Shown piece by piece: positions 1-64,000 of a stretch of 64,000 nt of DNA (within the stretch, counting starts at the first letter, position 1; each line of letters opens with the position of its first letter). The stretch comes from Nitrosospira multiformis (lineage in GTDB: Bacteria; Pseudomonadota; Gammaproteobacteria; Burkholderiales; Nitrosomonadaceae): NCBI GenBank assembly GCA_017306155.1, contig JAFKJB010000018.1, forward strand, positions 1 to 64,000, written 5' to 3'. Made by a program: the position numbers and the translations under genes. Below the pieces are notes generated by a model. That model was not told the DNA's origin, did no database searches, and saw nothing but the letters and a program-made list of their open reading frames with translations.

Positions 1-117
1 GGTCAGGGACGGCAAGAAACTGGACCCGTATCGATGGGGTCAATCTCAATCCGGAAAGAAAAGAAGCGACAACCGTCGGCCGGAAAACAACCCTCAAGCG
101 GGCGGCTTGAGATTTAT
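1..117. other. window edge, no assignable gene
   Basis: Short open stretches run off the left edge in two plus-strand frames and stop within about 180 bases. Neither translation was recognised. It could be the tail of an upstream gene or degraded DNA like that to its right. Confidence 0.3.
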
Positions 118-363
118 CTACAGGCGACAACTAGCTTGACAACCGCCGCGCCCGGACATAACCACGGCCACCGCTAGGCCGTGTTTTTCAATGGTAAACG
201 GTTCCCGCTGTACCCAGCATTTCCCTAAAGTTACTTGAAAGAAGCGGTCAAAAAAGCTGGGTATATTGGCGGTTGCGATGCTCAAAGTTTGTGCGACAAA
301 CGTTTGTTCAGAGAACACGGAACTAAAATTGCCAAAAAGGTGAAAGGAAGAATCCCGGAACAC
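118..363 (-). pseudogene. remnant of a Phd/YefM-type antitoxin
   Basis: On the minus strand the frame contains QREPFTIEKHGLAVAVVMS, which strongly resembles the conserved core of Phd/YefM (prevent-host-death) antitoxins. Upstream of it the matching residues (F-R-E-M-L-G-T) appear to sit in another frame, and after the core the sequence turns into Gly/Cys-rich nonsense. I read this as a frameshifted, C-terminally degraded antitoxin. No intact toxin gene is visible next to it. The motif is seen directly; the pseudogene status is inference. Confidence 0.4.
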
Positions 364-456
364 TCACAGTCTTCGTCAGGCACATTTCCGACGTCATGCG
401 CACCATTCGGCGGTATCGAATGGAGTTTTGGTCATAAGTGTGGGCTGGGCTTGTAA

Positions 457-1191
457 CTATTTTTCCCAATGCGCCCGAAGCACCTCGGAAATCGATCGTG
501 GTCGTTCTACTATTGCCCAGTGACCGGCTCCATGCTCAATGTAAAGCTCGGCTCTATGTTTCTCGGCAAAACGACGGGCAACAAGCAACGAAACGTAAGG
601 ATCCTCTGATCCCCAAATCAGTAGCCCGAACTTCGGTAGGTTTTCAAGGCGTTCAACCCAGTCGCCATTAAATCGGAGCGCATTGGCGGAGCGATAAAGC
701 GTAAGGATTGATTGACGCATATATGGATGCCAGGCGGAGGCTTCCTGCTTTGCAATGTCCCGAGGGAGACCGCTTAGCCGAAAGATAATTTCCATCATTT
801 TCTTTGGCGAAAGAGCCATCGCAACTTCACCTGCAAGTGGAGTATTCCAAATACGTGCGACAGCGTGACCTCGGTAGCGTGGATCAATCGCACCCCCCGA
901 AATCGCCCATGATTTGATCAAGTCTGGCCTTAGAGAAACAGCCCTCAGCGTCAGTAGCGCACCCCAGTCGTGTCCGAATATATCTATTGGTCCGAACTTC
1001 GCATATCTTTCCTCAAGTAATTGGACCAACCATTCCGCGTATTCGTCCTTGGTACATTGAAACCCCTCGGAAGGGAGAGTGGAAAACCCTGGCAAACAGG
1101 GTGTCAGCACATCCTCGCCAAGTGCTTCCAGCAAAGCGCTCCAAATCTTGGGCGTATCTGGCACTCCATGCAGAAAAACACGACTGCTCAT
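457..1191 (-). CDS. alpha/beta hydrolase, haloalkane dehalogenase/epoxide hydrolase-like
   Basis: About 245 residues if translation starts at the internal ATG (MSSRVFLHG); an upstream in-frame start would add 12 residues. The protein opens with the oxyanion-hole motif FLHGVPD. It has the nucleophile elbow GHDWGA, where the nucleophile is Asp rather than Ser, then GSEDPY (acid) and GAGHW (His). An Asp nucleophile is typical of haloalkane or haloacetate dehalogenases and epoxide hydrolases, so C-halogen or epoxide hydrolysis in the cytoplasm is likely. No signal peptide is seen and the substrate is unknown. It stands alone between two decayed regions, which hints at acquisition as accessory DNA. 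Confidence 0.8.
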   Translation of the reverse strand: MSSRVFLHGVPDTPKIWSALLEALGEDVLTPCLPGFSTLPSEGFQCTKDEYAEWLVQLLEERYAKFGPIDIFGHDWGALLTLRAVSLRPDLIKSWAISGGAIDPRYRGHAVARIWNTPLAGEVAMALSPKKMMEIIFRLSGLPRDIAKQEASAWHPYMRQSILTLYRSANALRFNGDWVERLENLPKFGLLIWGSEDPYVSLLVARRFAEKHRAELYIEHGAGHWAIVERPRSISEVLRAHWEK

Positions 1192-1350
1192 CTGAGCCTG
1201 ATCTGTCCTACAGTTTCTCTCTCGCATTCATTTGAGTTTTTGAACGCTAATTTGGCGGGTATGGCTCGGCGCGTAATACCTATTATTGAACGCCGCCGTG
1301 CTTTGAAGGGGCAAGTAATATACCGGACACGATAAAAGCGATGAGTGGGT

Positions 1351-1458
1351 ATGCAGGAGTTCCAAGCTTGGCTCGCTGGGCCGCCGCGGTTCGCAGTCGC
1401 ATTCCAGCCCCAGGAATGCTACAACTACTTCGCCAACTCCGGATATTTATCTAATTAA
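1351..1458 (+). mobile_element. IS630-family transposase C-terminal remnant
   Basis: A short frame ends in FQPQECYNYFANSGYLSN followed by TAA. This closely resembles the C-terminus of IS630-type transposases, which end in a (T/S)PxEC.NYFA..GY pattern. No upstream catalytic DDE region is present and no terminal inverted repeats were recognised, so only the tail remains. It lies in the otherwise gene-free stretch 1192-1551, next to the degraded region at the left end of the window. Confidence 0.55.
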
Positions 1459-1551
1459 ACGAGAATGCTCTCTAAATTCGTGCTGCCGTCTATACCGGAG
1501 GCTATGTTTGACGCCTGTTTTTGCTACTTCATATGCGCTGACCATGCACCT

Positions 1552-2940
1552 TCATGAACCAAGAGGAAATTCTATGACCACCTCGAGCCCTGACGAAGCA
1601 TGCACAGCGTTCAGCGTCAAACGTCCGGCGTGAAGCAGAACGATCTCACGGGCAATCGCAAGACCAAGCCCGCTTCCACCGGAGCGGGAGGATGAGGTCC
1701 GATAAAAACGCTCGATGGCTTGCTGCCGTTGTTCATCAGGAATGCCTGGCCCATCATCCTCGATCGTCAGTATGAAATGACTGTCATCCATTTTGCCCGC
1801 AACATGGACATATCCTCCCTTCTGATTATAGCGAATTGCATTGTCGACAAGATTGGCGAGCATCTGTTCGAGCATGTGCCTATTCCCAAGGAGCGGAGGT
1901 ATTGCATCCGCAAAATCGATGGTGATGTCGATTTCCTTGTTGAGTGCTTCCGGCACGAACCATGCCACAGTTTCCCGGGTGGTATCTGCTATATCCAGTG
2001 GCTCCATTGCGACGGTCATGGAATGGCCTGCTTCCGCGCGACTGAGATCAAGTAATTGATTTGTCAATCGTGCGAGGCGTTTTGATGCAGAATCGAGTTT
2101 GCCAAGAATCACCTGCATTTCCCCTGGGTCGCGTGTACGTAACGCCACCTCGACTTGCGTTCGCAGTGTTGTTACCGGTGTGCGCAATTGATGTGCCGCA
2201 TCAGCTATGAAACGACGCTGGCTATCGAGCATTACATTGAGACGTGCCATTAAGTCATTGATGGCATGAACCTGCTCATGAACCTCAGCAGGCAGTGATT
2301 TATCGTCGAGGGGACTCAGATCGTCATAAGTTTTATGGGTTATGGCATCCCTGACCCACATCAGGGGTGCTATGCCATGTCCGACACCGGTCCACATCAA
2401 AATGACAATACCGGACAGAAACAGGAACTGCGGCCCAATCATATAACGAAGCACCTCGTCAGCGAGGATATTTCGTTTTTCCAGCGTCTCTGCGACACGG
2501 ATCGTAAGGTATCCCGTCTCTGCTGTGCCGCCCAGGGTGCGTTCTGCGACGCGCACAGCTCGTTCATCTACGGAGCTGTCGTAAAACATCGTCTTGTTCG
2601 AAAGCAGGGCAGATCCATGAGAGGTCGGCACCATGCGGTTGCCCACGTGAAGGGTTCCCCGCTCATCCGTAATCGAATAATAGATGTGATCCACTTTATC
2701 GAATTTGACCATTCTGTTGGCGGCCGCCGGAAGGTCGATACGAAAATCTCCATGCTCTACGCTTACCTGTGCTGCCAAGGTTTCGACGGTATCTTCAAGG
2801 GCATGATCATAGGCCATGCCAGCAAAATATATGATAATAGCGTATGTTGCCCATATCCATATCCCTGTCAGAAGCATGATCGGGGGCAATAGCCAGAGCA
2901 GCAATCGCTGTCGTAATGAAAGCCGATCAGACCGCATCAT
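1552..2940 (-). CDS. two-component sensor histidine kinase (TctE/QseC type)
   Basis: A 462-residue inner-membrane sensor kinase. TM1 is at about 12-38. A periplasmic domain of the 2CSK_N type runs to about 165, followed by TM2 and a HAMP-like linker. The H-box FIADAAHQLRTPVTT carries the phosphorylatable His, the N-box is NLVDNAIRYN, and the G-boxes are EDDGPGIPDE and GGSGLGLAIA. The start ATG overlaps the end of the response-regulator gene by 14 bases, so the pair is co-translated. The pair is divergent from the RND metal-efflux operon starting near 4.3 kb. By analogy with CusRS/CzcRS it may sense periplasmic metal and control that pump; the link is inferred from position. Confidence 0.9.
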   Translation of the reverse strand: MMRSDRLSLRQRLLLWLLPPIMLLTGIWIWATYAIIIYFAGMAYDHALEDTVETLAAQVSVEHGDFRIDLPAAANRMVKFDKVDHIYYSITDERGTLHVGNRMVPTSHGSALLSNKTMFYDSSVDERAVRVAERTLGGTAETGYLTIRVAETLEKRNILADEVLRYMIGPQFLFLSGIVILMWTGVGHGIAPLMWVRDAITHKTYDDLSPLDDKSLPAEVHEQVHAINDLMARLNVMLDSQRRFIADAAHQLRTPVTTLRTQVEVALRTRDPGEMQVILGKLDSASKRLARLTNQLLDLSRAEAGHSMTVAMEPLDIADTTRETVAWFVPEALNKEIDITIDFADAIPPLLGNRHMLEQMLANLVDNAIRYNQKGGYVHVAGKMDDSHFILTIEDDGPGIPDEQRQQAIERFYRTSSSRSGGSGLGLAIAREIVLLHAGRLTLNAVHASSGLEVVIEFPLGS

Positions 2941-3598
2941 GGCGTTCCATCAGATATCCAAGCCCGTGAATGGTCCGAATGCTGATGCCATGGGGTTCAA
3001 GTTTTTTCCGCAGACGATGGATATAGACCTCGATATTGTTGGCGCCAATCTCACGATTCCATTCGCTGATTTGCTGGGTGAGCCGTGCCTTGATTACAAC
3101 CTCTCCGGCTCGTTTCATCAATGCTTCCAGTAAGGTGATCTCCCGGATGGAAAAATCGATACGATTGCCGTTCATAAACACCTGTTTGGTTGCAGGATCA
3201 AGTTTGAGCGGGCCATTCATCAGATGCACCATTCCGCCGGATGAACGCCTGATTAATGCCTGGATGCGAGCTTCCAACTCCGGTAAAGAGAATGGCTTGA
3301 CGAGGTAATCATCGGCACCGCTCTTCAATCCAAGGATGCGTTGATCAACCCCATCTCTTGCAGTAAGAATCAGAACGGGTGTTGAATCCCGCCGTCCGCG
3401 CATCATCCGCAGTAATTCCATTCCATCAAGATCCGGTAGTTCAAGGTCGAGAACCACGAGATCATAGGCGCCGACCGACAATGCCGTTATCGCCTCCGAA
3501 GCGTTGCTGACCGGATCGATTCCATATCCCGCAAAGGACAATGCCTGAATCAGCGTATCTCGAAGATCATCGTCATCTTCGATCAGCAAAAGTCTCAT
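2927..3598 (-). CDS. OmpR/PhoB-family response regulator
   Basis: About 223 residues from MRLLLIEDDDDLRD; an earlier in-frame start would add 18 residues unlike the family N-terminus. The receiver domain has the acidic pocket EDDDD, phospho-acceptor Asp in VVLDLELPD, the conserved Thr in LILTARD and Lys in LVKPF. The C-terminal winged helix ends with the recognition region NNIEVYIHRLRKKL and the wing IRTIHGLGYLME. It is first in a two-gene operon with the overlapping kinase gene and is transcribed away from the metal-efflux genes. Target genes cannot be read from the sequence; the divergent efflux operon is the obvious candidate. Confidence 0.92.
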   Translation of the reverse strand: MRLLLIEDDDDLRDTLIQALSFAGYGIDPVSNASEAITALSVGAYDLVVLDLELPDLDGMELLRMMRGRRDSTPVLILTARDGVDQRILGLKSGADDYLVKPFSLPELEARIQALIRRSSGGMVHLMNGPLKLDPATKQVFMNGNRIDFSIREITLLEALMKRAGEVVIKARLTQQISEWNREIGANNIEVYIHRLRKKLEPHGISIRTIHGLGYLMERHDAV

Positions 3599-3889
3599 AG
3601 AAAATACACTCGTTAAAGTACATCTGATTATCATATGGCATACCGGCTGCACTCCCTCACTCTTTTAGCTGCACTTGGTCCTTACCAGAGAGGCTTACTT
3701 TATCGATTAGTCGTTGGTATCCGGAAAATACCGCTAGGCTCAGTCCACGTCATCTCGTCGGTTGAGTTCCGGCCGGTTTATGCAGTCATTCGTGACTTGT
3801 AAGAACTTTTTAAGGTCAGATTCATTATGCTTTTACTAATTTACTGGATTGTCTAGGCAGTACAGATTTGATCAAGGGCTACATTAACC

Positions 3890-4135
3890 ATGAGAATGGA
3901 TATGGACAGGAATCACGAGGATTGGCGTTCATTCTGGGTGCTTGAGATAGCTTCCCGAACGGCAGTACATCAATCCGGCATCATAGCGCGAGTAACCCGC
4001 TCACCAGATAATCCAAAAGTTGTCAGTATTTTCATTGAAAATACTAACAACCTGGATTTATCCCGCTGGAACTTGGGGGATATTTCCACGCAAGCAATAG
4101 CATTATTGCTGGAAAGAAGTTTTGAACGTGCTTGA
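3890..4135 (+). CDS. hypothetical protein, 81 aa
   Basis: A short frame between the two-component genes and the efflux operon. The product is soluble, with no signal peptide or membrane segment. The middle (ARVTRSPDNPKVVSIFIEN) looks like ordinary protein rather than shadow sequence. Three Met codons lie in the first six residues and no clear Shine-Dalgarno decides the start. I do not recognise a family. It could be a small gene in the efflux regulon or a chance frame. Confidence 0.35.
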   Translation: MRMDMDRNHEDWRSFWVLEIASRTAVHQSGIIARVTRSPDNPKVVSIFIENTNNLDLSRWNLGDISTQAIALLLERSFERA

Positions 4136-4233
4136 AGGCGTATGAGAGGCATTTTCGTAGTGCAAGAATTATCCGGACAAATAGATCAGAGCCGTGCTTA
4201 TTGATCCGGCCAGAAAATACCATGAATCTCGTC

Positions 4234-4254
4234 ATTCCAGGCTTGACCTGGAAT
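4234..4254. repeat. small palindromic repeat
   Basis: ATTCCAGG and CCTGGAAT form a perfect 8-bp stem around CTTGA, flanked by GTC and CCAG. This resembles the dispersed small intergenic palindromes found in many proteobacterial genomes. It lies just before the efflux operon and inside a longer open frame, which argues that the first outer-membrane gene starts downstream of it. Confidence 0.6.
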
Positions 4255-4355
4255 CCAGCCAAATCAATAATGGCGCGCTTGAATGTCACCAAGAGATGCA
4301 TCCTGGAGTACGAGTTGATCGTGAGCGAGCCGATGTGCTTAATCTTCTGAGCAGT

Positions 4356-5735
4356 GTGTTGCCTGCGGTACGAATTGTTCTGGGGGTCATGCTGTTTTCG
4401 TGTATATCGGCAATGCTTCACGCAGCTTCTCTCCCGATTCAGGCAGAACCTGCAAAAGAGGAATTTTCCGTCACCGAACAACAGGCGATCGCACTGTTCT
4501 ATCAGCGCAATCTCAGCCTGATTGCGGCACGGCTCAATATCAATGTTGCCGAGGCCGAGCAGATCATTGCCGCGGCAATTCCCAACCCAGTGTTCAGTTT
4601 CGCTGTTTCCGAACTGGCCCCGAAGGCATTCGCGCGGGAAAGCCGCGGCCTGGCGGTGCCGGCCTTCATACCAATGATCGAACAACTCATCGTGACGGCG
4701 GGAAAACGACGCCTGCGGATAGAAAGCAGTGAACTTGCCACCGAAGCCGTGAATTTTGATGTGCAGGATGTTTTGCGCACGCTCACCAACGAAGTGCGAC
4801 GCAGTTTTTACACTCTCCTGCTGGCGCAAAAAACCATCGCGGTCGTCAAGGATAACCTTGAGCACTATCGCGAGATCCTGAGAGTCAATGACGTCAGGCT
4901 GCGCGTGGGGGATGTCGCCGCGATGGATTTTATCCGTATCGAAGTGGAAAATCTGAAGGTTCAGGGTGATCTGGACCAGGCACAGGCGGCATTGAATCAG
5001 GCGCGCGCCGATCTCCTTCTTCTGCTGGCCTGGCCCGAAAACAGCATAGAGATCAGTGCAGTGGAAGCCTGGCCCAAGGCAGCTCCCGAGATCACGATGA
5101 TCCCCCGGGATGAATTGATTCAACGCGCGCTGGACCGCCGGCCCGATATACGCGCCGCCCGGACGCGCATCGCCCAAGCCAGGAAAGTGCTGACTCTGGC
5201 GCAGCGGGAGGTGATTCCGGATGTGACCATAGGCGCCTGGTATGACCAGGATCAGGGTAACCAGTTCGCCCGTACCGGCGGCTTCAGCGTCAGCATGCCG
5301 ATTCCCCTGTTCTATCAGCAAAAAGGTGAAATCTCCAGGGCGCGCGCAGGTGTTTCGAGCTCTGAACTGGGGTTGGCTCAGGCCGAGCAGGGCGTGCGTG
5401 CTGAAGTCATGAAGGCCTTTTCGTCATGGCAAAGCACCGACGCCATAGCCAGGCGCTTTGAAACCTCCATCGTCCAGAGGATTGAAACCTTGCGCAAATC
5501 GCAGGAACTCGCGTATCAGAAGGGTGCGGTAGGCGTCCTGAATCTGATCGATGCCGAGCGCAGTTACAAAGCAATAATGCTGGATTATTACACCGCGCTG
5601 GCAAACCGCAGCAAAGCCTGGGCTGATTTGCTGATGGCATACGGTGAGGAAATCGGAAATCCGCGCTATCAATCCGGCAGCAACCAGGATGATTGGCAGT
5701 CGACGCGTTCGCGGCAGGTGAATTTCGGTAAATAA
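4356..5735 (+). CDS. outer-membrane efflux protein, TolC/CusC/CzcC family
   Basis: Outer-membrane channel of a tripartite heavy-metal RND pump. I place the start at a GTG giving a classical signal peptide (MLPAVRIVLGVMLF... to about HAAS); ATG at 4389 is the alternative. The longer frame upstream reads through a palindromic repeat. The mature part has the two TolC-type halves, each with long helical segments rich in Ala, Gln and Arg (e.g. ADLLLLLAWPENS, RPDIRAARTRIAQARK). There is no lipobox, unlike CusC. It is followed after about 115 bases by the adaptor and then the pump gene, so this is the first gene of a C-B-A operon. Confidence 0.88.
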   Translation: MLPAVRIVLGVMLFSCISAMLHAASLPIQAEPAKEEFSVTEQQAIALFYQRNLSLIAARLNINVAEAEQIIAAAIPNPVFSFAVSELAPKAFARESRGLAVPAFIPMIEQLIVTAGKRRLRIESSELATEAVNFDVQDVLRTLTNEVRRSFYTLLLAQKTIAVVKDNLEHYREILRVNDVRLRVGDVAAMDFIRIEVENLKVQGDLDQAQAALNQARADLLLLLAWPENSIEISAVEAWPKAAPEITMIPRDELIQRALDRRPDIRAARTRIAQARKVLTLAQREVIPDVTIGAWYDQDQGNQFARTGGFSVSMPIPLFYQQKGEISRARAGVSSSELGLAQAEQGVRAEVMKAFSSWQSTDAIARRFETSIVQRIETLRKSQELAYQKGAVGVLNLIDAERSYKAIMLDYYTALANRSKAWADLLMAYGEEIGNPRYQSGSNQDDWQSTRSRQVNFGK

Positions 5736-5850
5736 CCCTTTGCAGCCTGGCGTGGCTTTTATCCCATCTGCCTGATCCTGACAGTCCGCATCCTGCATCA
5801 TTCCTCCATGAAGCTGATCCACAGCCCCGCCTGAACGGCTTGAATATGAA

Positions 5851-7005
5851 ATGAAATTACACCTTGTCATTCAGCTTTCGACAGGATTGCTGTGCCTGTC
5901 CCTGCTGGCCTGCCAGCAGCAAAACAACGGCGAACCGCAACAAACGGCTGTTCCTCCTCCCGCAGACGAGGTGATATTGCGGCCGGAATCGCCCAAGCGT
6001 CAGCATATCGAGGAGGCCGTTGTCGAACCCGTTCAGCGGCCATTGATGGATCCCGTCACGGGCAAGATTACCTATGACGAAATTCACACTGCGCGTGTCT
6101 CCTCGCCGATTGCCGGACGCGTAATCGGCGACATTGTCCCATTGGGAGCATTAGTTCGCAAAGGCGACACGCTGGCGGTGCTGGATAGCCCGGACCTTGG
6201 AGAAGCGCAATCCGCTTACGCGAGCGCCGTGGCCGATCTGAATCTCGCCGAGAGGAATTTTCAGCGATTGCAGGAGTTATATGATAATGGCATTGCGCCG
6301 CGCAAAGAGCACGAGCAGGCCGAAGATAATCTGACACGCATGCGCAGCGAGGCCGAACGGGCCAGGCTCAAGCTCGCAAACCTGGGGGCGCGTCCAGGAC
6401 GAATGGATAACCGCTTTTCCCTGCGTGCACCCATCCCGGGAACGGTCACGGAACGCGCTATCAATCCTGGAATGGAAGTCAGGCCGGACCTCGCTGCACC
6501 GCTGTTTGTCATTTCCAACCTGCGCCAGTTATGGGTACAGATGGATATTTTCGAGAAGGATATTGGCCTGATTCATGTGGGTACCAAAATTCTGCTTAAG
6601 GTGCCAGCGTATCCCAATGAGAATTTTACCGCAACCGTCAGCTACATCAGTCAGGTGGTGGACGAAAGCTCGCGTACGGTGAAAGTGCGCTGCATTCTGC
6701 CTAATGAGGATGGCCGCCTGCTACCCTCCATGTTTGCCACCATCGATGTCCAAAGCGATCCGGGCGATTTCGCAATTGTCGTGCCACTGACGGCACTGTT
6801 TACCGAGAACGAATCCGACTGGGTCTATGTGAACATCGGAGATTATCACTACCGCCAGCACCCGGTTAAAGTAGGTTTGCGTCTCAAGGACCGCGCCGTA
6901 ATTCTTGAGGGTTTGAAGCCGGGTGAGGGCCTGGTCGTGCACGGCGCCCTGTTGTTGCGCACCGAGCAGGATGCCGTGCATCAAACCGGGGAAAACCACC
7001 CGTGA
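5851..7005 (+). CDS. RND efflux periplasmic adaptor (membrane fusion protein), CusB/CzcB type
   Basis: A 384-residue adaptor. The N-terminus is a lipoprotein signal with lipobox LSLLAC, so it should be anchored in the inner membrane facing the periplasm. A lipoyl/barrel-sandwich half (VSSPIAGRVIGDIVPLGALV) is followed by an alpha-helical hairpin of about 70 residues, the second lipoyl half (FSLRAPIPGTVTERAINPG), then beta-barrel and membrane-proximal domains. No His- or Met-rich metal-binding N-terminal extension is seen, so the metal cannot be told from this gene. Its TGA overlaps the GTG start of the pump gene (GTGA), which indicates translational coupling. Confidence 0.92.
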   Translation: MKLHLVIQLSTGLLCLSLLACQQQNNGEPQQTAVPPPADEVILRPESPKRQHIEEAVVEPVQRPLMDPVTGKITYDEIHTARVSSPIAGRVIGDIVPLGALVRKGDTLAVLDSPDLGEAQSAYASAVADLNLAERNFQRLQELYDNGIAPRKEHEQAEDNLTRMRSEAERARLKLANLGARPGRMDNRFSLRAPIPGTVTERAINPGMEVRPDLAAPLFVISNLRQLWVQMDIFEKDIGLIHVGTKILLKVPAYPNENFTATVSYISQVVDESSRTVKVRCILPNEDGRLLPSMFATIDVQSDPGDFAIVVPLTALFTENESDWVYVNIGDYHYRQHPVKVGLRLKDRAVILEGLKPGEGLVVHGALLLRTEQDAVHQTGENHP

Positions 7006-10000
7006 CTTATAAAATCATTGCGTTCTGCCTCCAGCAGCGCCTGCTGGTCCTTATTGCATCGGGATTGCTGGCGGCTATCGGCCTGTTATCGTTCGAGCGT
7101 CTGCCAATACAACCCTTCCCGGACGTACAGAATGTTTTCGTACAGGTCGTGACGCAATACCCGGGACAGGCCCCCGAAGAGGTGGAAAAGCTCGTCACCC
7201 TGCCGATCGAAAAGGAAATGAATGGCCTGCTCGACCTGATCAACATACGCTCAGTATCCATTTTCGGCTTGTCGGTGGTAACGCTGACCTTTGACGATGC
7301 CGCCGAGGATTATTTTTCACGGCAGCAAGTGCTGGAGCGGTTGAAATCCGTACATCTGCCAGCGGATACCAGGCCTCTGCTCGGACCCCTGTCAACCGGT
7401 ACAGGCGAAATCTATCGCTACCGTCTGGAAGCCCCCGGGGTTCCGCTGGTGGAACAGCGCGCGCTGCAGGATTGGGTAATCGAACGTACGATTCGCTCCG
7501 TCCATGGCGTAGCGGATGTGGTGGCCTTCGGCGGCGGCATCAAGGAATACCAGGTTCAGGTGGATCCAAACAAACTCAGGAATTACAAGCTGACGATTAC
7601 CGATGTCTATGCTGCCATCAACGCCAACAATGCCAATATCGGCGGCGGCTACATCGACCATGGCAGCGAAGCATTGGTGGTTCGCGGCGCGGGCCTGCTG
7701 AAATCACTGGAAGAAATTGGCAATATCGTTATCGCCAGCAACCAGGAGGGAGTTCCCGTTTTTGTCAAGAATGTCGCCGAGGTGGTCATCGGCCCTGCGC
7801 CCCACACGGGACTGGTCGGTTTCAACGAGCATGACAGCGTGGTTGAAGGGATTGTCCTGCTGATCAAGGGCAAGGACGCGAATGAAGTATTGAAAGGCGT
7901 CAAGGCCAAAATCGAATTTCTCAATAATCACGGACTGCCGCCTGGCATCAAGATCATTCCCTTTTACGACCGAACTGAACTGGTGCGGCACACCGTTCAT
8001 ACGGTCGAGCACAATATGTTGCTAGGCGCAACACTCGTGCTGGCGATACTGGTTATTTTCCTTCGCCGGTTATGGGCCGCGTTGGTAGTGATCATCGTCA
8101 TTCCGATGTCCTTGCTGTTCGCGTTTATCCTGATTGAAACCTGGCATATTTCCGCCAATCTCATTTCGCTTGGCGCGATCGACTTCGGCCTGATTGTGGA
8201 TGCGGCGATCGTGCTGGTCGAAGCGGTGATGGTCAAGGTAACGCTGGAAATGCGCCAGCACGCTACTGCGGCGCACATGCGGCAATCGATGCTCATCACT
8301 GCGGCGGAGATGTCCCGGCCCATGCTGTTTTCCCAGGCTGTCGTAATCGTCGCTTTTCTGCCGATTTTCACCTTCCAGCGGGTTGAGGCGAAAATCTTCT
8401 CTCCGATGGCCTATACGCTCACTTTCGCCATGCTGGGTTCCCTGATCATCAGCCTGACCCTGATACCTGTACTATTGAGTTATATGCTGGGGCCAAAGCT
8501 CACGGAGTCGCATAATTCCCTGGTGCACGCCATGGAACAGCGCTATCACAAATTACTGGAAGCGGTATTGGCTAAGCCCAGAAAGTTGTTCATAGCCGCG
8601 GGCGCGGCCCTGGCTTTGGTACTGGCTTCCACGCCGCTGATCGGCACCGAATTCATGCCCAAGCTCGACGAGGGAAATATATGGCTGACCATTACCTTGC
8701 CCACGCCTGTTTCATTGGACAGGGCAAAACGGCTGGAGGAAAAGATACGGGCAAGCATACTCGAATTCCCCGAGGTCAAGTCCGTGCTCACACAACTTGG
8801 GCGTCCTGAGGATGGCACCGACCCCAAAGGTTTTAATAATCTGGAACTTCTCATCGATCTCAAGCCGAAGGAAACCTGGCGGTATGGCAAGAAAGACGAT
8901 CTGGTCAAGGCCATGAATAAGCGCCTGCAAGTATTCCCTGGCCTGCTGCTTAATTTCTCACAGGTGATCCAGGACAATGTCGAAGAGGCAATTTCGGGGG
9001 TGAAGGGCGAAATCGCCATCAAGATTTTTGGCCAGGACCTGAAGATACTCCAGGAGAAAGCCAATCAGATTACAGGCATTCTGAGAACCATAAAGGGCGC
9101 TACTGACGTGGCTGCTGAACAGCAATCAGGACTGGCTCAGCTCGTTATCTCCATAGACCGGTCTAAAATTGCCCGCTATGGTATTAATATTTCCAACGTA
9201 GAAGATGTAATCGCCATGGCCGTCGGCGGCAAGGCGGCAACGCAAATTCTTGAAGGAGAGCGGCGCTTCGACGTCACTGTGCGGTTGACTGCGGTGACGC
9301 GCGATTCAGTGGGCGCCATTGAGGATATAACGGTTTTATCGCCCAATGGCGGGCGCATTCCGTTAGCCGAACTGGCCGAGATCAAGGTCAATCAGGGGGC
9401 TTCCCGCATCGGCAGGGAAGATAACATGCGGCGTATCGCCATCAAATGTAACCTGATCGGGCGCGATCAAGGGAGTTTCGTCGCAGAGGCGCAAAAAAAA
9501 GTCGCGCAGCAGGTTCAACTGGCGCCAGGTTACGACATTGTCTGGAGTGGCCAGTTCGAGAATCAGCAGCGCGCGATGAAACGGCTGTCGTTTATTGTAC
9601 CCGTCAGTCTGATTCTGATTTTCCTCTTGCTGTTCTGGACATTCCGGTCGGCCAAGCATGCATCGCTCATTGTCATGAATGTGCCGTTCGCGCTGATCGG
9701 CGGCCTGGTCGCCCTCCTGCTGACAGGCATTCACCTGAGTGTATCGGCAGCGGTAGGTTTTGTTGCCTTATTTGGAATCGCCGTGCAAAATGGGGTGATC
9801 CTGATATCTAAAGTCAACCTGCTCAGGCGGGAGGGGCTTTCTCCATATGAAGCCATTCTGCAAGGCTCCGTCAGCCGCCTGCGGCCGGTCGTGATGACGG
9901 CCCTCGTGGCGATGCTGGGGCTGCTGCCTGCGGCGCTTTCCACCAGCGTGGGAGCGGAAGCTGTCAAACCTTTTGCGACGGTCATTATCGGCGGCCTCAT

Positions 10001-10061
10001 GAGCTCGACCATTCTTACCCTGACCATGCTTCCTGCGCTCTACTCTAATTTTGAAGAATAA
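7002..10061 (+). CDS. heavy-metal efflux RND permease, CzcA/CusA family
   Basis: A 1019-residue inner-membrane proton/metal antiporter with the RND layout of 12 TM helices and two large periplasmic loops. The GTG start overlaps the adaptor's stop codon. TM4 carries DFGLIVDAAIVLVEA, whose two Asp and one Glu match the proton-relay residues of the heavy-metal (HME) subclass. That identifies the substrate class as a metal cation rather than a drug. Which metal (Cu/Ag or Co/Zn/Cd) is left open, since the TM4 motif is intermediate. A PII-like gene follows 15 bases after the stop, and a copper-storage gene lies convergent just beyond. Confidence 0.94.
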   Translation: MTYKIIAFCLQQRLLVLIASGLLAAIGLLSFERLPIQPFPDVQNVFVQVVTQYPGQAPEEVEKLVTLPIEKEMNGLLDLINIRSVSIFGLSVVTLTFDDAAEDYFSRQQVLERLKSVHLPADTRPLLGPLSTGTGEIYRYRLEAPGVPLVEQRALQDWVIERTIRSVHGVADVVAFGGGIKEYQVQVDPNKLRNYKLTITDVYAAINANNANIGGGYIDHGSEALVVRGAGLLKSLEEIGNIVIASNQEGVPVFVKNVAEVVIGPAPHTGLVGFNEHDSVVEGIVLLIKGKDANEVLKGVKAKIEFLNNHGLPPGIKIIPFYDRTELVRHTVHTVEHNMLLGATLVLAILVIFLRRLWAALVVIIVIPMSLLFAFILIETWHISANLISLGAIDFGLIVDAAIVLVEAVMVKVTLEMRQHATAAHMRQSMLITAAEMSRPMLFSQAVVIVAFLPIFTFQRVEAKIFSPMAYTLTFAMLGSLIISLTLIPVLLSYMLGPKLTESHNSLVHAMEQRYHKLLEAVLAKPRKLFIAAGAALALVLASTPLIGTEFMPKLDEGNIWLTITLPTPVSLDRAKRLEEKIRASILEFPEVKSVLTQLGRPEDGTDPKGFNNLELLIDLKPKETWRYGKKDDLVKAMNKRLQVFPGLLLNFSQVIQDNVEEAISGVKGEIAIKIFGQDLKILQEKANQITGILRTIKGATDVAAEQQSGLAQLVISIDRSKIARYGINISNVEDVIAMAVGGKAATQILEGERRFDVTVRLTAVTRDSVGAIEDITVLSPNGGRIPLAELAEIKVNQGASRIGREDNMRRIAIKCNLIGRDQGSFVAEAQKKVAQQVQLAPGYDIVWSGQFENQQRAMKRLSFIVPVSLILIFLLLFWTFRSAKHASLIVMNVPFALIGGLVALLLTGIHLSVSAAVGFVALFGIAVQNGVILISKVNLLRREGLSPYEAILQGSVSRLRPVVMTALVAMLGLLPAALSTSVGAEAVKPFATVIIGGLMSSTILTLTMLPALYSNFEE

Positions 10062-10076
10062 CCAAAACCCGCCCTC

Positions 10077-10415
10077 ATGAAAGAAATCCGCGCATACATT
10101 GAGCCTTTCATGTTATCCAAGGTAACGCAGGCGTTACTCGAAATTCCGGATTTCCCAGGCATGAGCGTCTCCGATTGCTACGGTTTTGGCAGAGAGCGGG
10201 TCGCCGATAGCGGTTTCGATCCTTATATGCTGAAAAAACGCATCGAAATTTTTGCTTCCGATGAGCAGGTGGACAATATTTTCAGCACGGTGATGCAGGC
10301 CGCTAATACCTATCAGCGCGGGGCAGGCAAAATTTATATCATAGACGTGGGCGGAAGTGGAAACATCAGCAGCGGAGAACGTTATCAGAAAGATCCCCCT
10401 TCCAGACCGAAGTAA
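10077..10415 (+). CDS. PII-like protein associated with metal RND efflux
   Basis: A 112-residue protein with the PII ferredoxin-like fold pattern: start MKEIRAYIEPFMLSKV, strand after GMSVSDCYGFGR, KKRIEIFASDEQVDNIF in place of KIEIVV.D.QVD, and GAGKIYIIDV in place of GDGKIFV. The T-loop is much shorter than in GlnB/GlnK and the uridylylated Tyr is missing, so it is not a canonical nitrogen sensor. Its start follows the pump stop by 15 bases, so it is the last gene of the efflux operon. PII-like proteins next to heavy-metal RND pumps are a known but little-studied group (PII-NG type). A ligand-dependent role in controlling the pump is inference. Confidence 0.82.
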   Translation: MKEIRAYIEPFMLSKVTQALLEIPDFPGMSVSDCYGFGRERVADSGFDPYMLKKRIEIFASDEQVDNIFSTVMQAANTYQRGAGKIYIIDVGGSGNISSGERYQKDPPSRPK

Positions 10416-10557
10416 CGATCATCAAAAGATGATGTATTCATGTTTTTAATCCATTATCTGTAGCAGTCCAGACTTGCTGGCCGTATCGCCCGCCTGCATT
10501 AGCTCGTTGGACGTACAGCTCATCGCTGCAAGTCCTCTAAAAAAGAGACCGGACCTG

Positions 10558-10947
10558 CTATAAATCATCTGCGGGAACGCGCTCTTGTGCCCCAATACCC
10601 TGATTAGCGTAGGAGCCCGCCATTCGGCGACAACTCTCGGCGCACTCGCGGCAGGCTTTGATACACTCTTCCATGTCACCCACCTGTTCACAACTCCTGG
10701 CACAAGCTTCACAGGCCTCGGCGCAGACTCCGCAGAGTTGGCTGCTTAAAGTGGAACTGCTCAGCATGAAATTGGCCGAGGTCTGACAGATCTCGGCACA
10801 GTTCACCATGAGCCGCATATGCTCCGGGGAAACATGCTTCCCCCCTGACTCCAGGCAATGGGTCATCGCTTCGTGCAGGCATGTTTGATGGCAGCGATTA
10901 CACGCATCGATGCATGACTGCATTTTGGAATCGAGAGTATGGGTCAT
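10558..10947 (-). CDS. four-helix-bundle copper storage protein (Csp/DUF326 type)
   Basis: 129 residues with 16 Cys, mostly in CxxxC and CxxC steps along helices (positions 12, 16, 19, 23, 31, 50, 54, 72, 75, 79, 82, 86, 95, 99, 102 and 106). This is the hallmark of Csp proteins, whose four-helix bundles bind many Cu(I) ions through inward-facing thiolates. There is no Tat or Sec signal, so it should be the cytosolic Csp3-like type. A strong ribosome site (AAAGGAGG) precedes the ATG. It is convergent with the metal-efflux operon. A copper buffer fits an ammonia oxidiser, which needs copper for ammonia monooxygenase and nitrosocyanin. Confidence 0.88.
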   Translation of the reverse strand: MTHTLDSKMQSCIDACNRCHQTCLHEAMTHCLESGGKHVSPEHMRLMVNCAEICQTSANFMLSSSTLSSQLCGVCAEACEACARSCEQVGDMEECIKACRECAESCRRMAGSYANQGIGAQERVPADDL

Positions 10948-11028
10948 GGGGAGCCTCCTTTAAATTGGTAAATAAATTGAATCCTGACTCTGCTTCCATG
11001 AAAAATCCGTACGATAACAAACAGACAT

Positions 11029-11400
11029 GCCGGGATTAAACGCCGGAACAAATACGCCAGAGCTCTGATCAGCCGTTTGGAAGACGAAGCAATGCGATTG
11101 GGTTACCAGGAGCTATACCTCAAAACGGAGCACAACAGGAACAGCTATGAGCAGCTTGATGGAAAAGTTTTTGATGTAATTTCAGGAATGACCTCGGCAT
11201 CGTTCCTGATGAATAAAGCCCTTGCCAGATCAATTCCTCTTGATCTATCGACATTTCCGGTTTCCAGCGCTTATAAATCTCCGGGCCCGACCAGACAGCA
11301 GATTTTCGCCTTCAGTGAAGATATCCCCTTCTGGCTACAGATTGCCGGAGGGAAGGATATCCTGTCGAAAGCATCGAGGGATCTTTTGTTCTATAAATAA
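11029..11400 (+). pseudogene. GNAT acetyltransferase C-terminal fragment
   Basis: The frame stays open upstream of the first ATG (11077) back to 11002. It reads NKYARALISRLEDEAM...LGYQELYLKTEHN...YEQLDGKVFDVIS...MTSASFLMNKAL. That is the acetyl-CoA-binding and C-terminal part of a GNAT N-acetyltransferase, with the usual RGKGIA loop degraded to RRNKYA and EHLGWKVF to EQLDGKVF. The N-terminal half is absent and no start fits, so I call it a decayed fragment whose frame happens to run on to 11400. Confidence 0.55.
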
Positions 11401-11488
11401 GCTTCGTGCAATGAAAGGATCACAGGATTCTCGAAATTGCGATTTATGGAAAGCTCTTTAAAGGAGTTTATATAAGAGAGGAAACGAC

Positions 11489-11863
11489 ATGGAAAAGCTC
11501 AGGATAACGCTGGCAACAGGGATAGGAACCACAGTGATCATCCTCCTCTTAGTCAGTACAGTCTCCGCCATAGAGGCTGTAAATGAACCCGCTGCGCCGC
11601 GAGCCGCCAAGGATCAGGAACGCCACTTCACTATTGCGTGCGAGATGCCCGGAGACACGGCCAATTTCTCATGGGTGGAAGGCAATCTCGCCACTGCCCT
11701 CTACTACAACAACCAATGCTCGCATCCAGTGAAGGTCACAGCCCACCTGGGTGATCTCGCAGATTTTACGAAATGCCTCACGGTTAAGGCTGGCATGAAA
11801 GACAAGAGGGTTTATCGGCTGAGTCAGAATGGGAAGCTCTACAGGCTCACCAGAGGTTGCTGA
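11489..11863 (+). CDS. exported hypothetical protein, 124 aa
   Basis: The start is well supported by a GAGAGGAAACGAC ribosome site. Residues 1-28 form a Sec signal peptide (hydrophobic stretch GIGTTVIILLLVSTVSA), leaving a mature periplasmic or secreted protein of about 95 residues. It contains four Cys that could form two disulfides and a basic C-terminus ending in RLTRGC. No family is recognised. The nearby copper and metal genes give weak context only. Confidence 0.65.
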   Translation: MEKLRITLATGIGTTVIILLLVSTVSAIEAVNEPAAPRAAKDQERHFTIACEMPGDTANFSWVEGNLATALYYNNQCSHPVKVTAHLGDLADFTKCLTVKAGMKDKRVYRLSQNGKLYRLTRGC

Positions 11864-12323
11864 CCGTATCGCCGGCTTGGGGCGGGTGCTACGGCAATAA
11901 CCCGCTACGCATGTGACTCATCGTCGATCTGCGAAGCAATCTTCCCGTGCCATCCAGCTACAGTTACAGGCCCTTCTCAGGGCCTGTAGTCAACATTCAG
12001 TGAGCTATTCTCCGCACCATTTCTTTTCAGCATTCTGCAAGCTTCCCTGTTTATAGCGGCAAATCTCCATATAAAATCAGGCAAGGTAAATATTTAATAA
12101 AAATTAACACCTTAAAGGTTGACTTGAAGCTCTATTTTTAATCCACCTGAAAACTATTCGACACAAGCATTCTTAAACAATAAAACGTCTTTTCAGGAAA
12201 CAGGCTGCCTACACCGGTCAGGATCGAACTGGAGAACATATAAATCCTTTGCCGCGAATTGCTTGATCGTACCGTATACTGGCTTAAATCCAGCCCGCCT
12301 CTTTACCGATTTCTTTCAATATC
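11864..12323. other. 460-base gene-free stretch with a hairpin
   Basis: AT-rich DNA without a convincing gene. At 11965-11988 a 9-bp stem (TACAGGCCC pairing with GGGCCTGTA) closes a six-base loop. No U-tract follows, so it is at best a weak terminator for the preceding exported-protein gene. Confidence 0.5.
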
Positions 12324-13358
12324 ATGTTGTATCTCTACCTCTTTCTCGCTGCGTTCCTGGCATTTTCAATTAGCGCATTTTGTGGAGGGGGTGCCGGATT
12401 ATTACTGATTCCCATTCTTGGCTATTCTCTCCCGGTAAATCAAGTTCCAGCAGCGCTTACCCTCGGAGCCGTAACAAGCTCATTTTCCAGAATCTGGATA
12501 TTTTTTAAAGCCATTCGTTGGGATATGGCTAAACTGTTTTTGCCAACAGCCATGGTAGGAGTGGTTCTAGGCGTAGAAATGCTGAGTTATCTGGAGCCGA
12601 TGTATTTAGAGTTGTGCATGAGCATATTTCTTATCTCCAATCTTCCCTGGCTTTTCAGAAAACAGGAACGAAAGCACGCTGTATTGTCTCCTATTCCCCC
12701 ATGGCAGCTCAGAATGGTCGGTTTTCTGGCTGGTTTTATTTCTGGTTTGACCGGTGCGGTGGGTGTCCTGTTTAACCGTTTTTATTTTCGCTACGGCCTG
12801 GATAATGATGAAATTATTGCAACCCGTGCTGCGAATGAAATCTTGTTGCATTTAATCAAGCTTTATCTTTATGCCGCATTGGGTTTGTTTCAGCTAAAAA
12901 CCATAGGAATCGGCCTAATAGTCGCCCTGGCTGCCGTTCTATCCTCCAGTTTCATGAAATTCGTCCTGCCCAGGGTATCCAGAGGATTATTCATGCGGGC
13001 TGGCTATAGCGCCATGGTGATCTCTGGCGTATTGATGCTGAACAGCGCGGTTACTCATATCCAACTGGCAAACGATCCTCATCTCAGGGTGATTTTTCTA
13101 GCTGAAGAACTGGGTGCCAGCTTAACGTGGAAGAAGTTGATCTATTCGGTAGAGTTCGATTACAACAAAGGATTAGAGTTCGAAAAAGTCGTTCCCCTGT
13201 CATCTCTTTCGATCGAACGACAACGCTACGTCCAATCCTTGCAGGATGGAGCCGCAAAAATCGTTATCGAAAAAGTGTATAGCTTGACAACGATATCCTA
13301 TGAGGTCAATTATTTTGATGAGCAAAATCGCTGGATTAAGCAAATCGAATTCGATTGA
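12324..13358 (+). CDS. TauE/SafE-family anion permease with C-terminal extension
   Basis: Residues 1-245 are a multi-spanning membrane protein of the TauE/SafE (sulfite/organosulfonate exporter) family: about eight hydrophobic helices, the GGGAGLLLIPILGY motif in the first repeat and GFISGLTGAVGVLFNRFY in the second. The family is usually about 250 residues, but this protein has 344. After the last helix, about 95 residues (from about NDPHLRVIFLAEELG) form a soluble tail of unknown function with regular beta/alpha-like patterning. The substrate is not predictable. No clear ribosome site precedes the ATG. Confidence 0.78.
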   Translation: MLYLYLFLAAFLAFSISAFCGGGAGLLLIPILGYSLPVNQVPAALTLGAVTSSFSRIWIFFKAIRWDMAKLFLPTAMVGVVLGVEMLSYLEPMYLELCMSIFLISNLPWLFRKQERKHAVLSPIPPWQLRMVGFLAGFISGLTGAVGVLFNRFYFRYGLDNDEIIATRAANEILLHLIKLYLYAALGLFQLKTIGIGLIVALAAVLSSSFMKFVLPRVSRGLFMRAGYSAMVISGVLMLNSAVTHIQLANDPHLRVIFLAEELGASLTWKKLIYSVEFDYNKGLEFEKVVPLSSLSIERQRYVQSLQDGAAKIVIEKVYSLTTISYEVNYFDEQNRWIKQIEFD

Positions 13359-13555
13359 GAGCATCAAAGGGCGACTGAATAATACTGCAGCCAAGGATTC
13401 TCCCCAGGCCCATCCGAATAGTAAACAGAGCAAGACTGCCGTCAGAAAGCAGCTTGCATTTCCTGGAAGTGGGATAGAAGTATTCCGATCGACTGAGCAA
13501 CGCTCATTTTGAAACCAGATCCTGATTCAGTCGGTTTTTTTGTTTCTGCCTTTTC

Positions 13556-13768
13556 CTAATCAGCTGCTTTTCGTACTTCGGGATGCGGGGCAAAGCCGAT
13601 ACTAGGGCCTTCAGGGTTTATCCAGAATACGGTGTTTTCTGGAAAGCCCGTGAGTAATTCTTGATGGAAATGGCGCTTCAAAAGATCGTGGGGATAATTG
13701 CTGGAAAAGTTTCTTACTCGCTTGACATGTCCTGTATGCGTTCTCGTATAGACGGCGTAATTAGGCAT
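13556..13768 (-). CDS. hypothetical protein, 70 aa
   Basis: A strong ribosome site (CCGGAAGAAGTT) immediately precedes the ATG, so this small frame is likely real. The product is soluble, basic and His/Pro-rich, with no signal peptide or TM segment (starts MPNYAVYTRTHTGHVKRVRN). I do not recognise a family. It is transcribed alone, convergent with the TauE gene. Confidence 0.6.
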   Translation of the reverse strand: MPNYAVYTRTHTGHVKRVRNFSSNYPHDLLKRHFHQELLTGFPENTVFWINPEGPSIGFAPHPEVRKAAD

Positions 13769-13987
13769 AACTTCTTCCGGTTATATCGAAGCTTCTATTT
13801 TGACGACGGTTTATTGCAGTATTAGTGCATTTGATCCCTCATCGGCATTGATACAAGCCATCAGATTAACTATTACATATATATACTATATATAAATAAG
13901 ATATGCCGGCTTCGGGAAGCCATCATTCAGGAATGCCGTTTGGAGTCCACATTGTATGAATGAAAGACAATCTTCAATAAATTAACC

Positions 13988-14620
13988 ATGCGGGAAGTAC
14001 CTGGCTTGATTGCTTGTGAAGAATGCGATGCGGTTTACCGCAGGTTACCACTGGGCCGCAGCGAAGTCGCATTCTGCCGTCGCTGCGGCGCCGAGCTGGA
14101 ACGCGACACGCGTACTCAACGCAGGCATGTTCTACCACTGGCGATCGCCGGTTTGTGTATGTACCTCATTGCACACGTCTTTCCAATCCTTGAACTGGAA
14201 CTGCGGAGTGGTTTGTCCAGCCAGACAACACTTATAGGCTCGGTCCGTTCCTTGAGAGGCGAGGGGATGATCTTCGTGGCATTGCTGGTGCTGGCTACAA
14301 CAATTCTGTTTCCCTTGATTCAGCTTCTGGCTTTGATTTATTTGCTTACCTTCCCGATCAGACTTAGAAGATTTGGACACCCAACAACGTTTAATTTATC
14401 GGGACGCCTGATCCAGGTCTTGCGACCTTGGGTAATGGTGGAGGTATTTCTGCTCGGTGTCATCGTTGCATTCGTCAAACTGACGAGTATGGCAATTGTA
14501 CTGCCTGGCGTTGCGCTGTGGGCATTTGGTGCGCTTGCTTTCCTGCTGACCGCGGTGTTTTCGTTTGACCCGCGCTGTATCTACATGAGCAGAGGTAGTT
14601 ACAAGAAACAGGAGAAATAA
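13988..14620 (+). CDS. pqiA: paraquat-inducible protein A, first half (PqiA domain)
   Basis: A 210-residue inner-membrane protein. The N-terminus has a zinc-ribbon-like pair of CxxC motifs (CEEC...CRRC) followed by four TM helices, which equals one of the two PqiA domains. E. coli PqiA is a single protein of about 417 residues with two such halves; here the halves are separate genes in tandem. PqiA partners with the MCE protein PqiB in an envelope lipid-transport system. The next gene begins 4 bases after this stop, so the four pqi genes form one operon. Confidence 0.9.
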   Translation: MREVPGLIACEECDAVYRRLPLGRSEVAFCRRCGAELERDTRTQRRHVLPLAIAGLCMYLIAHVFPILELELRSGLSSQTTLIGSVRSLRGEGMIFVALLVLATTILFPLIQLLALIYLLTFPIRLRRFGHPTTFNLSGRLIQVLRPWVMVEVFLLGVIVAFVKLTSMAIVLPGVALWAFGALAFLLTAVFSFDPRCIYMSRGSYKKQEK

Positions 14621-14623
14621 AGC

Positions 14624-15325
14624 ATGCCGGTAAATAGAGCTGCTCAATCAGCCAGCCAGTCGGCGGAGAGTGCATTGCGCGTAAAGACTGCGGCCAAGCT
14701 GGGCATGGTGTCATGTCCTCATTGTGCGACCTTATGGGAAGCTGTAAAAGCTCATGATCGCTGCGGACGCTGCGGTGCAGGATTGCACATGCGTAAACCT
14801 AACAGTCTCCGCCGGACCTGGGCTTTAGTGATCGCCGCCTACATAATGTATGTTCCGGCCAACATATTACCGGTCATGATCACTATTCCTTTCCTCGGAC
14901 AGGAACAGCAAGATACGATCATGAGCGGCATCATATATTTCTGGAATTCCGGTTCCTGGGGATTGGCGCTGATTGTTTTTACTGCGAGCTTTCTCGTGCC
15001 CCTATTCAAGCTGGCGGTCCTTACTCAGCTATTGATCGCAGTACAAGACCGCAGTAAGCGGCACCTCTTGCTGCGAGCGAAACTTTATCGCGTTGTCGCG
15101 GTAATTGGCCGCTGGTCGATGCTGGATGTTTTTGTTGTAACGCTGATGACCGGGCTCATACAGATCAAAGGCTTTGCCACGGTGCATCCCGGGGAGGGTA
15201 TCGCTGCTTTTGCCGCCGTGGTGGTACTGACCATGCTTGCTTCGATCAGCTTTGACCCCCGTTTGATGTGGGATGCGGCTGAGCATGAGCCTGGAAGGTC
15301 ACATGAATCAAGACGAGGCAAGTGA
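14624..15325 (+). CDS. pqiA: paraquat-inducible protein A, second half (PqiA domain)
   Basis: 233 residues repeating the PqiA domain plan: an N-terminal extension of about 30 residues, zinc-ribbon CxxC pairs (SCPHC and CGRCGAGL), then four TM helices (IAAYIMYVPANILPVMITIPF and following). With the preceding gene it should form the full two-domain PqiA membrane unit. The MCE gene pqiB begins inside its last codons, which indicates coupled translation. Confidence 0.9.
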   Translation: MPVNRAAQSASQSAESALRVKTAAKLGMVSCPHCATLWEAVKAHDRCGRCGAGLHMRKPNSLRRTWALVIAAYIMYVPANILPVMITIPFLGQEQQDTIMSGIIYFWNSGSWGLALIVFTASFLVPLFKLAVLTQLLIAVQDRSKRHLLLRAKLYRVVAVIGRWSMLDVFVVTLMTGLIQIKGFATVHPGEGIAAFAAVVVLTMLASISFDPRLMWDAAEHEPGRSHESRRGK

Positions 15326-16961
15326 TCCCGCGCAGGGCGTTTCCTTGCCAAGGAAGGTGGGTCAGCGAAACTGGGTCTCCTCGTTAATCTGGCTGGTTCC
15401 GATACTTGCCGCAGTTATCGGAATCTCGCTTATAGCTCAGGCCTGGATTCAGCGCGGCCCTGAGATCACCATTACATTCCTCTCCGGCGAGGGACTCGAG
15501 GCAGGCAAAACCAAGGTCAAGTATAAGGAAGTCGAGATCGGCACAGTTCAGTCAATCGCGCTCAGCGAAGATCGCACTCACGTTTCGGTAACCGTGCGTT
15601 TGAAGAAGGAAGCCCAGAGTTTCACCGCAGCCGACAGCCGTTTCTGGGTCGTGCGTACACGTATCTCGGGTTTGCAAGTGTCCGGGCTTGCGACCCTGGT
15701 ATTGGGCTCCTACATTGGAGCGGATGCGGGCATTTCAGCCGAACAGACCGACAAATTTGCGGGACTTGAGACGCCGCCAATAGTCACTCGCAGTGCTTCC
15801 GGAAAGCAGTATTTTTTACATGCGGCCGATATCGGCTCGCTGGATATAGGTTCGCCTGTCTATTTCCATTGGATCAAAGTGGGACAAGTCACCGCATATG
15901 ATCTGGATGAAAATGGCAAAGGCATTATCATGCGGATATTCATTAACTCGCCCTATGACAGGTTTGTGGGTATCAATACCCGCTTCTGGCACGCCAGCGG
16001 CTTCGAGGTGCAACTTAATGCCGACGGGTTAAAGATCAGGTCGCAATCACTAGATACTGTTCTGTTTGGCGGTCTTTCCTTCCAATCCCCCGATCACAAT
16101 CCCGGCACTCTCGCCAAAGAGGACACGGCCTTTATCCTGGCTGAAAATCAGGCTGAAGCATTAAGGGAGCCGGATGGCGACGCGCAAATAATATTGCTTA
16201 ATTTCAAACAATCCCTGCGTGGTTTAAGACCAGGTGCAGAAGTGAGTTTCCGGGGACTGGTATTGGGACAGGTTAAATCGATAGGCATTGATTATGATCC
16301 CAAGCTGCGCGAATTCACTATGCCAGTCCTGGTTCAGGTTTATCCGGAGCGCCTGGGCCGGAGATATGCGCGGTTTCGAAAAGAACCGGCGTATACGGCC
16401 CAGCAGCGTTTGCAGTTCATGATCGATCGCGGCTTGCGCGCACAGTTGCGAAGTGCCGATCTCCTTACCGGACAACTTTATGTTGCCTTCGATTTCTTTC
16501 CTGGCGTTGTCACAAAAAAAGGAGATGTTTCGAAGCGCAAAGCCGATGTAGCTGCTTCCCAGGCGTTGTTGGCAATACCCACCATTCCCAATACGGCAGA
16601 GGAAACTCAAACGCAGATTTCCGAGATAGCGCGAAAGTTGAACAAGGTACCTTTCGATCAAATTGGCAGCGAATTGCAGGAGTCGTTAAAAACTCTCCAA
16701 AGGACGCTGAACAGCGCCGGACAGCTGACGGAGACATTGAATAATGATGTGGCGCCCGAAATAGCCGTAGCAATGAAGGACGTGCACGAGACTCTAAATG
16801 CCGCGGGGCGCACATTGTCCGAAGAAGCACCTCTACAGCAGGATTTACGTCAGACATTGCAGGAATTATCGCGCGCGGCGATTTCACTCAGGGTTGTAAC
16901 GGATTACCTGGAACGTCATCCTGAATCGATAATTCGCGGCAAGCGGGAAGAAAGACAATGA
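15303..16961 (+). CDS. pqiB: PqiB-type MCE protein (MlaD domains)
   Basis: About 552 residues from the ATG at 15303, which has an AAGGT ribosome site; an earlier in-frame ATG at 15273 lies deeper inside the preceding gene. One N-terminal TM helix (WVSSLIWLVPILAAVIGISL) is followed by three tandem MCE/MlaD domains (first GEGLEAGKTKVKYKEVEIG, another RGLRPGAEVSFRGLVLGQV). A long helical C-terminus follows, as in PqiB tube-forming proteins. It should span the periplasm and carry lipids between the membranes. The stop overlaps the pqiC start. Confidence 0.92.
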   Translation: MNQDEASDPAQGVSLPRKVGQRNWVSSLIWLVPILAAVIGISLIAQAWIQRGPEITITFLSGEGLEAGKTKVKYKEVEIGTVQSIALSEDRTHVSVTVRLKKEAQSFTAADSRFWVVRTRISGLQVSGLATLVLGSYIGADAGISAEQTDKFAGLETPPIVTRSASGKQYFLHAADIGSLDIGSPVYFHWIKVGQVTAYDLDENGKGIIMRIFINSPYDRFVGINTRFWHASGFEVQLNADGLKIRSQSLDTVLFGGLSFQSPDHNPGTLAKEDTAFILAENQAEALREPDGDAQIILLNFKQSLRGLRPGAEVSFRGLVLGQVKSIGIDYDPKLREFTMPVLVQVYPERLGRRYARFRKEPAYTAQQRLQFMIDRGLRAQLRSADLLTGQLYVAFDFFPGVVTKKGDVSKRKADVAASQALLAIPTIPNTAEETQTQISEIARKLNKVPFDQIGSELQESLKTLQRTLNSAGQLTETLNNDVAPEIAVAMKDVHETLNAAGRTLSEEAPLQQDLRQTLQELSRAAISLRVVTDYLERHPESIIRGKREERQ

Positions 16962-17605
16962 CGATCCTGGGGCAAAGCGCATTTTTTATGATGGTAGCAT
17001 TCTTGACCGTTGGTTGCGCATCGGTTCCGGAGACGCGGTTTTATACGCTGTCGGCCGGATCGGAGTCCTTCGAGATAAAGGCCCTGCCACGAGATCTGTC
17101 CACCCCGATTTTCATTGACATATTGCCAGTCGATGTTCCAGAACGGCTTGCGCGACCGCAATTGGTTGTACATTCCAGAGATTCTGGTCCGGCGACACAG
17201 CTTTTCATTCTTGAACAAGATCGCTGGTCATCGCCGTTCAACTATGAACTGCGAGATGCGTTCGCCTCCGGTATTGCTAACTTGACCGGGGCCGTAAACA
17301 GAGCACGGAGGGGCCGTACTCCCGATCAAATCGTCTACAGAATCGCAATTGAGCTTAGCCAGTTCGACGCAATAATCGATGACAGCGTAAAGGCGAGATT
17401 CGGTTGGACGATTACGCGTCCTGCCGATGTTCGCAGCGCCGCATGTTATGCGGTGATTACGGAGCCTGTTGCGCCGGGTATCGAAGGTGTTGTAGGGGGC
17501 GTGCAACGCGTAGTGGCAAGCGTAGTTGCAGGCATTTCAAAGAACGTGATCGAGCTGGATATGGGCAATGTTCCAACATGCGCGGCGCAGAAAGAAGCGC
17601 TTTGA
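16958..17605 (+). CDS. pqiC: PqiC-type lipoprotein (ABC transport auxiliary component)
   Basis: 215 residues with an N-terminal lipoprotein signal and lipobox LTVGC. The family marker FYTL follows the anchor. The rest matches the auxiliary lipoprotein domain that docks with PqiB at the outer membrane (e.g. IFIDILPVDVPERLARPQLV and LEQDRWSSPF). It overlaps the pqiB stop by four bases and ends the pqi operon. A related lipoprotein gene occurs in the second MCE operon at 45569. Confidence 0.9.
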   Translation: MTILGQSAFFMMVAFLTVGCASVPETRFYTLSAGSESFEIKALPRDLSTPIFIDILPVDVPERLARPQLVVHSRDSGPATQLFILEQDRWSSPFNYELRDAFASGIANLTGAVNRARRGRTPDQIVYRIAIELSQFDAIIDDSVKARFGWTITRPADVRSAACYAVITEPVAPGIEGVVGGVQRVVASVVAGISKNVIELDMGNVPTCAAQKEAL

Positions 17606-17686
17606 ATTTTCGCCTTGACTTTGATATGACAACTTCGGCCGGGGTTGTACTCATCACATCACATAATTCCACTAGTTATCTTTCGT

Positions 17687-20245
17687 ATGGATAAGCCACC
17701 CGGAGTTGATTCGTTAACCGGCTTGACTCGCGATGAAGCCGCGCGGCGCCTTGCGGAGAATGGATATAACGAACTTCCTTCAGCAAAGCCGCGCAATGTG
17801 CTCGCTATCGCAATTTCAGTGGCGCGTGAGCCCATGTTCATCCTTCTGATCGCCTGCGGCACAACTTATCTGCTCCTGGGAAGCAAGCAGGAGGCCCTGA
17901 TGCTGCTTGGCTTCGTATTTGTTGTCATGGGCATCACTTTTGTTCAGGAACGCAAGACCGAACGGGCGCTCGGTGCGCTGCGTGATCTTTCCAGTCCCCG
18001 TGCGCTGGTTATCCGCGGAGGAAAGCAAGAGCGCATTCCTGGCCGCGAGGTGGTTCGTGGCGATCTCATCATCCTGTCTGAGGGGGATCGTGTTCCAGCA
18101 GATGCCATTCTTCTGGAATCTGCTCATATGTCTATCGATGAATCGGTGCTCACCGGGGAATCTGTCCCGGTGCGCAAGCGTGCAAGCGATGGTCATCCCC
18201 AGGAAATGAACGCGCCGGGCGGGAATGACTTGCCGTTTATCTTTTCCAGTACGCTTGTCGTGCAGGGAAAGGGAATGGCGGTGGTTACCGGGACGGCCAC
18301 GGACACTGCCATTGGCAGGATCGGCAAGGCACTTGCGAGCATAGAGCAGAAACCAACCCGTTTGCAAGGCGAAGTCGCGCGGGTAGTGAAGCGCGTTTCC
18401 TGGATCGGTTTCGCGCTGGCGAGCATTGTTGCGCTTTGGTATGGAGCCACTCGAGGAGATTGGCTGAATGGCTTTCTTGCCGGACTAACGCTCGCGATGG
18501 CACTTCTTCCCGAGGAGTTGCCGGTTGTCCTCACGATCTTCCTGGGATTGGGGGCGTGGCGCATATCGAAGGAAAAAGTGCTGACCCGGCAAATTCCTGC
18601 CATCGAAATGCTCGGTGCGGCGACTGTCCTTTGTGTTGACAAGACAGGGACTCTCACCCAAAACCGGATGGCCGTTGCACGGATATTCAGCGCTGGCCAG
18701 ATCTTTGACGCTGCGGGAAAAGAATCATCCGGTCTGCCGGAAACATTCCATGAAACCCTTGAATTTGCCGTTCTGGCAAGCCACCGGGCTCCGTTCGACC
18801 CGATGGAGATCGCAATCCGCAACGCAGGGCACAAACTGCTGGCCGATACCGAGCATTTGCATAGCGATTGGCGGTTGATGAGCGAATATCCTCTCTCGCA
18901 TGACTTACTGGCCATGTCCCGTGTCTGGCAGTCTCCTGACCGGGTGAACTATATCATTGCCGCCAAGGGATCGCCCGAAGCGATCATAGACCTGTGCCAT
19001 CTTGAAGCGGATTCTGCGCGAGGAATCATCACTCAGGTCAACAACCTGGCTGAGCAAGGCTTGCGCGTGCTGGGAGTCGCCAAGGCTGAATTCAACCAGC
19101 AGCCTCTACCTGATCTCCAGCATGATTTCACGTTTCAGTTCCTCGGTCTGATTGCCTTGGCGGATCCCATCCGGCCGCAGGTTCCTGCTGCAATCGAGGA
19201 AAGCCGCGCCGCCGGGTTGAGGGTCATAATGATTACCGGGGATTATCCGGCCACGGCAATGAATATTGCGCGACAGATCGGGATTCAATCGCCGGAAAAT
19301 ACGATCTCAGGGTCTATGCTGGATAGCCTGAGCGATGCCGAGCTTCAGGAACGCATCCGGGCGGTAAATATCTTCTGCCGAGTCGTGCCCGAACAAAAGC
19401 TTCGCATCGTGAACGCACTCAAGGCGAGCGACGAAGTGGTGGTCATGACGGGTGATGGCGTCAATGATGCACCTGCACTGAAGTCGGCGGACATCGGTAT
19501 TGCCATGGGGAAGCGCGGGACGGATGTCGCGCGCGAGTCTGCCGCGCTGGTGCTGCTAAATGACGATTTTTCTTCGATCATCTCGGCAGTGAGACTCGGG
19601 CGGCGGATTTTCGACAATCTGCAAAAGGCCAGCGCTTTCATCATTGCGGTCCACCTTCCGATCGTTGGCCTGTCTGTCATTCCCGTGATGATGGGCTTGC
19701 CCGTAATTCTCATGCCAGTACATATTCTATTCCTCGAATTGATCATCGACCCGGCATGCTCCATCGTTTTCGAGGCGGAGCCCGAGGAGGAGGACATCAT
19801 GCGGCGACCTCCGCGATCGCCGGACACCCCGCTTTTCGATCGTGATCTGTTGATCCTCGGATTTGGGCAGGGCTTGGTTCTGCTTTTGATCGTGCAGGCG
19901 ATATTCAGCTTTGCGCTCTATCGGGGGCTTGGAGCCGATGAGGCGCGGGCAATAACTTTCATGACTCTGGTCATAGCGAGCGTGGGTCTGATTTTTACAA
20001 ACCGGTCTCGATCAAGATCGGCACTTGCCTCCCTTGAATCGCGGAATGCGGCTCTCTGGTGGGTGACAGGAGGAGCGATGGGCGGCCTCGGGCTGGTTGC
20101 CTTCGTTCCGGCACTAAGCGAGCTGTTCTCTTTTGGCAGGCTAAAACTTGCCGAGGTCGCATTTTGCCTTTTTGCCGGCCTGGTAACATTCGGCCTATTT
20201 GAAACCATGAAGCTGATCCGGGCACGCAGGCAAGTATCGTCGTGA
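17687..20245 (+). CDS. cation-translocating P-type ATPase
   Basis: About 852 residues from the ATG at 17687. It has an N-terminal cation-ATPase domain (GLTRDEAARRLAENGYNEL), actuator loop LTGESVPV, TM4 motif PEELP, phosphorylation site CVDKTGTLTQNRM, nucleotide-binding KGSPEA, hinge VVMTGDGVNDAPALKSADIG and a C-terminal TM bundle. PEELP in place of the PEGLP or CPx motifs suggests a P2-like transporter for a hard cation (Ca2+, Mg2+ or similar) rather than a heavy-metal CPx-ATPase. The ion is not certain. It follows pqiC by 81 bases and may be a separate unit. Confidence 0.88.
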   Translation: MDKPPGVDSLTGLTRDEAARRLAENGYNELPSAKPRNVLAIAISVAREPMFILLIACGTTYLLLGSKQEALMLLGFVFVVMGITFVQERKTERALGALRDLSSPRALVIRGGKQERIPGREVVRGDLIILSEGDRVPADAILLESAHMSIDESVLTGESVPVRKRASDGHPQEMNAPGGNDLPFIFSSTLVVQGKGMAVVTGTATDTAIGRIGKALASIEQKPTRLQGEVARVVKRVSWIGFALASIVALWYGATRGDWLNGFLAGLTLAMALLPEELPVVLTIFLGLGAWRISKEKVLTRQIPAIEMLGAATVLCVDKTGTLTQNRMAVARIFSAGQIFDAAGKESSGLPETFHETLEFAVLASHRAPFDPMEIAIRNAGHKLLADTEHLHSDWRLMSEYPLSHDLLAMSRVWQSPDRVNYIIAAKGSPEAIIDLCHLEADSARGIITQVNNLAEQGLRVLGVAKAEFNQQPLPDLQHDFTFQFLGLIALADPIRPQVPAAIEESRAAGLRVIMITGDYPATAMNIARQIGIQSPENTISGSMLDSLSDAELQERIRAVNIFCRVVPEQKLRIVNALKASDEVVVMTGDGVNDAPALKSADIGIAMGKRGTDVARESAALVLLNDDFSSIISAVRLGRRIFDNLQKASAFIIAVHLPIVGLSVIPVMMGLPVILMPVHILFLELIIDPACSIVFEAEPEEEDIMRRPPRSPDTPLFDRDLLILGFGQGLVLLLIVQAIFSFALYRGLGADEARAITFMTLVIASVGLIFTNRSRSRSALASLESRNAALWWVTGGAMGGLGLVAFVPALSELFSFGRLKLAEVAFCLFAGLVTFGLFETMKLIRARRQVSS

Positions 20246-20679
20246 TCCGGAGCACTTCACGTTGTGAGGGGGATTGCGCGGTGCATGTTCGCAAAACAAA
20301 GGTTTGATCCGACATCGATCCGCACACGGGTGATTTTATTATCTTAACAGGGGTGCACTGTCCCCGTGGCCTGGCTCAACAATAATAGCGGGTAAGACGG
20401 ATAATATATGGGAATGCCATTGAGGCAGTGCGCTTCATTACGCTCAATTTTCTCTGTTGAGCTTCTTGGCCTTCGAGGGACTACTGGGGTTGCGGCGGCC
20501 AGGCTGTTCTGGTGCCTGGCCGTCAAGATTCCATGAATATCGGGCTAATTGATATGGATCTGCATTCCCCTGGTGTTGCGGATGGAGCTTCAGTTCATGC
20601 TTTAGCCCTTGCCATGATGCCTGTTCTTCTCACGCGTCTGTTTCATGTAGTAGTCGCAACTACTACAACTATATCTGGT
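20246..20679. other. 434-base gene-free stretch with a hairpin
   Basis: No supported gene. At 20496-20522 CGGCCAGGC and GCCTGGCCG pair perfectly around a nine-base loop. There is no U-tract on either side, so its role (structure, weak terminator or repeat) is open. Confidence 0.5.
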
Positions 20680-21399
20680 TCATGATTTTCCTTCCAGTGC
20701 GTCGCGGAGGTTTTCAATAGCGCCTTCAAGCAGCTTCAATCCATTTACCAGATGCTCCTCGTTGACGTCCATATACAGGAAACTAACAACTTCCTCAGCC
20801 GCTCTCCTGAGTTTGTCATTGGCATCACTGGCATTCAATCCATTATGAGAAGCAACGTGCCTTATCCTATGCTCGTGAGGATCAATCTCCTGAACTGGCA
20901 TTTCGCAATAATCCAGCGCCTTCTGCCATGGATTGCTTGCGTTGCTGAGCTCGCCAATATCGATGCCAAGACGTTCCGCTATCGCATGGGCCAGTTTATT
21001 GGCCCATTCTGTAGCATCGTCCCGCTCGCTTGCAAGCTGCCACATTTCAGGTTCGCTGTTCTGTGGTGGCAATGTCGAAGCATTCTCCGCCTGTTCCTGA
21101 TAATGTTCGTGCGGAGATCCCATTGCATTTCTGATGGCATCCTGCCACCATTCCATGCTCTGGTCCTCCTGAGCAGGAGAGATCTCAGCGTGGAATGGTT
21201 CAGGTGCAATTGAATGCACCGGGGGCATCGGGGCCTCGGCAATGACAGCCCGGATAAAGCGAGCCGCCTGAGCAGGGGCGCTCTCTGGGTGGCATGGATA
21301 ATCTGTCCCGTTGTTCACTCCAACAGTTTTCGATTCCGTCTCAAGAGCATCGGCTACGTCTCGCAAAGCTTCTTTATCGAATCCAGCTGGTATATTCAT
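20680..21399 (-). CDS. hypothetical protein, 239 aa
   Basis: The start is supported by GAGGAAATGGA just before the ATG. The protein is acidic and soluble, with no signal peptide. It has a variable Pro/Glu-rich middle (about 60-115), a helical segment with DDATEWANKLAHAIAERLG, and a helical C-terminus. The middle helical piece resembles hypotheticals seen in phage and plasmid contexts, but no family can be named. No phage genes are adjacent. Confidence 0.6.
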   Translation of the reverse strand: MNIPAGFDKEALRDVADALETESKTVGVNNGTDYPCHPESAPAQAARFIRAVIAEAPMPPVHSIAPEPFHAEISPAQEDQSMEWWQDAIRNAMGSPHEHYQEQAENASTLPPQNSEPEMWQLASERDDATEWANKLAHAIAERLGIDIGELSNASNPWQKALDYCEMPVQEIDPHEHRIRHVASHNGLNASDANDKLRRAAEEVVSFLYMDVNEEHLVNGLKLLEGAIENLRDALEGKS

Positions 21400-21769
21400 T
21401 CCATTTCCTCGTCATCAAGAAAGCGACACCTCACGCAGCGCTGCACTCATAGTGCCTGCCATTCATATTCAGGCATTCGCGCTCTTTTTCCTATGTGGGC
21501 AGTTCCAAAATTCCCTATCGATCTTACTGCATTCTTGTACCCGGATACCCTGGAGGACCCCGTTTCGCCTTCCTATTGCGGCTTTACCGCAGATTCTCCC
21601 TGTATTTTAGTAAAAATGGGGGTGTATACGCATGCCGTGCAAGACCATTTGTCTTATCAAGAGTTGGTCGTCGCCAATGTATTTTCAAAAGGTTAAAATA
21701 AAGAGATTCTGCCGTTTATTGTGAAAATCAGTCGAAATTTTACCATCGCAATGAATTCCTTTTCGAGTC
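21400..21769. other. 370-base gene-free stretch
   Basis: Divergent intergenic DNA between the 239-aa hypothetical and the methyltransferase gene, AT-rich toward its right end. It must hold both promoters, but no -35/-10 pair stands out and no repeats were found. Confidence 0.4.
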
Positions 21770-22477
21770 ATGCTATCTGCTGAACCTGTCGCCATTTTTA
21801 CCCGGTCCTGGTCGCTCTATGATCTGATCACGGAGCACAACTACATGTTTCACCGGGAGATCTATGCCGGAGTTGGGGAGCTTTTGGGGTCGCGCGCTGA
21901 TCGGGGGGAGTATCGCCTGCTGGATCTTGGCTGCGGCAACGCCCGTTATCTTGCACCTTGCCTGAAACGTTCTCCTCCTTTGGTATACGAGGGCTTGGAC
22001 TTATCCGGGGCTGCTTTGACGGAGGCGAAGGAGTACCTTGCAGGATTGCCAGGAGAAATCAACCTGATCCAGGGGGAACTCCTGCAAACCATCGAGTCTG
22101 CGAATCAGGCATGGGATGTTATTTTCTCCGGGTTTGCCATTCATCATCTGAACCTGGATGAAAAGGCGCGGTTTTTCCAGGCAGCGGAACGCTGCCTCTC
22201 AAAAGAAGGCTGGCTGATACTGGTGGATGTGGTGCGTGAAGAAAATGAGGCTCGGGAGGACTTTTTGAAAGGTTACCTCAATTTCATGCGGGAAAAGTGG
22301 ACGGGCGTGCCGCCGGAGCAGCTGGAAGAAGCATGCGCGCATGTTCGCGACCACGACTACCCCGAATGCCTTTCCACCTTGCGAAGAATGGCCAGGGAGG
22401 CGGGGCTTCGTTCTACACGGCTGGTCAGCCGTCACGCGCAGCATCATACGCTTCTGTTTTCACGAAACGATGGATAG
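21770..22477 (+). CDS. class I SAM-dependent methyltransferase
   Basis: 235 residues with the Rossmann methyltransferase motifs: motif I LLDLGCGNARYLAP, the acidic end of strand 2 in YEGLDLSG, IQGELLQ before motif II (WDVIFSGFAIHHL) and motif III-like KEGWLILVDVV. The fold is clear but the acceptor molecule is unknown. The downstream transporter pseudogene overlaps or abuts its end, so the two were once one transcription unit. Confidence 0.85.
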   Translation: MLSAEPVAIFTRSWSLYDLITEHNYMFHREIYAGVGELLGSRADRGEYRLLDLGCGNARYLAPCLKRSPPLVYEGLDLSGAALTEAKEYLAGLPGEINLIQGELLQTIESANQAWDVIFSGFAIHHLNLDEKARFFQAAERCLSKEGWLILVDVVREENEAREDFLKGYLNFMREKWTGVPPEQLEEACAHVRDHDYPECLSTLRRMAREAGLRSTRLVSRHAQHHTLLFSRNDG

Positions 22478-23491
22478 CAGCCAAGGCAGCTTTACCAGAA
22501 TACCAAGCTCCATGTTACAGAAGCTGACCCTCCTGTTCCCCCTCTGGATGATTCTCTCGGGACTGCTTGCCTTGTATGCGCCGGAATCACTGGCCTCGTT
22601 CAACCAGGGTCCTCTGATGGTTGCGGTTCTTGCCTGCATTATGCTGGGCATGGGGCTTACACTATCCGTAGAGGATTTTCGCCGTATCGCGCGGAGCCCG
22701 CGAGCGGTAGTCATCGGCTTCGTCGCGCAGTATTCCATCATGCCTTTGACGGCATGGATAGTAGCCCAGGCGTTGAGCCTGCCGCCTTATTTCGCAGTAG
22801 GACTCATCCTGGTAGGGTGCGCTCCGGGTGGTACCGCTTCAAACCTGATCAGCTACATCGCAGGCGCCGATGTCGCGCTTTCAGTCGTCATGACAGTCTG
22901 CTCCACGCTTGCAGCCGTTATGCTCACGCCCTTGCTGACCCAGCTTTTCGCGGGCGCTCTCGTGCCGGTCGATGCCTGGCTGCTGTTCAAGCAGACTTTT
23001 CAAGTCGTGATTATTCCTATCTTTCTGGGCGTGCTGCTCAACCGGTGGGCACCTCGCCTGTCATGCGGGTTCTGCCTGTCGCTCCGCTGCTTTCAGTGGC
23101 GGGCGTGGTTTTTATCTGTACAGTGATATTTGCCGCCAATGCAGAGGCTATTCTTGCCTATAGCGGGGAGCTTATTCTGGCGACTGCGCTATTGCATGGG
23201 GCAGGCTTCCTGTTCGGTTATTACTTTGCCCGCTTGTTTGGCTATCATGGTAACAGCGCGCGCACAATTGCAATCGAGGTGGGGATGCAGAACTCGGGAC
23301 TTGCCGTTGTGCTGGCCAAACAGGCTTTTCCATTGTTGCCGCTTGCACCCGTCGTTGGCGCGGTTTCCGCCGTAATGCATTCGCTATTGGGCAGTGTGCT
23401 TGCGGCGTTGTGGCGTCAAAACCCCGCTCCAGCCCAGGAAGGATTCATTCCGCCTGTACCGCTGACAATCTCCGTGCGGCAGGAGGAATAG
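22470..23491 (+). pseudogene. bile acid:sodium symporter family (BASS) gene with a frameshift
   Basis: The first part (from ATG 22470 or 22512) encodes the N-terminal two thirds of a BASS-type transporter: LFPLWMILSGLLALY, LGMGLTLSVEDFRR, VGCAPGGTASNLISYIAGADV and ending NRWAPRL. From about 23062 the homologous continuation (MRVLPVAPLLSVAGVVFI, EVGMQNSGLAVVLA) is in the next frame. One missing base restores a full-length reading of about 330 residues. All core motifs are otherwise intact, so this is either a recent pseudogene or a sequence error. Confidence 0.85.
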
Positions 23492-23574
23492 TGCTATCTT
23501 CATGACGTGCAGGAAATTACAGTAATATAAGGCTCATCAAGTGCAGACCGAGCGAGCTGAGGGGGCAGTGATAA

Positions 23575-23817
23575 ATGGATAGCAGCTTTGTAACGGCCAG
23601 CATCCTCGTTCTGGCAGGTTTTTTTCTACTGGTCGTGTGGTTCTTCCGAAAAATGGCGAGGGGAGAAATCGGCATGGGCAGCCACGTCGCGCTTCTGATA
23701 CTGCTCGCAGCCATGCTGCTCGTGCCCTTCGCCATGAATTTTTCCGCTCATCTGATATCCAGTATGGAACATCGTTCCGGCCACTCGGAAGAGGCATCCT
23801 CTCAGGGGGATTATTAG
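23575..23817 (+). CDS. small membrane protein, 80 aa
   Basis: A ribosome site (GAGGGGGC, slightly distant) precedes the ATG. Two TM helices are predicted (residues about 6-25 and 37-58) joined by a short basic loop FRKMARGEIGMG, with a polar Ser/His/Glu C-terminal tail. No family is recognised. It stands after the symporter pseudogene and before the lactonase remnant. Confidence 0.55.
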   Translation: MDSSFVTASILVLAGFFLLVVWFFRKMARGEIGMGSHVALLILLAAMLLVPFAMNFSAHLISSMEHRSGHSEEASSQGDY

Positions 23818-23880
23818 CCGGCGGCGATTTACTTTTATCTCGCAATTGAGATGATCCACGTGATAAACCGGCGAACCGAT

Positions 23881-24374
23881 ATGCTTCATACCATAAAGGC
23901 TGGCCGTTACTGACGGGAGCGATCCGTTATGAAAAGACCATTTCGACCCGTAACCGTGGACACGGGGAATTTATCGAAGCGCCGATTCCTGCCTATTTGA
24001 TCGAAACCTCGAATGGATGCATCTTATATGACGTGGGATGCAACTATCGCAAGGTTTCCGATCCCATTTTGCGTGCAAGTCATTTTGATCCCACGCTTCC
24101 GCTGGTTGAGCCGCCCAGCATGTGGGAAAGGCAGCGTATTCCCCGTTACCTGAAGAGGCTGGGCTTCGGGCCACAGGATGTGGATGTCGTGCTTATAAGT
24201 CATTTACATTTCGATCATGTCGGGGGTCTCCATGATTTGCCAGGTTGCGCTGTCCATGTCCAGGCGGAGGAGCTTGCCGCGGCGCACACGGGAGCGGATG
24301 GAAGCGTTTTTACCGACGAGTCGGCCAGCTCAAATCAGTGGGAAATCAAGACTGCGGCAAGGCGATATTCCTGA
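23881..24374 (+). pseudogene. N-acyl-homoserine-lactonase-like metallo-beta-lactamase remnant
   Basis: The frame reads TGAIRYEKTISTRNRGHGEF, then PIPAYLIETSNGCILYDVGC, then the metal motif SHLHFDHVGG, matching AHL lactonases of the metallo-beta-lactamase fold. The start is in a different frame (ATG at 23881, MLHTIKAGR), so a frameshift lies near 23905. The protein stops about half way, after VQAEELAAAH and some degenerate residues. The second His/Asp ligands are missing and it cannot be active. It is a decayed quorum-quenching-type gene. Confidence 0.7.
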
Positions 24375-24400
24375 TGCTTTTACTGCGCTGCGCCCTCTGC

Positions 24401-24829
24401 TTACTTCGAGGAATGCGCACGATTCTCCGTGTTCACCACCTGCCCTTCACGTATGGCAAATTCACGTTTCGCCTGCTCTACCGCCATTTGCCGATGGGCG
24501 GCAGCTGCCCTGATATTTTCATCCGCATTCGCTTCATATTTGTGAAGGAGGGCCGCAGTATGCGACTTCAAATCCTGCGCCTGGCGTCCATAGAGATAAC
24601 CCTTCTCTTCATAATGCTCGAGTAATTTTTTCTGCTCATCAGCCTTGGTCTGCATTTCCCGGGCCGCGTTCTCAAAATACTTGCCCAACGCATCATGATC
24701 ACTGGGGGTTCTGGCGTTCTGCGCCACCCTGCGAATATTCGCGTTCTGGACGGCCTCATGCGGGCTCATTTGCGCACATGCCGCCAGTAAACCGAAGGAT
24801 AAAACTGCGAAAATTCTCCTTGTTGTCAC
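24401..24829 (-). CDS. YLYG-family exported coiled-coil lipoprotein (paralogue A)
   Basis: I set the start at a GTG preceded by AAAGGAAAG; this gives 142 residues with a lipoprotein signal (FAVLSFGLLAAC). The mature part is one long, highly charged helix with coiled-coil character. Its core LLEHYEEKGYLYGRQAQD is shared with the genes at 27432 and 28930. A conserved H-R-Q-M-A motif follows about 35 residues later. Function is unknown; a periplasmic or outer-membrane-anchored structural or stress role is conceivable. Its promoter carries the 24-bp element shared by all three paralogues, about 221 bases upstream. It is divergent from the SufR-like regulator. Confidence 0.72.
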   Translation of the reverse strand: MTTRRIFAVLSFGLLAACAQMSPHEAVQNANIRRVAQNARTPSDHDALGKYFENAAREMQTKADEQKKLLEHYEEKGYLYGRQAQDLKSHTAALLHKYEANADENIRAAAAHRQMAVEQAKREFAIREGQVVNTENRAHSSK

Positions 24830-25024
24830 GTTGCGCTTTCCTTTAAAATCAATGCGGTTAATGCCAAAAGATAGCGAAAAGATTACCAAAAACAGTGGAG
24901 TACAAAAAACAGGGAGATAGGATAGATCGCAATTCCGGGACAACTTCGCCTGAAATTGGAGGTAAAACCGGATCAAACAGAATCGAGGCGAATCAAACCT
25001 CGATTATTCTTTATTTATGAAGAA

Positions 25025-25073
25025 ATAATAAGGAATCATGGGTTATTTTGTCAACTATTTTATGTTTAAAGTG
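25025..25073 (-). promoter_or_regulatory. promoter with conserved upstream element, copy A
   Basis: Read on the minus strand: CACTTTAAACATAAA, four bases, A-G, then the -35 box TTGACA, an 18-base spacer and the -10 box TATTAT. The same 24-bp element (20 of 24 positions identical in all three copies) precedes the two other YLYG genes. Its position directly upstream of and including the -35 suggests an activator site. It lies in the 332-base divergent region before the regulator gene at 25162. Confidence 0.6.
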
Positions 25074-25161
25074 TCTTAAGACAAGACACAGGCTCTCAGT
25101 GGTTTATAATGAAGCCGGTAATTCTTATTTCTTATGACGGGGGTGGAAGGGGGTATATCAG

Positions 25162-25803
25162 ATGCTAAATACGATGGGTGAACGGCAGAAGCAGTTGCTT
25201 AAGCTTTTGCGTGGAAGCAGGCCAGGCCTGAGTGTGGATGAACTTTCAAAAGGGCTGGAGATTACAAGAAATGCAGTTCGGCAACATCTCTCTTCTCTGG
25301 AGGGAGCAGGTCTGGTAACGGCTGGAAGTACGCGTCCATCAGGAGGCGGAAGACCTCAACAGCTTTACATTCTTACCGAACTGGGCAAGGAGAGTTTTCC
25401 CCGCCAGTATTCCTGGCTGGCACAACTGGTATTAGCCTCGGTTCGGCGCGAAGAAGGTGTTGAGAACATGGGTAAGCGCTTGTCTGAAATCGGTGCAGGC
25501 ATCGCAGAGCAGATACGGGGCCAATATCCGGACTTGAATACGAGGGAGGAAAAAATCGACAAGCTGACAGAGGTAATGGATCAGCTTGGCTACAACGCGA
25601 AAATTGCTGCCTTGCCGGATGGAGAAAAGGTGATTGAAGCGGATAATTGTGTGTTTCACCAGATGGCCGCAAAAGATATCGAGATTTGTTACCTGGACCG
25701 CGGACTAATGGAAGCTTTTACCGACAGCAAGGTCGAGCAACATGAATGCATGGCTCGCGGGGGAGAGTTATGTCGATTCAGGTTTGTATCCAAAAAGGAG
25801 TAG
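25162..25803 (+). CDS. HTH transcriptional regulator with 4-Cys C-terminal domain (SufR-like)
   Basis: 213 residues. The start is supported by GGAAGGGGG upstream. Residues 8-75 form a winged helix (LSVDELSKGLEITRNAVRQHLSSLEGAGLV, wing GGGRPQQLYILT). The C-terminal half ends with four Cys at 163, 176, 196 and 204, plus nearby His 166 and 195, in a V4R-like arrangement (HECMARGGELC). SufR-type regulators ligate an Fe-S cluster with comparable Cys, so a redox- or iron-responsive role is plausible. The spacing (C-x12-C-x19-C-x7-C) is not the classical one. It is divergent from paralogue A and may control it. A strong terminator follows. Confidence 0.78.
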   Translation: MLNTMGERQKQLLKLLRGSRPGLSVDELSKGLEITRNAVRQHLSSLEGAGLVTAGSTRPSGGGRPQQLYILTELGKESFPRQYSWLAQLVLASVRREEGVENMGKRLSEIGAGIAEQIRGQYPDLNTREEKIDKLTEVMDQLGYNAKIAALPDGEKVIEADNCVFHQMAAKDIEICYLDRGLMEAFTDSKVEQHECMARGGELCRFRFVSKKE

Positions 25804-25822
25804 TTTCTACTCCTTTTTTTTT
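25792..25822 (+). terminator. rho-independent terminator of the SufR-like gene
   Basis: A perfect 12-bp stem (AAAAAGGAGTAG pairing with CTACTCCTTTTT) closes a TTT loop and runs into further T residues. It begins within the last codons of the regulator gene. It also separates that gene from the convergent pgl gene. Confidence 0.88.
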
Positions 25823-25855
25823 GCCTCGATTTTCTGTTTTCTTTTTTATTTAATC

Positions 25856-26572
25856 CTATTGCCCTTTCACCGGTAACAGTAACGCCGATTCCACGAGTAC
25901 ATCCACACCGTTTTCCCCCATTATCGCCCTGGCAGGTATTTTTTCCCCGGCCCGCCATCTTGCCACTGCCTTATGCTTTGATTCACCGTTTACCAGAAAT
26001 ATTATCCTTCGCGAGCGATTTAAACGCGCTGCACTCAGTGATACGCGCTGTGGCGGTCGCTTGGGGGAGTTGAATACTGCAAGCGTATCGGGCGAATCCG
26101 TCGCTATTCCCCAATCGTTGTCCGGGAACAGGCTTGCAGTATGACCATCTGCTCCCAATCCGAGCAGCGTCAGGTCGAAATAACCTACGCCGCGCAGTGT
26201 TTGTGCATACGCTTCCGCAGCTTTATCTGCGCGGGGACCATTGGGGATGGCATGAATCTGGGCCGGCGGAATGGATACATGGCTGAGCCATGCTTCTTCT
26301 GCCATATGGGAATTCAGTTCTTCCTGAGTGGGAGGCATGCAGCGTTCGTCTCCATAATAGATGTGCCAGAGAGACCAATCCGCTGGCGCGCTGCATAATC
26401 TCCGGTAGATTTCGCGAGGCGATTCACCCCCCGCAAGAACGAGGTTGAAGCGCCCACGCTCTTGAATGGCAGAGGCGGCGCTATCCAGGATTGCAGCCAC
26501 GGCCGCATCCTGAAGGGCTGCCAGGTCGGCATATTCATGCCATCTGTATTGTTGGAGATCGGCTGATTCCAT
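25856..26572 (-). CDS. pgl: 6-phosphogluconolactonase
   Basis: 238 residues of the NagB/RpiA-like fold, DevB/Pgl type, hydrolysing 6-phosphogluconolactone in the oxidative pentose phosphate pathway. Family blocks include NLVLAGGESPREIYRRL (phosphate loop), WHIYYGDERCMPPT, LTLLGLGADGHTASLFPDN and FLVNGESKHKAV. A GGAATC ribosome site precedes the ATG. gnd and tal lie about 4 kb upstream on the same strand, separated by DoxX and YLYG genes. No zwf gene is present in the window. Confidence 0.93.
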   Translation of the reverse strand: MESADLQQYRWHEYADLAALQDAAVAAILDSAASAIQERGRFNLVLAGGESPREIYRRLCSAPADWSLWHIYYGDERCMPPTQEELNSHMAEEAWLSHVSIPPAQIHAIPNGPRADKAAEAYAQTLRGVGYFDLTLLGLGADGHTASLFPDNDWGIATDSPDTLAVFNSPKRPPQRVSLSAARLNRSRRIIFLVNGESKHKAVARWRAGEKIPARAIMGENGVDVLVESALLLPVKGQ

Positions 26573-26635
26573 CGGGCAGAGATTCCTTTGTTATTTTGAT
26601 GTAACCATCATGAGCATTGACGGCGGCTTGCTTCA

Positions 26636-27040
26636 TCATTCCGGGCGGATGGCCCATCTTCCGCTGCCCAGGAAAAATATCGCAAGGCCTGAAAATAAAT
26701 AAAACCCTTGCAATTCAAGCGCCCATCCCCCAGTTTTGGTGAACGTAGATAACTGATCGGAGTGCGCCAATACAAGCGCAAAAATCATGTTACCAAAGAT
26801 CAGCAAGCCGCCGAGACGCGAGAAAAAGCCGAAGATCACCATTAGCGCCGCGACGACTTCACCGAGATAGACTCCGTAGGCCAGTACTGGTGGTAAATCG
26901 ATACCCGTCAATTGCTTGCTGATGAAATCAAGGGATTCCGGATTAAGTATTTTGTGCAACCCGTGAAACAGCATCAATACCCCTACAGTCAGGCGCAGAA
27001 TCAATTTGCCTAAATCATCATTTCGGAGGAAATTTTGCAT
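26636..27040 (-). CDS. DoxX family membrane protein
   Basis: 134 residues, four TM helices. It carries the family features LILRLTVGVLMLFHGLHKI near the N-terminus, then LAYGVYLGEVVAALMVIFG and FFLGSGRWAIRPE at the end. The ribosome site AAGGACATTT precedes the ATG. DoxX proteins are small inner-membrane proteins linked to redox or quinone chemistry, but the exact role is not defined. It lies 63 bases upstream of pgl on the same strand and may be co-transcribed with it. Confidence 0.88.
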   Translation of the reverse strand: MQNFLRNDDLGKLILRLTVGVLMLFHGLHKILNPESLDFISKQLTGIDLPPVLAYGVYLGEVVAALMVIFGFFSRLGGLLIFGNMIFALVLAHSDQLSTFTKTGGWALELQGFYLFSGLAIFFLGSGRWAIRPE

Positions 27041-27431
27041 AAATGTCCTTGAGAAGTTGGATATAGAAGGCCCGGGGACTTCGCTTCCTGTTTGTCCGGA
27101 CTCATCGCTTCACGGAATTATTGCGGCACTATTCCAGTTGTAATTATTGTGACTTATATTCCAGATGACCTGTCCAGCATATCATGACTGGAAGGCGAAT
27201 CGGCAGGTGACAGGGCAAACAAACAGTTTTTGCGGGTATCGGGTAGCTCCCAGGTTATCATTATTTCGCGAAATTTCAGCCGGTTCCAATGAGTGTCAGT
27301 AGAGAATCCCGGGAAGATATCTTGGGGGACTGGAGCAGGACTGCTTGTCGTCCGTGAGGACGGACAGGAAAAACGGAAGTTATGGCTATGCCGCTACGGA
27401 ATTTCTCCGTATGCTCCTACCTTCCTTGCTC
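27041..27431. other. 391-base gene-free stretch
   Basis: This separates paralogue B from the DoxX gene. Short open frames here lack ribosome sites and protein-like composition. No strong hairpin or repeat was found. Confidence 0.4.
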
Positions 27432-27899
27432 TTATTTCGATAAAACAGCGGGGGGGTAGGATTCAACAACGCTCAGCTTTCGAGTTTTTGACGCAGGGTG
27501 ATTTTTTTCTTTAAGCGTCAAAGCAATTTGACGGTGAGAGGCAGCTTCTCTTGCATCTGCCTTTGCAGCTTCTTCATGTTTTCTTACCAGGGCTTCAGTA
27601 TGCGCCTGCAGGTCCTGCGCTTTTTTTCCGTACAGGTAGCTTTTTTCCTCATAATGCGCAAGCATTGTCTCCAGTACCTTTACTTTTGCCCGCGACTTTC
27701 TTGCTTCCTCCTCGTAGTATTTGGCAACCGTTGCATGTTTTTTCATGAGCTCGTCTTCGAAATATCTCTCGACTGCCTCGTGTGCATTTGAATTCTGCTC
27801 ATCATTCTGCGTAATGGTCCGGGTATCAGAAGGGTCGGCCGCCTGGGTGATGGGCGTCAGTAAAATCAATACGGCAAGCAGGGCGCCAGTCTGTTTCAT
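27432..27899 (-). CDS. YLYG-family exported coiled-coil protein (paralogue B)
   Basis: 155 residues from MKQTGALLAVLILLTPITQA, a Sec signal peptide with no lipobox; the open frame extends upstream but without signal features. The mature region is helical and highly charged. Its core is MLAHYEEKSYLYGKKAQD, followed by H-T-E-A-L and S-H-R-Q-I-A. It is longer than the other paralogues, with an extra helical segment (VERYFEDELMKKHATVAKYY) that looks like an internal duplication of the Y-E-E region. The shared 24-bp promoter element ends 106 bases before the ATG, the same distance as for paralogue C. Confidence 0.72.
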   Translation of the reverse strand: MKQTGALLAVLILLTPITQAADPSDTRTITQNDEQNSNAHEAVERYFEDELMKKHATVAKYYEEEARKSRAKVKVLETMLAHYEEKSYLYGKKAQDLQAHTEALVRKHEEAAKADAREAASHRQIALTLKEKNHPASKTRKLSVVESYPPAVLSK

Positions 27900-27979
27900 T
27901 GTTTTACCAGAAGCAGGAATTTCAAATGGTGTTGCTTTTAACAGGCGAAAAGCAGCAGGCATTGAGCAAGCATTGCTTA

Positions 27980-28028
27980 ATGCTAGTTTATGTAAGCCCA
28001 CTTCGTCAATTTTTTTATGTTTAAAGTG
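27980..28028 (-). promoter_or_regulatory. promoter with conserved upstream element, copy B
   Basis: Minus strand: CACTTTAAACATAAA, then an A-rich linker, -35 TTGACG, an 18-base spacer and -10 TAGCAT. The element differs from copy A at only two of 24 positions. It drives paralogue B. Confidence 0.6.
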
Positions 28029-28175
28029 GTTCGTGCAAGAGTACAGGCCGTACCTGCGCTCAGGGCAACAGAGAGACAGGGAATAGACCCGAATGCCTGC
28101 ATCGGTTATTCGAATGATATATGCATCCAACAGCAGGAGTGCATGGATTTTGCTGAAGGGAAGTTACGAAGAGGA

Positions 28176-28223
28176 GCGCCGATGCAATATGGAGGAAAAT
28201 TCACTCGAATATTGCATCGGCGC
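28176..28223. repeat. long inverted repeat downstream of the small peptide gene
   Basis: GCGCCGATGCAATAT (28176-28190) and its exact complement (28209-28223) flank an 18-base spacer. It lies 51 bases past the stop of the 56-aa peptide gene and upstream of promoter copy B. No U-tract follows on either strand, so it may be an mRNA 3' structure or a small palindromic element rather than a classical terminator. Confidence 0.65.
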
Positions 28224-28273
28224 CTTTGTTGCTATTTTGGAAAAAAATCAGCGAACTTCTGTTTCTGCAAGTG

Positions 28274-28444
28274 CTACGGGTTTTGTAAGGTGGCTACTTT
28301 GTAACTGTCCTCATCAATAGTTGCGATGGAATAGCTGTTTTCTTTAACAGTGGTGACACCCGCAGCATTAAGCGCAGCAAAAACCAGCGCAACAGTCAGG
28401 CTCATAGAATAGAAAAGGCCAAGTGCTCTACCGTTAATCATCAT
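28274..28444 (-). CDS. small exported peptide, 56 aa
   Basis: An ATG-ATG start preceded by a strong GGGAGGGT ribosome site. The N-terminus MMINGRALGLFYSMSLTVAL continues as a hydrophobic, Ala-rich signal or membrane segment to about residue 28. A polar, Tyr/Ser/Asp-rich tail (KENSYSIATIDEDSYKVATL) follows. The tail is short enough that this could be a secreted peptide or a single-pass membrane peptide. Its -10 region is identical over 17 bp to that of paralogue C, so it likely belongs to the same regulon. No family is recognised. Confidence 0.6.
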   Translation of the reverse strand: MMINGRALGLFYSMSLTVALVFAALNAAGVTTVKENSYSIATIDEDSYKVATLQNP

Positions 28445-28521
28445 ACCCTCCCGAAATCGATAGCGAAAAAAGGCTACTTTTAAAGCTACTTTTGCTACTT
28501 TCTACTACGTTTGTGAAGCAT

Positions 28522-28556
28522 ATGTGAAGAATATGTGAGGAATTCACATTTGTAAA
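28522..28556 (-). promoter_or_regulatory. promoter of the 56-aa peptide gene
   Basis: Minus strand: -35 TTTACA (28551-28556), 17-base spacer, -10 TATTCT (28528-28533). The -10 sits inside TCACATATTCTTCACAT, a 17-bp stretch repeated exactly in the promoter of paralogue C (29437-29453). The long leader that follows contains three copies of AAAGTAGC. Confidence 0.55.
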
Positions 28557-28929
28557 GTATTTTTTGACAGGAATCTGCTTTGATTGAGCTCTGTCAATCT
28601 TGCATTAATTTCCGTTTTTAGATCAGGTGAAGAATGATTTATCCGGCATGAATCCTTCTGCTGGAAAGGTGCTTATTGCGACGTTGTTCCAGAGTGACGC
28701 AGGAACCAGTTTTATTGAGGGATGTGCAGCGAATTTTGTTACGGGGTTTAGATTCCGCAGCAATTTAGAAAGAGAGGGGAAGTATCCTCGAATCCGGGAG
28801 GTGAACCGAGGGGTAAGATAGTCCGAAAGGTATGAAATATTGGCAGCAATATACGGATGTTCATCCGTACATTGCCGTTTCTGATTACATTACTCTGAGA
28901 TTAACTCAGACAAGAATAGATCCTGATTC
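28557..28929. other. gene-poor stretch with two dyads
   Basis: TTGACAG (28564-28570) and CTGTCAA (28591-28597) form an operator-like dyad 20 bases apart, just upstream of the peptide promoter. At 28847-28874 GCAATATACGGATG faces CATCCGTACATTGC with a two-base loop and one mismatch. The frame 28627-28821 (plus) could give a 64-aa product, but it lacks recognisable features. Confidence 0.4.
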
Positions 28930-29361
28930 CTAATGCAAATCGGAAATCGTGCTCAGCTGTTGAAGGCTGTCACTGTGGGTGAAGTCGCTCTCTTCGATCT
29001 GCAAGGCCATTTGCCGGTGCAATGCCGCTTCCCTGGTATTGGCTTGCGCCTCCTTCTCATACTTGCGTGCCAATGCGTAAGTATGGGCCAGCTTGTCCTG
29101 GGCTTCTCTGCCATAGAGGTAGCTTTTATTCTCGTACTGCTCAAGCAGGCGTTTCTGCTCGTGTGCTTTTGCCTGCGTCTCCATGGCCGCGTTGTCGTAA
29201 TACCTGGCGACGGCTTCATGATCACTTCTGGTCACTGCGTTACGCGACGCTGCATCGACATCAAAACCTTCCACCTCGGCCGCCTGGACAGGCAAGCTCA
29301 TTGTTGCCATGAACATAAGGCTGAGCAGGGAAAATTTGGCGATAATCTTATCGATCTTCAT
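28930..29361 (-). CDS. YLYG-family exported coiled-coil protein (paralogue C)
   Basis: 143 residues from the ATG at 29361, which has a GAAGAGG ribosome site; a GTG two codons earlier is possible. The signal peptide runs to about PVQA (IIAKFSLLSLMFMATMSLPVQA). The mature helical protein carries DHEAVARYYDNAAMETQ, the core LLEQYENKSYLYGREAQD, ALARKYE and LHRQMAL, closely matching paralogue A over about 80 residues. No TM or enzymatic motif follows. The three genes probably arose by duplication and are still spaced through a 5-kb block on one strand. Confidence 0.72.
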   Translation of the reverse strand: MKIDKIIAKFSLLSLMFMATMSLPVQAAEVEGFDVDAASRNAVTRSDHEAVARYYDNAAMETQAKAHEQKRLLEQYENKSYLYGREAQDKLAHTYALARKYEKEAQANTREAALHRQMALQIEESDFTHSDSLQQLSTISDLH

Positions 29362-29436
29362 TATCACACCTCTTCAGGCGCCATCATCATTCATGGAATA
29401 ACTGGATCAATCGGGTTATCGGTATCCAGTTTCTAC

Positions 29437-29490
29437 ATGTGAAGAATATGTGAACATCGGAACTTAGTCAACTTGTTTATGTTTTAAGTG
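29437..29490 (-). promoter_or_regulatory. promoter with conserved upstream element, copy C
   Basis: Minus strand: CACTTAAAACATAAA, short linker, -35 TTGACT, 17-base spacer, -10 TATTCT. The 24-bp upstream element matches copies A and B at 20 invariant positions. The -10 region (TCACATATTCTTCACAT) is identical to that of the 56-aa peptide promoter. Confidence 0.6.
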
Positions 29491-29889
29491 TGATTAGGAT
29501 GATGCTTGTCAATTTTTGTTGATTTATCGTTGTAGATTTCTGTGGACTTATCCTGTCTGGCTCGTTCAGTTCTTCGACAGGCATGTTCCGTGCTTGCAGA
29601 AAATACTTTGCTTCCAGCAGAGGGAGTGAAGGCTCCGAGGGAATCGAGAGAGCTGAGGGGAAGGAAATGCTCACCCAGTCGTGAGGGGATGGACTGGATG
29701 AGAGAGGCGGGACGGCCAGGCTCGACAGGACGCCGAGCCTCATATCGAGGAGAGTGCGGACCTGCGGGCTTGAACATAGAGAGGCCGACTATTACGCAAG
29801 GAGCTAAACAGTCCACTTGCTGGAAACGGTACGCACCCTCCTTCCACGATTCAGGGATTTCGGGGATTTCAGGAATTTGAAAGGCGCAA
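29491..29889. other. 399-base gene-free stretch
   Basis: This lies between promoter copy C and the end of gnd. Open frames here are Arg/Ser/Gly-rich and look like shadow sequence. Near 29850-29880 the motif GGGATTTC recurs imperfectly about three times. No terminator for gnd was identified. Confidence 0.4.
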
Positions 29890-30795
29890 CTACTCCTTCT
29901 TTATCGCATGTCCGCCGAACTCGTTGCGCAGCGCGGACAGCAATTTGTCGGAGAACGAATCGGAATCACGCGATCGCAATCGCTGCAACAATGACAAGGT
30001 AATGACAGGCGCGGCGACGTTCAGGTCTATCGCCTCGGCAACGGTCCAGCGTCCCTCCCCGGAATCGGCAACGTAGGGGGCAATGCCGTCGAGGCTCGGG
30101 TTTTTTTCCAGTGCAGCGGTGGTCAGATCGAGCAGCCAGGATTGAATCACGCTGCCATAACGCCAGATTTCCGCCACCTGGTGCAAGTCCAGCTTGAATT
30201 CCTTCTTATGGTGCATGATTGCAAAACCTTCGCCGTAAGCCTGCATTATTCCGTACTCGATACCATTGTGGACCATTTTGGTAAAATGACCTGCCCCGCA
30301 TGGACCAACGTGGCCCCATCCTTTATTTGGGCCGGGAGCAAGTGTTTCAAAGAGGGGTCGCAGGTGCTCCACCACGGTATCTTCGCCACCCACCATCACA
30401 CTGTAGCCGTTTTCAAGACCCCAGACACCCCCGCTGGTGCCCGCATCGACATAGTGAATCTTGTGTGTTTTAAGCATTTCTGCCCGGCGTTGGGTATCCT
30501 TGTAATCCGAGTTTCCGCCATCGATGATAATGTCATCCGCCTCCAGCAGCGGTATTAAAATGCCCAGAGTTTCATCCACCGGTTTTCCTGACGGAATCAT
30601 CAGCCAGATGATGCGCTGCGGCTTCAGCTTGCTAACCAGGTCCTCCACCGAGGAGGCGGCGATGAGGCCTTTTGCTTCCAGCTGCTTCACCGTATTAGTA
30701 CTGCGAGCGTAACCGGCCACCTGGTGTCCCGCCTGCATCAGCCGTTGCGACATCGCGCCTCCCATTTTTCCCAATCCAATCATTCCCAGTTCCAT
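29890..30795 (-). CDS. gnd: 6-phosphogluconate dehydrogenase, decarboxylating (short form)
   Basis: 301 residues, matching the short (GntZ/YqeC-type) 6PGDH class rather than the 470-residue E. coli type. The N-terminal Rossmann fold starts MELGMIGLGKMGGAMSQRL. The substrate region has DAGTSGGVWGLENGY, and the catalytic Lys/Asn pair lies in GHFTKMVHNGIEYG. It oxidises 6-phosphogluconate to ribulose 5-phosphate. The short class often prefers NAD+. A GGGAGGG ribosome site precedes the ATG. tal lies 54 bases upstream on the same strand, so tal-gnd is an operon. Confidence 0.94.
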   Translation of the reverse strand: MELGMIGLGKMGGAMSQRLMQAGHQVAGYARSTNTVKQLEAKGLIAASSVEDLVSKLKPQRIIWLMIPSGKPVDETLGILIPLLEADDIIIDGGNSDYKDTQRRAEMLKTHKIHYVDAGTSGGVWGLENGYSVMVGGEDTVVEHLRPLFETLAPGPNKGWGHVGPCGAGHFTKMVHNGIEYGIMQAYGEGFAIMHHKKEFKLDLHQVAEIWRYGSVIQSWLLDLTTAALEKNPSLDGIAPYVADSGEGRWTVAEAIDLNVAAPVITLSLLQRLRSRDSDSFSDKLLSALRNEFGGHAIKKE

Positions 30796-30849
30796 GATCC
30801 CTCCCTTGCTGATTGTTTGTTCTCTGCTGAATAATAATCTTGAACCGGT

Positions 30850-31983
30850 TCAGGCTGTCTGGTCGCTGGTGGCGAGAATCTCCTGGCGCTTTTTCTTCAG
30901 TGCGGCAAGCAGCTTGTCATAGGAGACAGCGAACGAATCCACCCCATCGTTTTGAAGTTTTTCGGTAGCTGCATTGAGATCGATCCCCAGCTTTTTAAGT
31001 TGCGCGACATCGGCTTCAGCTTGTGCGAGTCCTTTTCCAAGGGTTTCGCTAACTCGCCCATGATCCCGGAATGCTTCCAGCGTTTTGAGTGGCAGCGTAT
31101 TGACGGTATCGGAGCCGATCAATTCCTCGACATACAGCACATCCGAATATGAGGGATTTTTGGTGCTGGTGCTGGCCCACAACGGCCGCTGGACGTGTAC
31201 GCCTTTCTTGCGCCAGGAATCAAATGGCTCTCCGTAAAATGTCTCGCGGAAGCGTTGATAGGCAAGCTTGGCATTGGCAATGGCAATTTTCCCGCGTAAG
31301 GCGAGCGCTTCCGGGGTCCCGATCTTTTCCAGCATGGGATCGATTACGTTATCCACCCGGCTGACGAAAAACGAGGCGACCGAAACAGGCCATGTCTTGT
31401 TTCCACCCGGTGAATAGGCCTCACGGCGCTCAAGTCCCGTGAGGTACGCGCGGGCCACGGCATCATAGTGGCGCAGAGAGAACATCAGGGTGACATTGAC
31501 ATTGATGCCTTCGCTTATCAGTTGCTCGATTGCTGGAATCCCCTCGTGGGTACCGGGAATTTTAATCATGAGGTTGGGCCGCTCCACGGCTTGCCACAGG
31601 CGTTTGGCTTCCGCAATACTGCCTCCGGTATCCCGTGCCAGATGGGGTGATACCTCCAGGCTGACGTATCCGTCTCCACCATGAGTTTCATCATATACGG
31701 GCCGCAACACATCTGCGGCCATGCGAATATCTTCGATAGCCAGCGACTCGAACAGGGTCTTTTCGGTTTGTTTTTCATTGGCCCGCAATAGCTGGCGCAG
31801 CGTATCGTCGTAAGCATCGCTGTGCCCGATTGCCTGCTCGAAAATGGTGGGATTGCTTGTCAGGCCATGCAGCTTATCGCCGGTTACCAGGCGCTGCAGT
31901 TGCCCGCTCTTGATGAGATCGCGGCTGATCGAATCCAGCCAGACAGATTGTCCGCATTGCAATAGCTGTTCCAATGGGTTCAT
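30850..31983 (-). CDS. tal: transaldolase
   Basis: 377 residues, the longer bacterial transaldolase subfamily. LHGLTSNPTIFEQAI marks the N-terminal barrel strand, and the Schiff-base Lys lies in PNLMIKIPGT. INVNVTLMFSLRHYDAVA and VSVASFFVSRVDNVID are further conserved strands. It links the pentose phosphate pathway to glycolytic intermediates. GGAGAACAACAC precedes the ATG. It is first in a two-gene operon with gnd. Confidence 0.94.
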   Translation of the reverse strand: MNPLEQLLQCGQSVWLDSISRDLIKSGQLQRLVTGDKLHGLTSNPTIFEQAIGHSDAYDDTLRQLLRANEKQTEKTLFESLAIEDIRMAADVLRPVYDETHGGDGYVSLEVSPHLARDTGGSIAEAKRLWQAVERPNLMIKIPGTHEGIPAIEQLISEGINVNVTLMFSLRHYDAVARAYLTGLERREAYSPGGNKTWPVSVASFFVSRVDNVIDPMLEKIGTPEALALRGKIAIANAKLAYQRFRETFYGEPFDSWRKKGVHVQRPLWASTSTKNPSYSDVLYVEELIGSDTVNTLPLKTLEAFRDHGRVSETLGKGLAQAEADVAQLKKLGIDLNAATEKLQNDGVDSFAVSYDKLLAALKKKRQEILATSDQTA

Positions 31984-32221
31984 GTGTTGTTCTCCGAAAA
32001 CGTGGCGCCGCTGAGTGAGCGGCGGGGTGGATTAGGTCATGGATTCAGAAATCCAGCCCTCCATGACCGGAGCGCACTAATCTTGCTATTTTTTGCGTGC
32101 GTACAGGGATTGTAATGAGTTCCCTAAGTAAAGCACAAAGCTAGGACAACGCAATTGCTTCACCATTCAAATTTATTTTCGGACAGGCTTTTGGAGAATC
32201 GGCTTGTAGAAAAAGGTGATG

Positions 32222-33016
32222 TCAAAAGTGATTTTTCCATTCCCGGATGGCGGCAAATACGCTGACACGATCGTTTAGCGGCTTTCCTGCATGGCTGCTG
32301 GCGCTTGCGATGATTTCCGCTTCAGTACAGCGCAGGAACGGATTGGTCGCTTTTTCCAGCGCAATGGTGGAAGGCAGAGTGGGCAGGCCTTCATTACGCA
32401 ATTCTTCGGCTTCCACTTCGCGCTTCGCCAATGCTTGATTGCCGGGTTCGATTGTTCTTGCGAAGCGGATATTGCTGAGCGTGTATTCATGGCCGCAATA
32501 AATCAGGGTGTCCTTGGGCAAATCCGCCAGTTTTTCCAGCGAGTCGACCATTTGCCGCGCTGTACCTTCGAACAGCCGTCCGCACCCGCAGCCAAACAGT
32601 GTATCCCCACAAAAGAGCATGTTTGCGCCATAATAGGCGATATGTCCGGAGGTGTGACCCGGGATATCGAGAACCCGGAAGCTGAGTGAGAATTCTGGAA
32701 GATATACACTGCCTTCTTCGTTTTCTATATCACTGCATTCCTTGAGACGATGGGTGAGCATTGGAATCGATTCTTTCGCCGGACCAAAGACCGGTACGGC
32801 AAATTCCCTTAACAGTTCAGTATTTCCGCCCACGTGATCGGGATGGTGATGAGTATTGAGAATAGCGATGAGCTTCAGCTTTTCGCGGTTCAGATAATCC
32901 AGAACAGGGGACGCATCGCCAGGGTCTATAACGGCAGCATGATAATGATCGCGGATGAGCCAGATGTAATTGTCCTTGAAGGCATGAATCGGAACGATAT
33001 TGGGAGTAGTAGTCAT
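32222..33016 (-). CDS. gloB: hydroxyacylglutathione hydrolase (glyoxalase II)
   Basis: 264 residues from MTTTPNIVPIHAFKDNYIW; an earlier in-frame start adds 15 atypical residues. It has the metallo-beta-lactamase metal motif THHHPDHVGG, the later ligands in PGHTSGHIAY and LFCGDTLFGCGCGR, and YCGHEYTLSN. The C-terminal helical substrate-binding domain ends FAAIREWKNHF. It hydrolyses S-D-lactoylglutathione in methylglyoxal detoxification. It is divergent from the methyltransferase gene, an arrangement common in betaproteobacteria. Confidence 0.94.
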   Translation of the reverse strand: MTTTPNIVPIHAFKDNYIWLIRDHYHAAVIDPGDASPVLDYLNREKLKLIAILNTHHHPDHVGGNTELLREFAVPVFGPAKESIPMLTHRLKECSDIENEEGSVYLPEFSLSFRVLDIPGHTSGHIAYYGANMLFCGDTLFGCGCGRLFEGTARQMVDSLEKLADLPKDTLIYCGHEYTLSNIRFARTIEPGNQALAKREVEAEELRNEGLPTLPSTIALEKATNPFLRCTEAEIIASASSHAGKPLNDRVSVFAAIREWKNHF

Positions 33017-33179
33017 GATGGCGCTATTCCGGTATTTTAGAGCGGCTGGCAGCAGGCACATATCCGAAGGGTGAATATAAGTCAGGCGTATATTTCTGCT
33101 GATTCATGAGTTGAGCGATTTTACGTAGTCGAGTCGAATCATAGGTATTCCTGATGATTGAACGCCAGTTGACGTAAAT

Positions 33180-33959
33180 ATGCAAACCAAAAGTATAGTC
33201 GAGTGGTTTGAAACCTGCCTGGGTCAGTATTTGCTGGAACGGGAGCAAAACTATTTCGATAGGGCGGTGGCAAACGTGTTCGGTTACAACGCCATGCAGA
33301 TCGGGTTTCCGCAATACGATTTCCTGCACACAAGCCGCATCCCGCTCAAGTTTTGTGCGGCCCCTGAAAAAGGAGCTGACGTTCTTGCCGCTCCTGACTT
33401 TCTGCCGATCGAAACGAACAGCACTGATCTCGTGCTTATGCCCCATATGCTCGAATTCAGCTCCAATCCTCATCAGATACTCCGTGAGGTGCAGCGAATA
33501 TTGATGCCGGAAGGCAACCTGATTGTTTCCGGTTTCAATCCCCGCAGCCTCTGGGGCATAAGAGGCCTGTTCGGCTCACCGCGAGAAGGGAGTTTTCCGT
33601 GGCGGGGTAATTTCATCGCATTGCCCCGGCTCAAGGATTGGCTGACATTACTGGATTTTGAAATTACGGAAGACCGCTTGTGCTGCTACGCACCCCCATT
33701 CAGCCAGGAGAAATGGCTGAAGCGTTTTCATTTCATGGAAGAGGCAGGAGACCGCTGGTGGCGCTTCTCCGGGGGTGTCTATTTCCTCACGGCGGTGAAG
33801 CGTGTTCATGGCATGCGTGTTATCAAGCCCGAGTGGAAAGAGGTGAGGGCCAGGAGGAGGGCAATGTCGCCGATTGCACGCAAAATCAAAGACACAGCCG
33901 CCGCGGATGAGCCGCGCAGGGCTGCGCGCAGTAGAGCTTTACCGCGAGACGGAAAGTGA
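33180..33959 (+). CDS. SAM-dependent methyltransferase (gloB-neighbour type)
   Basis: 259 residues of the class I methyltransferase superfamily. Motif I is weak, but the later blocks are clear: [33 protein letters not shown] and [18 protein letters not shown] basic C-terminal tail ([13 protein letters not shown]) may contact nucleic acid or membrane. Genes of this type sit beside gloB and rnhA in many betaproteobacteria; the substrate is unknown. Its TGA overlaps the GTG start of rnhA. Confidence 0.82.
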
Positions 33960-34423
33960 AAGCGAAACGTGCCGAGGTAGTCGAAATATTTACCGATGGA
34001 GCCTGCAAGGGAAATCCGGGGGTGGGCGGGTGGGGCGCCTTGCTGCAATACAACGGGCATAGACGCGAGTTGTTCGGTGGAGAAAAAATGACCACCAATA
34101 ATCGCATGGAGCTGCTCGCTGTCATTCGAGCACTGGAAGCGCTGACCAAGTCGTGTGAAGTACGCTTGCACACCGACTCATTGTATGTGCAGAAGGGCAT
34201 CAGCGAGTGGATACACGCCTGGAAAAAGCGCGATTGGCGTACTGTCGACAAAAAGCCGGTAAAGAATAATGACTTATGGAGAGAGCTCGATCTGTTGACA
34301 CAGCGCCACAGAATAGAATGGCTATGGGTGCGGGGGCATTCGGGCCATGATGGCAACGAATATGCCGATATGCTTGCCAACCGGGGCGTGCAGACGGCGC
34401 TGCAGGATGTTTCCGCAAATTAG
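33956..34423 (+). CDS. rnhA: ribonuclease HI
   Basis: 155 residues starting at a GTG that overlaps the preceding stop. The four catalytic carboxylates are present: Asp in [17 protein letters not shown], Glu in [10 protein letters not shown], Asp in [11 protein letters not shown], and Asp in the final [10 protein letters not shown]. The basic protrusion [11 protein letters not shown] is also conserved. It cleaves RNA in RNA-DNA hybrids. dnaQ follows about 85 bases later on the same strand, a classic pairing. Confidence 0.96.
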
Positions 34424-34508
34424 ACGGGTAGCAGCGATTTTCTGTAAGGCGAAGAGGGAAGAGAGTTAAACCGGGCGATTATCCGCAACAGAAGGGAAGG
34501 ACTGGCTG

Positions 34509-35213
34509 ATGCGTCAGATTTTCATAGATACGGAAACGACGGGACTCGAGCCTAAGCTCGGCCATCGAATCATAGAAATCGGAGCGGTGGAAATGATGAG
34601 CCGGCGATTGACAGGACGCCGCTTCCACCATTATCTCAATCCGGAACGCGAGATCGAGGAAGGCGCCTTGCAGGTGCATGGAATAACCACCGAATTTCTT
34701 CAGGACAAACGAAAATTCGCTGAGGTCGTGCACGAGCTGCTTGAATTCATCAATGGTGCCGAGCTGATCATGCACAATGCAGCGTTCGACGTCGCATTCC
34801 TTGATCATGAATTAGGGCGTGCCAGCTTGCCCGCTCTCTGCGAATGCTGCCGTTCGGTTACCGATACGCTGAAAATGGCGAAAGAGCTGTTTCCCGGTAA
34901 AAGGAACAGCCTTGATGCACTATGTGAGCGGTACGAGGTGGATAACTCGCGGCGCGCGCTGCACGGAGCGCTGCTGGATGCGGAATTGCTCGCGGAAGTT
35001 TATCTTGCGATGACACGGGGCCAGGAGAGCCTGCTCATGGAACTCGAAGCGCCATCGCCGCTTGATCTCGAGATCAGCCTGCATGATTTGCAGCTGGTCG
35101 TTCTGCCTGCCAGCGCTGAAGAACTGGAAGCCCACGCACTCCAACTGGAAATGATCGAAAAGGAAAGCAAGGGTAAATGCCTGTGGATGAGGCTTGATCC
35201 GGCGGAGGTTTAG
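34509..35213 (+). CDS. dnaQ: DNA polymerase III epsilon subunit (3'-5' proofreading exonuclease)
   Basis: 234 residues of the DEDDh exonuclease family: ExoI IDTETTGLEPKLGHRIIEIG, ExoII HNAAFDVAFLDHEL, and ExoIII with His and Asp in HGALLDAEL. The C-terminal tail, which binds the alpha subunit in E. coli, is about 50 residues here. It proofreads during replication. It is co-directional with rnhA and convergent with the lysozyme-inhibitor-like gene. Confidence 0.95.
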   Translation: MRQIFIDTETTGLEPKLGHRIIEIGAVEMMSRRLTGRRFHHYLNPEREIEEGALQVHGITTEFLQDKRKFAEVVHELLEFINGAELIMHNAAFDVAFLDHELGRASLPALCECCRSVTDTLKMAKELFPGKRNSLDALCERYEVDNSRRALHGALLDAELLAEVYLAMTRGQESLLMELEAPSPLDLEISLHDLQLVVLPASAEELEAHALQLEMIEKESKGKCLWMRLDPAEV

Positions 35214-35341
35214 TGTCTTGGAGATACAAGGCAAGCGTGGCTACGGCGAAACAAAAGAGAAGCAAGCCGAGGAAATAGGCTGAAGGAAAGTAAGTCAGTT
35301 CTGCCGAGCGATAAGTGTGTCGTCGGGCATAATCCGGCTTA

Positions 35342-35719
35342 TCAGCGTTGTTCTTCACATCTCTGAATTATTTTGCCTGTTGTGCCATCGCTTTCATGGC
35401 GAAAGAGCGTACCCGTCGAGCCTGGACCCGTGCCTTTCGTCCACCATTCAAGGCCTCCGCCAATGTAGCGTGCACCGCTTGCCGAAATGCCGATGGTCAT
35501 TTCGTGTGATTTGCCTGCGTACCTTACGATAGCGGTCGTAACAGAGCGATAGATGACGTCAACGTCATAACCGCTTTCACACCGGTAGGAAATGATTTTC
35601 TCGTCAGCAGCGGTTTCAGATGCGGTAAACGTGTTGGCTGGAGGAAAATGTGCGCAACCGAATATGACAATCGCCAAGAAAGGAATAATGCGCGGGAGCA
35701 TTTTTTTACGTATGAACAT
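35342..35719 (-). CDS. MliC/PliC-like lysozyme-inhibitor lipoprotein
   Basis: 125 residues with a lipoprotein signal (lipobox VIFGC). The mature domain resembles the MliC/PliC beta-barrel family: YRCESGYDVDVIYRS, then MTIGISASGARYIGGGLEWWTKG, with Cys near the end (IIQRCEEQR) that can pair with the first Cys. Such proteins block C-type lysozymes at the outer membrane. A GTG-started frame overlapping its end (35074-35358) might encode a one-TM protein but runs antisense through dnaQ. Confidence 0.72.
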   Translation of the reverse strand: MFIRKKMLPRIIPFLAIVIFGCAHFPPANTFTASETAADEKIISYRCESGYDVDVIYRSVTTAIVRYAGKSHEMTIGISASGARYIGGGLEWWTKGTGPGSTGTLFRHESDGTTGKIIQRCEEQR

Positions 35720-35868
35720 ATATACATACCGGAACAGGTTTCCACAAATCCGCTTTCACATCGCGAGAATATAAAGGCAGTTACCTCATCGGATAATCCT
35801 TGCCATTTTGTTCCATCAGTAATTCACTTCGAACATCGGCCGATTGCGTCATGTCAGGGAGCATTCCA

Positions 35869-37122
35869 TCAGAAAAGCTCAAGCTGCTCATCCGGTTTCC
35901 CTTTTTTCTTCTTCATTTTCCTATGCTTCTGTTCCGCCGTGGATTTTTCGGTCGTGGGTGATTGGACGGCTACTGGACCGGCAGAAGGCGGTCGGAAACG
36001 CGAGCTATCCAGTCCCTTGAACCGGCTTGAATGGGCGCTGAGCCCAAGGCGATCCACCGTTTTGTCGAATCGCTGCCGAATCAGGTCGGCCCAGATGCCC
36101 TCGCCGCGCATGCGTTTGCCAAAGCTCGAATCGTAATCCTTGCCGCCCCGTAAGTCGCGCACCCGATTCATGACCCTGGCAGCGCGATCAGGAAAATGTG
36201 CTTCCAGCCACTGCCTGAACAGCGGGCTGATCTCCCGGGGCAGGCGCAGCATGACATAGCCTGCGTTGACCGCTCCAGCTTCCGCTGCTGCGGCCAGTAT
36301 GCGTTCCAGATCGGGTTCGGTGACAAACGGAATCACTGGCGCAACGCTGACGCCGACCGGAATTCCGGCATCGGTCAGTTTGCGAATTGTCTGCAGACGG
36401 CGTGCCGGAGCGGTTGCCCGGGGTTCGAGCGTACGCGCAATCGCAGGATCGAGAGTGGTGATTGTCACCGCAGCCACAGCCAGTCGCCTGGAAGCCATGT
36501 CGGAGAGCAGATCGATGTCACGCTCCATCAGCGATGACTTGGAAATCAGCGCGACCGGATGCTCGCACTCGCCCAGTACTTCCAGCACACGCCGTGTCAG
36601 CCGCAGATGGCGCTCGCAGGGCTGGTAGGCATCTGTATTGACGCCAAGCGCGATGGGTTCCGGCATATAGGATTGTTTTGCCAGCTCCCGTCTCAAAAGC
36701 TCCGGCGCATTGACTTTGGCGAATATTTTGCTTTCGAAATCCAGCCCGGGCGACAGGCCCAGGTAACTATGAGTGGGGCGCGCGAAGCAGTAGATGCAGC
36801 CATGCTCGCATCCGCGATAAGGATTGAGCGAAACGCCGAAAGGCACATCCGGCGACCGGTTGCGGCTCAGTATGGTTTTGGCATGCTCTTCGATGACCTG
36901 CGTCTTCCATGTCGAGCCTGCATCCGGCTCGTCATTTCCGGCTTTGTCTCTGCCGCCGGTTCCGATGATACCGCTGTTTCCCCAGCCATCATCAATGGCT
37001 TCGCGCGTCCATTGCTCGTACCGCCCCTGAAGATTGGATACTGCTCCTCTCCCTTTTTTTGCTTTCAAGGGCGGCTGCACCAATGGCGGCTCAGCTTCCC
37101 TGCGTGAACCAGAGTCGGACAT
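35869..37122 (-). CDS. PA0069-family radical SAM protein
   Basis: 417 residues. An N-terminal basic leader is followed by the spore-photolyase-like block IEEHAKTILSRNRSPD and the radical SAM cluster CEHGCIYC (CxxxCxxC), which binds the 4Fe-4S cluster. Later blocks include ALGVNTDAYQPCERHLRLTR and GVSVAPVIPFVTEPDLERIL. The family is widespread, and its reaction is not established beyond SAM radical chemistry. The C-terminus is Lys-rich. Confidence 0.9.
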   Translation of the reverse strand: MSDSGSRREAEPPLVQPPLKAKKGRGAVSNLQGRYEQWTREAIDDGWGNSGIIGTGGRDKAGNDEPDAGSTWKTQVIEEHAKTILSRNRSPDVPFGVSLNPYRGCEHGCIYCFARPTHSYLGLSPGLDFESKIFAKVNAPELLRRELAKQSYMPEPIALGVNTDAYQPCERHLRLTRRVLEVLGECEHPVALISKSSLMERDIDLLSDMASRRLAVAAVTITTLDPAIARTLEPRATAPARRLQTIRKLTDAGIPVGVSVAPVIPFVTEPDLERILAAAAEAGAVNAGYVMLRLPREISPLFRQWLEAHFPDRAARVMNRVRDLRGGKDYDSSFGKRMRGEGIWADLIRQRFDKTVDRLGLSAHSSRFKGLDSSRFRPPSAGPVAVQSPTTEKSTAEQKHRKMKKKKGKPDEQLELF

Positions 37123-37197
37123 GGGAATGCATTAGAAATAGACGCTGTATGGCCATGATCAGGAGTCGATGAAACCAGGCTCGATCGCCAGCATATG

Positions 37198-37593
37198 CTA
37201 TTCGCTTGCGTTTGGTTTATCGCTTCCATTTCCGAGGAGCATCGATTTCAGTCCGAGATAGCGCGGAGGCGGCTCGGGGATGGGCTCAGGGGTGAGTTTT
37301 GCCAGTTCTTCCTCGAGTTGCGTATTGCGCTGCTTCAGGGCAGCCTTGTCTTCCTCCAGCTTGCTCACCTGGCGGCGCAGACGCGTACTCACCCATTGAT
37401 TCTTGATGACGCTGGGCCACGAGAGCAATACTGAAATGGTTGCTCCTATGCCCGCCGCAATCACCAGCATCATGGCGAGTGAACTGTCGAAGCTCCATAT
37501 GCCAAACGCCACTGTCACACTCATATCGTTTTGCAGAGCGAATGCTATGGAAATAATGGCGAGGGCTATGGCGAATATTAAATAATATTGCAT
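37198..37593 (-). CDS. LapA-domain (DUF1049) membrane protein
   Basis: 131 residues: two N-terminal TM helices (about 1-20 and 38-62) separated by LQNDMSVTVAFGIWSFD, then a basic stretch and a coiled coil (about 80-110, KLEEDKAALKQRNTQLEEEL). This is the plan of LapA/YciS proteins, which act with LapB in LPS assembly control in enterobacteria. No lapB is adjacent in this window. Confidence 0.8.
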   Translation of the reverse strand: MQYYLIFAIALAIISIAFALQNDMSVTVAFGIWSFDSSLAMMLVIAAGIGATISVLLSWPSVIKNQWVSTRLRRQVSKLEEDKAALKQRNTQLEEELAKLTPEPIPEPPPRYLGLKSMLLGNGSDKPNASE

Positions 37594-37952
37594 GATTTTT
37601 CCCGCAATGGTTGGTCAGTCAGGGGATCGGCGGAAACAGGAATAAGCTTAACACTAAACATATTATGTCGAGACAGCCAATTCATCATTCATGGAGCTGC
37701 ATCCCCGGACGGTCACCATATCAGGTTTATACATGCTATCTTTGTAGAAGAGCGGCAGTCAGTTGCTGCCGGGCTTTTTTTGCCTTTCCTGATTAAGCAT
37801 AATGGATATGACGGCAGACAGCGAGAATGCCGGTCAGCGAACAGATGCCAGAAGAGTATCTGCAGGGGTTGCCATGCTGAAGACGCGATCTCAGGGTTTG
37901 CAGTAGTTCGCCGTAGTAGTTCGTAATAGTCAAGAGGAATTATCCGGGCCAC
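37594..37952. other. 359-base gene-free stretch with an orphan terminator
   Basis: No convincing protein gene. The terminator at 37753-37781 points to the plus strand, although no plus-strand gene lies between it and the LapA-like gene. A short transcript from about 37600 to 37780 is possible; no clear -35/-10 was located. Confidence 0.35.
37753..37781 (+). terminator. rho-independent terminator without an upstream gene
   Basis: CGGCAG and CTGCCG form a 6-bp stem with a seven-base loop, followed by GGC and seven T residues. It is modest but has the right layout for the plus strand. It could end a small RNA or act as an attenuator before the gene at 37953. Confidence 0.55.
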
Positions 37953-38402
37953 ATGAAACCTATTATTCTTGCGCTGCTGCTGCTTTTTTCGGAAGCGACG
38001 GAGCCGGCACACGCTCAGGCTGTGCCAGATGCCACCAGGAAATCGGATGTTAAACCTGATCCCCGGTTGGCGCAGCTTGAGATGGCTTTGAATCACCTGA
38101 GCCAGGAACAGCAGGCTGTTTACCAGCAATTCCAGATGATCCAGGAATTGCGGCGCAACGAAATACAGGATAGCCAGCCGCTCACCGCGCAGGGTTACCT
38201 GGCAATGGGCGGAGTGAAGGATGCGCCGCCGGCAAGTTATGATGACAACATCCGCCTGCAGCGGGAGCGCACGGAACGCATTCAGCAATATACCCGTGAC
38301 CTGAATCAGTTGTATGCGCGCTATGCCGAATTGGGAAATCAGAAGAGGGCGCTTCTGGACCAGCTCACAGAACTGGCGCAACAGGCCCAGGCTGGCCGCT
38401 AG
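37953..38402 (+). CDS. exported coiled-coil hypothetical protein, 149 aa
   Basis: A signal peptide (MKPIILALLLLFSEATEPAHA) precedes a Gln/Glu/Arg-rich helical protein with two coiled-coil segments (about 40-70 and 92-145) separated by a Pro/Gly-containing linker (GGVKDAPPAS). It is probably periplasmic. No family is recognised. The next small gene begins 29 bases after its stop. Confidence 0.65.
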   Translation: MKPIILALLLLFSEATEPAHAQAVPDATRKSDVKPDPRLAQLEMALNHLSQEQQAVYQQFQMIQELRRNEIQDSQPLTAQGYLAMGGVKDAPPASYDDNIRLQRERTERIQQYTRDLNQLYARYAELGNQKRALLDQLTELAQQAQAGR

Positions 38403-38430
38403 GGTTCTTTCGGGAATCCCGCGCACAGCG

Positions 38431-38646
38431 ATGAAAGTACAAATTGACGAGCATACCGCCAGCATAACAACAAGAGGACTGGACGAACTGGAAACGTACA
38501 TGAACGGACGCCCGCTTGAAGCCGTGCGCCCTATCAGCGATGGAGCCTATCAACTGCCCCGGCCTGGTGGGGAAATAACCGGTTTTGTTGGTAGTTTGCT
38601 GGCTATGGCTATGGCAATGGCGAAATCTGTCAGCAGTGAAGGATGA
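38431..38646 (+). CDS. hypothetical protein, 71 aa
   Basis: Starts MKVQIDEHTASITTRGLDEL and ends with an Ala/Met-rich helix (SLLAMAMAMAKSVSS). An in-frame start further upstream would overlap the previous gene. No clear ribosome site is visible. It is followed after 6 bases by the large PEP-utilising gene and may be a leader cistron. No family is recognised. Confidence 0.45.
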   Translation: MKVQIDEHTASITTRGLDELETYMNGRPLEAVRPISDGAYQLPRPGGEITGFVGSLLAMAMAMAKSVSSEG

Positions 38647-38652
38647 CGTTAA

Positions 38653-41277
38653 ATGACAGCTGAGTTGGCGTATCCTCAAGGAGGGATTGGAGAAGTTCTC
38701 GCAACCACCCAAACCACGCCACTGGAAATCCTCGACTGGCAGGGGGTTCTGGCCGCGGATCCGGCTACCGTAGGCGGCAAGGCATGGCACCTGGCACGAT
38801 TGAAGCAGCTGGGCCTGCCGGTGCCGGAGGGAGTGGTTATCCCGGCTGGGTGGCAAACGCTGCATGACGATGAGGCCAATGAGGCGCTCGCTCCTGAATT
38901 GTCGGCTGCATTACATCAGGTTCTTGCTGCCCGTGGCTGGTTGAATCAGCCGTTGGCGGTACGCTCTTCAGCTGCCGGTGAAGATTCAGCCACGGCCTCG
39001 TTCGCGGGTATTTACCGCACCTGCCTGAATGTATGCGGGTTCGAACAGGTGCAACTCGCGGTGCGGGAGGTGTGGGCCTCGTTATCCTCTTCCACCGCTA
39101 TTGCTTATCGTCAAAGGCTGGGTCAGGGCGCCCCCATGCCGGGCATGGCAGTAATCGTCATGCCGCTACTGCCTGCTGTTGCTTCCGGCATCGCCTTCAC
39201 CTGCGACCCGATTACCGGACGTGACGACAGGCTTGTCATCCATGCGCAATGGGGATTGGGCGAATCGCTGGTCGGAGGACAGGCAACTGGCGATGAATAT
39301 GTTTTTGGCGAAGACTTGCTCGATGATCACTGGGTATTACTGCACGAGCAGATCGGCAGCAAGGCGGCCAAGGCGGTCGCGCGACCGGAAGGCGGAACGG
39401 CAATGGTCGCGACATCCGCTGCCGAAGCAACGGGATCCGTTCTTTCGTCCGGTCAAGCGCTAGCCCTGGCTGAGCTGCTGCGCGACGCGGCGGTGGCTCT
39501 GGATTTCACCCATCCCTTCCATGATCTGGAATGGGTGTGGGACGGCGAACGGTTCTGGCTGACCCAGGCCCGGCCAGTCACTGCACGGCCCCATTACACC
39601 TATCCCGCGCTGCAAACGCAGCCGACCTACTGGACGCGCGGCAACACCTGTGAAGTAGTCCCCGAGCCGCTGTCACCGATAGACTGGTGCAATGCCCGAA
39701 AGCTGGTTAACGAACTGCTCACACAGGGTTACATTCTGGCCGGATATCCATTGCTGCCAGGATTGCAGCGTACGGGACTGTTCCATGGCCGCCTTTATTT
39801 ACAGCTTTCCCTGTTGCAGTGGGAAGTTTTCGATGCATTAGGAGTGATTCCCCAGCTGACAAATGCGCTGATTGGCGGCAGGCAGCCGGAAATCACCTTG
39901 CCGCCCGCAAGCCCTGCTGACAGCTTTGCACGTTTGCGAAGGGTGGTGCGTTATATGGTGCGCTCTCCAGGCCAGCGTCGCCGCGGCCAGCGCGCCGTAG
40001 CGCGTGCCATGGCTGAGGCGGCCCAATGGCGCAAGCAGCCGCTTCCTGAGGATGCGGCAGGGCTGCGCGCTGAAATTCTCCATCATTTTCATGTCGCCCG
40101 CAGTGCGGTCGATCTGTTTTTCCTGCAGGGCTCAGGCGGTGGAAGCCTTGCCATGCTGGTCGAGCAACTGGATAAGGGCTTTCCGGGTGAAGGATATGCA
40201 TTGGCTACCGCTTTGCTCGCCGGTGGAGAGCCGAGCGTTACTGCCCGCCAGTCGTATGAGCTGATGGCCCTGGCGCGTTTGCGGCGGGAAAACAAGGAAA
40301 GCGTGGAAGCTTCCAGCCATCTTCCGCATACGGAGAACCCCAGGTTTCAGGACGCCTTCAATGAGTTTCTTGAGCGTTACGGGCATCGAGGATTGTATGA
40401 AAGTTACTTCCGGAACCCGAGATGGCGGGAGGCGCCGGAATATTTACTATCGCAACTGAAGCAACTGGCCGAGGTGGATGAGGCGGCGTTGCAGGCTCGC
40501 CAGAAAGCAGCCGTGGCCGAAGCGCGGGCGCGCATCCGCTTTTGCGTACCGTTCTGGAAACGCGTATTTATCCTGAAATTGGCAAAAGCAGCGGCACAGG
40601 AATGCAACCAGCGTGAAGCTGCGCGCAGCGCCCTGATAGCACTGATGGAGCCCGGACGCGATCTTCTGCTCACAACCGGACGCTATCTGGTTGAACGTGG
40701 AGCGCTGGTGCAGGAAGCGGACATTTTCCAACTTATGCTCTCCGAGATATTGCGGGTGCTGGATGGCGATATTCCCGCGGATGGAGTAAAGGCTCGCGTG
40801 AGTGAACGGAAGAAGCTGTTCGAACAATGGTCGCGGGAAACCGCACCGGATATTCTGGTCGAGGCATCGAGGCAGTCAAGACGGAGATGGCAGGCACATG
40901 AGTCTGCCTCAGCCACAGCATCAGTTACAGCCCCGGATAACGCGCGTCGCTACCAGGGCATACCGACCGGCACAGGCCTGGCGAGAGGTAAAGCGCGTCT
41001 TTTGCTCCACCCGTCCGACGGCTACAAATTGCAGCAGGGCGATATTCTGGTCGCTCCCTCCACCGATCCCGGCTGGACGCCGCTCTTCCTGAGAGCGGCA
41101 GGACTGGTTGTAGAGACGGGCGGTTATCTTTCGCACGGAGCGATCGTTGCCCGCGAGTTTGCCCTCCCTGCGGTCGTTAACCTGACAGGAGTGTTGGCCG
41201 AACTGAAGGATGGGGATATCGTGGAAGTCGATGGCATGAGTGGCGTGGTGACGTTGCTTGAACGTAATGGACAGTAA
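38653..41277 (+). CDS. PEP-utilising phosphotransferase (PEP synthase/rifampicin phosphotransferase-like)
   Basis: 874 residues in three parts. An N-terminal ATP-grasp PEP/pyruvate-binding domain has VGGKAWHLARLKQLGLPVPEG, LAVRSSAAGEDSATASFAGI and QWGLGESLVGGQ. A long variable middle region covers about 320-780. A C-terminal swivelling domain has the phospho-His loop ETGGYLSHGAIVAREF. This order matches rifampicin phosphotransferases and related antibiotic- or small-molecule-modifying enzymes rather than true PEP synthase, which has a C-terminal PEP barrel that is missing here. The acceptor is unknown. It stands beside two small genes of unknown function. Confidence 0.82.
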   Translation: MTAELAYPQGGIGEVLATTQTTPLEILDWQGVLAADPATVGGKAWHLARLKQLGLPVPEGVVIPAGWQTLHDDEANEALAPELSAALHQVLAARGWLNQPLAVRSSAAGEDSATASFAGIYRTCLNVCGFEQVQLAVREVWASLSSSTAIAYRQRLGQGAPMPGMAVIVMPLLPAVASGIAFTCDPITGRDDRLVIHAQWGLGESLVGGQATGDEYVFGEDLLDDHWVLLHEQIGSKAAKAVARPEGGTAMVATSAAEATGSVLSSGQALALAELLRDAAVALDFTHPFHDLEWVWDGERFWLTQARPVTARPHYTYPALQTQPTYWTRGNTCEVVPEPLSPIDWCNARKLVNELLTQGYILAGYPLLPGLQRTGLFHGRLYLQLSLLQWEVFDALGVIPQLTNALIGGRQPEITLPPASPADSFARLRRVVRYMVRSPGQRRRGQRAVARAMAEAAQWRKQPLPEDAAGLRAEILHHFHVARSAVDLFFLQGSGGGSLAMLVEQLDKGFPGEGYALATALLAGGEPSVTARQSYELMALARLRRENKESVEASSHLPHTENPRFQDAFNEFLERYGHRGLYESYFRNPRWREAPEYLLSQLKQLAEVDEAALQARQKAAVAEARARIRFCVPFWKRVFILKLAKAAAQECNQREAARSALIALMEPGRDLLLTTGRYLVERGALVQEADIFQLMLSEILRVLDGDIPADGVKARVSERKKLFEQWSRETAPDILVEASRQSRRRWQAHESASATASVTAPDNARRYQGIPTGTGLARGKARLLLHPSDGYKLQQGDILVAPSTDPGWTPLFLRAAGLVVETGGYLSHGAIVAREFALPAVVNLTGVLAELKDGDIVEVDGMSGVVTLLERNGQ

Positions 41278-41448
41278 CAGGCCGCCTTGGCTAAAAGAGG
41301 AAAACAGGATGGATCGTCCATTTGCGCTTGTATCAGACCCGATTCCTCATGAGGCGAGTGAGACGCTTAAAGGACGCTTATAAGACATGAACCGTGTGAG
41401 ATAATCGGGGCGGTTTTCGTCACGACTGTTCAGACAGAGAATTTTATT

Positions 41449-42429
41449 ATGCCAAGGAAATCATCCAAGTTTGCCTTTGTCTTCATGCTGCTATGGTTTT
41501 TTTCTCAGTTTGCACAGGCTCAAGCAGGCAGTGAAGTTCACGATAATAAAAAAGCAATCATTTCATTCGTAGAAATGCAATCAATCGATCTATCGAAACA
41601 ACCCCCTGTCCCGTTAACTATTAAAGGCAAATTAAAGTTGCCGGTTAATTCCAGCTCACAGCAAAGCTATTTCACTCCCGCAAAAAAAGCGCCGGCTGTA
41701 GTCATACTTCACGGTTCGTCAGGCATAGATTCGCGTGGCGACTTTTATGCCCGTGCGCTCAATGCCGCAGGAATCGCCACACTGGAAATCGATATGTGGG
41801 AAGCACGTGGAGTGACCGGTGGCGGAGACCGTCCTCCGCTTCCAATATATACTTATCCCGATGCATTTGCTGCTCTGGCATTTCTTTCACAGCACAGCGC
41901 TATCAATCCGGACCGCATAGGGGTTCTAGGATTTTCGTGGGGCGGAGTTATTGCGCTGGCCTCGGCAGAAAAGCTTTATGCAAAACAATTTGGACAAGGA
42001 CGTCGGTTCGCAGCGCATGTAGCCCATTATCCTGTTTGCTATGGGTACAATAATCCCGCTATCCCGCCTCTGAATCCGCCGGCTCAGCGAGGTACCCAGT
42101 TCCTCCACCTGACAGGTTCACCTGTTTTGATCCAGATTGGTACGAAAGATGATTACGATAATGGTTCGAATAACTGCAAGGCTCTATTAGACGATCTGCC
42201 GAATCCTCTTGAGAGGCAGCTAGTAGAAGTAGTTGCCTATGAAGGTGCCTTTCATGCCTGGGACAGACTGGAGGTTCCCATTACTGTCCTTGATCCCTTC
42301 GGTGATGAGGGGAGTCTTTTTTCAACTGGTATCGTACCTAAAGTCAGGCTTGTACCGGATGTTGAGAAAGCATATGCTTCTCGCATGAAAGCTCTTCAAT
42401 TTTTCTTAAGAAATCTATCGATCCACTAA
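41449..42429 (+). CDS. exported dienelactone hydrolase family protein
   Basis: 326 residues with a Sec signal peptide ending near FAQAQA. The hydrolase has AVVILHGSSGIDSRG (oxyanion region), the nucleophile elbow GFSWGGVIALA with Ser instead of the Cys typical of classical dienelactone hydrolases, the acid in IGTKDDYDNGSNNC, and the His in YEGAFHAWD. It likely acts on esters in the periplasm; the substrate is unknown. A short stem (CCGCTG/CAGCGG at 42431-42449) follows the stop. Confidence 0.82.
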   Translation: MPRKSSKFAFVFMLLWFFSQFAQAQAGSEVHDNKKAIISFVEMQSIDLSKQPPVPLTIKGKLKLPVNSSSQQSYFTPAKKAPAVVILHGSSGIDSRGDFYARALNAAGIATLEIDMWEARGVTGGGDRPPLPIYTYPDAFAALAFLSQHSAINPDRIGVLGFSWGGVIALASAEKLYAKQFGQGRRFAAHVAHYPVCYGYNNPAIPPLNPPAQRGTQFLHLTGSPVLIQIGTKDDYDNGSNNCKALLDDLPNPLERQLVEVVAYEGAFHAWDRLEVPITVLDPFGDEGSLFSTGIVPKVRLVPDVEKAYASRMKALQFFLRNLSIH

Positions 42430-42588
42430 TCCGCTGGATAGCGCAGCGGGACGGCCTTTATGTCATGGGGTGATGTATGTCCGATCCACCTGAAACAGAT
42501 GAGCGCGGTTGATCCATCAGTCGTTGCGCTGTGGCCTCCTGACTGATTTTCGCGATAATGCCATTTTCACGCAAAAAATTGCAACTCC

Positions 42589-43746
42589 ATGATATCTGGC
42601 GCCGATTCAGAACTCCTGCTCTGGGATGCTTCTGATAATCCTCCACGATTGAATGTGCGTGGCAACTGGACACTCGAAAACTATGCCGTGCTGGGCGAGC
42701 AGATCGCCCTGCTCCGGCGCCGTTCAGGGGGTCTGGCCGCAGCACGGCGCAACGTGGACCTGGACGGGCTTGCGGCGCTGGATACCGCGGGTGCCGCGCG
42801 CCTTTATGAACTGCTCGGCACGGAACTTGCCGGAGAGCTCGCCGCTTCCAGTCCGGCGTTGAGCCGCGAACGGAGCGCGCTGCTGCTGACGGTGGCCAAT
42901 GCGATGGGTGCTGCCGGCGAGGCAGCCGGAAAGCGGCAGCGTGGCGCCTTTATCGATATATTCGGTCACGCCGGCGTTGCGCTGGATATCTTCCGGCTGG
43001 AAATACTGGCACTGCTGGGCTTCATGGGTTTCACGCTCGATGCGCTGGCCCGCAGCCTGCTGCATCCGGCACGCTGGCGCATCACATCGGTCGTGGCGCA
43101 AATCCACGAAACCGGCCTGAATGCCGTACCCATCATCGCCCTGCTCAATTTCATGGTGGGCGCTGTGATCGCCTTTCTGGGTGCAACCGTGCTGGCCAGT
43201 TTCGGAGCAAGCATCTACACCGTCAATCTCGTGACCTTCTCTTTCCTGCGAGAACTGGGCGTCCTGCTTACCGCCATCCTCATGGCCGGCCGCACCGCAA
43301 GCACGTTCACCGCTCAGCTCGGCTCCATGAAGATCAATGAGGAGATCGACGCAACCCGCGTGCTGGGCCTGAACCCCGCCAACCTGCTGGTGCTGCCGCG
43401 CGTGCTGGCATTGTTCGTATCCCTGCCTATCCTCACCTTCGTGGGGATGATCTCGGGAATCCTGGGCGGCGCGCTCGTCTGCGCTCTGCAACTGGATATT
43501 TCACTGGCGATGTTCCTCACCATTTTCCAGGATCAGATCGAGCTGCGGCATTTCCTGGTGGGCATGTCCAAGGCGCCCGTATTTGCCTTCGTGATCGGGG
43601 TCATCGGCTGTCTCGAAGGGCTCAAGGTCAGCGGCAGCGCATTGTCCGTGGGACAGCATACGACAGCCAGTGTGGTACATTCCATATTCGTCGTCATTTT
43701 TCTGGATGCAATGGCGGCCCTGTTCTTCATGGAGATGGGATGGTGA
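42589..43746 (+). CDS. mlaE: MlaE-type lipid ABC permease fused to a STAS-like domain
   Basis: 385 residues. Residues 1-105 resemble a STAS/MlaB-like domain (LNVRGNWTLENYAVLGEQIALL, VDLDGLAALDTAGAARLYELL). The rest is the MlaE permease (HETGLNAVPIIALLNFMVGAVIAFLG, SFLRELGVLLTAILMAGRTAS, EIDATRVLGLNPANLLVLPR). In E. coli, MlaB and MlaE are separate proteins, so this is a natural fusion. It moves phospholipids with the following ATPase and MCE genes. Its stop overlaps the ATPase start (ATGGTGA). Confidence 0.92.
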   Translation: MISGADSELLLWDASDNPPRLNVRGNWTLENYAVLGEQIALLRRRSGGLAAARRNVDLDGLAALDTAGAARLYELLGTELAGELAASSPALSRERSALLLTVANAMGAAGEAAGKRQRGAFIDIFGHAGVALDIFRLEILALLGFMGFTLDALARSLLHPARWRITSVVAQIHETGLNAVPIIALLNFMVGAVIAFLGATVLASFGASIYTVNLVTFSFLRELGVLLTAILMAGRTASTFTAQLGSMKINEEIDATRVLGLNPANLLVLPRVLALFVSLPILTFVGMISGILGGALVCALQLDISLAMFLTIFQDQIELRHFLVGMSKAPVFAFVIGVIGCLEGLKVSGSALSVGQHTTASVVHSIFVVIFLDAMAALFFMEMGW

Positions 43747-44627
43747 CGGACGAGGCGCTGTTTCCGCGGAAAGCCGGGCAGGCGAATCCTGAGAGCCAGG
43801 CAGCCGGCACCCCGGCGTGGAGCGGTGAAGCGATTATCCAGGTGCGGGGCCTGACCAACCGTTTTGGCAACCAGCTCGTGCACGACAAGCTGGACCTCGA
43901 CGTCTATCGCGGCGAGATTCTCGGCGTCATCGGCGGATCCGGCTCGGGCAAGTCTGTCCTGCTGCGCTCCATCGTCGGCCTGCAAACACCCGCTGCGGGC
44001 AGCGTGCACATTCTCGGCACGGATCTGCTCCAGCTCGCGCCCGAGCAGCGCGCGCCGCTGGAGCAGCGCTTCGGTGTGCTTTTCCAGCGCGGCGCATTGT
44101 TTTCCTCTCTGACCGTGGTGGAAAATATCGCGCTCCCGCTCATCGAGAATGCCGGCCTCACCCGGGCCGATGCCGAACACCTGGCGATCGTGAAGCTGGC
44201 GCTCGCCGGCTTGCCGGCGAACGCAGCCACGAAATATCCATCCTCCCTCTCGGGCGGCATGATCAAACGGGCGGCATTGGCGCGCGCGCTTGCGCTGGAC
44301 CCCGATATCCTCTTTCTCGACGAGCCCACCGCAGGGCTCGATCCCATCGGCGCGGCGGAATTCGACCAGCTCATCATCACCTTGCGCGATGCGCTGGGCC
44401 TCACGGTCTTTATCGTGACCCACGACCTCGATACGCTTTATACGATCTGCGACCGCGTTGCGGTGTTGTCGCAGAAACGCGTTCTCGTGGCGGGTCCGCT
44501 CGAAACGGTCGAAGCTGTGGAGGACGAATGGGTGCAGGAGTATTTTCACGGACCGCGCGGACGCGCCGCAAGCCATGCGGCGGAGACGAGCGACGCGATG
44601 GTCAGAGCCAGTGAGATAAGGAGATAA
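43740..44627 (+). CDS. mlaF: MlaF-type ABC transporter ATP-binding protein
   Basis: 295 residues: Walker A GGSGSGKSVLLR, Q-loop in GVLFQRGALFSSLTVVENI, signature LSGGMIKRAALARAL, Walker B DILFLDEPTAGLDP, H-loop in FIVTHDLD. It powers lipid transport by the permease encoded just upstream. The N-terminal extension of about 30 residues and the C-terminal tail (GRAASHAAETSDAM) are extra compared with E. coli MlaF. Its stop is three bases before the next start. Confidence 0.94.
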   Translation: MVTDEALFPRKAGQANPESQAAGTPAWSGEAIIQVRGLTNRFGNQLVHDKLDLDVYRGEILGVIGGSGSGKSVLLRSIVGLQTPAAGSVHILGTDLLQLAPEQRAPLEQRFGVLFQRGALFSSLTVVENIALPLIENAGLTRADAEHLAIVKLALAGLPANAATKYPSSLSGGMIKRAALARALALDPDILFLDEPTAGLDPIGAAEFDQLIITLRDALGLTVFIVTHDLDTLYTICDRVAVLSQKRVLVAGPLETVEAVEDEWVQEYFHGPRGRAASHAAETSDAMVRASEIRR

Positions 44628-44630
44628 CCA

Positions 44631-45572
44631 ATGGAACCGCGCGCGCACCATGTACTGATCGGATTCTTTACCGTTATGACGGTAACGCTCGCACTGCTGT
44701 TCACCCTGTGGCTGAGCAAGGCCCCGGGCGACGCCCTGCAGCGCTATTACACCGTGGTCTTCAATGAGGCAGTCAGGGGCCTCTCCATAGGCAGCGCCGT
44801 TCAGTACAGCGGCATTACGGTCGGTGACGTGGTCAAGCTCGCGCTGGATCCGCAGGACCCCCGCAAAGTGATCGCGCGGGTGCGCGTGCAGGGCAGCACG
44901 CCGATCAAGGAGGATACCCAGGCGCGGCTTGCGTTGACTGGCATCACCGGCAATTCGGTGATCGAATTCAGCGGCGGATCCCCCGACAGCCCCGATCTCG
45001 TGGCAAAGGATGACCACAAGGACCCGGTCATCATCGCCACCCCATCGCCCATTGCCAAGCTACTGGAGCACAGCGACAACATGATGGCCGATGTCACCCA
45101 GCTGGTGATACGCGCCAAAGAGATTCTTTCCCCGGAAAATGCCCAGCAACTGAGCAGGACGCTGAAGAACCTGGAGCAGACGACCGGGGTGATCGCCAGC
45201 CAGAACGATAACGTACGGGGAATCGTGGGCGAATTGGCCGCCGCCAGCGCACAGGCGAATTCCGCCCTGCGGGAAGCTACGCAATTGATAGCGTCAACGA
45301 ATACCCTGGTGAGCGAGAAGGGCGTTCCAACTCTTGGCAACCTCGATCGCGCCGCCGCTTCTTTGGCGCAAGTCAGCGCGTCGGCGGATCAGTTGCTGCT
45401 GGAGAACCAGGCCGCGCTGGCCGGAGGCATGCAGGGCATGAACGAACTGGGACCTGCCTTGCAGGAACTACGCTACACCATGTCTGTACTGGCAAGAACC
45501 GTACGCCGGCTCGATGAGAATCCTGCCGCTTACCTCACGGGCCGGCAAAAAATCGAGGAGCTTGAGCCATGA
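44631..45572 (+). CDS. mlaD: MlaD-type MCE substrate-binding protein
   Basis: 313 residues: an N-terminal TM anchor (VLIGFFTVMTVTLALLFTLW), one MCE domain (YYTVVFNEAVRGLSIGSAVQ, SGITVGDVVKLALDPQDP) and a long helical periplasmic segment (about 150-300), as in MCE proteins that bridge toward the outer membrane. A strong AAGGAGATAACC ribosome site precedes the ATG. It acts with the MlaEF genes upstream. The stop overlaps the lipoprotein gene start (ATGA). Confidence 0.93.
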   Translation: MEPRAHHVLIGFFTVMTVTLALLFTLWLSKAPGDALQRYYTVVFNEAVRGLSIGSAVQYSGITVGDVVKLALDPQDPRKVIARVRVQGSTPIKEDTQARLALTGITGNSVIEFSGGSPDSPDLVAKDDHKDPVIIATPSPIAKLLEHSDNMMADVTQLVIRAKEILSPENAQQLSRTLKNLEQTTGVIASQNDNVRGIVGELAAASAQANSALREATQLIASTNTLVSEKGVPTLGNLDRAAASLAQVSASADQLLLENQAALAGGMQGMNELGPALQELRYTMSVLARTVRRLDENPAAYLTGRQKIEELEP

Positions 45573-46234
45573 ACCCCACCTTGGGCGAAAGCTGCTTCCG
45601 TTTGCACCTGCTTCGTCGTTTCGGGATGGCGGTGGCGGTACTTCTCTTCGTGTCCGCCTGCTCGATACTGCCTGCGACCGAAAATCTGGAAATCTACCAA
45701 CTGCCCGCGGCCGAGCCTCCCTCCCATTCTTCCGGCGATTCCCTGCCCTGGACACTGCGCCTTGCAACACCCTACAGCAGCTATATCACGGACAGCCCGC
45801 GCGTGCTGGCGCTGCGCCAGGGTAACCAGCTCAGTTCGTACAAGGGCATCCGCTGGAGCGACCCCGCGCCGGTTCTGCTGCGCAACCGGCTGGCAGCGGC
45901 TTTCCGGGCAGATGGCAGGTTCAATTCCGTCAGCAACGGCAGCAGCAACAATCTTGCTACCGACCTGGAACTTGGCGGCGACCTGAGCGCGTTCCAGGTG
46001 GAGTACACAAATGGCGGGCCGCAGGCCACCATCCGCTTTTACGCCACCCTGTCGCAGCCGCTGCGCAACCGCATCGTGGCAGCGCGCGGCTTCGAAGTCA
46101 GCGAACCCGTGCAAAGCCGGGGGACATCGGAAATCATTACGGCTTTCGGCCTGGGCGCCGACAGACTCGCCGCAGAGATCATCGACTGGACAGTGCAGCA
46201 GGGCAGGGCCCCGCAAACCGGGGCAAAAGAATGA
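45569..46234 (+). CDS. ABC-transport auxiliary lipoprotein of the second MCE system
   Basis: 221 residues with lipobox LLFVSAC. It has the auxiliary-domain pattern of PqiC-like proteins: EIYQLPAAEP, LRLATPYSSYITDSPRVLALRQGNQ and ALVRNRLAAAFR-like segments. It is the last gene of the Mla-type operon and likely the outer-membrane docking lipoprotein. It parallels pqiC in the other MCE operon. Confidence 0.88.
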   Translation: MNPTLGESCFRLHLLRRFGMAVAVLLFVSACSILPATENLEIYQLPAAEPPSHSSGDSLPWTLRLATPYSSYITDSPRVLALRQGNQLSSYKGIRWSDPAPVLLRNRLAAAFRADGRFNSVSNGSSNNLATDLELGGDLSAFQVEYTNGGPQATIRFYATLSQPLRNRIVAARGFEVSEPVQSRGTSEIITAFGLGADRLAAEIIDWTVQQGRAPQTGAKE

Positions 46235-46295
46235 GTCTGTGAGCCAAATAGCTCGGGATCAGACAAGAATAACAATATCAGGCATTTCTACTGCA

Positions 46296-47183
46296 TCACC
46301 TGGAAACGTTCCCTGGATTTCCTGACGGAGCCCGTTTCACCTTGCTCATGGCCTTGAGGTACGCAATGATTTCAGTCGTAACCTGTTCCCTGTTCGAAAT
46401 TTCTTCCGCAAGCGCCGGCATGTGCGTGTTGTACCGAATGGTCTGCGGCGCCAGTATCCAGCGCTTGAGGTATTCAGGCTTGATGTACTCCACGATGCTT
46501 TCCGGATAATTGAGCTCCGGCGCCTTGCCCCCGCCCTCCCCATTTATCGTGTGGCACGCCGCACACTGCATTCGGAAATGATTAAACCCCCGCTGCACGT
46601 CTTCTGAGGACCCAGGGGGTGGAAGCATGTTCGGAAACCCTTCTTTCATCTTGAGGTCGATAGTCTTGATCTGGTAGGGCATATCAGATACCCATGTCTC
46701 CAGCAACTCCTTTGAGTTGGTATTATCCCAAACCAGGTAGAGCGGACCGAGCGTTACAGCTTCGTCGTTCTGCAGCTTGTTGGTCAATGTGAATGATCCG
46801 TTGTTCTCATTGGCAAAGGCGAAATAACCATCATGATGCAGGAATCTTTTTACAGGTACGCTCGGCTGAAATCCATCGATCGCAGTAAAGACGATTTCCC
46901 GTGCTTTTTCCCAATCCTTGCCGAACACCTCAGCGAATACCGCTCGTGCCGGGAGTGCACGATAAACCCGGTTTTGCCGCTCATGCGGCTCGAACACCTC
47001 GAGCGATCGCTCGCGGGCGAGAGCGCGAAGATCGTTCACGGAGATAGTCCTGACGGCTTTACCCTCTTTTTTGAACTCCACCTTCTCGAGATTTGCTGCA
47101 AACGATGCAGCAGGAAGGGAAGGCACAAGAAAACCTGCGGATAGCAGCAGATATTGCACAATCCTTTGAATACGCATATGCAT
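46296..47183 (-). CDS. exported c-type cytochrome with molybdopterin-domain-like N-terminus
   Basis: About 295 residues from MHMRIQRIVQYLL; the signal peptide ends near AASFA. Residues about 30-170 resemble the oxidoreductase molybdopterin-binding fold (ISVNDLRALARERS, IVFTAIDGFQPSVPV, VTLGPLYLVWDN) without clear cofactor Cys. A single heme-c site FRMQCAACHTINGEG and a late Met ligand in NTHMPALAEEI follow. It is co-directional with the multicopper oxidase gene 160 bases upstream, suggesting an electron-transfer partner. Confidence 0.82.
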   Translation of the reverse strand: MHMRIQRIVQYLLLSAGFLVPSLPAASFAANLEKVEFKKEGKAVRTISVNDLRALARERSLEVFEPHERQNRVYRALPARAVFAEVFGKDWEKAREIVFTAIDGFQPSVPVKRFLHHDGYFAFANENNGSFTLTNKLQNDEAVTLGPLYLVWDNTNSKELLETWVSDMPYQIKTIDLKMKEGFPNMLPPPGSSEDVQRGFNHFRMQCAACHTINGEGGGKAPELNYPESIVEYIKPEYLKRWILAPQTIRYNTHMPALAEEISNREQVTTEIIAYLKAMSKVKRAPSGNPGNVSR

Positions 47184-47343
47184 GGCAGGGAGATGGACTG
47201 AAACTGTTATACCTCTTAACCAGTTGCCACGCAAACGCCTTTTTCCTCTTTTTCCTGTATCCGGATTCTTCTTGTCTGCAGAAATCCCTTAACCGGAACA
47301 CCTGGCCGCCGCATGCCCGCGATTGTCTGTCGTCCGCGAGTCG

Positions 47344-49407
47344 CTAAGGTATTCGTTGTTTCGTCTGGTCGATGCGATACGGCAGCATCATTTGGTTGTC
47401 TTCGTGCTCGAGGACATGGCAATGCCAGACATATTGACCTTCTCTGACGAAGGTCATGCGCAAGCGCGTGACCTGGCCGGGGTAGGCAATAACCGTATCC
47501 TTGCGCCCCAGCTCCCAGGGTTCAGGGGATACAGGAGACGATCCCGCTTTCAGCTGCACTGTCCCATTTTCTTCATTTACAAGTATGGCCTGCCTGTTGA
47601 CCAGTTCGAAGGACACGGCGTGGACATGCATGGGATGCGCATCTTCCGTCGTATTGTAGAGCTCCCAGATTTCCGTTGTCCCCACTACCGGGTTCTGGGT
47701 GACGGAATCCTTCCATTCACGGGCGATGCAGGGTGCCGGACCCGTTCCAGGGTCACCCTGAACGATACCTAAAAAGGCGGCGGCGGGGGACTCGTCAAAG
47801 CTTGAGGATTCCTTTTCCAGCAGCGCCAGGCGGCGGACAAATGTCTCCCGCGGGAGGGGAGGGGTATTCGGAAGCAGCAGATACTGTGGCGGCGTCGAAT
47901 GGTCCCTGCCTTGAGCGGGAGTCACGTGAAACTGCATGATCAGTCCGCTGGAGCGAGGGTCCGCCATTTGAAAATCGGTGCCCGGCACTCCTCCGCCAAA
48001 TGGTTCATCCGGACCGATATTTTTCAGTACATGTCGTCCGACGGGCACCCGGGTGAAATCCACGATCACATCCGCCCGCTCGGAAGGGCCCAGGAGAATG
48101 CGGTTTGCATTCACTGCCGTCATGTTTGCGGGCGCAGAAAGAAAGCCGCTGTCGCCCCCTATCATCCAGACCTCAATACCGGGAATGCCGTCAAAGTCGA
48201 GAATGAGAAAACGCGAGTTGCAGGCATTCAACAGCCGATACCGATAACGGGCCTGCTCAACCGTCTGGAAGGGCCATGTATTGCCGTTTACCACCATCAT
48301 GTTGGCGAAAAACTCCGGGTTCCAGATGGGTGGAATATCGGTGTCAGGAATGAACGGTCCCGGAATCCCGTCAAAAAAGGCCCGTGAATGAGGATAGAAG
48401 AGAGAGCCGTCGATATTGAATGACCGGTCCTGTATCACGAGGGGAATTTCACGGATATTCCTGTGCTGCGGAAGATGCGCTGGACCATGCGGGGGAGTGG
48501 AGCGCGGCAGGATGCCGCGCGTGCCGCTTCGGGCATCTCTTATCGCACTATCTCCTTCGGGGCCGCCGCGGATGATATAGAAGCCTGCCAGGCCGGCATA
48601 GACGTTCGTGCGTGTCATCCCCAACGCGTGATCGTGGTACCAGAGTGTCGAAGTCTGCATGTTGGGATAAGTGAACGTAGCGCTGCCCGGCTCCCAGGCC
48701 TCCACATCGAGGCTCGCCTCGCGATTGAAGAATTGATACCAGGTTCCAAACATGGCGTATTCCGAAGGAATACCTGCCGCCGCCGGCAGGTACCACGCTT
48801 CAGGGTAGCCGTCGCTATGGCCGGCAACCCCAACCGCGCCATGCAGATGGGTGACAATCGGCACAGGTCCGCGATAGGAGGCGGGTGTAGTCTTGAAAGA
48901 GGGACTCATGTCGCGATGTGCCGTACCGCCTGGCGGGTTTGCCCAATGCAGCGTGGGATCGACCGGCAGCAAGGGCGGAAGGAAGCCAGCAGTGGCATCA
49001 TCCTTGAGGCCATTGATCCATTTTACGATCACTGGTTCCTGCCATTTTGCCTCAATAGTAAAACCTGGGGCGCGATGAGCAAAAGATCGCCGCTTTCCAG
49101 GAAAGGCCGGGCCGTATCCCCATACAGTTGTCGGAGGAAACCCGCGAGGCAATATCTGCTGGGAAAACTGTTTTACCGAAATTTCGTAATAATCCACATG
49201 GCGTCCATCCCCAATGACTTTTTTTCCAGCGGCAGGCATCGCCGGTGGAATGAATAGGGGTGTCCGGAATTTGTCGACAAGTTCCGGGTTGAGTGACCCG
49301 CCGGGAATCGCGGCAATCGCTCTGGAGATGCCGTTAAGCCGATCAGATCCAAAAAGGGTTAGCAAGCCGCTGGCGGTATATTTAAGGAATCTACGTCGCG
49401 AAACCAT
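47344..49407 (-). CDS. Tat-exported multicopper oxidase
   Basis: About 687 residues from MVSRRRFLKYTASGLLTLFG, a Tat signal (SRRRFLK), with AAGGAGC as ribosome site. The copper motifs are complete: THLHG, LWYHDHALG, HPMHVH and HCHVLEHEDNQMM, giving type 1, 2 and 3 sites with an axial Met. It resembles CotA/phenoxazinone-synthase-type oxidases that act on aromatic or metal substrates. A methionine-rich loop of the CueO type is not evident. The cytochrome gene follows downstream. Confidence 0.93.
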   Translation of the reverse strand: MVSRRRFLKYTASGLLTLFGSDRLNGISRAIAAIPGGSLNPELVDKFRTPLFIPPAMPAAGKKVIGDGRHVDYYEISVKQFSQQILPRGFPPTTVWGYGPAFPGKRRSFAHRAPGFTIEAKWQEPVIVKWINGLKDDATAGFLPPLLPVDPTLHWANPPGGTAHRDMSPSFKTTPASYRGPVPIVTHLHGAVGVAGHSDGYPEAWYLPAAAGIPSEYAMFGTWYQFFNREASLDVEAWEPGSATFTYPNMQTSTLWYHDHALGMTRTNVYAGLAGFYIIRGGPEGDSAIRDARSGTRGILPRSTPPHGPAHLPQHRNIREIPLVIQDRSFNIDGSLFYPHSRAFFDGIPGPFIPDTDIPPIWNPEFFANMMVVNGNTWPFQTVEQARYRYRLLNACNSRFLILDFDGIPGIEVWMIGGDSGFLSAPANMTAVNANRILLGPSERADVIVDFTRVPVGRHVLKNIGPDEPFGGGVPGTDFQMADPRSSGLIMQFHVTPAQGRDHSTPPQYLLLPNTPPLPRETFVRRLALLEKESSSFDESPAAAFLGIVQGDPGTGPAPCIAREWKDSVTQNPVVGTTEIWELYNTTEDAHPMHVHAVSFELVNRQAILVNEENGTVQLKAGSSPVSPEPWELGRKDTVIAYPGQVTRLRMTFVREGQYVWHCHVLEHEDNQMMLPYRIDQTKQRIP

Positions 49408-49535
49408 TAGAAGCTCCTTCTGATCCACGTATCCAGCAAAACGCCGAGCCATTCTTCTCAACCTGGACGCGCCAGCTTCGGAGATATTGGGAGTTATGCG
49501 GCATTTATATTGTTATAATAATACGAATGAGTCGC

Positions 49536-49563
49536 ATTATAATTTAGGAGCGCAATTATGCAA
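49536..49563 (-). promoter_or_regulatory. likely promoter of the multicopper oxidase gene
   Basis: Minus strand: -35 TTGCAT (49558-49563), 16-base spacer, -10 TATAAT (49536-49541). Overlapping dyads lie across this site: TTATAAT/ATTATAA (49513-49542) and AATG-N5-CATT. They may be an operator. Confidence 0.5.
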
Positions 49564-49734
49564 CTTTTTTCTGGAATTCCGGTAGGGGCAGGGGTCCGTA
49601 ACGGGGCAGGCGGGTGCGGTCGCCGGGAGCGATTGCAAATATTTATACTCAGAACGTCGGTTGTCGAACTGCTTACAGTCCGGTTTCATGCGTCCCGGGC
49701 AATCCGGGATTCGGGACGATGGAATGCTCTATGA
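49558..49734 (+). CDS. possible small protein, 58 aa
   Basis: An ATG with an excellent ribosome site (TTTAGGAGCGCAATT) opens a 58-codon frame (MQLFSGIPVGAGVRNGAGGC...) that ends inside the convergent PilZ-like gene. The composition (Arg/Gly-rich) is not clearly protein-like, and the ATG overlaps the -35 box of the oxidase promoter. Its reality is uncertain. Confidence 0.25.
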   Translation: MQLFSGIPVGAGVRNGAGGCGRRERLQIFILRTSVVELLTVRFHASRAIRDSGRWNAL

Positions 49735-50481
49735 TGCCCGCTTCGGCTCCAGCTCCAGTCTTGTGATGTAACGCTGGATCAGCGACAGCGCATTTTCCCC
49801 TGTATCGACAAACTCGCAACTCACGCGCCGGGATTGGAGATCATGCACCCGCCCGGTGCCAGCCGGTTCCACCCGGATTATCCGCATGGATACAATAACC
49901 GTACCGATATCCGGTAATGCAATGCGGCAATTTTCATAAACGCTTCCTTCCGCGAAATTGCCCCTGCCGTTCGAGTCGATGGCAGCCATGCCACCGCAAC
50001 TAAGGTCCTGCAGGATAACTTCCACGGTGGAAGGCGACTTTTCCAGAAGTAGGGGAACCGCACATTTCACGGGCGCAATCGTCGGCGTGGCAACGCGATA
50101 ATATTCCCGTTTTTGCATACGCAGCAGACTTTTGGGGATCTGTGCAAGGAAGGCATCGCGCCCCTCGAACCTTGTTTTCCCGATTTGCTGGCAGGAAAAT
50201 TGAACCTTCACCTGGTTGGGAAATGCAACAACATTCCATTTTCCAGCCTGCAATGCCTGCTGATTGATCTCCTCATCCGGGCCATAATCGAGCACCATTT
50301 TCCCGTGCTGGCTGTCGAGATTCAAAAGGGCGGTCGGGAAAAAGCTGCCGGCATCACCAAAATAACAGGTGCTTTGCGAATTGTTCCGTACCATCAACCG
50401 CAGCACGGAGAGAATATCGTTTTTCGACGAAATGCGGTATTTCTTGTTGCTATCGGGAAGATCGGGTCTGCTGTCTGCCAT
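49729..50481 (-). CDS. YcgR-like PilZ-domain flagellar brake protein
   Basis: About 250 residues from MADSRPDLPDS (eight more if an earlier ATG is used). The N-terminal YcgR domain (YRISSKNDILSVLRLMVRNN) precedes a C-terminal PilZ domain with the c-di-GMP motif R-x3-R in KREYYRVATP and DLSCGGMA (D/N-x-S-x2-G). YcgR proteins slow flagellar rotation when c-di-GMP rises. No flagellar genes are adjacent. Confidence 0.86.
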   Translation of the reverse strand: MADSRPDLPDSNKKYRISSKNDILSVLRLMVRNNSQSTCYFGDAGSFFPTALLNLDSQHGKMVLDYGPDEEINQQALQAGKWNVVAFPNQVKVQFSCQQIGKTRFEGRDAFLAQIPKSLLRMQKREYYRVATPTIAPVKCAVPLLLEKSPSTVEVILQDLSCGGMAAIDSNGRGNFAEGSVYENCRIALPDIGTVIVSMRIIRVEPAGTGRVHDLQSRRVSCEFVDTGENALSLIQRYITRLELEPKRAS

Positions 50482-50546
50482 GATGTCTGTGCAGGTTCTG
50501 CTCATTCATGTTGGGTTTCGCAATGTGCGAATGATCGTTCTCCCTG

Positions 50547-50576
50547 AGGTGCTGTCACTGTAGGTGCTGTCACTGT
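50547..50576. repeat. tandem duplication of a 15-bp unit
   Basis: AGGTGCTGTCACTGT occurs twice without a gap, followed by a partial third copy (GGGTCACTGT). It lies at the start of the long non-coding stretch. Confidence 0.8.
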
Positions 50577-51014
50577 GGGTCACTGTAACATCGACGCCGC
50601 ATCCGGGAATTTTCCCGGCCATGTGCGGATGGCGCGACGAAGGATCAAAGGCAGCGCGCAACAGGCCCAAGGGGTGACGACTATCCTCGTTATAACGACC
50701 ACAAAACCGAGTACCGTAGCAAAACAGCTTTTTGTTGACAAAAAATCCTGGGCATTGAAAGCGCGCGAACTCTCAGAATCGAACCCAAAGCCAGGGGGCC
50801 TTATAAATCATTGATCACGTTTTCCTTGACATTTCGAAATAATCCACATTTTTTGCCTGGGTTACATGCTCAATTCCAGTACTAGCTGTCAAAAGCCCAT
50901 GGGGCTTGATTTTTATTCAAGTATTTGATAATAAATATATTTAAAAAAAGTTCAAAAAATAGCCGACTAAGAAAAAATGTTACAGAAAGATGACTTACCC
51001 ATCGTTTACAGAGC

Positions 51015-51049
51015 TTATCAACAAACTTATCCACAGCAATTGTGGACAA
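51015..51049. promoter_or_regulatory. cluster of DnaA-box-like sequences
   Basis: TTATCAACA (51015-51023), TTATCCACA (51027-51035, a perfect consensus box) and TTGTCCACA on the minus strand (51041-51049) lie within 35 bases. One more near-match (TAATCCACA) lies at 50840-50848. An AT-rich tract at about 50900-50990 sits beside them. This is the layout of a replication origin or DnaA-controlled region, although no dnaA, dnaN or rep gene is adjacent. Confidence 0.5.
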
Positions 51050-51643
51050 TCGAAAGGGGGATACCATTGACCGATTTTTCCGGAATCTTCCTGCATAGGG
51101 ATGTATCTTCGGCTCCCGGATAGTGAAATCATCGAGAATCATCCAGCCTGTGCTTCGGCAAACGGGCGGAGGTGACACCCCGCGTAGCAGGTTGCTACAA
51201 GCGGGTTGTGGCAAACGTCAAGTGGGAGGACCTATAAATGTCAACGCGGAGCAGGTCAGCCGGGGAATGGCCTGAATATACCGGAGATACGTCGACAGAA
51301 ACTATCATTTCTATCTTCTGGAATTGAGTGCGAGGCTGGCGAAACGCGGGCTTTGGGCTGATCCCAATCCTCTTGCACCTGGCAATGGCGAAATCACAGA
51401 AAACGGAAAGGGTGGCGCTTTGGGCGAGCGGGAACGCAGCAGTACTACGTCGTCGTCCCTCGGTGCTTGACACAAGCAACAGCAGGGATTGGCAGGGAGA
51501 CGAGGGGGATACAACGTTTATCCCACCCTTTATCCGTGGGATGATCATGCTCCAGAAAGGGGAGATCTATTGTAAGGAGAACGTCAATCGGAGAGATGTA
51601 ATATCTCGCAGAGTTAGCGCTTTCTTTTTTTAATTCTATACCG

Positions 51644-52324
51644 TCATTCCGGATTCAAACATGATAAAGAAATTATTTGCTTTGGATAATTCAGTGTTAA
51701 GGGGTGATTTTTTTCAAAGCCCAAATCTGCATCAGCAACTGGATTTACACCGTAAAGCAAGGATTCACAGAGTTGAACGAAAGCGAGGGGTTGGGGAAAA
51801 AAGCCAGCTGGTAGTCGTAGATTGTGCACTCCGCTAAACTGTAGATGAGATGGCGTATGCGCCGTAGCGTCTCTATCATAATCAAAGCGAAGATGTGATG
51901 TATTTGTAGGATTCTGACCTTTCAATTCCATAAGTTCAATCCAGTTATACAAGTACTCGTAAATATCAAAATTATCTCTATCTACTGCATCCTCAGCTGC
52001 ACAATAAATATCCTCCATCGACTCTCGGGTCCCCACGGGTTTCGGATAGAAAGCGAGCCTCGCTTTTACCAATCTATCCTCATCATCAAATTGGTAGAAA
52101 AATTGGAAAAATGATCCATCCGCGAGGAGAAGTGAGTACTGATGAGAGTCTAATAAATGCTGATACTCTAAGGGATAAAATACTCTCTTTACAATTCCTG
52201 GCACACGTTCCTGCCAAGTGATTAAACGCTTTTCCCCGTGCACTAACGTATTATTGACCTGCGTAATATTTGATAGATGTTGCACCACGTTGTTCAATCC
52301 CTGCTTGGCGTGCGCGAATCGCAT
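51644..52324 (-). CDS. DUF2290-like protein
   Basis: 226 residues, soluble, AT-rich codons. The pattern SLLLADGSFFQFFYQFDDEDRL, then HLRFDYDRDATAHTPSHLQF and LRLPAGFFPQPLAFVQL resembles DUF2290 proteins. This is a judgement from memory, not a search. It ends 18 bases downstream of the helicase gene on the same strand, so the two are co-transcribed. Function is unknown; pairing with a helicase near a tRNA suggests a defence or mobile-element role. Confidence 0.62.
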   Translation of the reverse strand: MRFAHAKQGLNNVVQHLSNITQVNNTLVHGEKRLITWQERVPGIVKRVFYPLEYQHLLDSHQYSLLLADGSFFQFFYQFDDEDRLVKARLAFYPKPVGTRESMEDIYCAAEDAVDRDNFDIYEYLYNWIELMELKGQNPTNTSHLRFDYDRDATAHTPSHLQFSGVHNLRLPAGFFPQPLAFVQLCESLLYGVNPVADADLGFEKNHPLTLNYPKQIISLSCLNPE

Positions 52325-52342
52325 AAAGTTACCACTCTCGGG

Positions 52343-54547
52343 CTACTGATCCAATCTTTGATCTAGGAGCAATTGACGTATCTCTGGGTTTTTTTCTACG
52401 AGTTCAATAAGTTCTTGGATCTTGTCGAGTTCTTTGTCTGATTTATTCAGAAAAGATTTACTCTTTCGCACGGACTCTTTGCTAGGACAAGTGAAGCAAA
52501 ACTTTGGAAAATCCTTTTTAATTGCGTCAATTTCTTTGACTAGTTGCGCCATCGGTTCTCCGTGACCGCTTATATAACACCAGCCACGTGATCGTGTTAC
52601 GGCAACAAAGAAAGTGTTTCGGGCGCGTAAAGTGAAGTCGTTAGTTACATACTGCGCATTCATGACAAACACGATATTCGCTTCGTTCCCTTTAGACCTA
52701 AAAGGAGTTGTAATGGTTACGAAGCCTTTAGGTTTAAACACATCCGCACTTTCCACATATCCCGGTATCACCGAACGAACCCCTACTGACGTAAGAATTC
52801 GCTGCACCGCAAACATTGATTCCTTATTGTTCCCTCCCTTTAAGTTGATTATGATAATTTCTTCTGGAGCGACTCCTTGAGTAGATACCAGGTCCATCAA
52901 CTTGTTTTTTATGAAATCCAATTGCTCGCTATTGTCGTTACAGTTCTGTACCTGAACAAGATTGAGTGGTTTTTTGTTGTTTGCACGTAAGATACGTTCC
53001 AAAAGATTTTTACTATTTTCGTCAGGTCGCTCGATCTCGACCCGGTCATTTTCCTCGATCATCAAAGCGCGCGGTTCATTCACCCGGTAACCAATTGCCT
53101 CCCATTCTGCAGGGTGATAAAACATTTCAGTTGGCCTATTCGAATATAGGCCCATTGCAACACCATGCGCTGTCATCAGGACTGGTCTCGGTGTTCTATA
53201 GCAGTTGGGAAGTACGAAGTCTTTGGGAATATCTCCTGCATATTTCCCTACGAGTACGCTGTCCGGAAGATTAGGACCGCCATCTGGCTTTAGTCCAAAC
53301 AGCTCCGACGGGCCTTTGATTTCTATATCTCGTAAGGACTGAAATTCATCATAAGCCCAAATAATCCTTTTATCTGCTTCCTCCTGTTTCGCTAGCTTAT
53401 ATACGACGTGAAAGACCTCGTTCGGAAAATCTTGAGCCTCATCAATGAGAATCAGATCATAATCCTGTTGGAGAGAATCACCTGCTCGATTCAGAAGATC
53501 CCCATAGACGTATGCAAGAGGGTCCCCCCTCCCTCTAGCATCTGAAAGCGTAAGCGGAGTTATGCCCAATTTCTGGCACAGAGTGGAATATAACCCCGGT
53601 TTTTGCTTACCACCCCAAGCATGAAAAACGTGTACTTTATCCTCAAAATCGGGAGCACGCTTTGCCTCAAGTGTGTAGTACTTTGATATCAGATTTTGAA
53701 CATGTTGATACAGGCTTTGGGTGTTAAACAGATAGAGTATTTTAAAGTCCGGAAATCGCTTATGAGTGATTGCTGCCTTCAGACATAGGACGATTGTTTT
53801 TCCCGTACCTGCCAGCCCACGGATGCGCTGTGGTCCTGGAGGCAATTGCATCGCCGCGAGTCGTTGGGCATTATCTTGTCGGAATGTTGCGTGTAAGGAC
53901 TTTTGTATATAGTCATTTACCGTTTTTAGAGGACCTTCTTCAATGCCACTCTTTTTTGACTCATAGATAAATGTTCCCTCAAGCAAGGCATAGATACGAT
54001 CCAGAGATTCAGAATTACACTGATAGTCGGTAGGCAATCCACGAAGCCAACCCTCTAAGCAATCAATAGAAAAGGATTCGATCGAGAACTCTTCCTGATC
54101 TACAAGTTTAGAGATTTCGTTCTGCGAATTGGCGCAGAAAACAATAGCGCTTTTAATTGGGACTTTTGACCGCCGTGTTTTTCTGTCGTACAAGAATCGA
54201 TCATTCTTCAGTCTGCTTTGAACTTCTTCTTCATATATATCTAAAATCAGACTCCGGGGTGGTATGGCGGCTCCGGAATCCATCTTCCAATACTCGAGTT
54301 CATCTACCTCAATTACACCTGCTACACGTTCCTCAACTACATCAACTAAGATAATTCCTAGCTCTTGAGAGACGACGATAAAGGATGGTACATCCTCGTC
54401 CGACGCTCGACCTAGTGTTGTTAGCTTATATCCGACATAACCGTTATAGTCTGCATACACACGGCGAATTACGTTCGCAACTCGAAGTTGAAACGGTTTA
54501 TTCTCAAGCGCGAGAGAGCCTGAAAGGAAAGAGAAAGTTTCACTCAT
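52343..54547 (-). CDS. superfamily 1 helicase-like ATPase with nuclease-like N-terminus
   Basis: 734 residues. Walker A GLAGTGKT is at 244-251, Walker B LILIDEAQDF at about 366-375. A late UvrD-C-like block RNTFFVAVTRSRGWCYISG (motif VI) identifies an SF1 helicase/DEAD-type ATPase. The first 200 residues may be a NERD-like or other nuclease-related domain (IVVSQELGIILVDVVEERV) but no catalytic signature is certain. The codons are more AT-rich than in neighbouring genes. The gene starts 128 bases from the 3' end of tRNA-Val and forms a pair with the DUF2290-like gene. Confidence 0.8.
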   Translation of the reverse strand: MSETFSFLSGSLALENKPFQLRVANVIRRVYADYNGYVGYKLTTLGRASDEDVPSFIVVSQELGIILVDVVEERVAGVIEVDELEYWKMDSGAAIPPRSLILDIYEEEVQSRLKNDRFLYDRKTRRSKVPIKSAIVFCANSQNEISKLVDQEEFSIESFSIDCLEGWLRGLPTDYQCNSESLDRIYALLEGTFIYESKKSGIEEGPLKTVNDYIQKSLHATFRQDNAQRLAAMQLPPGPQRIRGLAGTGKTIVLCLKAAITHKRFPDFKILYLFNTQSLYQHVQNLISKYYTLEAKRAPDFEDKVHVFHAWGGKQKPGLYSTLCQKLGITPLTLSDARGRGDPLAYVYGDLLNRAGDSLQQDYDLILIDEAQDFPNEVFHVVYKLAKQEEADKRIIWAYDEFQSLRDIEIKGPSELFGLKPDGGPNLPDSVLVGKYAGDIPKDFVLPNCYRTPRPVLMTAHGVAMGLYSNRPTEMFYHPAEWEAIGYRVNEPRALMIEENDRVEIERPDENSKNLLERILRANNKKPLNLVQVQNCNDNSEQLDFIKNKLMDLVSTQGVAPEEIIIINLKGGNNKESMFAVQRILTSVGVRSVIPGYVESADVFKPKGFVTITTPFRSKGNEANIVFVMNAQYVTNDFTLRARNTFFVAVTRSRGWCYISGHGEPMAQLVKEIDAIKKDFPKFCFTCPSKESVRKSKSFLNKSDKELDKIQELIELVEKNPEIRQLLLDQRLDQ

Positions 54548-54674
54548 GATTTATCTAACTTCAATGCAATTCGCAAGGCCTATTTGATTACCGGCTAGTG
54601 CGCGCCAGATATGGCCGAGACAACATGCTACCCGATTTACTCGGAGCCTTCATGACTTCCATGAGTTGTTTTTT

Positions 54675-54749
54675 TGGTGGGCGGTACTGGGATCGAACCA
54701 GTGGCTTCCACCGTGTGAAGGTGGCACTCTACCGCTGAGTTAACCGCCC
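54675..54749 (-). tRNA. tRNA-Val (anticodon CAC)
   Basis: Read on the minus strand: acceptor arms GGGCGGT and ACCGCCC, D-stem ACTC/GAGT, anticodon stem CCACC/GGTGG with loop TTCACAC (CAC), T-stem ACTGG/CCAGT, and an encoded CCA. Its 3' end faces the helicase/DUF2290 genes, the usual orientation for an integration site. Confidence 0.93.
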
Positions 54750-54949
54750 ATTGCTTGACGTTATCTGAAATCGATAACGGTTGAGGGAGGCGCAATTAGA
54801 GCATAAATCGAGGATTTTGGTCAACGCGCACAAACGTATGGGGTTACGGGATATGTGTATACAAATGTTAAGTCACGCTGACTTGGCATTAACGTAAAAT
54901 AACGGATTCTCATATTCCACAGTTGGGTTTGCAACCTGACTTCCACTTC

Positions 54950-56347
54950 ATGATCCGCACCCGTTTCGCTCCCAGTCCCACTGGTTATCTTCACATTGGT
55001 GGCGCCCGCACAGCGCTGTTTTCCTGGGCTTATGCCCGCAAGCACGGCGGTAAATTCATCCTTCGGATCGAGAATACCGATCTGGAACGTTCCACTGCCC
55101 AGTCCACGCAGGCGATTCTGGATGGGATGGCATGGCTGGGGCTGGATTACGACGAGGGGCCGTTTTACCAGATGCAGCGGCTGGCGCGCTATCATGAGGT
55201 GGCGGAGCAGTTGCTGCGCACGGGCCATGCCTATTACTGCTATTGCAGCAGGGAAGAGCTGGACGCCATGCGCGAGCAGCAGCGCGCGGCGGGTTTGAAG
55301 CCCCGCTATGATGGCCGGTGGCGCGATTCCAGGGAGACGCCGCCTGCCGGTGTGAAGCCCGTGGTGCGGTTGAAAAACCCGCTGGATGGAGAGGTAACGT
55401 TCAAGGATCTCATAAAGGGTGAGATAACCGTTGCCAACAGCGAACTGGATGATCTCGTGCTGCTGCGCGGGGATGGCGTGCCGACTTATAACTTTGGCGT
55501 AGTGATCGATGATCTCGATATGAACATCACGCACGTGATTCGGGGTGACGATCACGTGAACAACACGCCGCGGCAGATCAACATACTGAAGGCACTGGGT
55601 GCGCCTCTGCCGCAATACGCGCATGTGCCGATGATTCTCGGGGCGGATGGCGAGCGCTTGTCGAAGCGGCATGGCGCGGTTTCGGTGATGCAATACCGGG
55701 AAGATGGTTATCTGCCGGAGGCGCTGGTGAATTATCTGGCGCGGCTGGGTTGGTCGCATGGTGATGAGGAAATATTCAGCCGGGAGCAGCTGGTCGAGTG
55801 GTTCGATTTATCCAGCATCAACCGCTCACCGGCGAAATTCAATCCGGAAAAGTTGCAATGGCTCAACCAGCAATACCTGAAAACGGCGGATAACGAGCGG
55901 CTGGCAGAATTGGTGAAACCTTTTCTTTCAGTGAATGACTGTGATGTTACTGGCGGAGATGTCCCCGATTTGCGCAAGGTCGTGAATCTGCTCAAGGAGC
56001 GCGTCAATACCGTTGCGGAACTGGCGGATGCGGCTGTTTATTTCTTCCGTCCGCTGGAGCCTGCGGAAGAACTGAGGGCGCAGTATTTCGTCGCCGAGGC
56101 TAAAGCTCCGATTCTCGATTTGCGGACAAAACTTGCAAAGGTCGAATGGGAAGGCCATGCCATCAACGACATAATCAAGGCCAGCGCTACGGCACACGGC
56201 GTGAAGATGCCGAAGGTGGCAATGCCGCTGCGTGTCATGGTTACAGGAGAGGCGCAGACTCCGGCGATCAATGTCGTGCTGGAATTGCTGGGCAGGGAGG
56301 AAACGCTGCGGAGGATGGACAGCCAGCTTGAGTATTTTCCCGGCTGA
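54950..56347 (+). CDS. gltX: glutamyl-tRNA synthetase
   Basis: 465 residues from MIRTRFAPSPTGYLHIGG; a TTG nine codons upstream is unlikely. The class I signatures are HIGG (for HIGH) in GYLHIGGART and LSKRHG (for KMSKS). The tRNA-acceptor region (VIRGDDHVNNTPRQINILKAL) and a C-terminal anticodon-binding helical domain are intact. It charges tRNA-Glu, whose gene lies about 370 bases downstream. A clear terminator follows. Confidence 0.96.
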   Translation: MIRTRFAPSPTGYLHIGGARTALFSWAYARKHGGKFILRIENTDLERSTAQSTQAILDGMAWLGLDYDEGPFYQMQRLARYHEVAEQLLRTGHAYYCYCSREELDAMREQQRAAGLKPRYDGRWRDSRETPPAGVKPVVRLKNPLDGEVTFKDLIKGEITVANSELDDLVLLRGDGVPTYNFGVVIDDLDMNITHVIRGDDHVNNTPRQINILKALGAPLPQYAHVPMILGADGERLSKRHGAVSVMQYREDGYLPEALVNYLARLGWSHGDEEIFSREQLVEWFDLSSINRSPAKFNPEKLQWLNQQYLKTADNERLAELVKPFLSVNDCDVTGGDVPDLRKVVNLLKERVNTVAELADAAVYFFRPLEPAEELRAQYFVAEAKAPILDLRTKLAKVEWEGHAINDIIKASATAHGVKMPKVAMPLRVMVTGEAQTPAINVVLELLGREETLRRMDSQLEYFPG

Positions 56348-56409
56348 TATAGGGGGGCAAGTTTCAGCTTCGGCATAGATAAGGCTAAACGTGGTCGGCG
56401 ATTCAGTGT

Positions 56410-56440
56410 TCTCTCTCCCTTTCAGGGAGAGGGAGTTTTA
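56410..56440 (+). terminator. terminator after gltX
   Basis: CTCTCCCT pairs with AGGGAGAG around a TTC loop. The stem extends outward by four more pairs including wobbles, and TTTT follows. It lies about 60 bases past the gltX stop. Confidence 0.75.
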
Positions 56441-56584
56441 TTCGGATGAAAGAGGGACAAAGGGTTCAGGCCGTTCAGCAGGCTCAGACGGACGAGAGCC
56501 TGTCAGGGGATGATGAGGATGATATACTTCCACCTGTGCATTGACGGGAAAAATCGCGCTCAGTATAATTCGCCTTCTTTTGCC

Positions 56585-56660
<76 letters not shown>

Positions 56661-56718
56661 GTTTATGGCAATACACAAACTGACGGCAAACGGCTTTTAA
56701 GCATTTCAAAGTCCTCTG

Positions 56719-56794
56719 GTCCCCATCGTCTAGAGGCCTAGGACATCACCCTTTCACGGTGAGTACGGGGGTTCGAATCCCCCTGGGGACGCCA
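56719..56794 (+). tRNA. tRNA-Glu (anticodon TTC)
   Basis: Acceptor arms GTCCCCA and TGGGGAC, anticodon region CCTTTCACGG giving TTC, T-arm GGGGGTTCGAATCCCCC, discriminator G and encoded CCA. 76 nt. It lies 58 bases after tRNA-Ala; its synthetase gene gltX is just upstream. Confidence 0.95.
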
Positions 56795-56891
56795 CAAAAT
56801 CCCCAGTTTTAGCTTTATTTGTAATAAATACAATAAGCTATACTGGAGAGTTTCAAAGTGATGCGGTCTATCAGGCCGGGCAGCATGCCTT

Positions 56892-57311
56892 TTAACGATT
56901 CCCTGTCACGTCCTCATAAGAGGGAGGAGGCGGTGGCAGCCAGTCATCCATCAGCAGATCCACGGAAACTTCCAGGGCAGAGGCAATAGAGGACAGTATC
57001 TTTATTGTCCCCACGCGCTTTCTGTTTTCGATCTGACTGAGGAAGGCCTTACTGATCCCAGCTTTTTCTGCAAGTGCCTGTACAGTCAGGCCCCGATAAT
57101 TTCTCCACGCCTGGATAGGATGAATGCCATCAAGGATCGGATGCAATACCTCTGCTGGAATTCTTGCCCCGTCATCCGCTTCCTTGGCAGCTTTGTAAAG
57201 GGCAATATCCTCTATGTCCTCTATCGCATCCACCAGGTGATCAAAAATCTGGATAGGCACGATCGCATATTCTTTCTTGCCGTCTTTTTCAATAAACTGA
57301 ATTTTGCTCAT
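56892..57311 (-). CDS. XRE-family antitoxin of a RelE-type module
   Basis: 139 residues. The N-terminal part (IQFIEKDGKKEYAIVPIQIFDHLVDAIED) is a toxin-binding-type region. Residues about 80-130 form an XRE helix-turn-helix (GLTVQALAEKAGISKAFLSQIENRK). Its ATG overlaps the TGA of an upstream toxin remnant (ATGA), the usual toxin-antitoxin arrangement. With the toxin decapitated it is an orphan antitoxin that may regulate other targets. Confidence 0.85.
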   Translation of the reverse strand: MSKIQFIEKDGKKEYAIVPIQIFDHLVDAIEDIEDIALYKAAKEADDGARIPAEVLHPILDGIHPIQAWRNYRGLTVQALAEKAGISKAFLSQIENRKRVGTIKILSSIASALEVSVDLLMDDWLPPPPPSYEDVTGNR

Positions 57312-57424
57312 TTGTAAACACCTCCACGCGGAGCCACCGCTATAACCAATATCACAAGGCGGTCATCGTATATTTCATAGATTATTCTCCAATCTCCCAT
57401 GCCGCTAACATAATAGCAAACATT
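57308..57424 (-). pseudogene. truncated RelE-type toxin (C-terminal remnant)
   Basis: The frame reads VSGMGDWRIIYEIYDDRLV, then a hydrophobic strand and GGVYK, ending in a TGA inside the antitoxin's ATG. This matches the C-terminal half of RelE/ParE toxins (...GDWRVIY.I.DD..VVLV...R..VY). A TAA stops the frame just upstream (57425-57427), and no N-terminal half or start is present, so the toxin is dead. Confidence 0.75.
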
Positions 57425-57992
57425 TTATGCTGGGGTGGGGCGTGCAATTACTGCAAAATTTGCATCGGTTCAAAATTATGAATTTCGGACAACAAAACCC
57501 GCTGGGAGCAGGTTGGTGAAGAGAGGGCAGGCCAATGTGCTGCTGGTCTGGAGGAGATTATCAATGTTGGCAGGCATCTTCGAGCTTGCTGGAGTGCAGT
57601 CGCCACAAAATCGCAAATTGATGTGCCGGACTGTGTGATAAATACAACAGTTCGGGATTTGCCGGTTAAATCCGAATCAAACTTGTTTCGGTCTTTCTGA
57701 TATGCGGGTTTCTTTACTGAAGTCGTGGTAAGAAATGCGGAAACCGGAAAACAATAAACCCAAGCTGCTGATTAATAGCTGGTTCTATTTCCTTTTCCTG
57801 GTATTTTCCTGGTAATGAGGTGACAAGGGAGATTTCGGATAATCATGATTGCGTTGAAACGAGGATGAGAATTTTTTCACCAAGTCAGGAGTTGATGAAA
57901 AAGTGGCTCTTGACATTCGACGTCATCCCATCCAAAGTATTGGTTCAGAAATGCCATCTAATTAAAACCAACTAAACTCTGAAAGGAAACTA
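57425..57992. other. 568-base gene-free stretch upstream of nitrosocyanin
   Basis: No supported gene. A consensus -35 TTGACA occurs at 57910-57915, but no good -10 sits at the right distance, so the nitrosocyanin promoter is not settled. The rest is AT-rich with no repeats found. Confidence 0.4.
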
Positions 57993-58406
57993 ATGATGAA
58001 AATAAACAAGGCAATGTTTGCAGGTCTGGCTTTTGGCATGCTGTTGACGGGAGCGGTGCATGCAGCAGAACAGAAATTCACGGTCGTTATCAATGCCTAT
58101 GACACGACGATTCCTGAGCTCAACGTTGAAGGGGTTACGGTCAAGAACATCCGGGCTTTCAATGTTCTCAACGAGCCTGAGGCACTGGTTGTCAAGAAAA
58201 ACACGACAGTGAAGATTACGATCGAGAACAAGTCCCCCATCAGCGAAGGATTTTCCATCGATGCATTCAAAGTCTCGGAAGTAATCAAGGCGGGCGAAAC
58301 CAAGACCATCAGCTTTAAAGCGGACAAGGCCGGGGCCTTCACCATCTGGTGTCAGCTTCACCCCAAGAACATCCACCTGCCCGGTTCTCTGAACGTCGTC
58401 GATTAA
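57993..58406 (+). CDS. ncyA: nitrosocyanin (red copper protein)
   Basis: 137 residues with a signal peptide ending AVHA (residues 1-24). The mature cupredoxin is near-identical in pattern to Nitrosomonas nitrosocyanin ([53 protein letters not shown]). The ligands are Glu85, Cys120, His123 and His128 (mature Glu60, Cys95, His98 and His103). Nitrosocyanin is an abundant periplasmic protein of ammonia oxidisers, thought to act in ammonia oxidation or electron transfer. AAAGGAAACTA precedes the ATG and a strong terminator follows. Confidence 0.96.
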
Positions 58407-58440
58407 TTCGATTGACCTGAAAGACGGCCAGTTGCAGTTA

Positions 58441-58472
58441 ATTAAAAACCCGCCGAATGGCGGGTTTTTAAT
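58441..58472. terminator. bidirectional terminator
   Basis: A 14-bp perfect stem (ATTAAAAACCCGCC with its complement) around a GAAT loop, with T-runs on both strands. It serves nitrosocyanin (plus) and the convergent Cys-rich gene (minus). Confidence 0.9.
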
Positions 58473-58589
58473 TTATGCCTTCAGCACAAAGTGAAGTATT
58501 TTTAACGGTGGATGCAAGCCCGTAAGACACGTAGGGAAACGAAAAGCCGAATTGCTTTCAGCACGCCACGTTTCCCCAAATGTCTTTCA

Positions 58590-59030
58590 TTACTTGGCTA
58601 CACATATTCCTTTGCAGTCAAGCCCATCCCTGGTGGGGTCGCAGTTATCCGATGGGTCGTCGATGCAAATCATCCCGCCTGCGCATTTGATCCTGCTGGG
58701 GCCGGCGCAAGGTTGCTTGATTTTTGTTTCTTCGCTCCCGCCCCCGCCCGCCATGCACTTGCCCGGACAGTTCAGACCGTCTTTGGTGGGATCGCACTTG
58801 TCAGACGGATCATCCACGCAGGCCATACCCCTGGGGCATTTAATTACGCTGGGTCCGCCGCAGGGCAGTTCCTTTTTATCCATATGACGGGATTTCGAAT
58901 CGGATTCATGGCCTTCATGCATCCCATCCTGTGCCTGGACATTTCCTCCCAAACCTATAGACAAGCCCAGAGTCAACGCAAGCAATATGGTGAATCTGGC
59001 AGCCACGCTAAAAACAGAATAAGTTTTCAT
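58590..59030 (-). CDS. exported protein with two Cys-rich repeats
   Basis: 146 residues from MKTYSVFSVAARFTILLAL, start supported by GGGGAGTTGAC. After a signal peptide and a His/Asp-rich linker come two copies of a six-Cys domain with identical spacing (C-x7-C-x5-C-x7-C-x8-C-x3-C) at residues 57-92 and 108-143. Each contains DDPSD-x-CDP. The fold resembles small disulfide-rich inhibitor-like domains in secreted bacterial proteins. It is convergent with nitrosocyanin. Metal binding or protease inhibition are both possible. Confidence 0.75.
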   Translation of the reverse strand: MKTYSVFSVAARFTILLALTLGLSIGLGGNVQAQDGMHEGHESDSKSRHMDKKELPCGGPSVIKCPRGMACVDDPSDKCDPTKDGLNCPGKCMAGGGGSEETKIKQPCAGPSRIKCAGGMICIDDPSDNCDPTRDGLDCKGICVAK

Positions 59031-59273
59031 GTCAACTCCCCTTGAAATGAAGAAAAAACAAATGACCGAGAACTCCCTCTTGTTGACGCTATTGCTTATC
59101 ATTGATGATCCCGTTTCTTATAAAAGAAATGAAGCGCAAAAAATCATGACAATTTTAGGAATGGAAAATTGCTTCGTTCTGTACGGTGACACACTTATTA
59201 CAGAGGTTGAATTTGCACAGGTGTGAGTGCCGCGTCATAATCCTGTCTATGGTTGATTAACTGGCAGAAAAGT

Positions 59274-59954
59274 ATGAATAACGTTTCCTGGAGCGATGAA
59301 GAGCTGAAGGCCTCCGTTGAAGCTTACGTTGAGATGCAGCACAATGAGCGCACGGGACAGCTCATTGTAAAGAAACAGTATTACAAAAAGCTGGTGGAAA
59401 TGTTCGGCCGCAGCGAGCAGGCTTTTGAATCCCACATGCAGAATATTTCCTATGTCCTTTCGCTGATGGGACGCGGATGGATGGCCGGGCTGAAGCCGGC
59501 AAAAGATATCGAGCCTCTGGTTGCTGCGCGGATCGAACAATTACTGGAGCAGAGCAGTGGACAAAAAGTGGCTCCAGTAGCCGCCTTTGAAATTGCGGTG
59601 CGCGAGGCAGCAGAACAGAAAGATCTTCCCAGACCCAGCGGTAATGCCCGTCCTAAACATAGACGCATATCCGTGGGGCAATTGCAGCGTGATCCCGGCG
59701 TGAAGGCATGGGTGTTGCAGCAGGCGGCAGGCATATGCGAATCATGCGAAAAACCTGCTCCATTCCAGGGGCTGGATGGATTACCTTATCTCGAATTGCA
59801 TTATGTTCAGGGCCTGGCTGATGGCGGAGCCGATGCTGTTTCCAACGCAGTGGCGCTATGCCCCAATTGTCATCGCGAGATACATCACGGCGCTAATGCT
59901 CACGCGGTGGAAGCGTGGCTGTATGACAGCGTCCAGAGACTGGAGCAGGATTAA
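59274..59954 (+). CDS. HNH endonuclease domain protein
   Basis: About 226 residues from the ATG at 59274; a TTG seven codons earlier is possible. The N-terminal half is helical (WSDEELKASVEAYVEMQHNE, EMFGRSEQAFESHMQNIS). The C-terminal half is an HNH nuclease with zinc Cys pairs CESCEKP and LCPNCHREIHH, and the HNH core LELHYVQGLADGGAD...NAVAL. This layout occurs in McrA-like and other restriction or repair nucleases. No partner methylase is nearby. Confidence 0.82.
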   Translation: MNNVSWSDEELKASVEAYVEMQHNERTGQLIVKKQYYKKLVEMFGRSEQAFESHMQNISYVLSLMGRGWMAGLKPAKDIEPLVAARIEQLLEQSSGQKVAPVAAFEIAVREAAEQKDLPRPSGNARPKHRRISVGQLQRDPGVKAWVLQQAAGICESCEKPAPFQGLDGLPYLELHYVQGLADGGADAVSNAVALCPNCHREIHHGANAHAVEAWLYDSVQRLEQD

Positions 59955-59994
59955 ATAAAGGTCCGGTCGAAATCATGAACTCGGGGAATAGCTG

Positions 59995-61773
59995 ATGCTC
60001 TGGCAGGCCATGACTGCGGCGCGCGATCTCGGGCGCCTGCACGAGATCGCCTCGATCCTAATCCGGCACGGCTTTGGGGATGTGGTGCGCCGGCTTGGGT
60101 TTGCTCATGTGCTGGAGCGTGCCGGACGCGCGTTGCACTGGAGCGAGGCCACCGAACTGGCGCAGCTTGAGCCTCAAGCGAGTGTGCGGCGCGCGATGGA
60201 GGAGATGGGCTCCACCTTCGTCAAGCTCGGCCAGGTTCTGGCAACACGTGTCGATCTTTTCGACCCTGACTGGATCGCTGAATTCAGCAAACTGCAGGAT
60301 AGTACACCCGCCTCCCCCTATTCTGAAGTTCATCAGCAGCTCACTGAAGATCTGGGCGCTCCACCTGAGGAAATATTTGCCGCCTTCGAGCCGGAGCCGT
60401 TTGCCGCGGGGTCTATTGCCCAGGTGCATCTCGCACGCCTGGAAGATGGTACCGAAGTTGTAGTCAAGGTGCGGCGACCCGGCATTCGAGCGGTGATTGA
60501 AGCTGATTTGCGCTGGCTCTCAAGGCTTGCGGAACTCATCGAAACCAGCAACTCCGAACTGCGCCATTTCCACTGGCAGGAAGTAGTTGCGCAATTTACC
60601 CAGTCGCTCCGGCGTGAGCTCGATTTCGGCGCCGAGTGCCGCAATGCGGAACGTGTTGCCTTGAATTTCGCCGGCTATTCTGACGACGCATCGCCCGTTT
60701 TGCCTCTGGCACGCCCTCCTGCCGGCGAGGATGAATTTTCTTCGTTACTTCCAATCATCGTCATTCCCAAGGTTTATTGGCAATGGACGGGTGAACGCGT
60801 GTGTGTGCAGGAGTATATCCGCGGCATCCCTGGTCGCGATGTTGCGGCTCTCGATCAGGCTGGGCTCGACCGCAAGGTTATCGCGCGCCGCGGGGTGGCG
60901 GCAGTGATAAAAATGATTGTGGTGGACGGACTGTTCCACGCAGACCCGCATCCCGGCAACTTGTTTTATCTTCCGGGCAACCGCATTGCCTTCATCGATT
61001 TTGGCATGGTCGGTATGCTCGGGCAAGAACGGCGCGGTGAACTGATCCATCTTTTACTCGGGTTGGTCCAGCATGACTCCGTCGCGGTGGCCGATGTGTT
61101 GCTCGACTGGACCGGGGAGGATGATGTCAATGAAGAAGCGCTTAAGACCGAAATCCAGTTGTTTGTCGACCAATATCTGGGGGTCCCCCTAAAGCAGCTC
61201 AAGCTTGGCTCCATGCTTGCGGATCTTGTCGCCATTCTGCGTGGACATCGGCTGCATCTTCCGCCTGATCTTGCACTTTTTTTCAAGGCATTCATCACGC
61301 TTGAAGGTATGGGAAGAGAGCTCGATCCGGATCTGGATATTGCAGGCGAGGCACTGCCTCTGTTGCGGGATGCAATGGCAATCCGTTACGCGCCGGCCGC
61401 GATGGCAAAGCGCGGATGGCGCGCAGCTATCGAGCTGGCAAGTCTGCTAAGCAGTCTGCCTCGCGATCTCTCGCGATTGTTGCGTTCTGCCCGTCGGGGC
61501 AAAGTGGATATTCATATCGAGGTGGCGCATCTCAAGCACGTAGGTGATCAACTGGATGGTGCGGTCAATCGTCTGGTCGTGGGTATCGTGGTTGCTGCTG
61601 TCATCGTGGGTTCCTCGGTCGTGATGGCGGTCTCCACCGGGCCCACTCTATGGGGTCTCCCTTTTTTCAGTCTGCTAGGGTTTGCCTGTGCAACAATTGG
61701 CACAATATGGCTGTTTTCGGCGATTTCCCGTGCCAATAAGGCCGATCGCGAGAGAAAGCCGCGAGGCGACTGA
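59995..61773 (+). CDS. ABC1/UbiB-family atypical kinase
   Basis: 592 residues. The KxGQ motif [12 protein letters not shown], the Ala-rich nucleotide loop [11 protein letters not shown], the Lys in [23 protein letters not shown] and IDFGMVGML are all conserved. Two TM helices end the protein (about 520-575). UbiB/ABC1 proteins are ATPases needed for ubiquinone synthesis or lipid handling, but ubi genes are absent here, so ubiquinone-specific work is not shown. The downstream lipoprotein gene may be linked. Confidence 0.9.
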
Positions 61774-61843
61774 TCGCAAAATTGCGCCTTGTATTCATAT
61801 GCCGTCTATTTTATTCTTATTTCCAGAAATAATGGGTATAAAA

Positions 61844-62494
61844 ATGAATACAATCAATTACTTACAAACCATCTCTTTGGCAGCCGTCATCGTGCTGGCG
61901 GCCGGTTGCACGACTACTCAGCGCAACACTCAATCATCAAGAACAGCTGTCGAACAGCTCCTCCTGAGTGAGGCAGTAAAAAGAAGCTTTCCCAGTGATC
62001 CAGGTGAATTTCTGCCCATTCCCCGCGGAGCGGGTGTTGCGATCAACACGGTAGGGATGACGGCTGATCAGGCTTTTCTGCAGCAGGTCTTAGCCGGATG
62101 GCTGGGACAGCAAGGCTACCTGGTGCAGAAAGACGGCAAGGACGCCACGCACCGGGTCGATGTGGTCGTAGAGGCGCTGGGAACAGAATTGTCGGGGACA
62201 TTCATGGGAATGCCCCCGATCCAGAGTCAGTTCATTCCATTTGCGCTGCCCGAACTGGCACTCTATAAATCCCAGTATCAGACGGGATATGCCAAATTTC
62301 ACCTGAATGTCTTTGGCTTGCCGGCCGGAAATTTTCTTGGATCGACCTCTGCTTTCCTGGCGGATGCCTACTACAACGACTACACGTTTCTTTTCGTGTT
62401 GTCGCATACTTTCACAGACCTTCCATCCGTTCCGGAAATGGGTTCCTTCAACCGCAAACCCGCCGGTCCCCGAATGGAGAACCAGGCAGAGTAG
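61844..62494 (+). CDS. exported lipoprotein, about 216 aa
   Basis: Start at MNTINYLQTISLAAVIVLAAGC (lipobox VLAAGC); a second ATG four codons earlier is possible. The mature protein includes SRTAVEQLLLSEAVKRSF near the N-terminus, a beta-rich middle and HLNVFGLPAGNFLGSTSAFL. It resembles DUF6655-type lipoproteins from memory, without search support. Its end overlaps the convergent GNAT gene by 47 bases. Confidence 0.7.
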   Translation: MNTINYLQTISLAAVIVLAAGCTTTQRNTQSSRTAVEQLLLSEAVKRSFPSDPGEFLPIPRGAGVAINTVGMTADQAFLQQVLAGWLGQQGYLVQKDGKDATHRVDVVVEALGTELSGTFMGMPPIQSQFIPFALPELALYKSQYQTGYAKFHLNVFGLPAGNFLGSTSAFLADAYYNDYTFLFVLSHTFTDLPSVPEMGSFNRKPAGPRMENQAE

Positions 62495-63224
62495 GCAGGG
62501 GCATTGCGCGCAGTTCTTGTGCAATCTCATGCAGCGCATTCCGGAAGTCGGCATCAAGCAGGTGGCGAATTTTCAAAGCCACGATAAGCTCATGCCCGTT
62601 TCGCGTTCGGCTCCAATTTTCCATCCGCAGGCTTTTTTCGATGGCTTCCGCGCGTCTGGCGTCGGACAGATAGAAAAAATCGCAGCAGCACTTCCGTTCT
62701 GAGTCCGGAGCGGGAGGTGTCCGGCAGGAAGCGCAGGCGTTGAACAGTGCCGGTGGGGGTGCCAGGAGAGATTCGAAGCCAAGCTGTTCCGTATTGGCAG
62801 CAGAATGCTCATTGGCCGGCTTTACCCCGGTAATCAATGCCGCAAAGCTTTTTGTGGCGGCGTCGTTTCCGTTTTTATCCGGAACCTGACCGAGTGTCGC
62901 AGCGCAAATTCTGATTTGCAAAAGAAGGGCCTGCAATCCGTAGCCTCTCCATTCTTTCTTTACGTAACACATCCCCAGTTCTTTTTCGGCCGAATCCGGC
63001 AGGTCGAACACGCCAGCGCCTGCCATGAAACTACCCACGGCATTTTCTATGACAAAAAACAGACCGTTCTCGACTGCGGTCTTGAATTCATCATAAGGGC
63101 GCCACAGAAGGTTTGCGGATTCTTTCAGTGGCAGTTCTGTGACGGCTTGCCGATATTCCGCCAATATGTGCTCAACATCCCCAAGGCCTGCTGCCCGTAT
63201 GGTTGCATGAGTAATACCTGACAT
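62448..63224 (-). CDS. GNAT-like N-acetyltransferase
   Basis: 258 residues from MSGITHATIRAAGLGDVEHI, with AGGAGAGCGAG as ribosome site. The GNAT core is LGMCYVKKEWRGYGLQALLL, with acetyl-CoA loop RGYGLQ. A Cys-rich segment (ACASC...CCCD) follows, unusual for the family and perhaps a metal site. The acceptor is unknown. It ends convergently with the lipoprotein gene, overlapping it. Confidence 0.78.
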   Translation of the reverse strand: MSGITHATIRAAGLGDVEHILAEYRQAVTELPLKESANLLWRPYDEFKTAVENGLFFVIENAVGSFMAGAGVFDLPDSAEKELGMCYVKKEWRGYGLQALLLQIRICAATLGQVPDKNGNDAATKSFAALITGVKPANEHSAANTEQLGFESLLAPPPALFNACASCRTPPAPDSERKCCCDFFYLSDARRAEAIEKSLRMENWSRTRNGHELIVALKIRHLLDADFRNALHEIAQELRAMPLPTLPGSPFGDRRVCG

Positions 63225-63506
63225 CTCGCTCTCCTGTCGCGCTTGTGAATTCCCGATGACGAAAAGGAAAAAAGGAGGCGTTGCGGTAGATACGGCACAC
63301 CGGAACACATCTCCTGGAATAGCGGCTGTTAGATGGGAGCTATTCCACAGAATTCAACCTGATAATCAAATCCATGGACATCGGCCTGTTTTTGAACAGC
63401 CATTGCATGTCTCAAGATAATGACTTGACACAAAACAGAAAAGAATATATAAATAATTGCATAATGCACGAGTGGTGCTTTGGATTTTTGGTAAGGGATA
63501 CAGAAA

Positions 63507-63818
63507 GTGATGGTTACGGTAGAACAGTATCGGCAGCTTTGCGCGGAATGGAGGGGGGATGCAGCCGAATTTTCCTGGCTGGTCCAGCATGGCGATATTG
63601 CGGGAGTCTCGCAGCGCGCCATTGCAGCCGAGTTCGAATTTGCTCCGTCCACGGTTTCGCGATGGGCAGCGGGTGAGGCGCTTCCTCACAGGCGTGTCCA
63701 GAAGCTGGTAGTGGGCGCGCTGGAAAAAAAGGCGCGGCGGCTCGAACAGGCTTGCGCCAGTGCTTTTCTTCCGGTTAAAAAAGATGTAGGCACCCCGCAA
63801 TCCCGCCCGCGGGCTTAA
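63507..63818 (+). CDS. small helix-turn-helix protein, 103 aa
   Basis: Starts [15 protein letters not shown] (GTG-ATG; either could be used). The middle [22 protein letters not shown] is an XRE-like HTH. A basic helical tail ([20 protein letters not shown]) follows. It probably binds DNA as a small regulator. It lies 43 bases before astB. Confidence 0.65.
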
Positions 63819-63861
63819 TCTTCGGGCGATAATGTGCGCCCAGACACTCGATTGCAAAGCG

Positions 63862-64000
63862 ATGAACGCTTACGAAGTCAATTTTGACGGATTGGTAGGC
63901 CCCACGCACAATTATGGTGGACTGGCGGTAGGAAACATCGCCTCTGCGGAAAGTGCGCTGACAGTTTCCAACCCTCGGGAAGCTGCATTACAGGGGCTGG
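63862..64000 (+). CDS. astB: N-succinylarginine dihydrolase, start (truncated by window edge)
   Basis: The first 46 codons read [20 protein letters not shown], then [20 protein letters not shown], matching the N-terminus of AstB, the second enzyme of the arginine succinyltransferase (AST) pathway. The rest lies beyond the window. The GNAT gene upstream is on the other strand and does not look like AstA. Confidence 0.88.

Follow-up and report, generated by a model that had tools for sequence, protein, structure and literature searches.

The three genes A, B and C carried by the window, a 64,000-nucleotide stretch of Nitrosospira multiformis DNA, are true paralogs, and they belong to a family that has no name in the libraries searched, here called the YxYG / DH-HR family. 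One form of this family, the HPMDM form (a lipobox followed by HPMDM, together with an HC dyad), has genes that lie mostly next to efflux genes for heavy metals, chiefly of the copper type. The link between the family and metals is well supported. The window hairpins are related to, and probably derived from, this metal-efflux accessory lipoprotein. Their own role we can only infer: these paralogous exported proteins, predicted hairpins from a family that includes an efflux-linked form, may be induced by stress and may buffer metal or stabilise proteins in the envelope, a reading that we prefer but hold tentatively. Neither the efflux linkage nor the two promoter-like elements described below, P1 and P2, had been recognised in the earlier sequence-only reading of this DNA. 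Both ammonia oxidisers and methane oxidisers depend on membrane monooxygenases that use copper, and copper has to be moved through their periplasm. An efflux-linked family in nitrifiers and methanotrophs, with up to 24 matches per Nitrosospira genome, supplies concrete genes, residues and DNA elements for tests of metal handling.

All three genes lie on the minus strand. Gene A (24401..24829; likely GTG start at 24829, stop ending at 24401) encodes a 142-aa apparent lipoprotein with the lipobox LLAAC. Gene B (27432..27899; 155 aa; likely ATG start at 27899, stop ending at 27432) and gene C (28930..29361; 143 aa; likely ATG start at 29361, stop ending at 28930) appear to encode exported proteins with ordinary signal peptides and no lipobox cysteine, as the sequence-only reading had suggested; lipobox and signal peptides were read by eye. 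The core Y-E-x-K-x-YLYG-x-x-AQD and the H-R-Q-x-A motif, on which that reading had based its claim of paralogy, are indeed common to A, B and C, with a 16-aa insert ahead of the conserved His in gene B. BLASTP aligned A with C at 47% over 118 aa (E 3e-34), B with C at 47% over 92 aa (E 6e-24) and A with B at 36% over 122 aa (E 7e-19). Without composition correction, these pairs scored 77–108 bits, compared with 30–32 bits for the best of 1000 shuffles. All three match the family profile (gene A at E 1.3e-71, with gene A itself included in the profile) and carry its near-invariant DH and HR-M positions.

The intervening genes are those named previously: a SufR-like winged-helix regulator (25162..25803, plus strand; TIGR02702, E 9.5e-15, at 54.8 bits below the cut-off of 178.8), pgl for 6-phosphogluconolactonase (25856..26572, minus strand; PF01182, E 4e-65, the finer name being taken from the earlier reading), a DoxX-family membrane protein (26636..27040, minus strand; PF07681, E 1e-17) and a 56-aa exported peptide (28274..28444, minus strand) with no over-cut-off Pfam family. 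Among the loci compared, the peptide gene occurs only in the window and in L069, L070, L100 and L188. Synteny places two further minus-strand genes in the conserved block, at 29890..30795 and 30850..31983, whose products we take to be 6-phosphogluconate dehydrogenase (Gnd) and transaldolase (Tal), respectively. The A/B/C block is no metal operon, its neighbours being pentose-phosphate genes, DoxX and the SufR-like regulator, and the RND operon of the window (4194-10061) ends 14 kb away.

A predicted model of gene C is a two-helix hairpin (residues 45-78 and 85-142; mean pLDDT 82.6, pTM 0.66), and A, B and C are all predicted to be exported hairpins of this kind. The earlier description of exported, helical coiled coils holds for export and, by the model, for helicity, but the gene C product is better described as a predicted antiparallel two-helix hairpin than as a coiled coil. 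That reading knew of no described family or function, and the libraries searched (Pfam, NCBIfam and PDB) bear it out. Pfam, NCBIfam and PADLOC gave no over-cut-off match for A, B or C (the best PADLOC match, to gene C, had a chance-level E of 0.02). Profile searches of PDB sequences recovered no relative; query A3 matched a designed helical barrel (8qae, E 3e-6) and then weaker entries, and query A2 had a single match at E 0.19. The structure search found no neighbour except generic helical hairpins. In some sources, family members bear the automatic name 'Skp family chaperone'. The family goes unmentioned in the literature titles and abstract openings surveyed and is missing from the parts of the copper-protein table of PMC6769254 that were consulted. 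PMC5960693 reports two uncharacterised proteins, Q2Y9X6 and Q2Y9X8, as abundant in N. multiformis; neither could be assigned to the genes described here.

A profile search of ammonia-oxidiser genomes, as the sequence-only reading had proposed, found the family in 23/23 genomes of the genus, with 3-24 matches each. The paralogy of the three genes stands, but they are no special set; they belong to a genus-wide family. Their own genome has nine family places including A, B and C, one of them truncated, and ten profile matches at these places because the match to gene B is split in two. The family is present in nitrifiers and methane oxidisers; in the searches for carriers beyond the genus, the best 13 or best 10 candidates per genome were scored. 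Among 80 genomes tested for PF02461 (AMO/pMMO), the domain was found in 6/18 carriers outside the genus, in 2/3 same-family non-carriers (two AMO-bearing relatives without the family), in 0/55 other non-carriers, chosen from those of the carrier searches, and in 2/4 genus genomes, its absence from the other two (G000 and G010) presumably reflecting assembly gaps at a repeated operon. Given carriers without PF02461 and AMO-bearing non-carriers, we rejected a strict rule tying the family to AMO; the association is loose.

Linkage to efflux genes was assessed on 193 family ORFs, or 185 distinct ones after those with identical C-termini were dropped; the ORFs fetched include most of the listed copies of six genomes and are a lower bound on the copies in the genus. 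A same-strand CusA, CusB, CusF or Cu-ATPase gene lies within 4.5 kb of 11/13 HPMxM copies, compared with 8/172 others (two of the eight being pieces of one broken gene in L125), giving a Fisher p of 3e-11 with copies counted as independent despite their kinship. Among Nitrosospira and Nitrosovibrio copies of at least 100 aa, a set outside which the L125 pieces fall, the proportions are 5/7 and 0/148. Efflux-linked copies occur in Nitrosospira (L015, L168, L179 and L194), in the same-family genus g2, which is likely Nitrosomonas (L149, L150 and L154), in Crenothrix (L120) and Methylomonas (L123), and in other genomes of the order or class (L137, L142, L144, L145 and L146). The copy at C8:29283 (L015) in the window's own genome combines the lipobox and HPMDM, the HC dyad and metal-efflux neighbours; among these is CusF (PF11604), and the ATPases at L015 and L123 contain a heavy-metal-binding domain. 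In a second collection, all six plasmid matches adjoin same-strand RND metal-efflux genes; all are from methanotrophs, four from Methylomonas and two from Methylobacter (one strain, the same annotated protein). The metal may not always be copper: an annotated cation transporter is part of one efflux operon, two plasmids have mer genes, and the efflux neighbourhood of L137 contains what we take to be a cation-transporter-like gene.

Several known systems resemble the family in part. CusF is the periplasmic Cu(I)/Ag(I) chaperone of CusCBA, and, like it, the HPMDM form is a small exported protein of cus operons that bears Met and His. However, A, B and C have no PF11604 match (E <= 1) and are predicted helical hairpins, the HPMDM form is a lipoprotein, and at L015 it occurs in addition to CusF. 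The LIC10421/LIC12816 family (NF047569) matches gene C faintly over the full length (E 3e-4), but with 20.8-20.9 bits where the cut-off is 100, with gene A at E 0.12 (12.4 bits) and gene B unmatched. DUF4398 (PF14346) is a name on some UniRef records of members; the likeness is by name only, and membership was rejected, with no match at E <= 1 among 13 proteins (A, B, C and ten homologs). Csp four-helix copper-storage proteins are likewise all-helical, copper-linked and found in methanotrophs, but they are Cys-lined, whereas mature B and C are Cys-free, mature A has only its lipobox Cys and, in the Crenothrix HPMDM protein, a single Cys accompanies that of the lipobox. On Cys content, we therefore rejected A, B and C as Csp proteins.

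The HPMDM lipoprotein may bind Cu(I) and hand the ion to the CusCBA pump, or guard the pump. The multiplied copies would descend from it; because the family tree, built from 182 ORFs 100 aa or longer, rests on few columns, shows long branches and lacks a fixed root, this descent is something that we infer. A, B and C themselves are not accessory lipoproteins of Cus operons, since they lack HPMDM and HC and lie outside efflux operons. In Crenothrix numbering, the multiplied Nitrosospira and Nitrosovibrio copies lack HPMDM, the HC cysteine (Cys88) and Met105; with HPMxM copies set apart before counting, M27, C88 and M105 are each kept in 0/148 multiplied copies, M29 in 1, H63 in 5 and H48 in 19. 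The lack of HPMDM, the HC cysteine and Met105 makes metal binding by the window copies doubtful. The missing ligand residues count against the metal-buffering reading, as do the position of the block off any metal operon and the lack of same-strand efflux linkage in all 148 multiplied copies. A ligand ladder along the hairpin was also tested and found no support (stripe p 0.09 and 0.03, level p 0.56).

The missing ligands favor instead a possible, if rather unlikely, alternative, in which the multiplied copies are general periplasmic holdases or spacers (Skp- or Spy-like) without any metal function, recruited after ligand loss and induced by envelope stress via P1 or P2. The charged helical hairpin of the predicted model and the automatic Skp labels fit this idea. 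Nonetheless, H42 is retained in 147/148 multiplied copies and H109 in 143/148, with M112 in 100 and M56 in 88, and P1-type copies lie beside cus genes, divergent from cusC or cusB, in three genomes (L158, L191 and L196). The window genome itself has a P1 site and the decayed start of a P1-type copy near its own cus operon. Moreover, although Spy/CpxP/CnrX-type proteins are also all-helical periplasmic hairpins of metal or envelope stress, no Pfam match at E <= 1 links A, B and C to Skp or to proteins of the Spy/CpxP/CnrX type (LTXXQ included), and the motifs are unlike. In the metal-buffering reading that we prefer, the window copies could retain some metal role, weaker and based on His, in different places of the envelope, with A lipid-anchored and B and C soluble, and the extra Nitrosospira copies would likely help the envelope to cope with metal stress. 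A bolder version, which we consider unlikely as a whole, is that Nitrosospira remade a copper-efflux lipoprotein shared with methanotrophs into a promoter-partitioned hairpin family, with a metal-loaded HPMDM form at the pump and many ligand-poor forms in two private regulons, buffering or scaffolding copper traffic around ammonia monooxygenase.

It is quite improbable that the lipoprotein is a structural pump partner whose hairpin docks on TolC/CusC or CusB helices, with the Nitrosospira copies serving other tripartite pumps. Linkage to TolC-adaptor-RND genes would suit such a role, and YbjP lipoprotein/TolC-AcrABZ entries are among the Foldseek matches, but these stand at chance level (E 1.5 and 2.3, the match being to one or other chain of these entries), and the window genes lie at least 14 kb from the RND operon.

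P1 and P2 are promoter-like and nearly private to the family, and many of the multiplied copies have one or the other upstream. P1 is a shared 24-bp element that ends in TTGAC, resembling a -35 box, with a -10-like box by eye, and its only exact fits in the 3.02 Mb genome are the three minus-strand sites upstream of A (25050..25073), B (28005..28028) and C (29467..29490), each with 0 mismatches. In 12 genomes, 38/40 P1 sites and 32/33 testable P2 sites stand a short distance upstream of family genes. Among the promoter tallies made, one drew on loci fetched in part for their family matches; the unbiased counts come from other scans. P1 is putatively the binding site of an activator, adjoining a sigma-70 -35 box, and P2 may be read by a LuxR-type regulator sometimes encoded next door. 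That both are mere leftovers of recent duplication, as their clustering on the family tree would allow (16 and 15 changes for P1 and P2 labels, compared with shuffled means of 46 and 47), is highly improbable, given that the elements are often within 0-2 mismatches in copies of only ~35-55% protein identity, that P1 lies at a variable distance from the start codon (about 86-252 bp) and has promoter-like features, and that none of 925 base-shuffled leaders approached P1 to within 4 mismatches or P2 to within 5.

A hairpin in the P2 leader, AGGATGAA...TTCATCCT, is present in both own-genome leaders; it is poorly kept, by eye, among the other leaders listed, and we rejected it as a conserved feature. 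On the 3' side of the gene C P1, the minus-strand sequence TTCACATATTCTTCACAT (29437..29454) contains the -10-like TATTCT, and the same motif recurs with 1 mismatch on that strand upstream of the 56-aa peptide gene (28522..28539). By eye, several P1 leaders of other species contain similar stretches.

Our results are most economically explained by a model in which the family to which the window's genes A, B and C belong has a metal-ligand-rich form that works for RND metal efflux in both methane and ammonia oxidisers. Nitrosospira would then have multiplied the family, with selective ligand loss, under two dedicated controls; we can only infer this direction of descent, because the tree has no fixed root. 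The three exported-protein genes, A (24401-24829), B (27432-27899) and C (28930-29361), all on the minus strand, exist as the sequence-only reading stated, and their mutual similarity far exceeds that of shuffled controls. A profile built from them finds nine places in the window's own draft genome (3.02 Mb; window on contig 25; nearest named relatives, Nitrosospira multiformis strains), the others being (contig:position) C20:94318, C22:87569, C8:29283, C8:45239, C2:164024 and the truncated C28:58960. The same reading had proposed a profile search of ammonia-oxidiser genomes; across the genus, this profile gave matches in 23 of 23 genomes, with 3 to 24 per genome. When the best 13 or 10 candidates per genome were scored, 14 of 300 genomes at order level and 7 of 369 at class level matched, own genome counted in each. 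The back-translated YxYG core, searched in one genome per species across 84,980 species, gave 68 stretches, of which 60 were confirmed, at 57 loci. Of these, 55 belong to Nitrosospira or Nitrosovibrio, while Crenothrix polyspora and Methylomonas lenta have one each. A wider family profile reaches 1581 proteins; among the 120 listed, most without an organism name, the genera named are Methylobacter, Methylosarcina, Methyloglobulus, Nitrosomonas and Nitrosospira. The earlier statement that the family has no described function is borne out, as no entry in Pfam, NCBIfam or PDB covers the family proteins scanned.

AlphaFold models of the window's C protein (pLDDT 82.6, pTM 0.66) and of the Crenothrix protein (pLDDT 88.7, pTM 0.70) are each a single antiparallel two-helix hairpin, for which PDB structure comparison returned generic helical hairpins only. 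If the modelled hairpin is treated as a simple mirror, H42 and H109 (Crenothrix numbering throughout) would face each other; a general test of whether ligands line up along the hairpin came out negative.

The link to metal efflux comes from gene neighbourhoods. Flanks of family copies were fetched irrespective of metal genes and scored by nearby relatives of reference genes from the own genome. A same-strand relative of CusA, CusB, CusF or a copper ATPase lies within 4.5 kb of 19 of 185 distinct family ORFs, comprising 11 of the 13 proteins with an HPMxM motif versus 8 of the 172 others. When only Nitrosospira and Nitrosovibrio copies of 100 aa or longer are counted, the proportions become 5/7 and 0/148. 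This recount sharpens the linkage and softens the claim of ligand loss, without altering the odds. The two HPMxM copies lacking such linkage are at L192 and, in the own genome, at C8:45239, some 16 kb from the efflux-linked copy C8:29283. The latter, an HPMDM copy (L015), is flanked by cusF (PF11604) and a copper-type P-ATPase; this ATPase (L015, 7769-10041) is split over two overlapping ORFs, through either a frameshift or an assembly error. In Crenothrix the order is cusCBA, family lipoprotein, multicopper oxidase; in Methylomonas lenta it is cusCBA, two family genes, an HD-domain gene and a P-ATPase. Comparable efflux neighbours occur in a genus of the same taxonomic family (L149, L150, L154) and, more widely within the order or class, at L137, L142, L144, L145 and L146. 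A second collection points the same way: six plasmid records in it match the Crenothrix protein, all from Methylomonas or Methylobacter and two of them plasmids of one strain. The family gene, annotated 'hypothetical protein', shares strand and stretch with RND metal-efflux genes in all six; five of the stretches also show a TolC gene, and in the sixth the family gene is immediately preceded by a heavy-metal P-ATPase. Tn3 transposase genes lie nearby in two others of the six, outside the one-strain pair. One plasmid efflux operon contains a cation transporter gene and two plasmids carry mer genes upstream, so the identity of the metal is not settled. Within the window, 10558-10947 (minus strand) encodes a Cys-rich helical protein presumably resembling four-helix copper-storage proteins, adjoining what we take to be an RND efflux operon (4194-10061) and a two-component pair (1552-3652).

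In the 13 HPMxM proteins, selected by H25, M27 and M29, the residues H42, H48, H87 and H109 are each kept 13/13, followed by M56 (11/13), M105 (10/13), M112 (9/13), and H63 and C88 (8/13 each). Among the 148 multiplied Nitrosospira and Nitrosovibrio copies, selected by absence of HPMxM, M27, C88 and M105 are never kept and M29 is kept once, with H63 in 5, H48 in 19 and H25 in 21; H42 persists in 147, H109 in 143, H87 in 119, M112 in 100 and M56 in 88. The loss is therefore selective and does not extend to every soft ligand. The lipoprotein A retains H25, H42, M56, H87, H109 and M112, B retains H42, H87 and H109, and C retains H42, H87, H109 and M112. In the reading we prefer, such ligand-poor copies would retain some metal buffering or act as stabilisers in the stressed envelope; the main rival would assign them a metal-free, chaperone-like role.

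Two promoter-like elements would provide the dedicated controls. P1 (CACTTWAAACATAAANNANTTGAC, 24 bp) lies upstream of A, B and C, its only zero-mismatch sites in the own genome, with C8:20660 the sole further site at up to 3 mismatches. It ends in TTGAC and, in gene C, a TATTCT/TATAAT-like hexamer lies (by eye) about 17 bp further on, an arrangement suggestive of a sigma-70 promoter preceded by a fixed box. At up to 2 mismatches, the consensus has 40 sites in 12 genus genomes (reversed control, 0), of which 38 are followed by a same-strand family gene at a distance below 450 bp, as judged by locus check for 30 sites and by coordinates against family matches for the other 10. One exception (L218) lies ahead of a different exported-protein gene in the pentose-phosphate block. 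The other, C8:20660 (L022), is divergent to the cus operon, and behind it comes what looks like the decayed beginning of a family lipoprotein; open P1-type copies are divergent to a cus operon in other species (L158, L191, L196). Next comes an ORF that, on visual inspection, looks like the exported protein at L218.

P2 (GGGTTTCCCTTAGTA) is found in the own genome solely upstream of the C20 and C22 copies. A longer form has 35 sites in the same 12 genomes (control, 0): two at contig ends and, of the other 33, 32 upstream of same-strand family genes, usually about 100 bp ahead of the start codon; the exception (L253) has a family gene some 90 bp away but is oppositely oriented to it. In genome G016, P2 lies 91 bp from a contig end at the start of C8 (L236) and the end of C32 (L256), so family copies may break assemblies. 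Fourteen family copies have a LuxR-type regulator gene no more than 400 bp away (domains checked for the L014 pair), 13 of them with P2 within 5 mismatches; the regulators of P1 and P2 are assignments we infer. In some P2 leaders (L107, L111) a degenerate P1-like box stands immediately ahead of P2, hinting that the two elements may share an origin. Neither element occurs within 5 mismatches at any of the 19 efflux-linked ORFs. The tree set (n = 182) comprises 53 P1, 54 P2, 17 efflux-linked and 58 with neither label, leaving about a third without an assigned element.

The window's block runs transaldolase, Gnd (both names presumed), C, a 56-aa peptide gene, B, DoxX, Pgl, a SufR-like regulator and A. 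Its parts recur among 64 Nitrosospira and Nitrosovibrio loci, window included: transaldolase, Pgl and the SufR-like gene in 14 each, Gnd and DoxX in 12 each. Family-gene positions are conserved in, for example, L069, L070, L072, L100, L157 and L188; among fetched loci, the peptide gene is confined to the window, L069, L070, L100 and L188. Just downstream of it, a 48-bp stretch (28176-28223) matches its own reverse strand at 82% and may be a terminator or an intergenic repeat. Adjoining gene A, a 125-aa ORF (23997-24374, plus strand), presumably of metallo-beta-lactamase fold, looks truncated, since the remaining 12 proteins in its cluster have 221-300 aa. A gene that we take to be bile-acid/sodium symporter-like (22341-23491, plus strand) appears split across two frames. 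A large P-type ATPase ORF (17645-20245, plus strand), encoded on the strand opposite gene A and 4.2 kb away from it, passed the loose copper-ATPase search and presumably resembles a calcium-type pump. Elsewhere in the window, 58590-59102 (minus strand) encodes an exported protein with two similar Cys-rich units (PCxGPSxIKCxxGMxCxDDPSDxCDP).
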